Of a stretch of DNA of 48,397 bases, positions 1 through 48,397 are shown one piece after another. Source of the stretch: an uncultured Pseudomonadota bacterium (lineage in GTDB: Bacteria; Pseudomonadota; Alphaproteobacteria; Rs-D84; CASDRH01); the NCBI GenBank assembly GCA_949283075.1, contig CASDRH010000007.1:1-48397 (forward strand), written 5' to 3'. Under the pieces are notes generated by a model. It was not told the origin of the DNA, did no database searches, and worked only from the letters and a program-made list of their open reading frames with translations. Position 1 is the stretch's first letter; every line of letters starts with the position of its first letter. A program made the translations under genes and the position numbers.

Positions 1-84
1 AAAATATTATCCAAATATTCTTGCATTAAAAATAGTATATTGTATTCTAATAAAATAAATCTCAAATCAAAGGAAAGATAGAAT

Positions 85-633
85 ATGACAAATTTACCAA
101 AATACATACAAGAAGTTCTTGTTCTTATTAAACCAGATGCAATGAAAAGAAATTTATCAGGAAAAATAATATCAATGTTTGAAGATTCTGGATTAAAGAT
201 AGAAAAAATAAAACTTGTAAAAGCAACATCAGAACAAGCAGAAAAGCACTATCCAAATACAGATGAATGGCTAACATCAGTAGGAAATAAATCACTAACA
301 TTCTATCAAGAAAACAATTTAAAAGCAGAAGATTTCTTTGAAAAACCAGATGCAAAATCTGTAGGAATAGAAATCAAAAAAAGATTAGTAGATTTTTTAA
401 CATCAGGCCCAATGATAGCAATAATATTCTCCGGTTTTGAAGCAATAAAAACCGCAAGAAAAATCGCAGGAGCAACATTACCAACAAATGCAGAAATGGG
501 ATCAATAAGGGGAACTTTTTCAAACGATAATCCTATGTCATCAGCAATGGAAAAAAGGTGTATATATAACCTAGTCCACGTATCAGACAGCGAAGAAGCA
601 GTAGAAACAGAAAGAAAAATATGGATAGATTAA
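85..633 (+). CDS. ndk: Nucleoside diphosphate kinase, long form
   Basis: Transfers the gamma-phosphate between nucleoside triphosphates and diphosphates in the cytoplasm. The N-terminus has the family pattern LIKPDAMKR (about residues 14-22), and the phospho-acceptor histidine lies in NLVHVSDS near residue 165, the equivalent of the NDK active-site motif. At 182 residues it is about 40 longer than the usual 140; the extra sequence lies in the middle (about residues 50-95), between the nucleotide-binding start and the FSGFEAI region. The start is preceded by an AAGGAAAG stretch. It overlaps the following deaminase gene, so the two nucleotide-metabolism genes are probably cotranscribed. Assignment is firm; the reason for the insert is not known. 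Confidence 0.93.
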   Translation: MTNLPKYIQEVLVLIKPDAMKRNLSGKIISMFEDSGLKIEKIKLVKATSEQAEKHYPNTDEWLTSVGNKSLTFYQENNLKAEDFFEKPDAKSVGIEIKKRLVDFLTSGPMIAIIFSGFEAIKTARKIAGATLPTNAEMGSIRGTFSNDNPMSSAMEKRCIYNLVHVSDSEEAVETERKIWID

Positions 634-1100
634 TGACAGACAAAGAATTAAAAGAACATAAAGTATATTTAAAAATAGCACAAACATTAGCAACATTATC
701 GCATTGCGTATCATATCAAGTTGCAGCTTTAATAGTAAAAGATGGCAGAATATTATCAACAGGAATAAACGGGACACCCACAGGATTTACAAACTGCGAT
801 GATATATTTGAAAAAGGAAATTTTGAAAGAGAAAAACATCACGAATTTTCAGAAGATTTTGAAGTTCACGCAGAATTAAATGCAATAATATTTGCTGCAA
901 AAAATGGAATATCAATAAACGGAGGAACTTTATATTCAAAAACTCAACCTTGTAAAAACTGCCTAAAAGCAATCTGTCAAACAGGAATAAAAAAAATAGT
1001 ATTTTACGAAAAATACGACAAAGCAAATTATACAGAAGAAACAATGAAAATGATAAAACATTGTGGAATAGAATTTATATGTATTGAAGATTTTGAATAA
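621..1100 (+). CDS. dCMP/cytidine deaminase family protein
   Basis: A zinc-dependent deaminase of the ComEB/dCMP deaminase type, which would convert dCMP to dUMP for dTTP synthesis. The zinc site is visible as HAELNAI (about residues 82-88, His ligand and catalytic Glu) and QPCKNCLKAI (about residues 108-117, two Cys ligands). The length of 159 residues is normal for the family. The first ATG overlaps the end of ndk; a second in-frame ATG at 633 forms a TAATG stop-start overlap and may be the true start, giving translational coupling. The substrate (dCMP or another cytosine or guanine derivative) cannot be settled from sequence alone, but the ndk neighbour favours nucleotide metabolism. Confidence 0.85.
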   Translation: MDRLMTDKELKEHKVYLKIAQTLATLSHCVSYQVAALIVKDGRILSTGINGTPTGFTNCDDIFEKGNFEREKHHEFSEDFEVHAELNAIIFAAKNGISINGGTLYSKTQPCKNCLKAICQTGIKKIVFYEKYDKANYTEETMKMIKHCGIEFICIEDFE

Positions 1101-1102
1101 AC

Positions 1103-1192
1103 TGGCGGAAAGAGGGGGATTCGAACCCCCGATAACATTTCTGTTATAACGGTTTTCGAGACCATCGCATTCAACCACTCTGCCATCTTTCC
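1103..1192 (-). tRNA. tRNA-Ser(CGA)
   Basis: On the minus strand a full class II tRNA can be read: acceptor stem GGAAAGA pairing with TCTTTCC, encoded CCA, T-arm GGGGGTTCGAATCCCCC, a long variable arm with a TATAAC/GTTAT-type stem, and an anticodon loop CTCGAAA, giving anticodon CGA (reads UCG). The long variable arm and this anticodon identify serine. It lies between the deaminase gene and mnmG. Confidence 0.95.
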
Positions 1193-1207
1193 AAAAAATA
1201 AAAATAC

Positions 1208-3013
1208 TTAATAAGATTTTTTAGCAAATTGTAATAAAATAGTCAAAGCCGCCGGGGTAATACCAGGAATCATACTAGCATCAGCTAAAGTTTTCGGATT
1301 ATATTTTTTCAATTTCTGTTGCATTTCCAAACTAAGACCTGAAACATTAGAATAATCAACATCAGGATTCAAAACACAATTTGAATCCTTATTAAATGCA
1401 GAAATATCTTTAATCTGCCTTTTCAAATAACCAGCATATTTATTATCAATCTCTATCTGCTCCATAACTTCTTTTCCAATTCTGGAAGACTTATCAAAAT
1501 CCAATCCATTACGAGCATTATCTAACAAACGCATTTTCTCCAAAAATAATTCTTTCTGTTTATCAGAAACTATACCAAGACTAATCGCCAATGGAGTAAG
1601 CCTTTGATCTGCATTATCAGCTCTCACAGAAAGCCTATATTCACACCTAGAAGTAAACATACGATAAGGTTCATCAACACCAACCGTAGTAATATCGTGA
1701 ACCATAACTCCAATATAAGAATTAGTTCTAGGAAGCTCTATAAGCTTACTTTCATCAGCATTAAACTTAACAAACAAACCAGCATTTATACCAGCTAATA
1801 TTCCCTGCCCTGCAGCCTCTTCATAACCGCTAGTTCCATTTATTTGACCAGCGGTAAAAATACCATGAATAGATTTTAATTCCAAAGTGTGTTGCAACTG
1901 CAAAGGGTTAATAGCATCATATTCAACGGCATAACCATAACGAACAATTTTAACATTTTCTAAACCATATATTTGTCTAAAAACTTTTTCTTGAACATCA
2001 ACAGGCAAAGATGTAGAAATACCGTTTGGATAAACTAAATCGGAATTCAAACCTTCTGGTTCCAAAAAAACATGATGAGTAGTATGATGAGGAAATCTCA
2101 TAACCTTATCTTCAATAGAAGGACAATACCTTGGTCCAATACCTTCAATCTGTCCATTATACATAGGAGCCAACCCACTATTAACAGCATCTTTAATAGC
2201 ATCAATCATCTCAGGTTTTGTATGGCTCAAATAACAAGGAACAGGCTTATTATAAATCTTTTCAGTCAAAGCAGAAAAAAATAAATCCTCATCATCACTA
2301 TTCTGAATTTCTAAATTAGAATAATCGATTGTATTTTTATCTAAACGAGGAGGTGTTCCAGTCTTCAACCTTAACAACTCAACATTATTTCTCTTAAAGA
2401 AATCAGAAATACCAGATGATTTAGGCTCTTCCTCCCCATCCATATTTATACGACCACTAATAACCTTATCATCACCAAAGTGCAATAAACCATTTAAAAA
2501 AGTTCCAGTAGTAATAACAACTGACTTAACAGGCAAATCAACAACATTAGAATCTTTTTTAAGTTTTAAAGAAACAGACTTTACAGACTTACATTCAGAA
2601 TTATCATTTAAAGATATATCAATAACTTCACCCTGAATAACATCTAAATTATCATAATCAGATAAAGTATTCTTCATAAACTCTCTATATTTCTCACGAT
2701 CTATTTGAGCTCTTAATCCTTGAACAGCAGCACCTTTAGACCTATTTAAAACTCTCAATTGAATCGCTGAAAAATCAGCAGCTTTTGACATAACACCACC
2801 CAAAGCATCAATTTCTTTAACCAAATGACCCTTTGCTAAACCTCCAATAGAAGGATTACAACTCAACTCTCCTAAATTAGAAAAAGAAAAAGTAACTAAT
2901 AAAGTATTAACTCCCAGCCTTGCAGAAGCACAAGCAGCTTCTATTCCAGAATGTCCTGCTCCAACAACTACAACATCATATTTTTTATTAAAATCAAAAT
3001 TATCTAATAACAT
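1208..3013 (-). CDS. mnmG: tRNA U34 carboxymethylaminomethyl-modification enzyme MnmG (GidA)
   Basis: FAD-dependent partner of MnmE that installs the 5-carboxymethylaminomethyl group on wobble uridine of certain tRNAs. The N-terminal Rossmann signature [20 protein letters not shown] is at about residues 15-34, and the conserved segment [22 protein letters not shown] follows near residue 52, with the family motif GYEEAAGQG near residue 395. The protein has 601 residues, slightly short of the usual 620-630, mainly at the C-terminus. It is transcribed divergently from the outer-membrane protein gene at 3400. mnmE is not in the window. Confidence 0.95.
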
Positions 3014-3399
3014 AATTATACCACTAATTTATAAGTTATATTTTGATAAAACATATACACATAATAAAAAAATGTAAATGAAATTAACTAAAATAAAAAT
3101 AAAATTTGTATAAATAAAAACTAAATAAAATGCAAAAAAATAAGATTTATAAAAAAAATTAACAAAAGAAAAATATGAATATAATCATATAAAATGGAAA
3201 ACAAAGATAAAAAATTCATAAAATACAAAGGATTACACATTAAATAAAATGTAATTTTTTTTGATTGTTATTTTATTGACAAGAAAATAAATACTTCATA
3301 CCATCATAAATACATTGTGAAAGTATTTAACTTAGAAACAAAAGTTATAAGACATAAATACAAACACAATTAGTTAAACAATAAATTAAGGAGAATAAT
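3014..3399. other. Intergenic region between mnmG and the porin-like gene
   Basis: 386 very AT-rich bases between divergent genes. It holds the promoter of the downstream outer-membrane gene (3276-3304). It also has a plus-strand terminator-like hairpin at 3232-3262 (ATTACA with TGTAAT, then eight T), just behind a possible 17-codon reading frame starting at 3194. I see no other gene, repeat or RNA here. Confidence 0.5.
3276..3304 (+). promoter_or_regulatory. Promoter of the porin-like gene
   Basis: A perfect -35 TTGACA (3276-3281), 17-base spacer and a weaker -10 TACCAT (3299-3304). It is followed by an untranslated leader of about 90 bases and an AAGGAG ribosome site before the ATG at 3400. 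Confidence 0.55.
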
Positions 3400-4176
3400 A
3401 TGAAAAAAACTTCAATAATAACATTAGCAATGATAGCTACAACTGTTGCAACTGCATCTGCTGCTGATATATATGACCCAATGTTCAAACCAAAAGCAGG
3501 AAAATTACAATTAGTTGGAAACGCATTATTAGAATCAAGTGGTGCTGTTGCTGATTTATACTATGGTTTAAATAATAAAGTATGGTTCAAAATCGGATAC
3601 GGTATGGCATTAGGTGGTGCTGGAACATCTGAAATATCAGCTTTGGGTGATTTAGTATTAGGTGCTGGATACAGAGTATTAAATATGAACCAATTCAAAT
3701 TTGATTTAGCAGCTAACGTAAACTTAGACTTAGTAAAAAATGGTTACGATTTTAAGAAAAACGAAGAAACATACACACATTCAGCAGACATCTTGTTAAA
3801 AGCTGCTTGGACACCATCATCAAAATTCACAATGGCTGTATTTGGTGATTTCATGATTCCATTCCAAGATGCAGAAGCATACAATGAATTCACATTAAGA
3901 GATTATGGTATGTCTATCACAAATAAAGATGGAGACTTCATGGGTGTTGGAGTTGACATTATGTACAGACCATCAAGCAAATTCGCAATTGGTGCAAAAT
4001 ATGTATACAACACAGTTGCTAAAGAAGGTGATGTAAGCTCACTTGCACAAGTATATACAACATACTCAACATGCGGTATGAACATAGTTCCATACTTCAC
4101 ATTTAACGTAGGTGATAGCTGGTCTAAAAACTCAGACGATATGGTATTCGGAATTAAATTCGGTTCAGAATTCTAA
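3400..4176 (+). CDS. Outer-membrane beta-barrel (porin-like) protein
   Basis: 258 residues with a clear Sec signal peptide (MKKTS..., hydrophobic core, cleavage after ASA at about residue 21). The mature part shows alternating amphipathic strands rich in Gly and aromatic residues, such as KVWFKIGYGMALGG and FMGVGVDIMYRPSSKFAIGA, and a C-terminal strand ending GIKFGSEF with terminal Phe, the usual beta-barrel assembly signal. It sits alone between its own promoter and a strong terminator, as expected for an abundant protein, and its codon use (many GGT, GCT, GTT) differs from its neighbours and looks like a highly expressed gene. Specific function (porin, adhesin or structural barrel) cannot be read from the sequence. 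Confidence 0.75.
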   Translation: MKKTSIITLAMIATTVATASAADIYDPMFKPKAGKLQLVGNALLESSGAVADLYYGLNNKVWFKIGYGMALGGAGTSEISALGDLVLGAGYRVLNMNQFKFDLAANVNLDLVKNGYDFKKNEETYTHSADILLKAAWTPSSKFTMAVFGDFMIPFQDAEAYNEFTLRDYGMSITNKDGDFMGVGVDIMYRPSSKFAIGAKYVYNTVAKEGDVSSLAQVYTTYSTCGMNIVPYFTFNVGDSWSKNSDDMVFGIKFGSEF

Positions 4177-4198
4177 TCATAAGAACATATCGAAAAAG

Positions 4199-4231
4199 GA
4201 ACCTTGCAAAATTGCAAGGTTTTCTTTTTAC
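4199..4231 (+). terminator. Intrinsic terminator of the porin-like gene
   Basis: Stem AACCTTGCAA paired with TTGCAAGGTT over a two-base loop, followed directly by a T-rich run, 25 bases after the stop codon. Confidence 0.85.
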
Positions 4232-4277
4232 ATAAGCAAATATTCCATAACAAAAAAAATTATGATAAAATAAAAAT

Positions 4278-5210
4278 ATGAACGAGTATATAAATAATCT
4301 GATAACACAATGGAAAGACTTTTTAATTTTTGAAAAAAAATTATCAATAAACACAGTATTATCATACGTATCAGATATAGAAATATTTTTCAAATTCATA
4401 TCAGAATATACAGATGAAGAAATAAATAAAGATTTCTTACAATCATTACCAATAACAACTTTCAGAGCATTCATGTCAGAAAGATATAATAAAGACATAT
4501 CATTCATATCAACCAGAAGGGAAATATCATCAATAAAAAGCTTCTATGATTTTTTAAATAAAACACAAAATATAAAAAACTCATCATTGGATTTAGTAAA
4601 ATGTCCAAAAGTCCCAAAAAGGTTAGCAAAACACGCAGAATTAACAGAAATTCAAAAAATATTAAACACATTTGAAATTACAATAGAACCATATTGGTGT
4701 GCATTAAGGGATAAAGCATTATTCACACTAATATACGCTTGTGGTTTACGAATATCAGAAGCATTATCATTAAATTACGAAGATATAAATGAGCAAAACA
4801 GAATATCAGAAACAATAAGAATAATTGGAAAAGGAAACAAAACAAGAATAATACCAGTTTTACCAATAGCATACAAAGAAATAGATGAATACACAAAAAC
4901 AGCTCCATTTGAGTTCAAAAACGACACTCCAATATTCATTGGAGAAAAAGGTTCACGCTTAACAGCAAGAGTTGCTCAACGAGATTTAGAAGCGACAAGA
5001 AAATACCTATCCCTACCAGATTATATAACACCACACACTTTCAGACATTCATTTGCCACACATTTATTAGAAAACGGACAAGATTTAAAAACTATTCAAG
5101 AACTATTAGGACACTCTTCACTATCAACCACACAAATATATACAAAGATAGATAATTCCGTTTTTATAAGAGAATACGATAAATACCACCCAAATAACAA
5201 AAAACATTGA
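4278..5210 (+). CDS. xerD: Tyrosine recombinase XerC/XerD
   Basis: Site-specific recombinase for resolving chromosome dimers at dif. 310 residues with an N-terminal SAM-like core-binding domain (about 1-95) and a C-terminal catalytic domain. Catalytic residues are visible: Arg in CGLRISEALSL (about residue 158), HTFRHSFATHLL (His/Arg, about 255-266), GHSS and the nucleophile Tyr in TTQIYTKID (about 290). XerC and XerD are hard to tell apart here; the symbol is tentative. It could in principle be an element integrase, but the length and absence of phage or island genes favour the housekeeping role. It stands between the porin-like gene and frr. Confidence 0.85.
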   Translation: MNEYINNLITQWKDFLIFEKKLSINTVLSYVSDIEIFFKFISEYTDEEINKDFLQSLPITTFRAFMSERYNKDISFISTRREISSIKSFYDFLNKTQNIKNSSLDLVKCPKVPKRLAKHAELTEIQKILNTFEITIEPYWCALRDKALFTLIYACGLRISEALSLNYEDINEQNRISETIRIIGKGNKTRIIPVLPIAYKEIDEYTKTAPFEFKNDTPIFIGEKGSRLTARVAQRDLEATRKYLSLPDYITPHTFRHSFATHLLENGQDLKTIQELLGHSSLSTTQIYTKIDNSVFIREYDKYHPNNKKH

Positions 5211-5235
5211 CGTAAAAATATTTTTTATTTAGAAT
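5207..5235 (+). promoter_or_regulatory. Promoter of the frr-uppS-cdsA envelope operon
   Basis: -35 TTGACG (5207-5212), overlapping the xer stop codon, 17-base spacer, -10 TAGAAT (5230-5235). About 45 bases upstream of the frr start. Confidence 0.55.
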
Positions 5236-5281
5236 CCAAAAACAGGAAAAACAAAGAAAATTTAAAGAAAAAGGTAATAAA

Positions 5282-5851
5282 ATGAGCAATTTCAATTGGA
5301 ATAATCTTCAATCAGAATTAAAATCAAAAATGGAAAAATCAATAGAAGTATTAAAAAAAGATTTTTCATCAATCAGAACAGGAAACGCAAACCCATCAAT
5401 GCTTGATACAATCCAAGTATCAGTATACGGTTCAATGATGCCATTAAATCAAGTTGCAAGCATTTCAGCACTAGAACCAAGAATGTTATCAGTTTCCGTA
5501 TGGGACAAAGAAAATGTAAGTGCAGTTGATAAAGCTATAAGGGAAGCAAATTTAGGATTCAATCCAACAGTCGATGGAACATTGTTAAGGATAGCAATTC
5601 CACCACTATCAGAAGAAAGAAGAAAAGAATTTGTAAAACTTGCAAAAGGATATTGCGAAGAAGCAAAAATAGCAATCAGAGCAGTCAGACAAAAAGGAAT
5701 GGATTCAATCAAATCAGCAGAAAAAGCAAAAGAAATTTCAGAAAATGATTTAAACACATATTCTGATATAATACAAAAACTAACAGATACTTTTGTAAAG
5801 AACACTGATGAATTATTCCAACACAAAGAAAAAGATATAATGAAAGTATAA
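5282..5851 (+). CDS. frr: Ribosome recycling factor
   Basis: Splits post-termination ribosomes together with EF-G. 189 residues, close to the normal 185. Family patterns are present: FSSIRTGNANPSMLDTIQV (about 27-45), PLNQVASISALEPRMLSV (about 53-70) and the C-terminal helical region with RAVRQKGMDSIK. AAAAAGGTAATAAA precedes the ATG. In many bacteria pyrH lies directly upstream; here it is a xer gene instead. One base separates its stop from uppS, so frr leads the uppS-cdsA-rseP-bamA series. Confidence 0.95.
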   Translation: MSNFNWNNLQSELKSKMEKSIEVLKKDFSSIRTGNANPSMLDTIQVSVYGSMMPLNQVASISALEPRMLSVSVWDKENVSAVDKAIREANLGFNPTVDGTLLRIAIPPLSEERRKEFVKLAKGYCEEAKIAIRAVRQKGMDSIKSAEKAKEISENDLNTYSDIIQKLTDTFVKNTDELFQHKEKDIMKV

Positions 5852-5852
5852 A

Positions 5853-6575
5853 ATGGCAGAAAAGAAACCTTTAATACACCTTGGAATAATAATGGATGGT
5901 AATGGACGTTGGGCAAAGGCTCAAGGCAAGCCAAGAACTTTTGGACATAGAGAAGGAGCAAAAGCACTTCAACGCGCAGCAGAAGCATTCCAGAAACTAG
6001 GTGGAAAATATCTAACAGTATTTGCTTTTTCAACAGAAAACTGGAACCGCCCAAAAGAAGAAGTAGATGAAATAATGCGAATTTTAACAGTCCATTTAAG
6101 ACGCAGTTTAAAGCAAGTAATGGAAAGAAATATTCGCATAAAAATACTTGGTGATACAAAACAGTTATCAGAAAGACTACAAAAAGAAATAAGAGAAATA
6201 GAAGAAAAGTCAAAAAACAATACTGCAGGATATTTTAACATAGCATTAAATTACGGCGGAAGATTAGATATATTAAATTCTGTAAAGAAAATAGCATACG
6301 AAGTAAAAGAAAATAATAAATCCATATCAGAAATATCATTTGATGATATATCGAATGGATTATATACAGCAGGAATGCCTGACCCAGATATGATAGTAAG
6401 AACATCAGGAGAAAACAGAATAAGCAATTTCTTATTATGGCAAATGGCATATTCAGAATTTTACTTTGTTCCATATCATTGGCCAGAATTTGATGAAGAA
6501 AAAATGAAAGATATATTTGAGGAATATTCGAAAAGAAACCGCAGATACGGTGCAATAAAAGAAGATGATCAATAA
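5853..6575 (+). CDS. uppS: Isoprenyl (undecaprenyl) diphosphate synthase
   Basis: Makes the C55 cis-prenyl carrier for peptidoglycan and O-antigen synthesis. The family signature HLGIIMDGNGRWAKAQGKPR is at about residues 10-29, with the catalytic Asp in MDGNGRWA; FAFSTENWNRP (about 56-66) and RTSGENRISNFLLWQ (about 183-197) complete the active site. 240 residues is a typical length. It starts one base after frr, and its end overlaps cdsA by 11 bases, so the genes are translationally linked. Confidence 0.95.
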   Translation: MAEKKPLIHLGIIMDGNGRWAKAQGKPRTFGHREGAKALQRAAEAFQKLGGKYLTVFAFSTENWNRPKEEVDEIMRILTVHLRRSLKQVMERNIRIKILGDTKQLSERLQKEIREIEEKSKNNTAGYFNIALNYGGRLDILNSVKKIAYEVKENNKSISEISFDDISNGLYTAGMPDPDMIVRTSGENRISNFLLWQMAYSEFYFVPYHWPEFDEEKMKDIFEEYSKRNRRYGAIKEDDQ

Positions 6576-7467
6576 AGACAACAACATAAATAACGAAGAT
6601 AATATTCAAATTATAGAAACAACAAAAAATCAGTTAATCAAATCTGATTTAAAAACAAGAATAATATCTTCAATTGTAATGATCGCAATAACAGTCATCA
6701 CATTTCTACTTGGGAAGCCATTTGCATCAGGTTTGTTCATAATATGCGGAATATTAATGATGTGGGAGTGGGACAGAATGTTCAACAAAACAGAAAAAAT
6801 ACTAAACATTCCCGTAAGCATATTTTTCATAATAAATATTGTAATATTAGGATTATCATCAACAACATTTTTTATAACAAAAGATTTCTTAATATCAGTA
6901 TGCATAATAATCGCTGGATTTATAGTCTCAATGTTTACAGCAATATCAAAAAACAAGACACGTTTTATATTTGAATCAATAAGCACTATTTATATAGGCG
7001 TCCCAATTTTATCAGCATTATGTATATACAATAATTACAATATATTCGTATTAATATTTATCTTTGTTATCACAACATCAACAGACATATGCGCATATTT
7101 TGTAGGAAGATATTTCAAAGGAAAAAAACTAGCTCCTAAAATATCTCCAGGAAAAACAATATCAGGAGCAATCGGAGGAGTAATCGGTTCATTTATATTT
7201 TCAGGAATATATATAATATTGCTGTTTATATATTCAAAAGTTGATGTAATAACATCACTATATTTATTTAGCGTGTTATCAATAGTATTATCAATAATAG
7301 CTCAAGCAGGAGATTTATTTGAATCATATTGTAAAAGAACTGTTGGAGTAAAAGACTCAAGCAATATAATAAAAGGACACGGAGGATTCCTAGACAGGTT
7401 TGACAGCTTTTTAGCAATTGCTCCAATTTACACAATCTTACTTGCCATAACACCATATGTGATGTAA
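6565..7467 (+). CDS. cdsA: Phosphatidate cytidylyltransferase
   Basis: Forms CDP-diacylglycerol, the precursor of membrane phospholipids, in the inner membrane. 300 residues with seven or more hydrophobic segments starting at about residue 30. The C-terminal family signature is clear: SYCKRTVGVKD followed by IIKGHGGFLDRFDS (about 255-285), with the conserved Asp residues. ISPGKTISGAIGG precedes it. The start overlaps uppS. The hydrophilic N-terminal 25 residues are an extension of unknown use. Confidence 0.95.
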   Translation: MINKDNNINNEDNIQIIETTKNQLIKSDLKTRIISSIVMIAITVITFLLGKPFASGLFIICGILMMWEWDRMFNKTEKILNIPVSIFFIINIVILGLSSTTFFITKDFLISVCIIIAGFIVSMFTAISKNKTRFIFESISTIYIGVPILSALCIYNNYNIFVLIFIFVITTSTDICAYFVGRYFKGKKLAPKISPGKTISGAIGGVIGSFIFSGIYIILLFIYSKVDVITSLYLFSVLSIVLSIIAQAGDLFESYCKRTVGVKDSSNIIKGHGGFLDRFDSFLAIAPIYTILLAITPYVM

Positions 7468-7503
7468 AATCACAAAAAGAAAAATTGAAAGGACAATAAA
7501 AAT

Positions 7504-8661
7504 ATGAATTTAATTTTAAGTATATTAGGAATATTAATAGTATTACCACCAATAATTATAATACACGAATTAGGGCATTTATTAATAGCAAGATTAAACG
7601 GGGTTCATGTAGAAAGATTTTCAATAGGCTTTGGTTCCGACAAATACGCTCTTATAAAATGGACAGATAAATATGGAACCATTTGGAAAATAACTCCATT
7701 TTTACTTGGAGGATTTGCAACAATGGCCGGTCAATATGATGACCCAAACGAACAAGCAAAGTTTAACAAAAAAGCGAAAAAAATGTCAGATAAAGAAAAA
7801 TCTGGCAACTTTATGTTCAAAAATAGACTTCAAAAATCATCAATTATATTTGCAGGACCATTTGCAAATATACTTTTCACAATCACAATACTTTTTGCAT
7901 TATTTGCCATATCAGGACAAACTCAAATTGCCCCAATAATAGGTGGAGTTGCAGAAAATTCAGCCGCTCACAAAGTAGGATTAAAAACAAATGACAAGGT
8001 TATATCAATAAATGAAAATAAAATTGAAACATTTTTAGATATAATCAGAATAACAGAACTATCAAATGGGAAAGAATTAAATTTAACAATAGAAAGACCA
8101 AACGAAAATAAAACAGAAAATATTAAAGTAACATTAACACCAACAAAAATTGGAGATTCTTTTAAACTTGGAATATATTCATCTCAAAAACACTCTGATT
8201 TTAAAAAATTATCAATCTTACAATCAGCAAAAGAATCTGTAAAAACAACATATAATCTAACAACAGATTTCTTTAAAAGTTTGTATCAATTAATCACTGG
8301 TCAAAGATCTTCAAAAGAAGTTGGAGGATTAATAGCTATTGCAGATATGTCAGGTAAAGCATTATCTTCAAGTATATATTCAATATTTTACTTAATGGCA
8401 ATGTTAAGCTTAATCGTAGGAATAATGAACTTATTACCAATTCCAGTACTTGACGGAGGCCATCTATTCATATATGGTATTGAATCAATAATAAGAAGAG
8501 ATATACCAGACAAAATAAAAATAAAAATGTTTTTGGGTGGTTGGGTATTAATTGGATTATTAATGGTATTTGCAACATACAATGACATCAGTAGATTGCT
8601 TACATCAAATACAGAAACACATAATCACACAAAACAAATAAAAGATGCAAAAAATAAATAA
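7504..8661 (+). CDS. rseP: Site-2 type intramembrane metalloprotease RseP
   Basis: Zinc protease of the inner membrane that cleaves anti-sigma factors and leftover signal peptides. The zinc motif HELGH is at about residues 21-25 in the first membrane segment; the second motif, LLPIPVLDGGHL, is near residue 317. Between them lies a single PDZ-like region (about 150-230, with GLKTNDKVISINENKIE). 385 residues fits the one-PDZ alphaproteobacterial form rather than the two-PDZ E. coli form of 450. The stop overlaps the bamA start by one base (TAATG), coupling the protease to the outer-membrane assembly gene. Confidence 0.93.
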   Translation: MNLILSILGILIVLPPIIIIHELGHLLIARLNGVHVERFSIGFGSDKYALIKWTDKYGTIWKITPFLLGGFATMAGQYDDPNEQAKFNKKAKKMSDKEKSGNFMFKNRLQKSSIIFAGPFANILFTITILFALFAISGQTQIAPIIGGVAENSAAHKVGLKTNDKVISINENKIETFLDIIRITELSNGKELNLTIERPNENKTENIKVTLTPTKIGDSFKLGIYSSQKHSDFKKLSILQSAKESVKTTYNLTTDFFKSLYQLITGQRSSKEVGGLIAIADMSGKALSSSIYSIFYLMAMLSLIVGIMNLLPIPVLDGGHLFIYGIESIIRRDIPDKIKIKMFLGGWVLIGLLMVFATYNDISRLLTSNTETHNHTKQIKDAKNK

Positions 8662-11030
8662 TGAAGAATAATAAAATAACCAAATTTTTATATCTTACAT
8701 ATTTAGGGACTTCAATAATTATTACTGGAGCTCTTTTATTTGAATTATTTCAAACAGCAATAAACCCAGCAAAAGCAGTAATTTTAAAAGAAATTCAAAT
8801 AAAAGGCACAGAAAAATTTGACCCAGAAATAATCAAATCAGCTATTGATTTACCAATTGGTAAAGACATAAAAGACGCCGATATAGATTCAGCTGTAAAA
8901 AAACTTTATAAACTTAATATGTTCTCTGATATTTCTGTTGAAAATGACAATGGGAAATTGACATTTAATATTACAGAAAATGCTATAATAAATAAAATAG
9001 CATTTGAAGGAAATTCAGAACTTGCGACAGAAGACATATTAAAAGAACTCACAATAAAACCAAAATCAATGTATTCAAAATCCCTTGTCCGTATGAATGC
9101 ATCAAAGTTAATGGATATGTATAAAACATTGGGATTTTTGTCAGTAATAGTAGAACCAAAAGTAATAAAACTAGAAAACGGACAAGTAAACGTAGTATTT
9201 GAAATAACAGAAGGAAAAAAAGCATTTATTAGAGATATAAGATTCAATGGAAACAAGGAATTCGATTCATCAGAATTAATCGAAATAATAATGTCAAAAG
9301 AATACGCTTGGTGGAAAATATTCCAACAATTCGATTCATATGATGAAAACAGAATAAAATATGATACAGAGCTATTAAAAAAGTTCTATACAGCAAAAGG
9401 ATTCTTAGATGTAGTAATAGAATCTCCAGCAGTAATATCATCAATTGATAAAACTTCTTTTTATATATTATTCAACATAAAAGAAGGACAAAGATATAAA
9501 ATATCAAGTATAGATTTAAAATCAGAAATGCCAGAAATTGAAACAGAACAATTAAAAAAGGAAATCCTTGTAAAGCCTAACAACTGGTATGATGTTCAAA
9601 TGATAAATATATCAATGAAAAACATCACAGATAAGTTAGGTGAATCAGGCTATGCATTTATACAAGTTATACCAGATTTAAAAACAAACAAAGAAAAAGG
9701 AACAGTCGACTTAACATTCATAATAAAAGAAAGTCGCAAAATGTATATAAACAAAATAAGTATATCTGGTAATACAAGAACATTTGACACGGTTATACGT
9801 AGAGAAATGTCAATGAAAGAACAAGATACATATAACACATTGACATTAAAAGAGTCAGAACAAAAACTAAATTACCTAGGATACTTTGAAAGCGTCAAAT
9901 TCAATTTAAACCCAGATTTACAAAATCCAGACAAAATAAATTTAGAAGTTGAAGTAGCAGAAAAATCAACAGGAGAAATATCAGCATCAATTGGATATTC
10001 ATCATTAAACGGATTAATCTTGGAATTAGGAGTAAAAGAAAACAACTTCAGAGGAAAAGGTCAACAAGTAGCAATATCAGGATCAATTGCAGACTTACAA
10101 AAAAGAGTATTATTAAGCTTTACAGAACCATACTTTTTAAACAGAGATTTATCTGTTGGTATAGATTTATTCTATAACAGATATGACTACTCAAGATACT
10201 ATGGATATGATATAGACGGGTTTGGAGCATCAACAAGATTCGGATGGAGATATACAAACAAATTATATCATTCAGCAGGATTAACATTAAGGTCAGATTT
10301 ATATTCAAACATAGACCCATCTTTAAAAGAAACAATGCAAGTTGGTTGGATGCCTCAATCAAAGATATACCATACATTATCATATAGAGACAGCATAGCA
10401 GACTTTATAAAAAACAGAAAATTCGATTACTCATTAAGATTAAGTAATGAGCTATCAGCAGGATTAAGTAGAGTTCCATATTTCAAAACAGATGGAGAAA
10501 TAAAATTAGCATACACATTTGCAGATTCAAGAATATCAATTGGAGGAAGCATAAACGGAGGACACATAGACCCATTTGAAACATATCTTGACAGATCATA
10601 CAGATACTTTTTAGGAGGAGAAAACCTAAGAGGATTTGCAATTGCTGGAGCTGGTTCAAGAATAAATTCAGGATATACAGCAGGAGGAAACTCAATAGCA
10701 TACGGAACATTACAAGTAAGCTTTCCAATAGGTGTTCCAAAAGAATATAAAGTATTAGGATTTTTATTCTATGATTTTGGATGGATTTCACCACCAGACG
10801 ATAAAGACGCATTATATGCACAAGAAGTAAATAAACCAGACGGTTCAAAAGATATAATATATACAAAAAGATATAGATATATTGATAACACAATAAGATC
10901 ATCAATAGGATTAGGTATATACTGGGAATCACCTATGGGACCACTACAATTGACATGGGGTTATCCATTAACATATGAAAAATACGACGAAAAAGAAGTA
11001 TTCCGCTTTACAATCAGGACTTTATTTTAA
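8661..11030 (+). CDS. bamA: Outer-membrane protein assembly factor BamA
   Basis: Core of the BAM complex that inserts beta-barrels into the outer membrane. 789 residues: an N-terminal hydrophobic signal segment (about 10-35), five POTRA domains (about 40-440, recognisable by repeated patterns such as KIAFEGN, FIRDIRFNGN, INKISISGNTRT) and the Omp85 barrel (about 450-789). The barrel includes the conserved lid segment YFLGGENLRGF (about 645-655) and ends with FTIRTLF, the terminal Phe being the barrel signal. It sits between rseP and skp, the standard order. Confidence 0.96.
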   Translation: MKNNKITKFLYLTYLGTSIIITGALLFELFQTAINPAKAVILKEIQIKGTEKFDPEIIKSAIDLPIGKDIKDADIDSAVKKLYKLNMFSDISVENDNGKLTFNITENAIINKIAFEGNSELATEDILKELTIKPKSMYSKSLVRMNASKLMDMYKTLGFLSVIVEPKVIKLENGQVNVVFEITEGKKAFIRDIRFNGNKEFDSSELIEIIMSKEYAWWKIFQQFDSYDENRIKYDTELLKKFYTAKGFLDVVIESPAVISSIDKTSFYILFNIKEGQRYKISSIDLKSEMPEIETEQLKKEILVKPNNWYDVQMINISMKNITDKLGESGYAFIQVIPDLKTNKEKGTVDLTFIIKESRKMYINKISISGNTRTFDTVIRREMSMKEQDTYNTLTLKESEQKLNYLGYFESVKFNLNPDLQNPDKINLEVEVAEKSTGEISASIGYSSLNGLILELGVKENNFRGKGQQVAISGSIADLQKRVLLSFTEPYFLNRDLSVGIDLFYNRYDYSRYYGYDIDGFGASTRFGWRYTNKLYHSAGLTLRSDLYSNIDPSLKETMQVGWMPQSKIYHTLSYRDSIADFIKNRKFDYSLRLSNELSAGLSRVPYFKTDGEIKLAYTFADSRISIGGSINGGHIDPFETYLDRSYRYFLGGENLRGFAIAGAGSRINSGYTAGGNSIAYGTLQVSFPIGVPKEYKVLGFLFYDFGWISPPDDKDALYAQEVNKPDGSKDIIYTKRYRYIDNTIRSSIGLGIYWESPMGPLQLTWGYPLTYEKYDEKEVFRFTIRTLF

Positions 11031-11101
11031 TTGATTTTACAAATCATAGTTGTTATGATACAGCAATACAAACATAAAATATAAAGAGAAAGAGGATAAA
11101 A

Positions 11102-11707
11102 ATGAAAAAATTTATAAACTCATTAAAAACAACAAAAACACAAATAATAATATTGTCATCTCTTGTAGTAATTTTATTAGGACTACAAATAATGCAAATT
11201 ATGAAACCAACAAAAAAATTAGACACAGCAGGAGTTGCTCGTATTGGATACATAAATATGGTTCAAATCCAAGTTGAAGCAAAAGTAATGAAAGATTTAA
11301 ATGAACAAAACAAAAAATACGTAGAAGCATTAGAAAAAGATGTTGAAAATAAACGAAAAGAATTTGCAAAAACAGAAGAAAGCTTAAAAAAGCAACAAGC
11401 AACATTATCGCCAGAAGCATTTGGTCAAAAAGTTGTACAATTCAGAAACGATGTAATGGCATATGACAAAACAACATCTGATAAATTGCAAGCTATAAAA
11501 GCATCATATAACGAAGCATTACTTGAAATACAACAAAAATATCTAAACGATATAATAAACGAAGTTGCAAAAGATAACGAATACGATATTGTCGTTGACG
11601 CAAACAATGCAAAAGCATTAAATTCAGATTATGATATTACATCAGAAATTATATCAAAATTAGATAAAGCAATATCATCAAAGAAAATGAAAAAAGAAGG
11701 TTTTTAA
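11102..11707 (+). CDS. skp: Periplasmic chaperone Skp/OmpH family
   Basis: Holds unfolded outer-membrane proteins in the periplasm on their way to BamA. 201 residues: a hydrophobic N-terminal export segment (about 15-37), then the family start RIGYINMVQIQVEAKVM (about 46-62), long charged coiled-coil helices (about 70-150), and the conserved ending motif EYDIVVDANNAKAL. It follows bamA and has its own GAGAAAGAGG ribosome site. Closed by the terminator at 11749. Confidence 0.88.
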   Translation: MKKFINSLKTTKTQIIILSSLVVILLGLQIMQIMKPTKKLDTAGVARIGYINMVQIQVEAKVMKDLNEQNKKYVEALEKDVENKRKEFAKTEESLKKQQATLSPEAFGQKVVQFRNDVMAYDKTTSDKLQAIKASYNEALLEIQQKYLNDIINEVAKDNEYDIVVDANNAKALNSDYDITSEIISKLDKAISSKKMKKEGF

Positions 11708-11748
11708 TAAAATTAAATAACAAAATAAAAACATATAAAAATATATAG

Positions 11749-11799
11749 AAAACCCTTTAAAAAAATGATATAATAATCATTAAAATAAAAGGGTTTTTT
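11749..11799 (+). terminator. Terminator of the frr-skp block, with a promoter in its loop
   Basis: Stem AAAACCCTTT (11749-11758) pairs with AAAGGGTTTT (11788-11797), followed by more T. The 29-base loop contains TATAAT (11769-11774), which can act as the -10 for the lipoprotein gene at 11803; a weak TAGAAA lies at the -35 position with a 17-base spacer. The terminator's 3' arm then supplies the AAGGG ribosome site for that gene. Confidence 0.7.
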
Positions 11800-11802
11800 A
11801 TT

Positions 11803-12903
11803 GTGATAAAAAGAAAAATATTAACATTTTTCAGAAAAAATAATATAAAATACATTGCTATTACTATGATAATAGCAGTTATTTCTGGCTGTGAAACATT
11901 TTCAAATTCAAATGACACAGAAATAATAAATTATCAAAATGATACAGATTATACTCATAATACAGATATAAACTCCAATTCAAATACACACCCATTGGAA
12001 ATCGCTAACAACAACAGTATTTCTAAAAGATATACCAGAACTCAAAATGAAAGAAACAAAGCAAATATAACAGATGAAAATATAAACTCATATGGACTTG
12101 ATCACGACACAATAATAGATGAAAACGTCGAAGAAGTTGTCCAAATAGAATTACCAGATACTAACGTCCCAAATATAGAAGGTAAACAAGAGATATCAAC
12201 AGGAAGCGTAGAAAAATTCAAAAGAGGAGCAAGACTTCAAGACTATGCTGTAACAAGGTCATATATAAACAGCACAGAATACCCAGTATCTCAAGAAATA
12301 TACTTTACAAGAAGATTTCCATCAAAAGATTCAAAAAAAGTTGTAAAAAAATCTCCAATAGTCGTAAGCAAAATGGATGATATACGTTTAAATAGAATAG
12401 ATTATGAAAGAATAGTATCAAAAATAAAACAATACACAAAAGATTCATCATCAGTAGATATAAGCGATGAATTAACATTATTAAGGAAACAATACGCAGA
12501 AGTATTAACATTATCAAAATACTGCTGTTCATACGGATACACAGATAAATTAAAAAATATCGGTGTAAAAGATGAATACATATTTAAATTTATGATAGAC
12601 GATAAAAAGCTATACGAATTACAAAGCATATGTATGTTATTAAACAACAGCGACATAGCAACATTACTTGGCACAGTAGAATTAGCAGTAATAACAAGAG
12701 ATATAAGAGATAATTGTATATGCAGAAACAAAGAAGAACTTGCAAAAAAATTATCATTATTCAAAATGATACTTGATGAAACAGAATTATTTGAAGACAA
12801 TAATATGGTATTTATATACACAAACGAATTAAATGAAGTTGTAAAGAATAATATAACTAGAGACGTTAAAAATATTCTAGAAACATTACAAAATTGTCCA
12901 TAA
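11803..12903 (+). CDS. Putative lipoprotein of unknown function
   Basis: 366 residues starting with GTG. A basic N-terminus and hydrophobic core end in VISGCETF (Cys about residue 30), a usable lipobox, so the protein is probably lipid-anchored. Residues 33-110 are Asn/Asp/Thr-rich and low-complexity; the C-terminal half (about 190-366) is mostly helical and charged, with paired Cys (KYCCSYG, SICMLL, DNCICRN). I do not recognise a family. Its place between skp and lpxD suggests an envelope role, but the promoter in the upstream terminator means it can be expressed separately. The start sits only about 20 bases from the expected transcription start. Confidence 0.6.
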   Translation: MIKRKILTFFRKNNIKYIAITMIIAVISGCETFSNSNDTEIINYQNDTDYTHNTDINSNSNTHPLEIANNNSISKRYTRTQNERNKANITDENINSYGLDHDTIIDENVEEVVQIELPDTNVPNIEGKQEISTGSVEKFKRGARLQDYAVTRSYINSTEYPVSQEIYFTRRFPSKDSKKVVKKSPIVVSKMDDIRLNRIDYERIVSKIKQYTKDSSSVDISDELTLLRKQYAEVLTLSKYCCSYGYTDKLKNIGVKDEYIFKFMIDDKKLYELQSICMLLNNSDIATLLGTVELAVITRDIRDNCICRNKEELAKKLSLFKMILDETELFEDNNMVFIYTNELNEVVKNNITRDVKNILETLQNCP

Positions 12904-13001
12904 AAACAAAATCTAATAATAATAATAAAAAACATTGCAATTATAAGATATATATAGTATCTTGATACCGCTATAAATTATATAAAAAAACAACTAAATA
13001 G

Positions 13002-14057
13002 ATGATAGATAAAAGATTTTTTGACATATCAAATCCAATCAAGTTATCAGATATACAAAATCTGTCAGGTGCAGTTTTACCAAATCCAGAAACAGCAAAT
13101 ATCATAATATCAGGAGTTGCTGGAATAAACAAAGCAACCAAAGACGATATAATATTTTTAGCAAATGATGCAATATCATCAACACTATCAAAAACAAATC
13201 ATTACAAAGAAATGCTAAAAAATGTAAATGCTGGTGCCTGCATAACAACAAAAGAATTATCGAAGTTTGTACCAGAACATATTCCATTGCTGATATATCC
13301 AGATCCAAGAGGATTATTCATAAAATTACAAGAATACTTTTACAAACCAAAACTAAATAAAAACAGAATTATGAGATCTGCAAAAATTGGTAAAAAAGTA
13401 AAATTTAAAAATAAAAAATCTGTTTTTATCGGCCATAATGTAGTAATAGAAGATAACGTTGAAATAGGACAAAATTGCTACATAAGCCACGGAGCAATAA
13501 TAAAAACAGGATGTATAATTGGTGATAATTGTAAAATAATGGAAAATGCAGTAATATCACATACAATAATGGGAAATAATTGCCGCATTGGAGAAAATTC
13601 AGTAATTGGAGGAATTGGTTTCGGTTGGCATTCAACACCTATGGGACATCAAAGAGTTCCCCAATTAGGAAGAGTAATAATAAAAGATAATGTAGAAATA
13701 GATGCAAATAGCTGCATAGACAGAGGAGCAATCGACGACACAGAAATCGGACAAGGAACAAAAATAGACAACCTTGTTCAAATTGCACATAATAATAAGA
13801 TTGGTCAAAACTGCATATTTGCAGGTATGTCAGGAATAGCAGGTTCAAACAAAATCGGAAACTGGGTATTAATAGGGGCTCAAGCAGGATTAAAAGGCTT
13901 CATAACAGTTGAAGACAATGTTCAAATTGCAGCTCAATCAGGAATAATGAAAGATATAAAGAAAGGGCAAATAGTAATGGGATACCCTGCTCTTGATATA
14001 AAAGACTTCTTAAAACAACAAGCATTTTTAAAAAAATCAATAAAAAAACAAAAATAA
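13002..14057 (+). CDS. lpxD: UDP-3-O-(3-hydroxyacyl)glucosamine N-acyltransferase
   Basis: Third step of lipid A synthesis: adds the second 3-hydroxyacyl chain to UDP-acyl-glucosamine. 351 residues: an N-terminal uridine-binding domain (about 1-110) and a left-handed beta-helix made of hexapeptide repeats (about 125-320, with patterns [29 protein letters not shown]). The catalytic His is in [11 protein letters not shown] (about residue 261), and the conserved loop GFGWHS follows the middle of the helix. 10 bases separate it from fabZ, the standard lpxD-fabZ pair. Confidence 0.95.
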
Positions 14058-14067
14058 GAGGAAAACT

Positions 14068-14541
14068 ATGACCGAATTAAAAAATACAGATATCAAAACA
14101 TTAAACATAAATGACATAATGAAATACTTACCACATCGTTATCCATTTTTGTTAATTGATAAAGTAATAGATTTGGTACCAGATGAATCTTGCACAGCAA
14201 TAAAATGCGTAACTATAAACGAAGAATTTTTCAACGGACATTTTCCAGGAATGCCAGTAATGCCAGGAGTTTTACAATTAGAAGCAATTGCTCAAACATG
14301 TATTTTAACAAAAAAACCATTTTTAGATGACCAAGAAAAATATGTGTTTTTATTCACAGGAATTGACAATGTAAAATTCAAAAGACAAGTTTTACCAGGA
14401 GATGTATTAACAATCAAAGTAAAAAAGACTGCATCAAAAGGACCAATAACAAAATGCCACGGAGAAATAACAGTTGATGGTCAAATAGTCGTAGAAGCAG
14501 ACGTTTCAGCATATATGCAAGATACATCAAAATCAAAATAA
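14068..14541 (+). CDS. fabZ: 3-hydroxyacyl-ACP dehydratase FabZ
   Basis: Dehydrates 3-hydroxyacyl-ACP in fatty acid elongation, competing with LpxA/LpxD for the same acyl donors, which explains the pairing with lpxD. 157 residues, hot-dog fold. LPHRYPFLLIDKV (about 22-34) and the active-site segment NGHFPGMPVMPGVLQLEA (about 53-70, catalytic His and Glu) are intact. AAGAGGAAAACT before ATG gives a good ribosome site. lpxA, which often follows, is absent; the next gene is convergent lpxB, two bases away. Confidence 0.95.
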   Translation: MTELKNTDIKTLNINDIMKYLPHRYPFLLIDKVIDLVPDESCTAIKCVTINEEFFNGHFPGMPVMPGVLQLEAIAQTCILTKKPFLDDQEKYVFLFTGIDNVKFKRQVLPGDVLTIKVKKTASKGPITKCHGEITVDGQIVVEADVSAYMQDTSKSK

Positions 14542-14543
14542 AG

Positions 14544-15725
14544 TTATAAGCTCAAGTATTGCATCAATTCATCATATGCCAATTCACTTGGGCTTTTTTC
14601 AGCATTTAAAACAAATTTTTTAAGTCCATGAGCAATTTCTTGCTTTGATAAAGAATAAAGTTCTTTGTCTTTTAATAAATCGTCAGCATATTTAAAAATC
14701 TTTTCAGCATTAGCATCTTCATGCAACAATTCTGTTTGAATCATTCTGTCATTAACGATATTAAAAATAGAAGCATATTTAACTTTAATAAACATCTTAA
14801 CCAAAAACATAGTAAATGGATTAAATCTGTAATTAACAATTGTTGGAACATTAAAAAAACTCAACTCAGAAACAACAGTTCCAGACACAGACAAAGCAAT
14901 ATAAGAAGCAGAAAATAAATCATATCTATCTTGAATACCATCAATAATCAAAGGACGACAATCAACATCCCATTTAGAAACAGCTTCAACAATATAATCT
15001 TTTAAAAAAGAAATTGTAGGAATAACAAAAACAACATTTTGATACTTATCCTTCAATCGTTTAGCAACACTTTTATATGTTGATAACATAGAATCTACTT
15101 CATTTTTTCTAGAACCAGGCAACAAAGAAATAATAATATTATCATCAGATATATTATGTCTAACTCTAAAAGCTTCAGGATTACCTTTTAACCCATCCAT
15201 AGGAGTATAACCAATTACAGGACAAGAAATTTTATCATTATATTTCAAAAAATATTTAGGCTCAAAATCAAAAAAGCAAAGTATTTTATCAAATAAATTA
15301 GCAAAACTTTTAGCCCTCTTTTCTTTCCAAGCCCAAACTTGTGGAGCAACATAATGCACGCAATTACAATGCCCATAAAAAGCACCTTTTGCTTCATACT
15401 TACGTATTTTAGAAACTATATATTTAGATAAAGAAGAAGCATCAACAGATAAAATCAAATCAGGCTTCATTTGAACAATTGTTTGAATAACATCATTCAT
15501 ACGCCTTTGCAAAGTTCTTAAATTTTTAATAACTTCAAAAAAACCCATAATTGAAAATAATTTAATATCAAACATCTTATTAAAATTACTACAATTTGAT
15601 AAAGCGTCTCCACCAACACCATAAAATTCTATATCAGGATTTTTCTGCTCAAATACCCTTAATAATTTAGAAGCTAACATATCCCCAGATGCTTCACCAG
15701 TAATAACAAAAACTTTCTTTTTCAT
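14544..15725 (-). CDS. lpxB: Lipid-A-disaccharide synthase
   Basis: Condenses UDP-diacylglucosamine with lipid X to form the lipid A disaccharide, at the inner-membrane surface. 393 residues. Family patterns: VFVITGEASGDMLASKLL (about 4-21), HYVAPQVWAWKEKRA (about 126-140) and SLLPGSRKNEV (about 205-215), plus the Ser-rich loop ALSVSGTVVSEL (about 288-299). It is convergent with fabZ and is read together with the membrane protein gene upstream at 15740, with 14 bases between them. Confidence 0.95.
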   Translation of the reverse strand: MKKKVFVITGEASGDMLASKLLRVFEQKNPDIEFYGVGGDALSNCSNFNKMFDIKLFSIMGFFEVIKNLRTLQRRMNDVIQTIVQMKPDLILSVDASSLSKYIVSKIRKYEAKGAFYGHCNCVHYVAPQVWAWKEKRAKSFANLFDKILCFFDFEPKYFLKYNDKISCPVIGYTPMDGLKGNPEAFRVRHNISDDNIIISLLPGSRKNEVDSMLSTYKSVAKRLKDKYQNVVFVIPTISFLKDYIVEAVSKWDVDCRPLIIDGIQDRYDLFSASYIALSVSGTVVSELSFFNVPTIVNYRFNPFTMFLVKMFIKVKYASIFNIVNDRMIQTELLHEDANAEKIFKYADDLLKDKELYSLSKQEIAHGLKKFVLNAEKSPSELAYDELMQYLSL

Positions 15726-15739
15726 AATATTCCTTTAAA

Positions 15740-16645
15740 TTATTTTTTTCTTTTCAACTTTTTATTCAACTTCTGTTGTTTTTGATTTTCATAAACAAAC
15801 TTAACTCTACCAGACTTAAAACCATAAACAACAGTTGCACTTAAAATCAAAGTAAAAATACTTAAATAAACAACAAATTCACTTCTAATAATAACAGAAA
15901 TAAACAATAATAAAAATACAAAAAAACCAAAAAGCTTTGATATAATGAATATATATTCAGATTTTTCCTTATCCTTTAATTTATTATAAAAATCACAAAT
16001 AGATAAATTAAAATCAGCAAAATACATATAAAAACCATCTATACTTTTATCTTTAAAAGCAAAATAAGTATAAAAGAAAATTTCTATAAATAAATAAATA
16101 AAAATAGGAACAAAAAACAAAATTGACTTAATTTGATTAAATATTAAAAAGAAAATTATCAAACAATACAAATAAATCAAAACATTTGATAACTTTGGCA
16201 AAAGCATATTTTTCTTAATAACAAAAATATTAAAAGGGATAAAAACAGATAATAATATACCAGATACATTAAAAAGAAAAACATTCTTATACATCATAGA
16301 AACGAATAAATTTATAAATAAAAGAATATAAAGGAAAAGCAAATTTAAAGGATATTTTCTATTAAAAGATAAATCATTTAAAAACAAACTTTCTTTATCA
16401 TTTATAACAAAAGCTCTAATTACAAAATATAAAAAAGATAAAACAAAAGCATAAAAGTAATTGTATTCATAAGGTAAAACAAAAATTACCCCCTGCAAAC
16501 AAACAATTAAATCTACAAACCAAACAAAATATCTATTAAAATGTTTAAACAAAAAAGAATTATTTTTAAAACTTATTTTATAAAAAGAATAAAATAATAA
16601 ATACCAAATCAAACCAATAAAGAAAAAAGAAGCAAAACTAAACAT
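15740..16645 (-). CDS. Polytopic inner-membrane protein, unknown function
   Basis: 301 residues with about eight hydrophobic segments spread over the full length (for example 5-22, 46-75, 98-120, 130-150, 160-185, 235-260, 265-285) and a short basic tail (QKLNKKLKRKK). It is rich in Phe, Ile and Tyr and lacks obvious catalytic motifs. It lies directly upstream of lpxB on the same strand and is probably cotranscribed with it, so a role in lipid or lipopolysaccharide metabolism is possible but unproven. Confidence 0.55.
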   Translation of the reverse strand: MFSFASFFFIGLIWYLLFYSFYKISFKNNSFLFKHFNRYFVWFVDLIVCLQGVIFVLPYEYNYFYAFVLSFLYFVIRAFVINDKESLFLNDLSFNRKYPLNLLFLYILLFINLFVSMMYKNVFLFNVSGILLSVFIPFNIFVIKKNMLLPKLSNVLIYLYCLIIFFLIFNQIKSILFFVPIFIYLFIEIFFYTYFAFKDKSIDGFYMYFADFNLSICDFYNKLKDKEKSEYIFIISKLFGFFVFLLLFISVIIRSEFVVYLSIFTLILSATVVYGFKSGRVKFVYENQKQQKLNKKLKRKK

Positions 16646-16716
16646 AATAAAAACTCTTATAAGATTAATAAAACATTCTGATTGATATCAAATATAAAAT
16701 AAATTATAATAAAGCT

Positions 16717-17376
16717 ATGTCAAATATAAAAATAACAATAATTTTAACATTATTCATTTTTTCATTTTTCACAGGATTCGAAATAAAAAATAAATCATTT
16801 ATAAAACAAGCATACTCACAAACAACATTATCAAATCAAAAACTATTAAGAGAAGCAAGAAACGCTTGTTCAGTAAGAAAGGACAGAACATCAAAAGACA
16901 AGATATCAATATGTCCAATAAACAATGATAAAAATAAAATAAATTTATCAACAATATTTGAGATAGCATCAATAATACTAAAAAAAATACAAAAGCTAAT
17001 TTATATTTTAGCAACATTATATATAATATACGCATTTGCAGTATCATTATGGAGTAAAGATATAGAGTGGAAAAACTTATTAATAATGGGAAGTGCAGTA
17101 TTATTTATAACAATAATAAATTTAGCAGTATCTTGGATATCAGGAGAAAGAATAAGTCTATTACCAACAAAATCTCCATATATAGTAAATTGCAAAAGAC
17201 CCAATATAATATATAAAGAATGTTCAACAAGAAATAAAAATGCAATAATAGTAATGAAAAAAGATATTGCATATTTAAGCAAACAAACTTACGAAGAAAT
17301 AATAAAAAAGCCAGAAAAAAAACAAACAAATAAAAACAAAACTGAAAAATTAAAATTCAAAACAAATATGTTTTAA
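16717..17376 (+). CDS. Exported two-membrane-helix protein, possibly VirB2/TrbC-like
   Basis: 219 residues. An N-terminal signal peptide ends near AYSQ (about residue 35). A central block of about 80 residues has two hydrophobic helices (LIYILATLYIIYAFAVSLW about 90-108, and LLIMGSAVLFITIINLAVSW about 119-138) separated by a short charged loop, the layout of VirB2/TrbC conjugative pilins. Unlike those pilins it has a long basic C-terminal part (about 150-219) with Cys-containing NCKRP and KECSTR. No other type IV secretion gene is nearby, so the family link is weak. Divergent from the membrane protein gene at 15740. Confidence 0.45.
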   Translation: MSNIKITIILTLFIFSFFTGFEIKNKSFIKQAYSQTTLSNQKLLREARNACSVRKDRTSKDKISICPINNDKNKINLSTIFEIASIILKKIQKLIYILATLYIIYAFAVSLWSKDIEWKNLLIMGSAVLFITIINLAVSWISGERISLLPTKSPYIVNCKRPNIIYKECSTRNKNAIIVMKKDIAYLSKQTYEEIIKKPEKKQTNKNKTEKLKFKTNMF

Positions 17377-17428
17377 ATAAAAAATTAATATATATAATAT
17401 ATAAAATCAAAACAAAGGAGAGAAAAAC

Positions 17429-19588
17429 ATGTCAACAAAATACCTATCAAACTTTTTCCAAGCAAAATCAATTGCGATTGTTGGAGCAAACGACCGCGAA
17501 GGTTCTGTTGGAAAAACATTAACAGAAAACGTATTAAAGGGTGATTTTAAAGGAGATATATATCTAATCAACCACCACAAAACAGAATTATACGGACGCA
17601 AAGCATATTCGGATATAAAAAAACTACCAAAATGCCCTGAACTAGCAATCATCGTAATTCCACCAGCAGGAATACCAGAAGCAATAAGCACTCTTGGAAA
17701 GATGGGTTGTAAAGCGGTAGTAATCATATCAGCTGGATTAAACATTACTCCAGTAAATCCAAAAGAAAAATTCGAACCAAACAAAACAAGGACAGTATTA
17801 GATTATGTATACGAAATGATGGATAAATATGATATGAGATTCATTGGTCCAAACTGTTTAGGTATCGTATCAACTCACGGAGGAGTAAATGGTTCATTCT
17901 CAGCAACATCACCAATAAAAGGTAATATCGGAATGATATCACAATCAGGAGCAGTAGCTTGCTCTGTAATTGACTGGGCAACAGGAAACAACATTGGTTT
18001 TTCACACATAATAACAATTGGAGACCAAGCAGACGTAGACTTTGCAGATTGTATAGAATATTTGGGACAAGATAAAAACTGTAATTCCATCGTAATGTAT
18101 ATGGAAACAATAAAAAACTCAAAAAGATTTTTGGAAGTAGCATATAAAGTCTCAAAAATAAAACCAATTATAGTAATAAAATCAGGACGCAGCGAAGAAG
18201 GAATGAAAGCAGCAGCATCTCATACAGGAGCGCTTGCAGGAAATGATGCTATATACACATCAGCATTTAAAAGAGCAGGAATAGTAAGAGTATCAAAATT
18301 CGAAGACTTATATAACACAATAAAGACATTACAATATAAGGAAAGAATTAAAGGAAAGAATTTAGCTATCTTAACAAACGGAGGTGGCTTCGGAGTAATG
18401 GCAACTGACCGAATGGATTTACACGGGTCAAAGATTCAAACTTTATCAAAAGACACAATAAATAAATTAAACGAAGTATTACCATCAAATTGGTCGCATT
18501 CAAATCCAGTTGACGTAATCGGAGATGCCAGTGGAAAAAGATACGTAGACGCATTAAGAGTATTAGCAAAAGCTCCAGAAATAGATAATATATTGGTATT
18601 ATATTGTCCAACAAACACAAACCCAAGCGAAATTGCAAAAGATATAGTAGACGCATCAAAAATATACAAAATAGAAAATGTATTATCAGCTTGGATAGGA
18701 CAAAATGTCGTAGCTCACGGAAGAAAATTCTTCAACACAAACAGAATACCATCATACGACAGCCCAGAATCAGCAATTGATGGATACATGAACATAATAC
18801 ACGCAAAAAACTTTGCAAAAAGCAAATTATTACCACCATACATAACAAAAGAAGTTGGTAATAAAAAGCACAAAAACTATGCAAAAGTTGCAAAGATTTT
18901 TGATACAGTATTAAAAGAAAAAAGAACAGTTCTATCAGAATTTGAAGCAAAATCAGTCTGTGAGTTATATGATATTCCTGTTGTAAAAACACATATTGTA
19001 AAAACTGCAGAAGAAGCAGAAAAAGTTGCAAAAACTATAAAAGGAAACGTAGTAATCAAAGTATTATCAGACGATATTTCACACAAATCAGATGCTGGTG
19101 GAGTTGTATTAAACATAGAACCAAAAAACATCAAAACATCATATGAAGAAATGATGAAGGTTGTAAAAAAGAATTGTCCAAAAGCAAAAATAAAAGGAGC
19201 AACAATCCAAGAAATGATAACAATGAAAGGATATGAATTGTTAATTGGAATAGTTGAAGACCCAGTATTCGGACAAACAATAATGTTTGGTTCAGGTGGA
19301 ACATCAGTTGAAGTTGTAAAAGACTCTGCAATTGAAATCCTACCAATAAATAAAGAAGTAGCAACAAATATGATAAACAGAACAAGAATATCAAAGTTGC
19401 TAAACGGATATAGAGATGTAAAAGCTGTTAACATTTCTGGCATAGCATCAGTAATAGAAAACACAGCAAAACTAGCAATGGATTTTCCAAATATAAAAGA
19501 ATTAGATTTAAATCCATTGATGGTAGACACAAAGAAAATGATTACAGTTGATGCTAGAATAATTTTAAAAGAGCCATCAAAAAAATAA
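17429..19588 (+). CDS. ADP-forming acyl-CoA (acetyl-CoA) synthetase, fused alpha-beta subunits
   Basis: Converts acyl-CoA, ADP and phosphate to the acid, ATP and CoA (or the reverse). 719 residues. The alpha part has a CoA-binding domain (SIAIVGANDREGSVGKTL, about 13-30), IGPNCLGIVS (about 139-148), the ligase segment ISQSGAVACSVIDWA (about 169-183) and the phospho-His loop AAASHTGALAGND (about 259-271). The C-terminal ATP-grasp beta part starts near 480 (ESKSVCELYDIP-type segment) with KVLSDDISHKSDAGGV and LDLNPLMV. AAGGAGAG precedes the start. Such enzymes give substrate-level ATP from acetyl-CoA in fermentative organisms. Substrate range cannot be told. Confidence 0.88.
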   Translation: MSTKYLSNFFQAKSIAIVGANDREGSVGKTLTENVLKGDFKGDIYLINHHKTELYGRKAYSDIKKLPKCPELAIIVIPPAGIPEAISTLGKMGCKAVVIISAGLNITPVNPKEKFEPNKTRTVLDYVYEMMDKYDMRFIGPNCLGIVSTHGGVNGSFSATSPIKGNIGMISQSGAVACSVIDWATGNNIGFSHIITIGDQADVDFADCIEYLGQDKNCNSIVMYMETIKNSKRFLEVAYKVSKIKPIIVIKSGRSEEGMKAAASHTGALAGNDAIYTSAFKRAGIVRVSKFEDLYNTIKTLQYKERIKGKNLAILTNGGGFGVMATDRMDLHGSKIQTLSKDTINKLNEVLPSNWSHSNPVDVIGDASGKRYVDALRVLAKAPEIDNILVLYCPTNTNPSEIAKDIVDASKIYKIENVLSAWIGQNVVAHGRKFFNTNRIPSYDSPESAIDGYMNIIHAKNFAKSKLLPPYITKEVGNKKHKNYAKVAKIFDTVLKEKRTVLSEFEAKSVCELYDIPVVKTHIVKTAEEAEKVAKTIKGNVVIKVLSDDISHKSDAGGVVLNIEPKNIKTSYEEMMKVVKKNCPKAKIKGATIQEMITMKGYELLIGIVEDPVFGQTIMFGSGGTSVEVVKDSAIEILPINKEVATNMINRTRISKLLNGYRDVKAVNISGIASVIENTAKLAMDFPNIKELDLNPLMVDTKKMITVDARIILKEPSKK

Positions 19589-19618
19589 ATAATTGACTTT
19601 AAAAGTAAAAAAAATATA

Positions 19619-19659
19619 ATGAAGAATTATGAAAGAAAATTTTGTAATTCTTCATTTTT
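19619..19659 (+). terminator. Terminator after the acyl-CoA synthetase gene
   Basis: Stem ATGAAGAATTA (19619-19629) pairs with TAATTCTTCAT (19645-19655), then T-rich sequence. A TTGACT-N16-TATAAT promoter-like pair lies immediately upstream (19593-19620). It would start a transcript at the hairpin itself, so it is probably chance. Between here and thrS (19660-19772) are a small CCCCGTAAGGGG hairpin and a TATAAT at 19698, a likely thrS -10 without a good -35. Confidence 0.7.
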
Positions 19660-19772
19660 CAACTACAACAACCCCGTAAGGGGCAATATAAATCACGTAT
19701 AATATCACACACATATTCACACGCATATAAATGCGATAAAAACAAATTAAAAAATACACAAGAGGTATAAAA

Positions 19773-21521
19773 ATGGAAAAACAACAAATAAATTTAATCA
19801 GACATTCAATGGCACATATTTTAGCACACGCAATAAAAAATATTTACGGAGATAAAGCAAAATATGGAATAGGCCCAGAAATAGAAAACGGATTTTACTA
19901 CGACATAGATTTTTCAAAATGCGAAAGTGCCCCAACAGAAAAAGACTTTGAAAAAATCGAAAAAGAAATGGATAAAATAATAAAACAAAATTTACCATTT
20001 GAAGAAAAAGAAGTATCAAAAGAAGAAGCATTAGAATTATTCAAAGACAACGAATATAAAATTGAATTGATAAAAGGCCTACCAGAAGGCGAAAGAATAA
20101 CAATATACACAGTTGGAAACTTTACAGACCTATGCAAAGGGCCACATATAAAATCAACATCAGAAATAAAGCCTAAATCATATAAGCTTTCAAAAATTGC
20201 AGGAGCATATTGGAGAGGAGACGCAACAAAAGCCCAACTAACAAGAATATATGGATTTGCATTCAGCACAGCAGAAGAACTTGAAAGTCATATAAAAATG
20301 CTAGAAGAAGCAGAAAAACGTGACCACAGAAAACTTGGAAAAGAAATGGACTTATTTCATTTTGAACCAAACTACGCTCCTGGAGCAGTTTTCTGGCACG
20401 ACAAAGGCTACAAGATATACAGAAAGCTAATTGAATATATGAGAACACGCCAAACAAACAACGGATATATAGAAGTATCAACACCAGGAGTAATGGACAG
20501 ATGCTTATGGGAAACATCAGGACACTGGGAAAAATACGGCGAACATAATTATTCTGGAAAAACAGAAGATGGAAAAACATTCTGTATAAAACCGATGAAC
20601 TGTCCAGGTGGAGCATTAATATACAAACAAGGTATAAAATCATATAAAGACCTACCAATAAAAATGGCTGAATTTGGGAAAGTCCACAGATACGAAGCAA
20701 GCGGTTCATTAATGGGATTAATGAGAGTAAGAGAATTCACCCAAGACGATGCACATATTTTCTGCACACCAGAACAAATGGAAAGCGAAGTTATCAAAAC
20801 ATTAAAATTGATATTAGAAATATACAAAGACTTTGGCTTTGACCAAGTAAAAATATATTTATCAACACGCCCAGAAAAAAGAATTGGTTCAGACGAAATA
20901 TGGGACATAGCAGAAAATTCTCTTGCAAATGCATTAAAGAACAACGGATATGAATTTGAAATAAACGAAGGAGAAGGAGCATTCTATGGACCTAAATTAG
21001 AATTCATATTAAAAGACGCAATAGGAAGAGAATGGCAGTGCGGAACAGTTCAAGTAGATATGAACTTACCAGAAAGATTTGACCTAACATATATAGATGA
21101 AAAAGGCGAAAAACAAAGACCAATAATGATACACAGAGCATTATTCGGTTCAATAGAAAGATTCTTGGGAATTTTAATAGAACACCACGCAGGAATATTA
21201 CCATTCTGGCTATCATCAAACCAAGTTGTTATAGCTCCAATTGCAGAAGCATTCAACGATTATGCAGATGAGATAGAAGCAAAATTAAAACAAGCAGGAA
21301 TTTACACAACAAAAGATTTAAGAAACGAAAAAATAAGCTATAAGATACGTGAACATTCACTTCAAAAAGCAAACATCATAGCAATAATCGGAGAAAAAGA
21401 AAAAACAGAAAAAACAATAACAATAAGAGAAATTGGATCTGATGAAAACAAAACATATAAGCTAGAAGAGTTTATAGAAAAAGTAAAAAAGGATTCAAGA
21501 ATGCCAAATTCTTGCTCATAA
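19773..21521 (+). CDS. thrS: Threonyl-tRNA synthetase lacking the TGS domain
   Basis: Charges tRNA-Thr. 582 residues against about 640 in the E. coli type. The protein begins directly at the editing (N2) domain with LIRHSMAHILAHA (about 8-20, the HxxxH editing site), so the N-terminal TGS domain of about 60 residues is missing. TDLCKGPH follows near residue 115. The class II catalytic core is intact: CIKPMNCPGG, RYEASGSLMGLMRVREFTQ (motif 2, about 308-326) and HRALFGSIERFLGIL (motif 3). The C-terminal anticodon-binding domain begins near QVVIAPI. A GAGGT ribosome site lies just upstream of the ATG, and no in-frame start for a TGS domain is visible upstream. Confidence 0.94.
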   Translation: MEKQQINLIRHSMAHILAHAIKNIYGDKAKYGIGPEIENGFYYDIDFSKCESAPTEKDFEKIEKEMDKIIKQNLPFEEKEVSKEEALELFKDNEYKIELIKGLPEGERITIYTVGNFTDLCKGPHIKSTSEIKPKSYKLSKIAGAYWRGDATKAQLTRIYGFAFSTAEELESHIKMLEEAEKRDHRKLGKEMDLFHFEPNYAPGAVFWHDKGYKIYRKLIEYMRTRQTNNGYIEVSTPGVMDRCLWETSGHWEKYGEHNYSGKTEDGKTFCIKPMNCPGGALIYKQGIKSYKDLPIKMAEFGKVHRYEASGSLMGLMRVREFTQDDAHIFCTPEQMESEVIKTLKLILEIYKDFGFDQVKIYLSTRPEKRIGSDEIWDIAENSLANALKNNGYEFEINEGEGAFYGPKLEFILKDAIGREWQCGTVQVDMNLPERFDLTYIDEKGEKQRPIMIHRALFGSIERFLGILIEHHAGILPFWLSSNQVVIAPIAEAFNDYADEIEAKLKQAGIYTTKDLRNEKISYKIREHSLQKANIIAIIGEKEKTEKTITIREIGSDENKTYKLEEFIEKVKKDSRMPNSCS

Positions 21522-21533
21522 AATAAAAAAAGT

Positions 21534-21567
21534 GGTGGGCGGAGAGGTTGTGCGAAATCCGCCTACC
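21534..21567 (-). repeat. Cassette 1, 3' hairpin element
   Basis: 10-base stem GGTGGGCGGA / TCCGCCTACC (one wobble) with a 14-base loop. Read on the plus strand the loop contains GAGGTTGTGC (21544-21553); the cassette transcript (minus strand) therefore carries GCACAACCTC, the exact complement of the ribosome-binding region of cassette 2. No T-run follows on either strand, so it is not a standard terminator. Equivalent hairpins with unrelated stems close all six cassettes. Confidence 0.65.
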
Positions 21568-21640
21568 CTATAACAAACAATAAAAATAACATCTAAAAAA
21601 TAAAGGTGCATTAGCCTTACAAAAACCGACCAGCAAGCTT

Positions 21641-22129
21641 TTAATATTCAATTAAATTTGGGTCAATTTCAGCATTACCAAACTTAACATTTATATCCCA
21701 TCTGGAACAGACTTTTACATCGACTCTGTCATAAGTTGATTTTTTAACATCTCTATAACATCTCCATTTATAAGTAGCATAACAAGGCTTAACACCATAA
21801 CTAACATAATCACAACCACCAGGCCTTTCCCACTGACATATTTCGTAAGACTCTTTGTCTTTCCACTCACGATATTTCATATCAAAACCATCAACCCACT
21901 CTTCACACTTCAAAACATCTTCTTTGTATTTATTACAAACTGTTAATCTTTCAGTGCAATTACCACTTCCGTTTCCTCCAGATGTCTTCACGCAAAAAGA
22001 TATTGTTTCTGCACATTCAAAAGTAGAAGCTTTAATATGATTAAAACAAAGCAAACTTATAAATATTACAGAAACAGCAAAAATATATTTTCTAAAACTT
22101 ATAATTTGATTTTCATTATTTTTTTTCAT
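21641..22129 (-). CDS. Cassette 1: exported Cys-rich protein, family A, C-terminal DPNLIEY
   Basis: 162 residues from ATG at 22129; a GTG nine bases upstream is less likely because AGGGAG lies at the right distance from the ATG. Sec-type signal peptide, cleavage near IKAS. The mature protein has ten Cys. It shares with cassette 2 an N-terminal block (STFECAETISFCVK, then ERLTVCNKYKEDVLKCEEWVD) and a C-terminal block (VKVCSRWDINVKFGNAEIDPNLIEY spans the last 25 residues), while the middle (about 73-130) is unrelated. Function unknown; probably extracellular or periplasmic and disulphide-bonded. It lies convergent with thrS and divergent from the pilus operon. Not a prepilin: no G-[FM]xxxE cleavage site. 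Confidence 0.72.
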   Translation of the reverse strand: MKKNNENQIISFRKYIFAVSVIFISLLCFNHIKASTFECAETISFCVKTSGGNGSGNCTERLTVCNKYKEDVLKCEEWVDGFDMKYREWKDKESYEICQWERPGGCDYVSYGVKPCYATYKWRCYRDVKKSTYDRVDVKVCSRWDINVKFGNAEIDPNLIEY

Positions 22130-22166
22130 AGCTTTCACTCCCTATTTTTTTGTTAAACAAACCATC

Positions 22167-22193
22167 AAAAATGCCATTAACATCAATAATGAC
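22167..22193 (-). terminator. Cassette 1, putative leader attenuator
   Basis: On the minus strand GUCAUU pairs with AAUGGC (one wobble) and is followed by AUUUUUG. It begins at the end of the leader's CUUCCAG segment and overlaps it slightly, placing it like the stronger hairpin of cassette 5. Confidence 0.4.
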
Positions 22194-22358
22194 TGGAAGC
22201 TCGAAACTATAAAAACAGATTATTTAAAATAGTGTGATTTATTCAAAGAACAAAACCAACGGCAAAGCCGAAAGTAATGCAATATATTCATCACCTTCCA
22301 GCCAAACGCCTGTAAGGTGTAAAACACTTTCATCTGTTTTTAAGGGTTTTCGAGACCC
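22193..22358 (-). ncRNA. Cassette 1, structured pseudoknotted leader RNA
   Basis: Transcribed from about 22398 toward the gene. Pairings seen: a hairpin GGGT/ACCC (22344-22358) whose loop GTTTTCGAG pairs with CTCGAAAC (22200-22207, one bulge); helix P1 ATCTGTTTTT (22332-22341) with AAAAACAGAT (22211-22220); GCTGGAAG (minus) with CTTCCAG (22193-22199), which crosses P1 and makes a pseudoknot; P2 GTGAT/ATCAC; and an inner hairpin CGGC/GCCG. The same architecture with different bases is found in cassettes 2-5. Confidence 0.75.
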
Positions 22359-22405
22359 AATTGCCCAATTTACATAAAAAAACATATATAAAATGGACAA
22401 TATCA

Positions 22406-22433
22406 ATTATAACAACACTTACAAAATTTCCAA
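22406..22433 (-). promoter_or_regulatory. Cassette 1 promoter
   Basis: Minus strand: -35 TTGGAA (22428-22433), 16-base spacer, perfect -10 TATAAT (22406-22411). Start expected near 22398, giving an untranslated leader of about 270 bases before the gene. Confidence 0.75.
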
Positions 22434-22504
22434 TAAAATTATTAACAAATAAAATAACATCAAAAAACAAGCAGTAAACTAAGGACAAAAATTGTTTTTA
22501 TCAC

Positions 22505-22533
22505 TTGTCAAGGATTCGAAAAAATGATATGAT
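22505..22533 (+). promoter_or_regulatory. Promoter of the type IVb pilus operon
   Basis: -35 TTGTCA (22505-22510), 17-base spacer, -10 TATGAT (22528-22533), about 38 bases upstream of the first pilus gene and back to back with the cassette 1 promoter. Confidence 0.6.
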
Positions 22534-22571
22534 ATACATGAGAAAGGTAATTGATAAAGGGATAAGGAAAT

Positions 22572-23453
22572 ATGTTAAAGGTGTCAAACCAAACATTTTA
22601 CAGGTCTATTTCGCTAGCATTTATATTAATTTTTGTAGCATATAATAACTGTACAGCAGATGAAGCTCCATCAGTAGCAGAAACAACAAACGCACAAAAT
22701 CAATCTGCACAACCAACACAAATGCAACAACCACTTGCAAGACCTATGACAGCAAATTCACAAGGGTATAATATAGCAAACCCTGCTCCAGATGGATTAA
22801 ACAGAACTGGAATGATACCACCACCATCAGGACAACAACCACCAGTATGGCCATTACAAAATACAGAACCTGGAATAGATCCAAGATCACTAGACGACCC
22901 ATTTTCAGGCTCAGTTGAAAAGCCAACACAACCAGACGGCTGGTCAGGTGGAGCAGACTTAGTCACAAAAGAATCAGATGCAGTAAGATATGCAAGAGAA
23001 GAACAAGCTGCTGCATTTATGCCACTTGGAACAAAAGATATGATGGTAGATGACGGAGCAAAAACTTTATCCGCATCAATCCAATTCGGAGGAGGATACG
23101 GATCAACAAGATCAAGCGAAAGAGCAATTGCCGAAGTTGAATTACAAGGTCAAGGCGACGAAACCGCAGAAAAAGTATACGGAACAGAAGATGTTAAAGA
23201 CTGGATTGCAAAAGAAGGCTTAACATTAAGAGAAGTTTTAATCGAATGGGCAAAAATAGATGGTTGGGAAATTATCTGGAATACAAACAGAGAATATCCA
23301 TTAAAAGCAAGTGCTATATTCCGTGGACGTTTCAAAGACGTAACAGCAGCGATAATAAGGGGATTCTCAAAAGCATATCCACCACCATACGCAAAATTCT
23401 ATTTAGGAAATAAAGTTATAGTCATTCAAACTATGGAGGATGATAATGATTAA
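22572..23453 (+). CDS. pilL: PilL-like type IVb pilus protein with TcpQ-type C-terminal domain
   Basis: 293 residues. A signal peptide (hydrophobic core about 14-24) is followed by a Pro/Gln-rich linker (about 35-125). The C-terminal ~80 residues (WIAKEGLTLREVLIEWAKID, then GWEIIWNTNREYPLKASA, RGRFKDVTAAII) match the toxin-coregulated-pilus Q domain (TcpQ/PilL), which helps the secretin reach or hold its place in the outer membrane. It is the first gene of a six-gene operon; its last 8 bases overlap the secretin gene. The Cys at YNNCTA could be a lipid site, but the residues before it are unusual for a lipobox. PilL assignment rests on the C-terminal domain and on gene order. Confidence 0.75.
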   Translation: MLKVSNQTFYRSISLAFILIFVAYNNCTADEAPSVAETTNAQNQSAQPTQMQQPLARPMTANSQGYNIANPAPDGLNRTGMIPPPSGQQPPVWPLQNTEPGIDPRSLDDPFSGSVEKPTQPDGWSGGADLVTKESDAVRYAREEQAAAFMPLGTKDMMVDDGAKTLSASIQFGGGYGSTRSSERAIAEVELQGQGDETAEKVYGTEDVKDWIAKEGLTLREVLIEWAKIDGWEIIWNTNREYPLKASAIFRGRFKDVTAAIIRGFSKAYPPPYAKFYLGNKVIVIQTMEDDND

Positions 23454-25074
23454 CAAATTAAAAAGATTAATTAAAAACACAGGAAAGGCATTCCTTGCAA
23501 TAGGAATTGCTTTTGCTATTACTGCTTGTACTGCATCAAAAGAACGTGCAGCATCAACAGATGCAAAAGTAAAAAGCAACCTTGAAGGTGCAGAAAACGC
23601 AATGGAAATGTCAACAAAGCCAGGTGAAACAGTATCAGTTGACACAGTAACAATGTCAGATGATTTATACCTTGGTCACGACAGTATTATGTTGGAATAC
23701 TTAAATCCTTTACCAAAAGATTTTGAAACAGACTACGGTATCACATTAACATCAAAAGAAAAAACAGGAATATTCGGACTTGCTAACCAAATCACATACT
23801 TAACAGGAATACAAGTAAAAGTTCTTGATATAACAGATGCAATAAAAGCAAAAAAGATAAACGTATCATATTCAGGACCATTAAGCGGATTGTTAAATAT
23901 GGTATCAAATGAATTAGGTGTATCTTGGGAATACACAGGAAATGTAATAAACATTTTCTCAACAAGAACAAAAACATTTTCATTATACACATTAGCAACA
24001 GAAACAAAATTATCATCAAAGATAAAAGGAGACTCAAAAGGAGACTCAACAATAACAACAGATGTAAATTTAGAAAATTGGACAGATATTGAAAACACAA
24101 TCAAAAGTATGATTGCTGGTGAAGCTGCTGCAAGTGTAAATATATCACGTCCAACAGGAACTGTAACAGTAACAGCATCATTACCAAAATTAAGGACTAT
24201 TGAAAAATACATAAACTCAATTAACAGAAGATTCACAAGACAAGTTGCAATCCACATAAAAATAGTTCAAGTTTCATTAGAAGATTCAGATTCAATGGGA
24301 TTAGATTTAAACGCAGTATTTAAATCAGCAAGTGGAATCCAAATAGCATCAGGTTCAGGTGGACAAACTAGCGGAAGCACAGGAGATGGAACAACAACAG
24401 CATCAACAACAAATTCAAGTAATGGAAACGGAGATTTAAGCTTCACAATCTTAAACACAACAGGTGCTTTAAACGCTCTTGCTGGCTCAGAAGCAGCAGT
24501 ACAAGCTTTATCAAAGCAAGGAAGAGTATCATATGTTACAAACACAACATTACTAACAAGAAATGGAAGAGTATTCCCATTTAACATGTTACAAGAATTT
24601 AAATATGTTGCATCTATGGCAACATCAACAGAAAACACAACAGCAACAACGGACGTAAGAACTGAATCAGAATCAACAGGTCTATCAATTCAAATATTAC
24701 CAAATATTTTGGATAACGGACGCTTATTACTTATGTTTGGATTAACATTAAGAGAATTAATAGAACTAACCCCAGCGGATAGTACAGGAAAGAACTTAAT
24801 TATGTTACCAAAGATAGATAACAGAAGCTTCTTAAACGAATTGATACTACAATCAGGACAAACAGTTGTATTGACAGGATTTGAAAAGAACGTAAACAAA
24901 AACAATGATGTAGGACTTGGAAACCCAGATTTCAAAGCTCTTGGTGGTAGCCGTGAAACATCAAGCACAAAAGAAGTATTGGTTGTAATTTTAACACCAC
25001 AAATTTTGAAATCATCAATGCACCCTGATAAACGAGCTGGAAGCAACTACGGTATATCAGAAGTAACAGAATAA
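23446..25074 (+). CDS. pilN: PilN-type secretin lipoprotein of the type IVb pilus
   Basis: Outer-membrane channel for the pilus. Starting at ATG 23446 (GGAGG seven bases upstream; the ATG at 23440 lies too close to that site) the protein has 542 residues. A lipobox AITACTAS puts the acylated Cys near residue 27. N-domain sequence is followed by a Ser/Gly/Thr-rich spacer (about 300-325) and the secretin core (about 330-535), with VTNTTLLTRNG, LSIQILPNIL, the signature VVLTGFEKN and KEVLVVILTPQIL. The length and lipoprotein form match the R64 thin-pilus PilN rather than PilQ of type IVa pili. Confidence 0.88.
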   Translation: MINKLKRLIKNTGKAFLAIGIAFAITACTASKERAASTDAKVKSNLEGAENAMEMSTKPGETVSVDTVTMSDDLYLGHDSIMLEYLNPLPKDFETDYGITLTSKEKTGIFGLANQITYLTGIQVKVLDITDAIKAKKINVSYSGPLSGLLNMVSNELGVSWEYTGNVINIFSTRTKTFSLYTLATETKLSSKIKGDSKGDSTITTDVNLENWTDIENTIKSMIAGEAAASVNISRPTGTVTVTASLPKLRTIEKYINSINRRFTRQVAIHIKIVQVSLEDSDSMGLDLNAVFKSASGIQIASGSGGQTSGSTGDGTTTASTTNSSNGNGDLSFTILNTTGALNALAGSEAAVQALSKQGRVSYVTNTTLLTRNGRVFPFNMLQEFKYVASMATSTENTTATTDVRTESESTGLSIQILPNILDNGRLLLMFGLTLRELIELTPADSTGKNLIMLPKIDNRSFLNELILQSGQTVVLTGFEKNVNKNNDVGLGNPDFKALGGSRETSSTKEVLVVILTPQILKSSMHPDKRAGSNYGISEVTE

Positions 25075-25094
25075 AAAGGATTACGGGTAAAGGT

Positions 25095-26468
25095 ATGCTT
25101 TTCATCAGCCAGAAGCCAAAAGATGCAACAAGTGCAACAGAACAAAAGAATGAAAAGGCAAAAAAAGCCAAAACTGTTGCACCTAAAAATAAAAGCGTCA
25201 TAACAGTTGGCAAAAAAAAATATGCCGTTGGTATATTATGGCAGCCATTCAGAAGTTTATCAGCAAAAAATGCAGAAATAAAAGAAGCATCAAAATTCAA
25301 TAAAACAAATTTATTCTGTGTAAAAAATAAAGGAATACCTCAATATGGGCTTGCATCAACCAAAGAAGGCTATTCATCAGGTATGGCAACAGGAGCAGGA
25401 GCAGTTGCAAACGTATTAAGTGATAAATCATCATCCGTATCAATGTTCAAAGTAAACATAGGTTGGTGGATGGTTGTAATCAGGAACGACTTAATCTTAC
25501 CAGAAGAAGATAAAATTTTCACAGACGAAGAAGAAGCAAAAAAAGCATTTACAGCAATGTTAACAGTTCCAGATTGGGGATACAGAATTTGTCCAGAATC
25601 TTGGCAAGTTCCAGATTCTAAAGAAATACCAATCGAACAATTATTAACTGGTAAAATACCAAACATAACTTTACAAAATCTAGATAACACAATGACTCAC
25701 CTAATAATATTCGCAGTAATTGCAGGAATTGCAGGTGTAGGCTTCAAAATAATAATGGATAAGAAAAAACAACAAGAAGCAGAATTACAAAGGCAACTTG
25801 AAGAAGCGCGCCGTATACAAATGGAGCAAGAAAGAAAAAAGAAAGAAGAAGAACAAAGATTAGCAAATATGCCAGTACCTCCAGCATGGGAAAAAATAAT
25901 AGACCCAAAAAAGTTTACAGAGGTATGCATAGAACACGTCAGAAGAAATTTCCAAATATTTGCAGGTTGGGGATTAAAATCAATAACCTGTGAACAAACA
26001 GGAGTAAAAGTCGAGTGGGTAAGAGGAGATATGGGGAAAAACGACTGGTTGGAAGAAAAAGCAAAGATAGAAGGATATATCCCACCAGAAATGACTTTTG
26101 AAGAAATCACCGCAACCAAGGCAACAGGAATAATAAAATATTCTGAAAAAGAATTACAACAAATCCGCGGTGAACCATTCATAAAAATGGCAGATTTAAA
26201 AAACAAACTCGCAGACTGGTTTGAAAACTATGGAATGCAAAATGGAAAAACGACAGAAAGTTCAAAAACAGTAAATCTGCCAGAAGCAAATAAATCTGAA
26301 AGCTTTCCTTATTTAAAGTTTTATTTTGAAAATAAACGTAATCCAATTGACGTAATGAATTTATTAAAAAGCTTTTCTGGGCTTGAATTTACTTCAATAA
26401 AATGCGATAATGTAAACGATATAGAGATTAAATGGACTTATGAGGGAATTGTCTATGCTAAAAAATAA
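25095..26468 (+). CDS. pilO: PilO-like type IVb pilus assembly protein
   Basis: 457 residues. The cytoplasmic N-terminal half contains GKKKYAVGILWQP, a pattern of type 4b pilus PilO2 proteins, and GWWMVVIRNDLILPEEDKIF (about 134-153). One membrane helix (LIIFAVIAGIAGVGFKIIM, about 203-221) is followed by a charged coiled coil (about 222-260, QQEAELQRQLEEARRIQ) and a periplasmic domain. It links inner-membrane and secretin parts of the machine. It sits 20 bases after pilN and overlaps pilP by 14 bases. Assignment rests on this pattern, topology and operon position. Confidence 0.7.
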   Translation: MLFISQKPKDATSATEQKNEKAKKAKTVAPKNKSVITVGKKKYAVGILWQPFRSLSAKNAEIKEASKFNKTNLFCVKNKGIPQYGLASTKEGYSSGMATGAGAVANVLSDKSSSVSMFKVNIGWWMVVIRNDLILPEEDKIFTDEEEAKKAFTAMLTVPDWGYRICPESWQVPDSKEIPIEQLLTGKIPNITLQNLDNTMTHLIIFAVIAGIAGVGFKIIMDKKKQQEAELQRQLEEARRIQMEQERKKKEEEQRLANMPVPPAWEKIIDPKKFTEVCIEHVRRNFQIFAGWGLKSITCEQTGVKVEWVRGDMGKNDWLEEKAKIEGYIPPEMTFEEITATKATGIIKYSEKELQQIRGEPFIKMADLKNKLADWFENYGMQNGKTTESSKTVNLPEANKSESFPYLKFYFENKRNPIDVMNLLKSFSGLEFTSIKCDNVNDIEIKWTYEGIVYAKK

Positions 26469-27435
26469 AAATATAATTTTTTTAACAATTTTAATGATAT
26501 TCTCAATGTTTTTAAACATTAGCATTCTTCCATACTCAGTTGCAAAAGCACAAGAGGAAGAAGTTGTTGAAGATGAAGAAGTTATTGAAGACGAAGAAAT
26601 CGACAATACAGAAGAAGTTGCAGAAGAAACAACAGAACCTGCAGGACAAGAAGAACAAACAAATGAAGTAATTGCAAGCCAAGCAGCAGAAAGTGCAAAA
26701 TTCGACAATCCTGGCGAAGACCCATTAGCATCATTAGAAACAATTGATGTAAACAAAGTTGATTTGTTTCAAATGATATCAGATATGGAAAGAAAAAATA
26801 TGTTAATTAAACTACAAATGGAGCAAGAAAAACTAAAATTATCATTACAAAGGTTACAATCTGAAAAAGACCAGATGGCAGCAAAGCTTGAAGCAGAACA
26901 ATTAAAAAGGGATAAAGAACAGAGAGAAATTGCTAAAAAAGAAGCGGAAGAAGAACTTGAAAGACAAAGAAAATATGCTGAATTAGAAAAGCAAAAAATG
27001 ATAGAAGAACGTAAACAAAAATTAATAACAAAAGTTGCTGAAGCTTTTGCAGAAAATCCTAAACAAGATTACACAGGATTATTAAATATGATAAAAGCAG
27101 AAAACAACAACGTTGTTCCTAAAGAATTAAAATTCATTGAAGATAAAATGAAAGCTATGATTGCAGAAGAAAAAGCAAACAAAGCAAAAGAAGCAGCAGA
27201 GTCAGTTGTAGTTGACCAAAAAATCGCATTAGAACGAGCACTTGAAGTATACTCAATCATCGGTATAAAAGGTGAGTTAATAGCGACAGTAAAAAATAAA
27301 TTAAATGCTCAAAGTTTCAAAGTAAAAGAAGGAACTCACATAAGCAATGGATTTGTAGTATCATCAATTTCTCCAGAATCTGTTGTATTTACAAAAGGTG
27401 ATGAAGTAAAAACATTATACTTAAATGTAAGATAA
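26455..27435 (+). CDS. pilP: PilP-like type IVb pilus biogenesis protein
   Basis: 326 residues from ATG 26455, chosen because GAGGG lies eight bases upstream; the in-frame ATG at 26440 has no such site. A signal peptide (about 1-33, ending VAKAQ) is followed by an acidic Glu-rich segment (34-85), a long charged coiled coil (about 100-195) and a C-terminal ~70-residue domain (IKGELIATVKNKLNAQSFKVKEG, then GFVVSSISPESVVFTKGDEV) that resembles the PilP/HofP secretin-docking fold. It lies between pilO and pilQ as in thin-pilus operons. The coiled coil is much longer than in R64 PilP, so family identity is moderate. Confidence 0.65.
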   Translation: MLKNKNIIFLTILMIFSMFLNISILPYSVAKAQEEEVVEDEEVIEDEEIDNTEEVAEETTEPAGQEEQTNEVIASQAAESAKFDNPGEDPLASLETIDVNKVDLFQMISDMERKNMLIKLQMEQEKLKLSLQRLQSEKDQMAAKLEAEQLKRDKEQREIAKKEAEEELERQRKYAELEKQKMIEERKQKLITKVAEAFAENPKQDYTGLLNMIKAENNNVVPKELKFIEDKMKAMIAEEKANKAKEAAESVVVDQKIALERALEVYSIIGIKGELIATVKNKLNAQSFKVKEGTHISNGFVVSSISPESVVFTKGDEVKTLYLNVR

Positions 27436-27468
27436 TCAAATCATAAAGATAGTCTTTGCGGAGGGAAA

Positions 27469-29196
27469 ATGGCTGATCTTAAAGAGGAAAAAAAAGAAGC
27501 ATCACAAGAACAAGACAAAGATGTTGCAGCGCCTGAAAAGCTTGACTTAAAAACAGATGAAACATCAGAAGAAGAAGCTGGTCAAATAGAAATAAATGAA
27601 GACTTCATAAACAGAACAGCGGAATCAGATGCAATAAATACAATCGTAAGCGTTGCCGGAAAATTATTAACGGCAGATAAAACATCACCAGTTGCAGTAT
27701 CAGACGATACAGCAACATTACTTGCATTTTTCGACAGCGGTTTATTTTTCGTATCAGACACTCACAGATGGGACGGACGAGTATACGCATTTAAAACACT
27801 AGCAAAAAGACACGATTACGAATTACAAGACCCTATATACGTTCCAATGTCATTCATTGCGAACTTATACGCAACATATAAAAGAGCATCAGAAGGCGGA
27901 GCAGGAGTAGGAACAGCAGGTGGTGTAAACAACCAAATGCAAAGAGAATTTGTTGACATCGTAACAAGAGCAGCAAAAATCGGAGTATCAGATATTCACG
28001 TAGTTGTTGGAACAAACCAAACAAGTGTTATGTTCAGAATATCAGGAAGTATGAAAACCATACTAGAATACGATAAAGCTTGGGGCGACACATTTGTAAG
28101 AGCAGTTTTCGCATCAGCAGATATATCAGACTCAAACTATTCTGCAAACGAATACCAAGCAGCACAGAAACTTGGTTCAACTCCGTTAAGAGGAGAACAA
28201 AACCTATATTTACCATCAAATATTTTAGGTATCCGACTACAATTCAACCCAATTGCATTCGGTTCAGCATATTTAGTTATGCGATTACTATATGCAAACT
28301 CATCATCGGTAAACAGCGAAAGTTTAAAAGCATTAGGATACACAACATACGAAACAAAAAGACTATTCAAAATGCGTAATTTTCCGGTTGGATTGTGCGT
28401 TATTGCAGGCCCAACAGGTTCAGGAAAATCAACAACATTACAACGTTTAATGATAAAAATGTTGAAAGAAAAGAATTACGAATTAAACCTAATCACAGTG
28501 GAAGACCCACCAGAATATCCAATTCCTGGAGCTCGACAGATGCCAGTTACAAACGCTGAAACAGAAGAGCTAAAAGATATAGCATTTACAAAAGCTCTTG
28601 CAGCATCTCTTCGTTCTGACCCAGACGCAATAATGGTCGGAGAAACAAGAACCCTATCCGCAGCAGAACTAGTTTTCAAAGGAGCATTATCAGGACACAA
28701 CGTATGGACAACAATCCACGCGAACTCTGCCCCTGCAATATTATCACGATTACTGGATATGGGTGTTGATAAATTCAAACTAAAAGATGCAGAAATTGTC
28801 CGTGGATTACTATCACAAAGACTTTTCAAAAAGCTCTGCCCAGTATGCCGAATACCATTATCAGAACAACCAAGCAACCCAGCATACGAACGGGTAGAAA
28901 AAGCACTTGGCCAATTTGGAATAAACCAAACATACGTAACAGGGCCAGGGTGCGACCATTGCAAAGGTAAAGGAATTGAAGGCCGAACAGTATGCGGTGA
29001 AATCATAATGCCAGATTCAAAATTTTTAGATTTATTATTAGAAAACCACAGATTAGAAGCAATAAATTACTGGTTAGATTCACTTGAAGGAAGAACATTA
29101 AAAGAATCCGCAATTGAACAAATGCTTCAAGGAAAAATCGATGTTGAAGAAGTTGAACGTTGGTGTGGTTTCATAGACCAAAGTGCAGTATACTAA
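27469..29196 (+). CDS. pilQ: PilQ-type pilus assembly ATPase (GspE/VirB11 superfamily)
   Basis: Cytoplasmic hexameric ATPase powering pilus assembly. 575 residues: an acidic N-terminal region (1-60), an N-domain (about 130-290 with AKIGVSDIHVVVGTNQTS), Walker A AGPTGSGKSTTLQR (about 311-324), Asp box ITVEDPPEYPI, Walker B RSDPDAIMVGETR (about 384-396) and His box TTIHANS. Four Cys near the C-terminus (CPVCRIP and CDHCKGKG, about 463-507) form the zinc site seen in GspE/PilB-type enzymes. GGAGGGAAAA precedes the ATG. It is followed by the membrane protein gene pilR. Confidence 0.92.
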   Translation: MADLKEEKKEASQEQDKDVAAPEKLDLKTDETSEEEAGQIEINEDFINRTAESDAINTIVSVAGKLLTADKTSPVAVSDDTATLLAFFDSGLFFVSDTHRWDGRVYAFKTLAKRHDYELQDPIYVPMSFIANLYATYKRASEGGAGVGTAGGVNNQMQREFVDIVTRAAKIGVSDIHVVVGTNQTSVMFRISGSMKTILEYDKAWGDTFVRAVFASADISDSNYSANEYQAAQKLGSTPLRGEQNLYLPSNILGIRLQFNPIAFGSAYLVMRLLYANSSSVNSESLKALGYTTYETKRLFKMRNFPVGLCVIAGPTGSGKSTTLQRLMIKMLKEKNYELNLITVEDPPEYPIPGARQMPVTNAETEELKDIAFTKALAASLRSDPDAIMVGETRTLSAAELVFKGALSGHNVWTTIHANSAPAILSRLLDMGVDKFKLKDAEIVRGLLSQRLFKKLCPVCRIPLSEQPSNPAYERVEKALGQFGINQTYVTGPGCDHCKGKGIEGRTVCGEIIMPDSKFLDLLLENHRLEAINYWLDSLEGRTLKESAIEQMLQGKIDVEEVERWCGFIDQSAVY

Positions 29197-29220
29197 CGAA
29201 AAAATTGAAAAGAGAAATCA

Positions 29221-30303
29221 ATGAAACACATAAGCCAAGTAAACCCATTAAACTTAAAATTTGCTAAATGGTCAATCAAAAGGGACAGAGAAAAACGCTT
29301 AAAAATATACTATAAATTATTATCATTATTAGCAAACCGCTTTTCATTAATGGACTCATTTGACCGAGTATGGGGAATTGAATCAAACGACGGAAAAAAT
29401 CCAGACGAACCAGGAGCAATCGCAATATCATCTTGGACATACGAAATGGAGCGAGGAAAATCATTCGCAGACGCAGTTGATGGCTGGGTGCCGACCAGTG
29501 AAAAGTTGATGTTAGTTGTAGGAGACGTTTCAAAACTTGACATAGCATTAAACAACGTTATCAAAGTAACAGAAGGAACAAAAAGGATTAAAGACCCATT
29601 AGTATCTGCTCTAGCCTACCCATTTTTCTTATTATTACTTGTTATGGGTATGATAGTTGCAGTTGGATTATACCTTGTTCCGATGATGACAGGATTCACA
29701 AAGGGAGCACAATGGACTGGAATGGCAGGTTCATTAGTAGCATTATCAACATTTATGAAATCATCTTGGTACATATTACCAGTAGGTTTCACATCATTCA
29801 TAATGCTGATATTAATATCATTTCAAAATCTAAACGGCCCAATAAGAGCAGCGCTTGATAACTACCCACCTTGGAGCTTATTCAGAATGTTCACAGGAGT
29901 AAGCTGGCTAATGTCATTATCAGCTATGGTTAGAGCAGGAACACCATTAACAAAAGCAATGGAAGTTTTGCGAGACAACGGTTCAAGATACCTAGCATAC
30001 AATTTAAACGCAGCATTAAAATATATGCAAATGGGATTAAATTTAGGATTCGCATTAAAAAAAGCAAACCTAGGCTTCCCAGAACGAGAAATTATCGGAG
30101 ATTTAAGTATATATTCTGAACTAGACGATTTTGAAGGAGCAATAGATAAACTTGCAAACACATATTTGGAAGAAAGTATAAAGAATATACAAAAGCAAGC
30201 AGGATTGTTAAATACAATAGCATTGTTAGCAATTACAACAATCATCGGTTGGGTTCTTATGGGAACATTCGACATGCAGAACCAAATTCAAAACGTAATG
30301 TAA
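29221..30303 (+). CDS. pilR: PilR-type inner-membrane platform protein (GspF family)
   Basis: 360 residues of the GspF/PilC superfamily. The first cytoplasmic domain (about 25-130) has AISSWTYEMERGKSFADAV and LMLVVGDVSKLD. Three membrane helices follow: LAYPFFLLLLVMGMIVAVGL (about 136-155), SWYILPVGFTSFIMLILIS (about 182-200) and a C-terminal one, LLNTIALLAITTIIGWVLMG (about 328-347). The second cytoplasmic repeat has MSLSAMVRAGTPLTKAMEVL. It is last in the visible operon: no pilin (PilS), peptidase (PilU), transglycosylase (PilT) or PilV gene follows; cassette 2 begins instead. Confidence 0.88.
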   Translation: MKHISQVNPLNLKFAKWSIKRDREKRLKIYYKLLSLLANRFSLMDSFDRVWGIESNDGKNPDEPGAIAISSWTYEMERGKSFADAVDGWVPTSEKLMLVVGDVSKLDIALNNVIKVTEGTKRIKDPLVSALAYPFFLLLLVMGMIVAVGLYLVPMMTGFTKGAQWTGMAGSLVALSTFMKSSWYILPVGFTSFIMLILISFQNLNGPIRAALDNYPPWSLFRMFTGVSWLMSLSAMVRAGTPLTKAMEVLRDNGSRYLAYNLNAALKYMQMGLNLGFALKKANLGFPEREIIGDLSIYSELDDFEGAIDKLANTYLEESIKNIQKQAGLLNTIALLAITTIIGWVLMGTFDMQNQIQNVM

Positions 30304-30322
30304 TAAACAAAGAAATAAAAAG

Positions 30323-30372
30323 TCGACTGGAATTGTAAGAGTCAACGTAATAAAAAAGAAAATTCCAGTCGA
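30323..30372 (-). repeat. Cassette 2, 3' hairpin element
   Basis: 12-base perfect stem TCGACTGGAATT / AATTCCAGTCGA with a 26-base loop; the loop has TTGTAAGAGTC, the counterpart of TTGTAAGAGTGCTAA in cassette 3. Immediately downstream of pilR. No T-run follows. Confidence 0.65.
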
Positions 30373-30420
30373 TAAGTAAGAACAATAAAAATAACCAACA
30401 AAAATAAATTAAAATTAAAA

Positions 30421-30918
30421 TTAATATTCAATTAAATTTGGGTCAATTTCAGCATTACCAAACTTAACATTTATATCCCATCTGGAACAGACTTTTACAT
30501 TAACACGAGTATAATATGGTAATGGACAAGTTCCAGCAACTTCACATCTACCCTCACCAACTCTACAGCCAGAGCCATACCTGCCTTTATATTCAGCTAA
30601 TCTACCAGGAGTTCCATAACAAGATTTCTTAGTAGTACAATGCCAACTACTTCCACAAGACCAACTATGAGTATTCCTATAATCAACTCTAATATCATAA
30701 GCATCAACCCACTGTTCACACTTTAAAACATCTTGTTTATATTTATTACAAACAGTTAATCTTTCAGCACACTCCTTATCTCCATTCATCTTCACACAAA
30801 AAGATACTGTTTCAGCACATTCAAAAGTAGAAGCTATCACAGCCTTACTTGAAGTTAAACCACCCATAAATGTAAGCAAAACACTGCCCAAAAGGACAGA
30901 CTTATCGAGTCTATTCAT
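30421..30918 (-). CDS. Cassette 2: exported Cys-rich protein, family A, C-terminal DPNLIEY
   Basis: 165 residues, a paralogue of cassette 1. Signal peptide with cleavage near VIAS, then STFECAETVSFCVK and ERLTVCNKYKQDVLKCEQWVD; the middle (about 75-135) is a different Cys/Gly-rich segment (SWSCGSSWHC, YGSGCRVGEGRCEVAGTC); the last 26 residues are those of cassette 1. Even the DNA of the final 80 bases is identical to cassette 1, including silent positions. The ribosome site GGAGG lies seven bases before ATG within GGAGGTTGTGCTATG. It ends about 120 bases from pilR, convergent with it, so family A copies stand at both ends of the pilus operon. Confidence 0.75.
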   Translation of the reverse strand: MNRLDKSVLLGSVLLTFMGGLTSSKAVIASTFECAETVSFCVKMNGDKECAERLTVCNKYKQDVLKCEQWVDAYDIRVDYRNTHSWSCGSSWHCTTKKSCYGTPGRLAEYKGRYGSGCRVGEGRCEVAGTCPLPYYTRVNVKVCSRWDINVKFGNAEIDPNLIEY

Positions 30919-30958
30919 AGCACAACCTCCGTTTAATTTATAGCACTCACTTATTATT

Positions 30959-30991
30959 AAAAATCAAATACGATAACCGTATTTATTTGAC
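30959..30991 (-). terminator. Cassette 2, terminator-like hairpin between leader and gene
   Basis: On the minus strand AAATACG pairs with CGTATTT over a five-base loop, and flanking TCAAAT/ATTTGA can extend it; GATTTTTAAT follows. It lies about 15 bases downstream of the leader and about 40 bases before the gene start, further from the leader than in cassettes 1, 4 and 5. Confidence 0.5.
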
Positions 30992-31004
30992 ACAACCTCT
31001 AATG

Positions 31005-31156
31005 CTGGAAGTTAAGAACTATGATAGATAATAGCGTGATATATTCATCACAAAAGGAATCGTTAAAAAACGATAACTGATTTATTTTACCACCTTCCAG
31101 CATAGCAACTGGTCGGTCGTTTTTTATTTATCTATCAAAAGAGGTTCTTAAGCCTC
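31005..31156 (-). ncRNA. Cassette 2, structured pseudoknotted leader RNA
   Basis: Same fold as cassette 1 with different bases. Hairpin GAGG/CCTC (31141-31156) whose loop GTTCTTAA (31144-31151) pairs perfectly with TTAAGAAC (31012-31019); P1 TTATCTATCA (31128-31137) with TGATAGATAA (31022-31031); GCTGGAAG with CTTCCAGC (31005-31011 side); P2 GTGATA with TTACCAC, where the plus-strand A.C becomes a U.G wobble on the minus strand; inner hairpin ATCGTT/AACGAT. The wobble and the promoter agree on minus-strand transcription. Confidence 0.78.
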
Positions 31157-31182
31157 GAACATCAAAAACAATGTCTGACTAA

Positions 31183-31211
31183 ATTATAACGATATAAAAG
31201 CATTTTGTAAA
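31183..31211 (-). promoter_or_regulatory. Cassette 2 promoter
   Basis: Minus strand: -35 TTTACA (31206-31211), 17-base spacer, -10 TATAAT (31183-31188), about 27 bases upstream of the leader hairpin. It faces away from the ihfB-like gene. Confidence 0.75.
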
Positions 31212-31309
31212 CACTCAAAAAAAGCAAATAAAAAAACAAAAAAAATTCTTGAAATTCAATCAATAAACTGATAAAAAATACATAAATTAAAAATCGAAAA
31301 GGATATAAA

Positions 31310-31594
31310 ATGAAAAGATCTGATTTAATATTAAAATTAGTAAAAAAGCATCCATCATTAACTATATCAGAATGCGAAAACATCGTTGATACAGTTTTCA
31401 CATACATGAAAGAAAAGCTAGCAGCAGGTCACAGAATAGAATTAAGAAACTTTGGAGTATTTTCTCCAAAATCAAAAAAAAGCAGAATAGCAATAAACCC
31501 AAAAAACAGAGTAAAATTAGTTGTTCCAGAAAAAGTTGGAATCCACTTCAAAGTTGGAAAAATGCTATTCAAAAAATTAAACAAAGGTTCATAA
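31310..31594 (+). CDS. ihfB: Integration host factor beta / HU-family DNA-binding protein
   Basis: 94 residues of the HU/IHF fold. KRSDLILKLVKKHPSLTISE (2-21) is the IHF-beta type start, GHRIELRNFGVFSPKSKKSR (about 44-63) carries the beta-strand before the DNA-intercalating arm, and NPKNRVKLVVPEK (about 67-79) lies on the arm where IHF has its Pro; the extra VP near 75 and the C-terminal VGKMLFKKLN helix fit. It bends DNA and could serve as an architectural factor for recombination or transcription. AAAAGGATAT precedes the ATG. Followed by the lapA-like gene. Confidence 0.85.
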   Translation: MKRSDLILKLVKKHPSLTISECENIVDTVFTYMKEKLAAGHRIELRNFGVFSPKSKKSRIAINPKNRVKLVVPEKVGIHFKVGKMLFKKLNKGS

Positions 31595-31613
31595 GAACAT
31601 CACAGGCACAAAT

Positions 31614-31880
31614 ATGATTTCAAAATTTATTGGAATTATTGTATCAATAATATGCATTATCGCTTTTGTATTATTCGCAATAGCAAACACTCAAGAAATA
31701 TCAATATATATACTTGATACAGATTACGTAATTGATATGCCATTATATTTATTCACATTTATAATATCATTTATATCATTTTTTGCAGGAGGATTATTTG
31801 CAAAAGGATATGGCATAACAAAAAATCTAAAAATTTTCTGGTTAAAAAGAAAAATCAAAAGAATAAAGAAAGGAAAATAA
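31614..31880 (+). CDS. LapA-domain (DUF1049-like) small membrane protein
   Basis: 88 residues: two hydrophobic helices (about 6-26 and 43-68) joined by NTQEISIYILDTDYVIDMP, then a basic tail with KRKIKRIKKGK. The N-in/C-in hairpin with the NxQ motif after helix 1 is the LapA/YciS pattern; in E. coli the paired protein LapB controls LpxC turnover. In proteobacteria this gene is commonly next to ihfB, as here. A lapB gene is not in the window. One base separates its stop from accD. Confidence 0.7.
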   Translation: MISKFIGIIVSIICIIAFVLFAIANTQEISIYILDTDYVIDMPLYLFTFIISFISFFAGGLFAKGYGITKNLKIFWLKRKIKRIKKGK

Positions 31881-31881
31881 A

Positions 31882-32745
31882 ATGAGTTGGTTATCCAGCA
31901 AATCACGTCCAAAAATCAAGACATCAATAGATTCACAGATAGAAGTTCCAGACAACGTATGGAAAAAATGCAAAGAGTGTGAAGCTATCTTATACCATAA
32001 AGAAATCAAAGATAATATGTATATCTGTCCAAAATGTAATTACCACATGACAATGCCGACAGAAGCAAGATTAAAAAGTATGTTTGACGAAGGGAAATAC
32101 GAAAAAATCGTCTTACCAAAAGTAGAAGAAGACCCAATAAAATTTGAAGATTTAAAGAAATATAAAGACAGGTTAGCAACATATAAAAAGCAAACAGGAC
32201 AAGACGAAGTAATCACAGCAGCATATGGAAACATAAACGGCGTCCCAGTTGTAGTAGCAGTATTTAACTTTGAATTCATGGGAGGTTCAATGGGAAGAGC
32301 AGTTGGAGAAGCAATAATCCACTGTGTAGATTACTCAATAAAGCAACACTGCCCATTTATAGTATTACCAGCATCAGGTGGAGCAAGAATGCAAGAAGGA
32401 ATGCTATCATTAATGCAAATGGCAAGAACAACAATGGCAGTAAACAAAATGAACGAAGCAGGATTGCCATATATAGTATTGCTAACAAACCCAACATTTG
32501 GAGGAGTTCCAGCATCATTCGCAATGTTAGGAGATATACACATAGCAGAAACTGGAGCAAAAATTGGATTTGCAGGACAAAGAGTTGTTGACCAAACAAT
32601 CAAACAAAAATTCCCAGACGGCTTTCAAACAGCAGAATATTTAAAAGACCACGGAATGGTTGACGTTGTAGTTGACAGAAAAGAACTAAAAGAAACATTA
32701 GGAAAGATATTAAAAGTATTATTCACAGCAAGGAATATGAAATAA
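31882..32745 (+). CDS. accD: Acetyl-CoA carboxylase carboxyltransferase subunit beta
   Basis: Beta half of the carboxyltransferase making malonyl-CoA. 287 residues. The N-terminal zinc ribbon CKEC...CPKC is at about residues 30-52; the crotonase-fold core has FNFEFMGGSMGRAVGE (about 128-143), LPASGGARMQEGM (about 160-172), TFGGVPASFAMLGD and KIGFAGQRVVDQT. Length and motifs are normal. 18 bases from accA, so both subunits are made from one transcript. Confidence 0.96.
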   Translation: MSWLSSKSRPKIKTSIDSQIEVPDNVWKKCKECEAILYHKEIKDNMYICPKCNYHMTMPTEARLKSMFDEGKYEKIVLPKVEEDPIKFEDLKKYKDRLATYKKQTGQDEVITAAYGNINGVPVVVAVFNFEFMGGSMGRAVGEAIIHCVDYSIKQHCPFIVLPASGGARMQEGMLSLMQMARTTMAVNKMNEAGLPYIVLLTNPTFGGVPASFAMLGDIHIAETGAKIGFAGQRVVDQTIKQKFPDGFQTAEYLKDHGMVDVVVDRKELKETLGKILKVLFTARNMK

Positions 32746-32763
32746 TTAATAAAAGGAAAAAAG

Positions 32764-33741
32764 ATGTTTTTACTAGAATTTGAAAACAAATTATTAAAGC
32801 TAAACGCAGAAATAGAAGACATAGAAAAAAGGCTTGAAAAATGTGTTGAAAAGGGAAGATGTTTTCCAGGTAAATCAACAGAAAAGCTAAAAGAGCTAAA
32901 AAAGCAAATGAATAAAGAATTAAAAGCACTTTATTCAAATTTAGGGGCTTGGGAAAAACAAACAGTTGCAAGACATCCGAACCGTCCACACGCAATTGAT
33001 TATATAAACACATTAATACACGAATTCACCCCATTGGCAGGAGACAGAAATTTCAGCGAAGATAATACTATAATTGGAGGAATAGGATTTCTAGGAGACA
33101 TACCAGTAATGGTAATCGGACAAGAAAAAGGAAACACAATACAAGAAAAGCAAATAAGAAACTTCGGAATGCCAAAACCAGAAGGATACAGAAAAGCAAA
33201 AAGATTGATAAACACAGCGTCAAGATTATCATTACCAATAATAACATTTGTTGACACACCGGGTGCAGAACCGGGAATAGACGCCGAAGCAAGAGGACAA
33301 GCAGAAGCAATTGCAAGGTCAATACAAGCTTGTTTAGATTCAAACACACCAATAGTATCAGTAATAATCGGCGAAGGTGGTTCTGGTGGAGCAATAGCAA
33401 TAGCAACATCAGACAGTGTTATAATGCTTGAACACTCAGTATATTCAGTAATATCACCAGAAGGATGTGCAGCAATATTATGGAAATCAGCATCAGCAAA
33501 AGAGCTTGCAGCAAAAGCATCAAAAATAACCGCTCAAGACTTAAAGAAATTAGGAATAATAGACGAAATAGTAGAAGAGCCATTAGGCGGAGCACATAGA
33601 GATGCAAAAAAAGCAATCCAAGATGTTGGAGATAAAGTTTATTCAGAATTAAAAAGACTTTTACAAATCAGCGACATAAAAAAACACAGACAAGACAGAT
33701 TCTTAAAAATGACTCGTTTAGAAGAGCAAGCAAAATCTTAA
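32764..33741 (+). CDS. accA: Acetyl-CoA carboxylase carboxyltransferase subunit alpha
   Basis: Alpha half of the carboxyltransferase. 325 residues. A helical N-terminal segment (about 1-60), then VARHPNRPHAIDYI (about 68-81), MPKPEGYRKAKRL (about 137-149), FVDTPGAEPGIDAEARGQAE (about 161-180), GEGGSGGAIAIA (about 204-215) and the catalytic-side segment SPEGCAAILW (about 236-245). All are family-typical. The last gene before cassette 3, whose 3' hairpin starts 13 bases after the stop. Confidence 0.96.
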   Translation: MFLLEFENKLLKLNAEIEDIEKRLEKCVEKGRCFPGKSTEKLKELKKQMNKELKALYSNLGAWEKQTVARHPNRPHAIDYINTLIHEFTPLAGDRNFSEDNTIIGGIGFLGDIPVMVIGQEKGNTIQEKQIRNFGMPKPEGYRKAKRLINTASRLSLPIITFVDTPGAEPGIDAEARGQAEAIARSIQACLDSNTPIVSVIIGEGGSGGAIAIATSDSVIMLEHSVYSVISPEGCAAILWKSASAKELAAKASKITAQDLKKLGIIDEIVEEPLGGAHRDAKKAIQDVGDKVYSELKRLLQISDIKKHRQDRFLKMTRLEEQAKS

Positions 33742-33753
33742 AATAAAAAACAG

Positions 33754-33803
33754 TCGGCAAAAGGTTAAACAGAGATTGTAAGAGTGCTAATACCTTTTGC
33801 CGA
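33754..33803 (-). repeat. Cassette 3, 3' hairpin element
   Basis: 11-base perfect stem TCGGCAAAAGG (33754-33764) / CCTTTTGCCGA (33793-33803), 28-base loop with TTGTAAGAGTGCTAA. Right after accA, no T-run on either side. Confidence 0.65.
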
Positions 33804-33903
33804 TATTTCATAAACAATAAAAATAAACACCTAAAAACAATTAACACATATGATTTTATTATTAAAATTCATAAATGTTTCACGTAAAACATTTTACGAA
33901 CAT

Positions 33904-34377
33904 TTAATATTCAATTAAATTTGGGTCAACACGAGAAATTCCAATTTCTGGCAAAGCTTCTAATACATCCATAGGATTAAATGAGCCTTTATACTCTGCA
34001 CATGTATTTCTTCCTACAAAATGATATGGATCAAAAGATTCACTATACATTACACTTCCATCACTCAACGTGTGCTTAAAAACAGCTTCCCTATAATAAT
34101 GCCCAGGATTTATATAACAAGAACCACCACCAGATAAAGCTGGAGCATTTGAGGAATCTTTAAACTCATGCAAATAAACATAATCACCATATCTACCTGA
34201 TTTACAATGTTGAATAACATTTGCGGGAGAAGCTTTTATTTTACAATCAATTTTAACTTCAACATTTTTCAATGCTGATGACTGTTGAGCATAAGAAAAA
34301 GAATGATGACAACCAATACATAAACCAAGCAATAAAAATACTTTGGAAGATAACTTCCAATCAAAATTTTTTATCAT
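33904..34377 (-). CDS. Cassette 3: exported protein, family B, C-terminal DPNLIEY
   Basis: 157 residues. Signal peptide with cleavage near SYAQ (about residue 30). The body belongs to family B, shared with cassettes 4-6: FKHTLSDGSVMYSESFDPYHF (a block of 21 residues about 108-128) and the closing MDVLEALPEIGISRVDPNLIEY block. Cys are fewer than in family A (four in the mature part). ATG follows AGGAGG at seven to eight bases within GGAGGTTTGTGCTATG. Function unknown. It is convergent with accA. Confidence 0.72.
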   Translation of the reverse strand: MIKNFDWKLSSKVFLLLGLCIGCHHSFSYAQQSSALKNVEVKIDCKIKASPANVIQHCKSGRYGDYVYLHEFKDSSNAPALSGGGSCYINPGHYYREAVFKHTLSDGSVMYSESFDPYHFVGRNTCAEYKGSFNPMDVLEALPEIGISRVDPNLIEY

Positions 34378-34457
34378 AGCACAAACCTCCTATATGATAA
34401 ATTAAACTTACAATTTCAATGCATCAAATATTTGAAAACACATTCCAAACAAAGATG

Positions 34458-34599
34458 CTGGAAGTTGACAACTATACAAGAATGCAGTGCGATATATTCA
34501 CCAAAAGACAGCATTTAAAAAAATGCCAACAGATAGCTATTTTATCGCCTTCCAGCAATTACTTGCCGGTTGGCTATTCTTGTAAGGTTGTCACACCTC
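34458..34599 (-). ncRNA. Cassette 3, structured pseudoknotted leader RNA
   Basis: Same plan: hairpin GAGGT/ACCTT (34584-34599) whose loop GTTGTCA (34587-34593) pairs with TGACAAC (34466-34472); P1 ATTCTTGTA (34576-34584) with TACAAGAAT (34475-34483); P2 GCGATA with TATCGC; inner hairpin GCATTT/AAATGC; TGCTGGAAG with CTTCCAGCA. P2 keeps pairing through a change from GTG/CAC to GCG/CGC. I see no U-tailed hairpin between this leader and the gene; a GCATC/GATGC stem is present without a T-run. Confidence 0.75.
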
Positions 34600-34629
34600 A
34601 ATAAAACCGCCGAAACGATTTCACACACA

Positions 34630-34657
34630 ATTATATAATTTTGAAAAAAAATTTCAA
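34630..34657 (-). promoter_or_regulatory. Cassette 3 promoter
   Basis: Minus strand: -35 TTGAAA (34652-34657), 16-base spacer, -10 TATAAT (34630-34635), about 31 bases upstream of the leader hairpin. Confidence 0.72.
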
Positions 34658-34737
34658 CACGTTTAAAAAATTGAAATATCAAATAAATAATTAACAAAAT
34701 ACAAAAAATCACATAAAAAAAATAAATAACTTTTCAA

Positions 34738-34766
34738 TTGCATTTTGTCTATAACTAAAATATAAT
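34738..34766 (+). promoter_or_regulatory. Promoter of the small lipoprotein-pal pair
   Basis: -35 TTGCAT (34738-34743), 17-base spacer, perfect -10 TATAAT (34761-34766), about 75 bases before the small lipoprotein ATG at 34841. Confidence 0.65.
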
Positions 34767-34840
34767 CGAAAATATAAAAATTACTTATAAAGTAATAATA
34801 AATTAAAAGATAAATAAATAAAATTAAGAAAGGTATAAAA

Positions 34841-34999
34841 ATGAAAAAAGTATTATCATTATTAACAGTTGCTGTAATCGCATTATCATTAGCTGCTTGT
34901 GGAGATGAAACACCTGCTGATTCAACAGAAGCAACAAACACAAACACACAAACAAACACAACAACTACAACAAACACAACACCAGATTGGATTAAATAA
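34841..34999 (+). CDS. Tiny Thr-rich lipoprotein
   Basis: 52 codons, with AAGAAAGG before ATG. MKKVLSLLTVAVIALSLAAC is a textbook lipoprotein signal with acylated Cys at 20, followed by GDETPADST, a low-complexity Thr/Asn segment (about 30-47) and DWIK. The start of the mature protein, CGDETP, is the same as that of Pal encoded 23 bases downstream, suggesting that it arose as a partial duplicate of the Pal leader or shares a sorting context. A short Lpp-like or entericidin-like envelope lipoprotein is possible; nothing in the sequence shows its function. Confidence 0.7.
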   Translation: MKKVLSLLTVAVIALSLAACGDETPADSTEATNTNTQTNTTTTTNTTPDWIK

Positions 35000-35022
35000 T
35001 TAATTAACTAAAAGGTGAAACA

Positions 35023-35526
35023 ATGAATAAAATGTTTAAACTTTTGGCTGTATGCGCAATTGCTGTTGCATTGACTGCCTGCGGTGATGAAACACCACAA
35101 TCATCAACAGATGTTGTTGAATATACTGGTACTGTAACATTACCACCTGCAAAAAGTGGCATCAAAGAAGGTACTCAAGAAGACCTAGTAGCACGTGCAG
35201 GAAATATGATTCACTTCGGCACAGATGAATACAGCTTGTCAAAAGAAGCTCAAAGAGTATTGAAACTACAATCATTGTGGTTAAAACAATACGAAAACGT
35301 AAGCATAGTTATTGAAGGTCACTGCGATGAACGTGGAACAAAAAAATATAACTACGCTTTGGGTGAAAGAAGAGCAAACGCAGCAAAAGCATTCTTAATT
35401 GCTCAAGGAATCAAAGCAAACAGAATACAAACTGTTTCATATGGTAAAGATAAACCATTAGATCCAGCATCAAATGAAAGTGCATGGTCAAGAAACAGAA
35501 GAGATGTAACTGTTATTGCTCAATAA
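35023..35526 (+). CDS. pal: Peptidoglycan-associated lipoprotein Pal
   Basis: Outer-membrane lipoprotein of the Tol-Pal system that ties the outer membrane to peptidoglycan. 167 residues; lipobox ALTACGDE (Cys about 20); OmpA-like domain about 60-167 with IVIEGHCDERGTKKYNYALG (about 92-111), RRANAAKAFLIAQGI and the peptidoglycan-binding Asp/Arg positions. The end NRRDVTVIAQ is typical. It follows the tiny lipoprotein and ends in a strong terminator; tolQRAB are not in the window. Confidence 0.95.
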   Translation: MNKMFKLLAVCAIAVALTACGDETPQSSTDVVEYTGTVTLPPAKSGIKEGTQEDLVARAGNMIHFGTDEYSLSKEAQRVLKLQSLWLKQYENVSIVIEGHCDERGTKKYNYALGERRANAAKAFLIAQGIKANRIQTVSYGKDKPLDPASNESAWSRNRRDVTVIAQ

Positions 35527-35545
35527 CATAAACATATTCGAAAAG

Positions 35546-35577
35546 ACGCTATCTATTATAAGGTAGCGTTTTTTTAT
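35546..35577 (+). terminator. Intrinsic terminator after pal
   Basis: Stem ACGCTATCT / AGGTAGCGT (nine pairs, one wobble) and a run of seven T. Confidence 0.85.
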
Positions 35578-35658
35578 ACAAATTTTTTCATAAAAAATTA
35601 AAAATATATTGTAAAAATATAAAAAATCTCCTAGCATATATATACACAGGAGGAAAAA

Positions 35659-36465
35659 ATGAAAAAAATATATTTAACATTAATTACTTCATTATATGCG
35701 ATAAATGCTAACGCGCAATCATTTCCACCACAACAAAATCCAGACAGACAACCCGTCCAAGTGCAATCAACAGCTCAAAGCATTGATGACATAATTGCAT
35801 TATCAATAAAGACTCAAGATGAAAAAAATGCAAAATCAACAAAAGCAGCTACATCAACATCAAACATAGTTGCAAAAACTATAAGTGCAGATAATGCAGA
35901 TTTAATAAACAGAATTGAAAAAATAGAAAAAAATATAAATAATTTTGCACCTACTATGTCAAAAAACATGCAAGATTTAACAACTATAAGAAACAATGCA
36001 GATTCCTTAATAAAAGATGTAGGTATACAATTGCAAGACTTAAAAAATGCAATTCAAATGAACGAATTAAGATATAGAGAATTGTTAAACAGAATTGAAA
36101 TGCTTGAATCAAAATCTGGTATAACAAACAATAACCAAAATCAAATGAAAGCGATACCATTACAAGAAAGCAACAACACAAATAATGCTTCACAAATAAA
36201 TTTTAACAACACATCACCTATTGAACAAGAATTACAAAAAATACAAACAGGAGCATCAAACGGAAACAATGCTAATCCAAACGTTACAATGCAACAACAA
36301 AACCAATCAACTAATAACAATACCAATCCCCAAAATTTAATAGATCAAAATCAACAAGCACAACAAAGAAGATTTACTCAATTTGACGAACCACAACAAA
36401 TGCCACAAGCAAATGAATATATACCATTATCAAGAAATCAAATTATAATCCCAAATGACAACTAA
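35659..36465 (+). CDS. Exported coiled-coil protein, possibly CpoB/YbgF position
   Basis: 268 residues. Signal peptide (cleavage near ANAQ, about residue 20), a predicted coiled coil (about 75-155, NRIEKIEKNINNF ... LRYRELLNRIEMLESK), then an Asn/Gln-rich tail (about 155-268). A gene downstream of pal is often cpoB (ybgF), whose product also starts with a trimeric coiled coil, but the TPR repeats that define CpoB are not visible, so this is only a positional resemblance. AGGAGG lies at a good distance from the ATG. The end overlaps the glycosylase gene by 11 bases. Confidence 0.6.
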   Translation: MKKIYLTLITSLYAINANAQSFPPQQNPDRQPVQVQSTAQSIDDIIALSIKTQDEKNAKSTKAATSTSNIVAKTISADNADLINRIEKIEKNINNFAPTMSKNMQDLTTIRNNADSLIKDVGIQLQDLKNAIQMNELRYRELLNRIEMLESKSGITNNNQNQMKAIPLQESNNTNNASQINFNNTSPIEQELQKIQTGASNGNNANPNVTMQQQNQSTNNNTNPQNLIDQNQQAQQRRFTQFDEPQQMPQANEYIPLSRNQIIIPNDN

Positions 36466-37360
36466 AAATGAATTGATACAAATCATAAAGTTGTATGTAT
36501 CATACGGAATTGATACAATAATCGAAAATGATTCAATAAACTTCATAAAAGAATCAGAAAAACTATTAAAAGCAAAAGTAAATACTGCACCAGAAATAAA
36601 AGAAGCTAATATCAATAAAACTGATAAGCAGAACTTTAATTTCACAAGCTTCAATTTTAATAAAGAAACAACAAACGAAAATAAAGCAAAAGAACAACCA
36701 GCGGATTTATTCATAAAAATAAATAATACAGAAAACCAAGAATTTATCCAAGCAACAATAGAAGCAGAAAAACAAGCTCAACAAATAGCAGATGAATCAA
36801 AGACATTAAAAGAGCTAAAAGAAAAAACAGAAGCATCAACATTTTGCACATTAAAAAAATATGCTAAAAACTTTGTATTTGGAGAAGGTATAGAAAAATC
36901 TCCATTAGCAATGATAATAGGAGAAGCTCCAGGAGCAGACGAAGACATACAAGGCAAACCATTTGTTGGAGTAAGTGGACAATTATTAACAAAAGCATTA
37001 GAAACAATAGGATTATCAAGAGAAACAAATTTCTACATAACAAACATAATAAAGTGGAGGCCACCAGGCAACAGAACTCCAACAAGAGAAGAAATAAAAA
37101 TCTGTATGCCTATAATAAGAAAACAAATAGAACTTATAAAACCAAAAATGATAATTTTAATCGGAGCAGTAGCAGCAACCGGACTATTAAACACGACAGA
37201 AGGAATAACAAAAATAAGAGGGCAAATATTCGAATATAACGGATTAAAAGTAATATCAACATTTCATCCATCATATTTATTAAGGAATCCAATAGCAAAA
37301 AAACAAACATACATAGATATGTTAAAAATCAAAAAAATCATAAACGAAATACAAGAATAA
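36455..37360 (+). CDS. Uracil-DNA glycosylase, family 4 type
   Basis: Removes uracil from DNA. 301 residues; the first ~125 are a low-complexity linker region, and the glycosylase domain (about 130-300) has AMIIGEAPGADEDIQGKPFVG (21 residues, about 151-171), FYITNIIKWRPPGNRTPT (about 193-210) and the second active-site motif TFHPSYLLRNP (about 269-279). This is the UDG family 4/5 layout. Only one of the usual iron-sulphur Cys positions is evident (TFCTLKKYA, about 130), so cluster binding is doubtful. The same arrangement with a Cys-poor N-terminus is seen in alphaproteobacterial relatives. Confidence 0.85.
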   Translation: MTTKNELIQIIKLYVSYGIDTIIENDSINFIKESEKLLKAKVNTAPEIKEANINKTDKQNFNFTSFNFNKETTNENKAKEQPADLFIKINNTENQEFIQATIEAEKQAQQIADESKTLKELKEKTEASTFCTLKKYAKNFVFGEGIEKSPLAMIIGEAPGADEDIQGKPFVGVSGQLLTKALETIGLSRETNFYITNIIKWRPPGNRTPTREEIKICMPIIRKQIELIKPKMIILIGAVAATGLLNTTEGITKIRGQIFEYNGLKVISTFHPSYLLRNPIAKKQTYIDMLKIKKIINEIQE

Positions 37361-37364
37361 AAGC

Positions 37365-37407
37365 CAGTTGATAAAGCACGAGGTTGTGCAAAATGCTTTA
37401 CCAACTG
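37365..37407 (-). repeat. Cassette 4, 3' hairpin element
   Basis: 14-base stem CAGTTGATAAAGCA / TGCTTTACCAACTG with one A.C mismatch, 15-base loop containing GAGGTTGTGC (37380-37389), identical to that of cassette 1. On the cassette transcript it reads GCACAACCTC. Five bases after the glycosylase stop. Confidence 0.65.
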
Positions 37408-37479
37408 ATAATAAAATCAATAAAAATAAACATTAAATTATAAGCATAGAACCTTAACAAAATAACCGACCAGAAAGAA

Positions 37480-37980
37480 TTAATATTCAATTAAATTAGG
37501 ATCAATATTTGCTAAACCAATATCAGGCATTAAAGATAAAAGTTTATCAGCAGGTAATTTCCATAATAAGCACTTTCCATCATTAAAATGATTTGCATCA
37601 TTACTTTGAGAATACATAACTCTACCATCATTCAAAATATGCTTATATACGTTATGCTTACATTGCCAACCTATTTTTCCACCATCACTTCCAGATGAAC
37701 AAGCACAATCACCACCCCTTAAAGCTGGAGGATTTGATGAATCATTAAAGTTAGCATTTTCAGAAACATTTTTTCCATTACAATAATGCTCTACAGAAGT
37801 TGCAAATACTCTACCCGAACATTGAGCAGTATAATCAAAATTATTTGCATATAATGTTAAACTATCACCAACAACTTTTGCCATAATTTCCAAATCATTT
37901 TGTTGAGAAAAAACATTACTTGATAAAAAAGTAGTTAAAAATAAAGATAAATATAAAGTTTTTTTAATTTTATTTTTCAT
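37480..37980 (-). CDS. Cassette 4: exported protein, family B, C-terminal DPNLIEY
   Basis: 166 residues from ATG 37980; the same AGGGAG-to-ATG region as in cassette 1 (AGGGAGTGAAAGCTATG) supports this start over a GTG nine bases upstream. Signal peptide with cleavage near VFSQ. Mature part has Cys-Ala-Cys in GGDCACSSGS, the family B block YKHILNDGRVMYSQSNDANHF (21 residues) and the ending LMPDIGLANIDPNLIEY. The cassette 4 leader is closest to that of cassette 5. Function unknown. Gene flanked by inverted AACCGACCAG copies (37464-37473 and 38149-38158). Confidence 0.72.
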   Translation of the reverse strand: MKNKIKKTLYLSLFLTTFLSSNVFSQQNDLEIMAKVVGDSLTLYANNFDYTAQCSGRVFATSVEHYCNGKNVSENANFNDSSNPPALRGGDCACSSGSDGGKIGWQCKHNVYKHILNDGRVMYSQSNDANHFNDGKCLLWKLPADKLLSLMPDIGLANIDPNLIEY

Positions 37981-38007
37981 AGCTTTCACTCCCTATTTTT
38001 TGTTTAA

Positions 38008-38042
38008 CAAATAAACACCGATTACCACTTTCAGCAATCAGC
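38008..38042 (-). terminator. Cassette 4, putative leader attenuator
   Basis: Minus strand: GCUGAUU pairs with AAUCGGU (two wobbles), followed by GUUUAUUUG. It starts inside the CUUCCAGC segment of the leader. Weaker than in cassette 5. Confidence 0.4.
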
Positions 38043-38184
38043 TGGAAGTTCGCAACTATGAACAGTATAGTGTGATTTATTCCACGCCCAAAAAGCAATC
38101 GAAATTGCTTTCGTTCGTATTTTTATTCGACCACCTTCCAGCATTGCGCTGGTCGGTTCCTGTTCACAAAGGTTGCGACACCTT
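38042..38184 (-). ncRNA. Cassette 4, structured pseudoknotted leader RNA
   Basis: Hairpin AAGGT/ACCTT (38169-38184) with loop GTTGCGA (38172-38178) pairing with TCGCAAC (38050-38056); P1 CTGTTCA (38160-38166) with TGAACAG (38059-38065); CCAGC/GCTGG hairpin that shares GCTGGAAG with the long-range pair to CTTCCAGC; P2 GTGGTC with AATCAC; inner hairpin GCAAT/ATTGC. Conserved unpaired-looking stretch GAATAAATCACACTATA on the minus strand. Confidence 0.78.
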
Positions 38185-38215
38185 CAGGCCAGACACTGTA
38201 TCTGACTTATCAACA

Positions 38216-38243
38216 ATTATAAAATTTTCTGAACATTTTGCAA
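38216..38243 (-). promoter_or_regulatory. Cassette 4 promoter
   Basis: Minus strand: -35 TTGCAA (38238-38243), 16-base spacer, -10 TATAAT (38216-38221). Start expected near 38209. Confidence 0.75.
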
Positions 38244-38264
38244 CATATGATTTAAAAACAAAAA

Positions 38265-38298
38265 AGCTACTCTAATTTTCATTAAAGTAGCTCTTGAA
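38265..38298 (-). terminator. Terminator of the orphan gene at 38318
   Basis: Minus strand: AGCTACT (38286-38292 side) pairs with AGTAGCT (38265-38271 side), followed by six T. It lies 25 bases after the orphan gene's stop and just upstream of the cassette 4 promoter, insulating the cassette from read-through. Confidence 0.8.
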
Positions 38299-38317
38299 AA
38301 AACAATTATTTTAAATT

Positions 38318-38809
38318 TCACATAAGCCTAATTTCATTTTTTGCAATTGCTTCATTTTTAGCATTGCATATTAACATATTCAATGCATCCAATGAACCTA
38401 CTAATGTATTATTTTTAGAATAATGCTTAAATTCTTTAATAACATTTAATGGAATTTCCCTTAATCTAGCCGGAGTTATTTTATATGTGTAACCCGATAA
38501 AATCAATGCTATCATATAATTCAAAGGGATATCTTGTATATACCCGCATAATGCGAGTATGCTATACAATTGAGATATATTCTTATCAGAAACTATAAAT
38601 ACATTTTGTTTACCTGCCAGCAATCCAAGCTTTGTTTCAAAGATTTGAAGCGGCATTTCTTTACCGCTTAACCTAAGTTCATCTACTAAAAGCTCACCTC
38701 TGACATTCCGCCAATCAAGGGGAATTCCTCCTTCTGTCATTAAACCTTCAGCCTCTAATAAATTATTAGTTTTACAAATAATAATTTCATTAAAAATATA
38801 TTTTTTCAT
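38318..38809 (-). CDS. Hypothetical protein, no family recognised
   Basis: 163 residues, no signal peptide and no membrane helix. Predicted mixed alpha/beta: EIIICKTNNLLEAEGLM, GKQNVFIVSDKNISQLYSIL (about 66-85), a hydrophobic helix NYMIALILSGYTYKI (about 97-111) and a helical end with two Cys. Codon use and base composition are like the window average, though GC is a little higher at the 5' end. It stands alone with a strong terminator between cassette 4 and uvrB. I cannot assign a function. Confidence 0.55.
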   Translation of the reverse strand: MKKYIFNEIIICKTNNLLEAEGLMTEGGIPLDWRNVRGELLVDELRLSGKEMPLQIFETKLGLLAGKQNVFIVSDKNISQLYSILALCGYIQDIPLNYMIALILSGYTYKITPARLREIPLNVIKEFKHYSKNNTLVGSLDALNMLICNAKNEAIAKNEIRLM

Positions 38810-38878
38810 CTATTTCTCATAAAAAAAATTTGTATACGAAAGAATATACAAAAAAATGAAAATATCAAGATAAATAAA

Positions 38879-40999
38879 TTACATCAATTCCAACATAACT
38901 TTTTCTAACTCTTGGATTTGATTACGCAAGACAACAGCTTGTTCAAATTCTAAATTTTCAGCATGTTTTAACATCTGCTTTTTTAATTTAGCAATCTGTT
39001 TTTGAATTTGATCAGGCTTTAATTTATGAGAAGAACTTTCCAAATTATACTTACCAACAGTATCTAAAACATTAAATTCAGCATCAAAAGATTTATTATG
39101 CTTTTGCTTTGGTCTACGTCCACCGACAGAAGAACTCTGCTCTTCTGGACTAGACAATGAATCAGCAATTTTCTTAACAACACTTTTTGGAGTAATCCCA
39201 TTTTCAGCATTATATTGTAATTGTTTAGCACGTCTACGTTCATTTTCTTCAAGAGCAACTTTCATAGAATCAGTAATTTTATCAGCATACAAAACAACCT
39301 TACTATTAACATTACGTGCAGCACGACCAATAGTCTGTATCAAACTTCTAGAAGACCTTAAAAAGCCTTCTTTATCCGCATCAAGAATAGCAACAAAAGC
39401 ACATTCAGGGATATCAAGACCTTCTCTTAAAAGGTTAATACCGACCAAACAATCAAAATTACCAAGTCTCAAATCACGAATAATTTCTATACGCTCTAAC
39501 GTATCAATATCAGAATGCATATATTTTGTTTTAATTCCGTGTTCAATTAAATATTCAGTCAACTGCTCTGCCATACGCTTTGTTAAAGTAGTACATAAAG
39601 TTCTAAATCCTTTCAAAGCAGTTTCTTTAACTTCGTGCATTAAATCATCAATCTGATTTTTAACAGGACGAACTTCACATACAGGGTCAACCAATCCAGT
39701 TGGGCGAATAATCTGCTCAGCAAATTTACCATCAGTTAACTCTAATTCCCAATCCCCAGGAGTAGCAGAAACAAAAATAGTTTTAGGGCGAATTTCATCC
39801 CATTCTTCAAATTGCAAAGGACGATTATCTTTACAACTTGGCAATCTAAACCCATAATCAGAAAGCGTTTGCTTACGGCTAGCATCACCTTTATACATAC
39901 CACGTATTTGAGGAACAGAAACGTGGGATTCATCAATAAACAACAAAGCATCATCAGGAAGATACTCAAATAAAGTAGGAGGAGGATATCCAGCCGGACG
40001 CCCAGTTAAATACCTAGAATAATTTTCAATACCTTTACAAAAGCCGGTTGATTCCATCATTTCCAAATCAAAATTCGTTCTTTCACGTATTCTTTGAGCT
40101 TCTAATAATTTCATATTATTTTCAAAGAATTTAACTCTTTCATCAAGTTCAGCTCTTATTTGAGAAATCGCCTGACTAACAGTAGCGTGAGGAGTAGCAT
40201 AATGAGAATTCGGATAAACAACGATTCTGTCAAGCTTATTAAAAACGGCACCAGTCAAAGGGTCAAATTCAGAAATCTGTTCAATTTCATCATCAAACAT
40301 CATAACACGCCAAGCTCTATCTTCAAGGTGAGAAGGGAATATATCAATAATATCGCCATTTGTTCTGAAAGTACCACGAGACAAATCCATATTATTTCTT
40401 GTATACTGCAAATCGACCAAAGCTTTAATAATATCATCTCTGTTAATAGTTTTTCCAGAAACAGAAGTTGGTTGCAAATCCAATAACATATCACCATAAC
40501 TTGCAGGGTCGCCAAGACCATATAAACAAGAAACGGAAGAAACAACAATCACATCACGATATTCCAATAAATTACGAGTCGCAGAATGACGCATACGGTC
40601 AATTTGTTCATTTATACTAGCATCTTTTTCAATATATAAATCAGTTTTTGGGACATAAGCTTCTGGCTGATAATAATCATAATAAGAAACAAAATATTCA
40701 ACATGATTATTTGGAAAAAGTTCTTTCATTTCGGAATAAAGTTGAGCAGCCAAAGTCTTATTCGGAGCCATAATAACAGCAGGCACTTTACACTGCTGAA
40801 TAACGTGAGCCATAGTAAAAGTTTTACCAGAACCAGTAACACCAAGCAAAATCTGATTACGTTTATTTTTTAAAACACCATCAACCAAATCAGCAATAGC
40901 AAAAGGCTGGTCTCCTGAAGGTTTAAAATCTGAAACTAAATCGAAATCCGCAGGGATACCAAGAAATTTATTATTATGATTGTGCTTTAAAGTAGGCAT
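38879..40999 (-). CDS. uvrB: Excinuclease ABC subunit B
   Basis: DNA-damage verification helicase of nucleotide excision repair. 706 residues. Walker [17 protein letters not shown] (about 52-67), the DNA-clamping beta-hairpin [16 protein letters not shown] (about 102-117), DEXX box [18 protein letters not shown] (about 350-367), helicase motif [16 protein letters not shown] and the C-terminal UVR motif that binds UvrC (about 666-700, [18 protein letters not shown]). All family-typical. About 70 bases separate it from the orphan gene downstream. Confidence 0.97.
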
Positions 41000-41053
41000 A
41001 CAGCAAATTGTATATATAATAAAATTATAATCAAGAAATAATTAAGGAAAGGC

Positions 41054-41101
41054 CAACAGATGCATCAATGAGGTTGTTTAAGAGTGCTAATACATCGGTT
41101 G
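41054..41101 (-). repeat. Cassette 5, 3' hairpin element
   Basis: Stem CAACAGATG (41054-41062) / CATCGGTTG (41093-41101) with one mismatch, 30-base loop with GAGGTTGTTTAAGAGTGCTAA; CATCAA/TTGATG can pair as an alternative. It lies between cassette 5 and the start of uvrB, which is on the same strand, so it is not the terminator of a plus-strand neighbour. Confidence 0.6.
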
Positions 41102-41113
41102 ATGAAAAAGATA

Positions 41114-41147
41114 AAAACCGGTCAAAAAAGCAAATCCGACCGGTTTT
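41114..41147 (-). terminator. Terminator after cassette 5 gene
   Basis: Perfect 10-base stem AAAACCGGTC / GACCGGTTTT with a 14-base loop, starting just after the stop codon; on the minus strand it ends in TTTTT-ATCTTTTTC. Cassette 6 keeps only one arm (GACCGGTTTTT, 48134-48144). Confidence 0.7.
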
Positions 41148-41150
41148 GAA

Positions 41151-41659
41151 CTAATATTCAATTAAATTAGGGTCCACACGAGAAACACCAATCTTAGGCA
41201 TAGCTTTCAAAATATCCATAGTATCAAAAGAAATTTCGCAAGTACTTTCTTTATTAAAATGAGTATTAGAAGAACTCTCACTATACATAACACTACCATT
41301 ACTCAAAGTATGCTTGTATATATCATTTTTATAATAATGCGAATCATCAATACAGCAATATCCATTCCAATTCACATTAGGAGCACTCATTCTATCAACA
41401 AAATTTTGATCATAGCTCTGCCTAGCACCTTCACAATATTTTTCAACCTTTACAGTTTTAATTTGAAACTGATCAAGAGTACAATCAAACTTAACCTTAA
41501 TTTTTTTTAATTCTGGGGACTGAGCATTAACAAAATTAATATTAGAAAAACACATAATCATCAAAATAAAAATATTGATAAATAAAGCATTTCCAATATG
41601 TAAAGTTTTGAAATTAAAAATTTTTTAAAAATATATTTTTTTATTATTTTATTTTTCAT
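41151..41659 (-). pseudogene. Cassette 5: family B exported protein, frame-shifted in the signal peptide
   Basis: The ribosome site AGAGG and an ATG at 41659 give MKNKIIKKYIFKKF, like the MKNKIKK start of cassette 4, but the frame stops after about 33 codons. The rest, from about 41640 to the stop at 41151, is open in another frame and encodes the hydrophobic signal core (ALFINIFILMIMCF), cleavage near VNAQ, then SPELKKIKVKFDC, YKHTLSNGSVMYSESSSNTHF (21 residues) and PKIGVSRVDPNLIEY. One extra base in the T5-A6-T5 stretch (minus strand, about 41617-41635) would join them into a protein of about 169 residues. This could be a real off-state, decay or a sequencing error. No good ATG with a ribosome site exists for the inner frame alone (137 residues from a TTG). 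Confidence 0.65.
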
Positions 41660-41685
41660 TGCACACCTCTTTTTTTTAATAGTTA

Positions 41686-41716
41686 ATAAAAACAGCCGTT
41701 AAAAAACAAACAGCTG
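41686..41716 (-). terminator. Cassette 5, leader attenuator (best example)
   Basis: Minus strand: CAGCUGUU pairs with AACGGCUG (eight pairs, one wobble), followed by UUUUUAUU, before the gene start. Its 5' arm shares CAG with the leader segment CUUCCAGC, so the pseudoknot pairing and this terminator compete for the same bases. Confidence 0.65.
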
Positions 41717-41858
41717 GAAGTTAAGAACTATGCTACATATTATAGTGTGATTTATTCCACGCACGAAAAACAACCGAAGTTATCTCCGCTTGATTTTATT
41801 CAATCACCTTCCAGCATTGCGCTGGCCGGTTATATGAGCAAAAAGGTTACTATACCTT
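41714..41858 (-). ncRNA. Cassette 5, structured pseudoknotted leader RNA
   Basis: Hairpin AAGGT/ACCTT (41843-41858) whose loop TTACT pairs with AGAA(C) of GTTAAGAAC with a bulge (weakest of the five loop pairings); P1 ATATGAGCA (41832-41840) with TGCTACATAT (41731-41740, one bulge); CCAGC/GCTGG hairpin; GCTGGAAG with CTTCCAGC; P2 GTGATT/AATCAC. The minus-strand segment GAATAAATCACACTATA is the same as in cassette 4. Confidence 0.75.
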
Positions 41859-41881
41859 CGGGTCTTTACGACTTGTCTTGC

Positions 41882-41909
41882 ATTATAGTTTTTTTTGCAA
41901 TTTTTGCAA
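41882..41909 (-). promoter_or_regulatory. Cassette 5 promoter
   Basis: Minus strand: -35 TTGCAA (41904-41909), 16-base spacer, -10 TATAAT (41882-41887). Same -35 and spacing as cassette 4. Confidence 0.75.
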
Positions 41910-41953
41910 GACGAGTTTACATACAAAATCTATAAAAAAATAAACACAAATAA

Positions 41954-43120
<1,167 letters not shown>

Positions 43121-43151
43121 AAAAATACAAATATATAATTACAAAAGAATT

Positions 43152-43177
43152 AAAGAATGTGAAAGCATTCTTTTTTT
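43152..43177 (+). terminator. mreB terminator
   Basis: Stem AAAGAATG / CATTCTTT over a six-base loop and then T. The T-run overlaps the stop codon of the convergent gene. Confidence 0.85.
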
Positions 43178-44330
43178 ATTGATATTTCTTGTTAAAATCA
43201 GCTTGTATAGTCTCTAATTCATCTTTAGCTGATTTATAAACTTTATCAGCTTTAATTAAATTAATTTCAGCTTTTCTCAACTCAATTTTAATATTATTAA
43301 ATTGTTTCAAAGCAGCATTAACTTGATTATCTAAATTGTCATTAGCATCCTTTGCGGAATTATAAATTTCTTGCAACTTTTGAACATTTGCTGTTTGTTG
43401 TTGCATTTCTGTTTGCTTTTTTGTTATCAAATCCATTCTATTTTGTTTAACACTTTCATCAAGATTATCTATTCCAGAGGTCAAATTTGTAAATTCAATC
43501 AATAATTGTTTCAATCTATATTGTGCAGATGAAAGCCTTTCTTTAGCCAAAGAAAAATCTTTATAAGATTTACCAGCCTGCCTTTTCATATCATTTAACT
43601 GAACTAAAGCTGTATCCCTCCCAGTTTTCAATTGTTTTACTAAAGCATCAGCTTCTTGTAATGCAAGAGCATATTTCTGCAACTGTTGATTTTTCGAATT
43701 TAAAAGATTTTGAGCTTCCAACATTTCTTGTTGTTGCTTTTGAGAAAGTTTTTTTTGTTTATCAGTATTTCTTTTTAACTTTGCATCATTATTATCTTTC
43801 TGCCTATATTTAAGAAATATATTCTGATAAGCTTCTCTTTGTAAATCAATTTCACTTTTAGAAGAATCATCAAGCATATTTTGATTTTGCAATTCATACG
43901 TTTGCGAAACAGGAACAGCACCAACAGACAACCCTAAATTATAAATAGCCTGATTTTGAACAGGATTTGAAATAACGCTTTCAGCATTAACAGAATTATC
44001 AACTACACCAACACTACCAGCGGATTGATATTGATTATAATTAGCATTTTGTATATTAGCTACTTGTCCAACATCAGAATAACTATATTGATTTTGAACA
44101 GAAGCAGAACTTTGGCTTACCTGAGCAACACTCTGTCCAGAATTACCAACAGATGACTGTAAAGCTTGTCCTGAATCAGCTTGAGAAACAGAACTTGCAT
44201 AGTTAACATCACTATATTGAATTGCTTGCTGAGCTTGATTATCTTGTAAAGGAAGCTCTTGTGCTTTTATTGAAAAAGAAATAAACACAATAAATAAAAA
44301 AAATATAAAGCTTTTATAATCGAAATTCAT
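43176..44330 (-). CDS. Exported Gln/Ser-rich coiled-coil protein
   Basis: 384 residues. Signal peptide with cleavage near IKAQ (about residue 23). Residues 24-150 are low-complexity, rich in Gln, Ser, Asn, Val and Tyr (repeats of the SQ/NQY type, e.g. QSSASVQNQYSYSDVGQVAN). Residues 155-384 form a long, highly charged predicted coiled coil (LRREAYQNIF-like start, then KLSQKQQQEMLEAQ and several heptad stretches). A periplasmic or surface filamentous protein is likely; I recognise no named family. It lies between convergent mreB and nrdA on the nrdA strand, 63 bases after nrdA. Confidence 0.6.
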   Translation of the reverse strand: MNFDYKSFIFFLFIVFISFSIKAQELPLQDNQAQQAIQYSDVNYASSVSQADSGQALQSSVGNSGQSVAQVSQSSASVQNQYSYSDVGQVANIQNANYNQYQSAGSVGVVDNSVNAESVISNPVQNQAIYNLGLSVGAVPVSQTYELQNQNMLDDSSKSEIDLQREAYQNIFLKYRQKDNNDAKLKRNTDKQKKLSQKQQQEMLEAQNLLNSKNQQLQKYALALQEADALVKQLKTGRDTALVQLNDMKRQAGKSYKDFSLAKERLSSAQYRLKQLLIEFTNLTSGIDNLDESVKQNRMDLITKKQTEMQQQTANVQKLQEIYNSAKDANDNLDNQVNAALKQFNNIKIELRKAEINLIKADKVYKSAKDELETIQADFNKKYQ

Positions 44331-44393
44331 TATTATAAAATTATATCATAAAATAATGATAAACAAACTATAAAAGCTTTGTTTTAATACATA

Positions 44394-46655
44394 TTAAGTG
44401 CAACTATCGCACTGTCCTTCAAGTTCAAAATTACTTTTAGGAGTTTTCATATAATACAAAGTTTTAACTCCATTTTCCATTGCCATTTTAATATCTTCCC
44501 AAAGCTCACGAGCAGATTCAGGACGAACATAATAAAGATTCATAGATTGAGCTTGATCAATATACTGTTGACGGATAGCCCCTAATTTAACAATTGTTTT
44601 TGCAGGGATTTCCCAACATCTTTGATAATAAGGACCATTTTCCTTAATTCTAGGAGCCAAAGAAGGCAAAACTTGAATACCTTCTTCAATAAAGAACAAA
44701 TCAACAATAGGCTCAATAGATTCAGTTGCACTAATACTTTTACCAGAAGTAGCAGTTGGAGCAATAGCAGCGTGCAAAGAAAATCTTACACCAGACTGTT
44801 TAATTTGAGCACCCAACTCATCCCATTTTGTCATATCAATATTGTTATCAGGCAACTTTTGCATATGTAAAGGAGTCTTACCATCAGCCCATTTAGTATT
44901 TTTAAAAGTAGAAAATGGACCACGTTCAACAGCTAATTGATTAGATGTTTTATAAATGTGATAATAAACATCATCAAATAATTTATTAGTAAATTCTTCT
45001 GTTTCTGGGTCAGTATATTTTAATTTATTACTTGCCAATAAATTAGCATAATTCAAAACACCAACACCAATTGGTCTATTTTTAACATTGGAAATTTTAC
45101 CTTCTTTAACAGGATAATATTGAGTATCGATAACATTATCACAACCACGAAGCAAAGTATAACAGAAATCTGATTTTTCATCTTCATTCATTTTAACCCA
45201 TTCAACAAGGTTGATTGACACTAAATTACAAATACCAATTTCACCAGCTTTTTTACGTTGAATAATTTCATAATCACCATTTTCATTTATAATATATTTT
45301 TCATCAATTAATTCAGAAGGAAAAGAAGGAACAACAACTTCCTGACAAAGGTTAGAAGCTCCAACAAAAGTATTCAACATATTTTGTTTATTTATATTAT
45401 CGACAAAAGTTAAATATAAATTACCAGTTTCTTGACGAACTTTTAAAATATGCAATAAAAGCTCTTTTGCAGGTATTTTCTTTTTTCTAATAGAAGTAGT
45501 ATTTTCATAATTAACATAAGCTTCTTCAAATTCTTTTCCAAAAGTAGTATTTAATAAAGGAACATCTTTTGGATCGAACAAAGAAATCTCCTCATTATTT
45601 TCAACTCTTTCTTTAAAGATATTGCTTAATTTAACTGCATAAACTAATTTTCTAGCACGATTATCTTCTGTTCCACCAGCATCTTTCAACATAATTAAAT
45701 CCATAACATCAAGATGCCACCAAGGGAAAGTAACAACACAAGCCCCTTTTCTAGCGCCACCTTGGTCAAAAGAAGATATTGTTTGTTCTGCTCTTTTAAT
45801 AAAAGGTATAGGACCATTAGATTTACCTCTATTAGTTCTAATAGAAGAACCAGTTGCACGAATATAAGATATATCATAAGCAATACCACCAGCATACTTT
45901 GAATAAGTAGCCATATTAGCATCAGTTTGATTCAAAGACCAAGTATCATCAGCAACAGTATTCAAAACACAGCTAGCTAACTGAGGATTATTAGTAAAGC
46001 TATGCAAAACACGAGGAGTTGCAAAAGTGACTTTTTGCAAAGACAACATATCATAAGTTTTCTTTATCAACTCAATTCTTTTGCTTTTATCATCATTAAA
46101 GAAAGAGTACATAGCAACAACCATATAAGCAATCTGAGGCAATTCAAATTTCTTACCATTAAAAGCCTTACAATACTTATTATTAAACATACTCAAACCT
46201 TTATATGTAAACAAAAAGTCTCTATCAGGCTGAATATATCGGCTAAGCTCATCTATTTCCTCAGCAGAAAAAGAATCCGCAACAGCTTTATCATAAACAC
46301 CGAAAGAAACGCCTTGATCAATAATAGATTGTAAATGAGGATACTCACCAGTTCTTTTTAATTTAGCAGTTTCTTTATATATTTTTAATAACAATAATCT
46401 TTTTGAAATTTCATCATAGAAAGGATATAAGCGAGATATATTATTAACAGCAGTACTAATCAATTCATCATACAAAGCTTCAACACGCATTCTGTCGTTA
46501 ATTTTAATATCCAATGATTCAAGAATATTATTTGTATAAGCTTCATTATTATCAGTTGCCCACATAACAACTTTTCTTAATTTTTGAATATCAAAAGGTT
46601 CCTCACGACCATCGCGTTTAATAATAATATGCTTTTTACCTCTAGCAAGTTCCAT
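44394..46655 (-). CDS. nrdA: Ribonucleoside-diphosphate reductase alpha subunit
   Basis: Large subunit of class I ribonucleotide reductase. 753 residues from the ATG at 46655, preceded by GGAG at seven bases; a GTG directly upstream is also possible. An ATP-cone allosteric domain is at the N-terminus (IIIKRDGREEPFDIQKLRKVV, about 11-31). The barrel has ASCVLNTV (active-site Cys, about 228), the GGxxYD-like GGIAYDISYIRATGSSIR, SNLCQEVVVP (about 431, the Cys-x-Glu active site) and PTATSGKSISATESIEP. The C-terminal CDSC is the redox pair that re-reduces the active site. Second gene of the nrdB-nrdA operon. Confidence 0.95.
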   Translation of the reverse strand: MELARGKKHIIIKRDGREEPFDIQKLRKVVMWATDNNEAYTNNILESLDIKINDRMRVEALYDELISTAVNNISRLYPFYDEISKRLLLLKIYKETAKLKRTGEYPHLQSIIDQGVSFGVYDKAVADSFSAEEIDELSRYIQPDRDFLFTYKGLSMFNNKYCKAFNGKKFELPQIAYMVVAMYSFFNDDKSKRIELIKKTYDMLSLQKVTFATPRVLHSFTNNPQLASCVLNTVADDTWSLNQTDANMATYSKYAGGIAYDISYIRATGSSIRTNRGKSNGPIPFIKRAEQTISSFDQGGARKGACVVTFPWWHLDVMDLIMLKDAGGTEDNRARKLVYAVKLSNIFKERVENNEEISLFDPKDVPLLNTTFGKEFEEAYVNYENTTSIRKKKIPAKELLLHILKVRQETGNLYLTFVDNINKQNMLNTFVGASNLCQEVVVPSFPSELIDEKYIINENGDYEIIQRKKAGEIGICNLVSINLVEWVKMNEDEKSDFCYTLLRGCDNVIDTQYYPVKEGKISNVKNRPIGVGVLNYANLLASNKLKYTDPETEEFTNKLFDDVYYHIYKTSNQLAVERGPFSTFKNTKWADGKTPLHMQKLPDNNIDMTKWDELGAQIKQSGVRFSLHAAIAPTATSGKSISATESIEPIVDLFFIEEGIQVLPSLAPRIKENGPYYQRCWEIPAKTIVKLGAIRQQYIDQAQSMNLYYVRPESARELWEDIKMAMENGVKTLYYMKTPKSNFELEGQCDSCT

Positions 46656-46717
46656 CACCTTACTCCTTTCCTCCTGTTAAAAAAATTCCTTTTGTGTTTA
46701 TTTAATCCTAAAAGTAA

Positions 46718-47800
46718 TTACAAGTCGTTTTTCAAAACACCTTTTTGATAACTTGTATTAGTAGTTTCCTGCAAAGCAGAATTTTGTTTATTAATATCTC
46801 TGTAATCATTAAACCAATCAACGATATCAGATTTTTTAACATTTAAATATTCTGTTTTAATATCAAGAGCATTCAATCTTTGGCCAGCCCAATATTTGAT
46901 AAAGTTTTCACTTACAGCAGAGTTAATACCTTTAACATTTTTACCATCGAAAAGATATTTACCCCATTTAACTTCTTCATCAACAGTTTTTTCAAGCATT
47001 TCAAGAGCCATTTTTTCAAACCAACCACTTTTGAATAATTCTGTGAAGCCTTGTTCTTCTTCAGACTTTAAAATTCGCATAACAGCAAGACCAGTTGGGA
47101 CGTGAACATTAAGTTCATCGTGAGCAATCAATTTTAATGTTCTAGTAAATCCAGCAATAGCATTATCATAATTATCGTTAATAACAAAAGTAACCAAGAA
47201 AGAAAATGGGAATTTGATACCTTCCAAAAGATATATACCAAACAACAATTTCAAAATAGCTTGTTTCATTTCAGTCATATCGTTATCAAAAACATTTTCC
47301 ATAGGATTTGAATTCAACTTATCAACAGAATCAAACAATTCAACTTCTTTCGCCATTCTAGTTTTAACAAAATCATCATTATAAACTAAATCCAAAGTTT
47401 CAGTTGCTTGATGACCGAAAACTTCTGACAAACCATAAGAATAACTTTCTGCGTGAATAGTTTCCTCAATTGCAATTCTAGAATATAATATAGACCAAAT
47501 AGGACTTGTAACAATTCTATTCATAATAGAACTAATACCACTAGTAACACCACTATCCATTAAAGTTTGATAAGCAATGTTTAATTTAAAAGCTCTCTGC
47601 ACATCTTCTGGTAAAGAGGAAAATTTTGTTTTATCAGATTTATAATCAATCTCCTTTGAAAACCAAGTATTACCTTCGCTAGCTTCTTTTAAAGTTCTTG
47701 CTACTTCGTGACTAATAGAATCAATACGTAAATAATGCCCATAATCGCCCAAAAATATTTTTTCATTAATAGGTTTATGATCAACACTAACGACTTTCAT
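46718..47800 (-). CDS. nrdB: Ribonucleoside-diphosphate reductase beta subunit
   Basis: Radical-generating small subunit of class I ribonucleotide reductase. 360 residues; di-metal ligands in the helices with AIEETIHAESYSYGLSE (about 111-127), where the Tyr of ESY corresponds to the radical tyrosine, and LLEGIKFPFSFLVTF plus LIAHDELNVH (about 226-235) for the second half-site. GGAAGGGGAAAA precedes the ATG. First gene of nrdB-nrdA (about 60 bases apart), behind a promoter region carrying NrdR-box-like sites. Confidence 0.95.
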   Translation of the reverse strand: MKVVSVDHKPINEKIFLGDYGHYLRIDSISHEVARTLKEASEGNTWFSKEIDYKSDKTKFSSLPEDVQRAFKLNIAYQTLMDSGVTSGISSIMNRIVTSPIWSILYSRIAIEETIHAESYSYGLSEVFGHQATETLDLVYNDDFVKTRMAKEVELFDSVDKLNSNPMENVFDNDMTEMKQAILKLLFGIYLLEGIKFPFSFLVTFVINDNYDNAIAGFTRTLKLIAHDELNVHVPTGLAVMRILKSEEEQGFTELFKSGWFEKMALEMLEKTVDEEVKWGKYLFDGKNVKGINSAVSENFIKYWAGQRLNALDIKTEYLNVKKSDIVDWFNDYRDINKQNSALQETTNTSYQKGVLKNDL

Positions 47801-47876
47801 TTTTCCCCTTCCTTTACAATTTGATTGTTAGTTTATACTAATAAAAAACCTTTGTTCTTTACGAACACTAGCCAAA

Positions 47877-47925
47877 ACACAATATATAGTATCTAATAAC
47901 TGATATCGCAAACAATATATACTTA
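47877..47925 (-). promoter_or_regulatory. Tandem NrdR-box-like operators upstream of nrdB
   Basis: Two AT-rich sites sharing the core CAATATATA: ACACAATATATAGTAT (47877-47892) and CAAACAATATATACTT (47910-47925), about 33 bases apart, i.e. roughly three helical turns. This matches the tandem NrdR boxes that repress nrd operons when dATP is high. They sit over the likely promoter of nrdB-nrdA. Confidence 0.65.
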
Positions 47926-48031
47926 AATCAATATCGATGTCAAACACATTTATAAAAAAAATTTTAAATGTATATAAAATATAAAGATTTTTTATTTTAG
48001 TTGACAGATTCTTAAAAATTAATGAATCAGC

Positions 48032-48075
48032 CGGTTGAAAAATCAGGAGGTTTGTGAGTGCTAATTTTCCAACCG
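48032..48075 (-). repeat. Cassette 6, 3' hairpin element
   Basis: 12-base stem CGGTTGAAAAAT / ATTTTCCAACCG with one A.C mismatch, the mismatch being placed as in cassette 4. The loop holds GGAGGTTTGTG (48046-48056) followed by AGTGCTAA; the cassette transcript thus carries CACAAACCTCC, an 11-base exact complement of the ribosome-binding region of cassette 3. Confidence 0.65.
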
Positions 48076-48147
48076 AAAAAACAATATATAGTATTAAGAT
48101 ACATTAAAAATAAATTCCCAAAAATAAAGATTCGACCGGTTTTTAAA

Positions 48148-48397
48148 CTAATATTCAATTAAATTTGGGTCTATTCTAGATTGTCCAATTGAAGGAAAAG
48201 CAGATAACAAAGCTATTGGATCAATTAAAGTTTCCCATTCTACACAGACTTGGACTATCTCCGCTACCTGTAAAATGATATGGATCTGAGGACTCACTAT
48301 ACATTATATCACCTGTTGGTAAAATATGTTTATATACATCATTTTTTTGATCTCCAAGAGAACTACACTCTTTTGTGCAACACGTGCCAAAATAATG
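48148..48397 (-). pseudogene. Cassette 6: family B protein, C-terminal part, frame-shifted, cut by window end
   Basis: Reading the minus strand in from the window end gives HYFGTCCTKEC, then YKHILPTGDIMYSESSDPYHF (21 residues) in one frame, and then CVEWETLIDPIALLSAFPSIG and QSRIDPNLIEY plus TAG in another. The frame change lies between about 48247 and 48275 and equals one extra base (or two lost). Both halves clearly match cassettes 3-5, so this is a family B copy with a frameshift. The 5' end, leader and promoter are outside the window. Confidence 0.65.

Follow-up and report, generated by a model that had tools for sequence, protein, structure and literature searches.

Within the window, the 48,397-nucleotide stretch of DNA analysed here, the leader of cassette 5 is, on computational evidence, a full-length alphaproteobacterial relative of sRNA-Xcc1 (RF02221). 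On balance we favour the view that it is an antisense-RNA leader of the C4/Xcc1 type that has become a transcription attenuator, its specificity being near-private in each copy. Attenuation through competition between a local hairpin (P4), a pseudoknot (PK2) and a terminator is likely, and an antisense trigger is a more tentative proposal, plausible if slightly doubtful.

Fold and copies of the leader

A single covarying fold emerges from alignment of 28 copies from the genome with about 70 relatives in Alphaproteobacteria; it is predicted to comprise P1, P2, PK1, P3, P4, P5, P6 and PK2. The loop of P2 pairs downstream (PK1), the loop of P6 pairs upstream (P3), and PK2 and P4 compete for one strand. 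The hairpin, pseudoknot and U-tailed terminator described in the earlier note are all present where it located them, on the minus strand at 41858-41686; its view of the fold was partial, missing PK1, P3/P6 and P5, which are the strongest covarying parts, and the distribution over 32 copies. The elements of cassette 5 and the other leader copies in the window are listed below.

41882-41909, minus strand: promoter-like element, TTGCAA (41909-41904), 16-nt spacer and TATAAT (41887-41882), from the sequence
41862-41872, minus strand: P1, short variable hairpin GUC-GUAAA-GAC, covarying in relatives with about 70% of cells paired
41842-41859, minus strand: P2 hairpin GAAGG...CCUUU, its loop holding the PK1 5' strand UAGUAAC (41852-41846), from alignments
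41832-41840, minus strand: P3 5' strand UGCUCAUAU, from private complementarity to the P6 loop
41811-41825, minus strand: P4 hairpin CCAGC-GCAAU-GCUGG, from own-versus-other permutation
41808-41815, minus strand: PK2 5' (middle) strand GCUGGAAG, common to P4 and corresponding to the start of the RF02221 model, from covariation and Rfam
41747-41807, minus strand: P5 (41807-41803 with 41751-41747), with the conserved AAUA...AAUA motif and a variable hairpin inside it, 98-99% of cells paired
41728-41745, minus strand: P6 hairpin CUAU...AUAG, its loop (41740-41731) being the P3 3' strand, from alignments
41722-41728, minus strand: PK1 3' strand GUUCUUA, from alignments
41713-41720, minus strand: PK2 3' strand CUUCCAGC, from alignments and permutation
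41685-41716, minus strand: intrinsic-terminator-like hairpin CAGCUGUU/AACGGCUG followed by UUUUUAUU, CAGC common to PK2, from terminator count and energies
41657-41670, minus strand: Shine-Dalgarno sequence AGAGG and start codon ATG (41659-41657), from the sequence
41151-41564, minus strand: downstream exported-protein gene, ending VDPNLIEY, frame broken near the start, from translation
38041-38185, minus strand: leader copy of cassette 4, from the covariance model
34457-34600, minus strand: leader copy of cassette 3, PK2 intact, no U-tailed terminator, from the covariance model and terminator scan
31004-31157, minus strand: leader copy of cassette 2, terminator displaced, from the covariance model and terminator scan
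22192-22360, minus strand: leader copy of cassette 1, the most diverged, from the covariance model

Across the 28 copies of this genome, pairing is maintained in 96% of cells in PK1, which joins the P2 loop to the seven bases just 5' of the PK2 strand and has four double-change pairs, in 99.6% of cells in PK2 and in 99% in P5. Among 34 aligned family members the corresponding values are 100% for both PK1 and PK2, 98% for P5 and 99% for P6; four of the eight PK2 pairs have changed on both sides, and double-changed cells number 166 against 56 in shuffles. The P6 stem has a few compensatory changes. The sequence of P3 differs in almost every one of the 28 copies, and the 5' strand of a copy scores far higher with the 3' strand of that copy (mean 19.4) than with those of others (9.6; 0/20000 permutations). 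Cross-copy combinations about as good as a copy's own pair amount to only 11 of 756, and two chimeric copies or the degenerate L014 account for most of these. The pairing specificity is near-private to each copy.

With the leader sequence as query, 48 matching pieces were found in its own genome (928,337 bases, 96% complete). A covariance model built from the 28 aligned copies located 32 leader copies in these 0.93 Mb (E 5e-30 to 5e-13, the E-values being rough), copy counts that are not independent within one genome because the copies are paralogues with gene conversion. The promoter-like element is conserved upstream of most other copies, and a small exported protein with a variant of the C-terminus DPNLIEY follows all 26 copies in this genome that have enough downstream sequence. 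Members of this protein family in the window (21641-22138, 30421-30918, 33904-34377, 37480-37989, 41151-41564 and 48148-48397) have variable bodies and a nearly invariant C-terminus, which could be a sorting signal; two representatives had no match in Pfam. The gene at 48148-48397 is cut by the contig end, and its leader is unreadable for that reason. Between cassettes 1 and 2 (22572-30303), inspection by eye revealed a cluster resembling a type IV pilus or type II secretion system, with secretin, ATPase and inner-membrane components.

The leader of cassette 5 is itself slightly damaged, with a bulge and a single mismatch in its P3 and PK1 partners, and its 3' strands match locus L010 better than they match their own 5' side. 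In both this leader (41713-41859) and L009:479-625 the 3' half equals that of L010:680-825 and suits the 5' half of L010 better; from their sequences, both leaders look like gene-conversion chimeras. The ATG-opened frame of cassette 5 (41564-41659) runs for about 32 codons to a stop, beyond which another frame continues the exported protein, a break for which a pseudogene, a phase-variable A tract or an assembly error are possible explanations.

Competition between P4, PK2 and the terminator

In cassette 5 the calculated energies on the minus strand are -6.7 kcal/mol for P4 (CCAGC 41825-41821 with GCTGG 41815-41811), -12.2 kcal/mol for PK2 (GCTGGAAG 41815-41808 with CTTCCAGC 41720-41713) and -9.6 kcal/mol for the terminator (CAGCTGTT 41716-41709 with AACGGCTG 41700-41693, followed by TTTTTATT). 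The 5' arm of the terminator, CAGCTGTT, starts within the PK2 strand CTTCCAGC, and loss of the four shared bases CAGC reduces the terminator from -9.6 to -0.5 kcal/mol. This arrangement, a hairpin with a U tract whose 5' arm is common to an alternative helix, is that of an intrinsic-terminator attenuator. By calculated energies, removing the shared bases destroyed the terminator in three of four examples; in some copies, L011 among them, a stable terminator is still present after PK2 formation.

The earlier note had proposed that the GCTGG segment pairs either with the preceding CCAGC or with a strand downstream, that the downstream strand overlaps the terminator 5' arm, and that the three structures are partly exclusive. 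Both helices were found and are conserved, with own-versus-other permutations giving 0/5000 for each of P4 and PK2 in 100 alphaproteobacterial copies. The same permutation in the window's genome alone gave 147/5000 (P4) and 755/5000 (PK2), a weak test with a small signal because the strands of these helices hardly vary there. In many relatives P4 contains G-U pairs at positions where PK2 is free of them (for example in L075, CUUUUGGUCG vs CUUCCAGUCG against CGACUGGAAG), which makes P4 the weaker competitor.

The overlap was likewise borne out. Of the 28 copies in this genome, 18 have a terminator-like site (2.3 expected from shuffles), as have 24/29 copies of nearer relatives (1.3 expected) and 34/44 of other class members (1.7 expected), together 76/101 copies where about 5 would be expected, or 8- to 20-fold over expectation, and in most copies with a terminator it starts 2-4 nt within PK2. 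Exclusivity of the three structures is supported family-wide, because the permutation tests and the terminator counts both point to it. The description of cassettes 1-4 as having weaker, displaced or no versions fails for PK2, which is intact in all four, and stands for the U-tailed terminator, which varies and is lacking in cassette 3; a recognisable one is absent from 10/28 copies of this genome.

Distribution and kinship with sRNA-Xcc1

The leader RNA was found in 43/59 genomes sampled from its own order, with up to 25 copies in one relative (model R1), and with a second model (R2) in 25/385 genomes of the class, representing 22 genera; at most eight candidates per genome were scored in the class scan and its copy numbers are lower bounds. 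The phylum sample yielded two matches, both already-known members. A pattern search of genome contigs, in which NNNNAN was used where NNNAA was meant, recovered five true members from uncultured Alphaproteobacteria (UBA3650, RGIG3755 twice, a rumen MAG and SIG60), several of them from rumen or abomasum; hits in Dojkabacteria and Lachnospiraceae and one viral hit were not confirmed as members. Neither a phage search with the window leader nor a search of viral contigs with the corrected pattern gave a match. At 78 of 93 loci outside this genome an ORF that has a Shine-Dalgarno-like sequence of its own follows the leader directly on the same strand. These downstream genes encode small helix-turn-helix proteins, cysteine-rich exported proteins, outer-membrane barrels, lipoproteins, pilin-like proteins, glycosyltransferases and a restriction-like nuclease (lipoproteins and pilin-like proteins recognised by eye), and the targets of the family share no single pathway.

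Rfam searches of the whole window at gathering threshold, and of 30000-48397 up to E = 10, found nothing at the leader, and the window copies did not reach the curated RF02221 cut-off of 53 bits. In class relatives RF02221 matched the 3' part of the leader in L105 (56.2 bits), L080 (45.4 bits) and L107 (44.1 bits); in 20 nearer relatives the sole match was a weak one to sRNA-Xcc1 (E 0.0064), which overlaps the leader of L041. Membership is indirect, resting on these matches in intermediates found with R2 and on a common architecture, and R2 itself recovers only 3/20 RF02221 loci, weakly. The outer stem of RF02221 corresponds to PK2 and its inner stems to P5 and P6. Leader and sRNA-Xcc1 thus have the same three-stem body in the same order: outer stem, P5 with its AAUA motifs, P6, the single-stranded PK1 strand and the closing outer-stem strand. 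The Rfam model differs from the leader in comprising the 3' 87 nt only, without PK1, P3 and P4. The definition of sRNA-Xcc1 as an 88-nt RNA goes back to one cDNA clone, a Northern blot with a single band near 100 nt and end mapping (PMC2996969); the RNA has been placed upstream of symE in Xanthomonas integrons (PMC12444791), and Xylella has seven homologues (PMC12189769).

RF02221 was detected in 57/398 genomes of the phylum. The best 20 RF02221 loci have upstream partners of both the PK1 strand and the P6 loop (0/10000 permutations each), typically about 96 and 83 bases upstream of the model, and the same partners are found in the leaders of the window family. A Vibrio phage record annotates sRNA-Xcc1, and there homology runs about 117 bases further upstream. 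Since RF02221 loci, those of prophages and phages included, carry the upstream partners, RF02221 appears to be a truncated description. A second partner copy lies over the ribosome-binding site in RF02221 loci (0/10000 permutations), terminators are few (2/20), and proteins with Bro-N, KilA-N or P22_AR_N domains are encoded downstream of several. By contrast, alphaproteobacterial leaders mostly have a terminator. The second copy is absent in the window's genome (8611/10000) and at most weak in other alphaproteobacterial relatives (90/10000). In the openly accessible literature searched, no paper was found that connects RF02221 with an upstream module, with terminators or with Alphaproteobacteria.

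C4 antisense RNA (RF01695; c4-2, RF02944) provides a second comparison, c4 and the upstream c4-a1b1 being listed as motifs (PMC2864571). In phages P1 and P7 RNase P cuts C4, a three-stem RNA, out of a longer transcript; of its two antisense segments, one is directed at the ribosome-binding site and specificity depends on the other (PMC5320573). The second partner copy over the ribosome-binding site of RF02221 loci follows this same logic. The leader family resembles C4 in having antisense segments whose sequence changes and determines specificity; the C4 target is the ribosome-binding site of an antirepressor operon, and multi-copy sets occur in Acinetobacter (PMC5320573, PMC2864571). The window's genome differs in having a terminator instead, no antirepressor genes downstream and no second partner copy at the ribosome-binding site, so that the classical C4 target is missing. 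RF01695 matched no locus scanned, window copies included. At L128:2890-2958 a c4-2 match below threshold (34.8 bits against a cut-off of 41) shares a prophage-like locus with an RF02221 RNA.

Proposed mechanism and alternatives

The leader may be viewed as two parts, a 5' module of pairing segments (the P2 loop and the P3 strand) followed by the three-stem body (PK2, P5, P6). During transcription P4 would form first and hold the middle strand. Pairing in cis of the P2 loop with the PK1 strand, and of the P3 strand with the P6 loop, would then bring the PK2 strand to a toehold, the unpaired end of the middle strand, from which PK2 could displace P4; by taking the first bases of the terminator, PK2 would allow transcription to continue into the gene. 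Without these pairings the terminator would form and a short leader RNA would be released, perhaps after a C4-like cut where PK2 begins. By analogy with C4, this RNA may pair with both 5' segments whenever its own locus is transcribed again, causing termination and keeping the gene down. The direction of the switch, the processing and the action in trans are what we infer.

Terminators serve as the platform of fluoride and ZTP pseudoknot riboswitches, in which a shared pseudoknot strand sets read-through. In these riboswitches (PMC11077080, PMC7337938) the pseudoknot strand common to the terminator 5' arm decides read-through there much as proposed here; the leader differs in its fold, its near-private long-range helices and targets that hint at no ligand, and has no Rfam match. 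Second-messenger riboswitches often control surface proteins, pilin-like proteins and glycosyltransferases, and many leader targets are of these kinds. A ligand riboswitch, with the pseudoknotted fold and its conserved AAUA...AAUA loop as aptamer and a ligand stabilising PK2 to block the terminator (an ON switch), would account for the elaborate conserved fold, the conserved internal loop and the terminator as expression platform. We nevertheless consider it unlikely. The targets, which include exported proteins, HTH regulators, prophage antirepressors and a restriction-like nuclease, have no common pathway, and this weakens a metabolite riboswitch; kinship with RF02221, a described small RNA, requires no ligand; and known riboswitch families gave no Rfam match in the window leaders or the relatives scanned. 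Cyclic di-GMP was rejected as ligand: GGDEF domains are present in G000, G147 and G346, the window's genome has them, and they are absent in G011, G016 and G054, three relatives with 10 to 25 copies in which this ligand is unlikely for that reason. T-box and other classes were dropped, with no match by eye, as was an integron attC-like recombination site, because the promoter, the terminators and a covariation that includes G-U pairs speak for RNA.

A free small RNA that ends at the terminator and acts in trans on other mRNAs, with leak or other signals providing expression of the downstream gene, is an improbable reading of the leader. sRNA-Xcc1 itself was found as such a short RNA (PMC2996969), and promoter-like and terminator-like elements lie on both sides of the leader; against this stand the downstream ORFs at the 78 loci noted above and the one protein family downstream of all 26 checkable copies here, and competition of P4 and the terminator with PK2 would be of no clear use in a simple sRNA. 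Of the earlier note's readings, the attenuator and the free sRNA both fit a relative of sRNA-Xcc1 and C4, and no supporting evidence was found for the metabolite riboswitch. That the shared bases are a by-product, the fold merely protecting or positioning the mRNA and the hairpin after PK2 being a general 3' element, agrees with the missing U tracts but is very hard to reconcile with the excess of terminators, their usual 2-4 nt overlap into PK2, and the maintenance of both P4 and PK2 while the sequence changes.

Our preferred reading, an antisense-RNA attenuator, indicates that sRNA-Xcc1, regarded until now as a short sRNA standing alone, forms the 3' portion of a larger pseudoknotted leader that occurs in phages and across Alphaproteobacteria. 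It also suggests how sRNA-Xcc1 works, two short self-specific pairings choosing between two competing helices, and one device appears to serve two outputs, the ribosome-binding site or a terminator. Far more speculatively, this reduced genome may run some 30 independent and mutually orthogonal antisense-RNA attenuators, one per exported-protein gene and each with lock-and-key helices private to it. These would derive from a domesticated phage-type immunity RNA, rewired from ribosome blocking to transcription termination. The sequences being near-private, this orthogonality is directly testable with reporters, and 32 copies per 0.93 Mb would, to our knowledge, be among the densest RNA-switch regulons.
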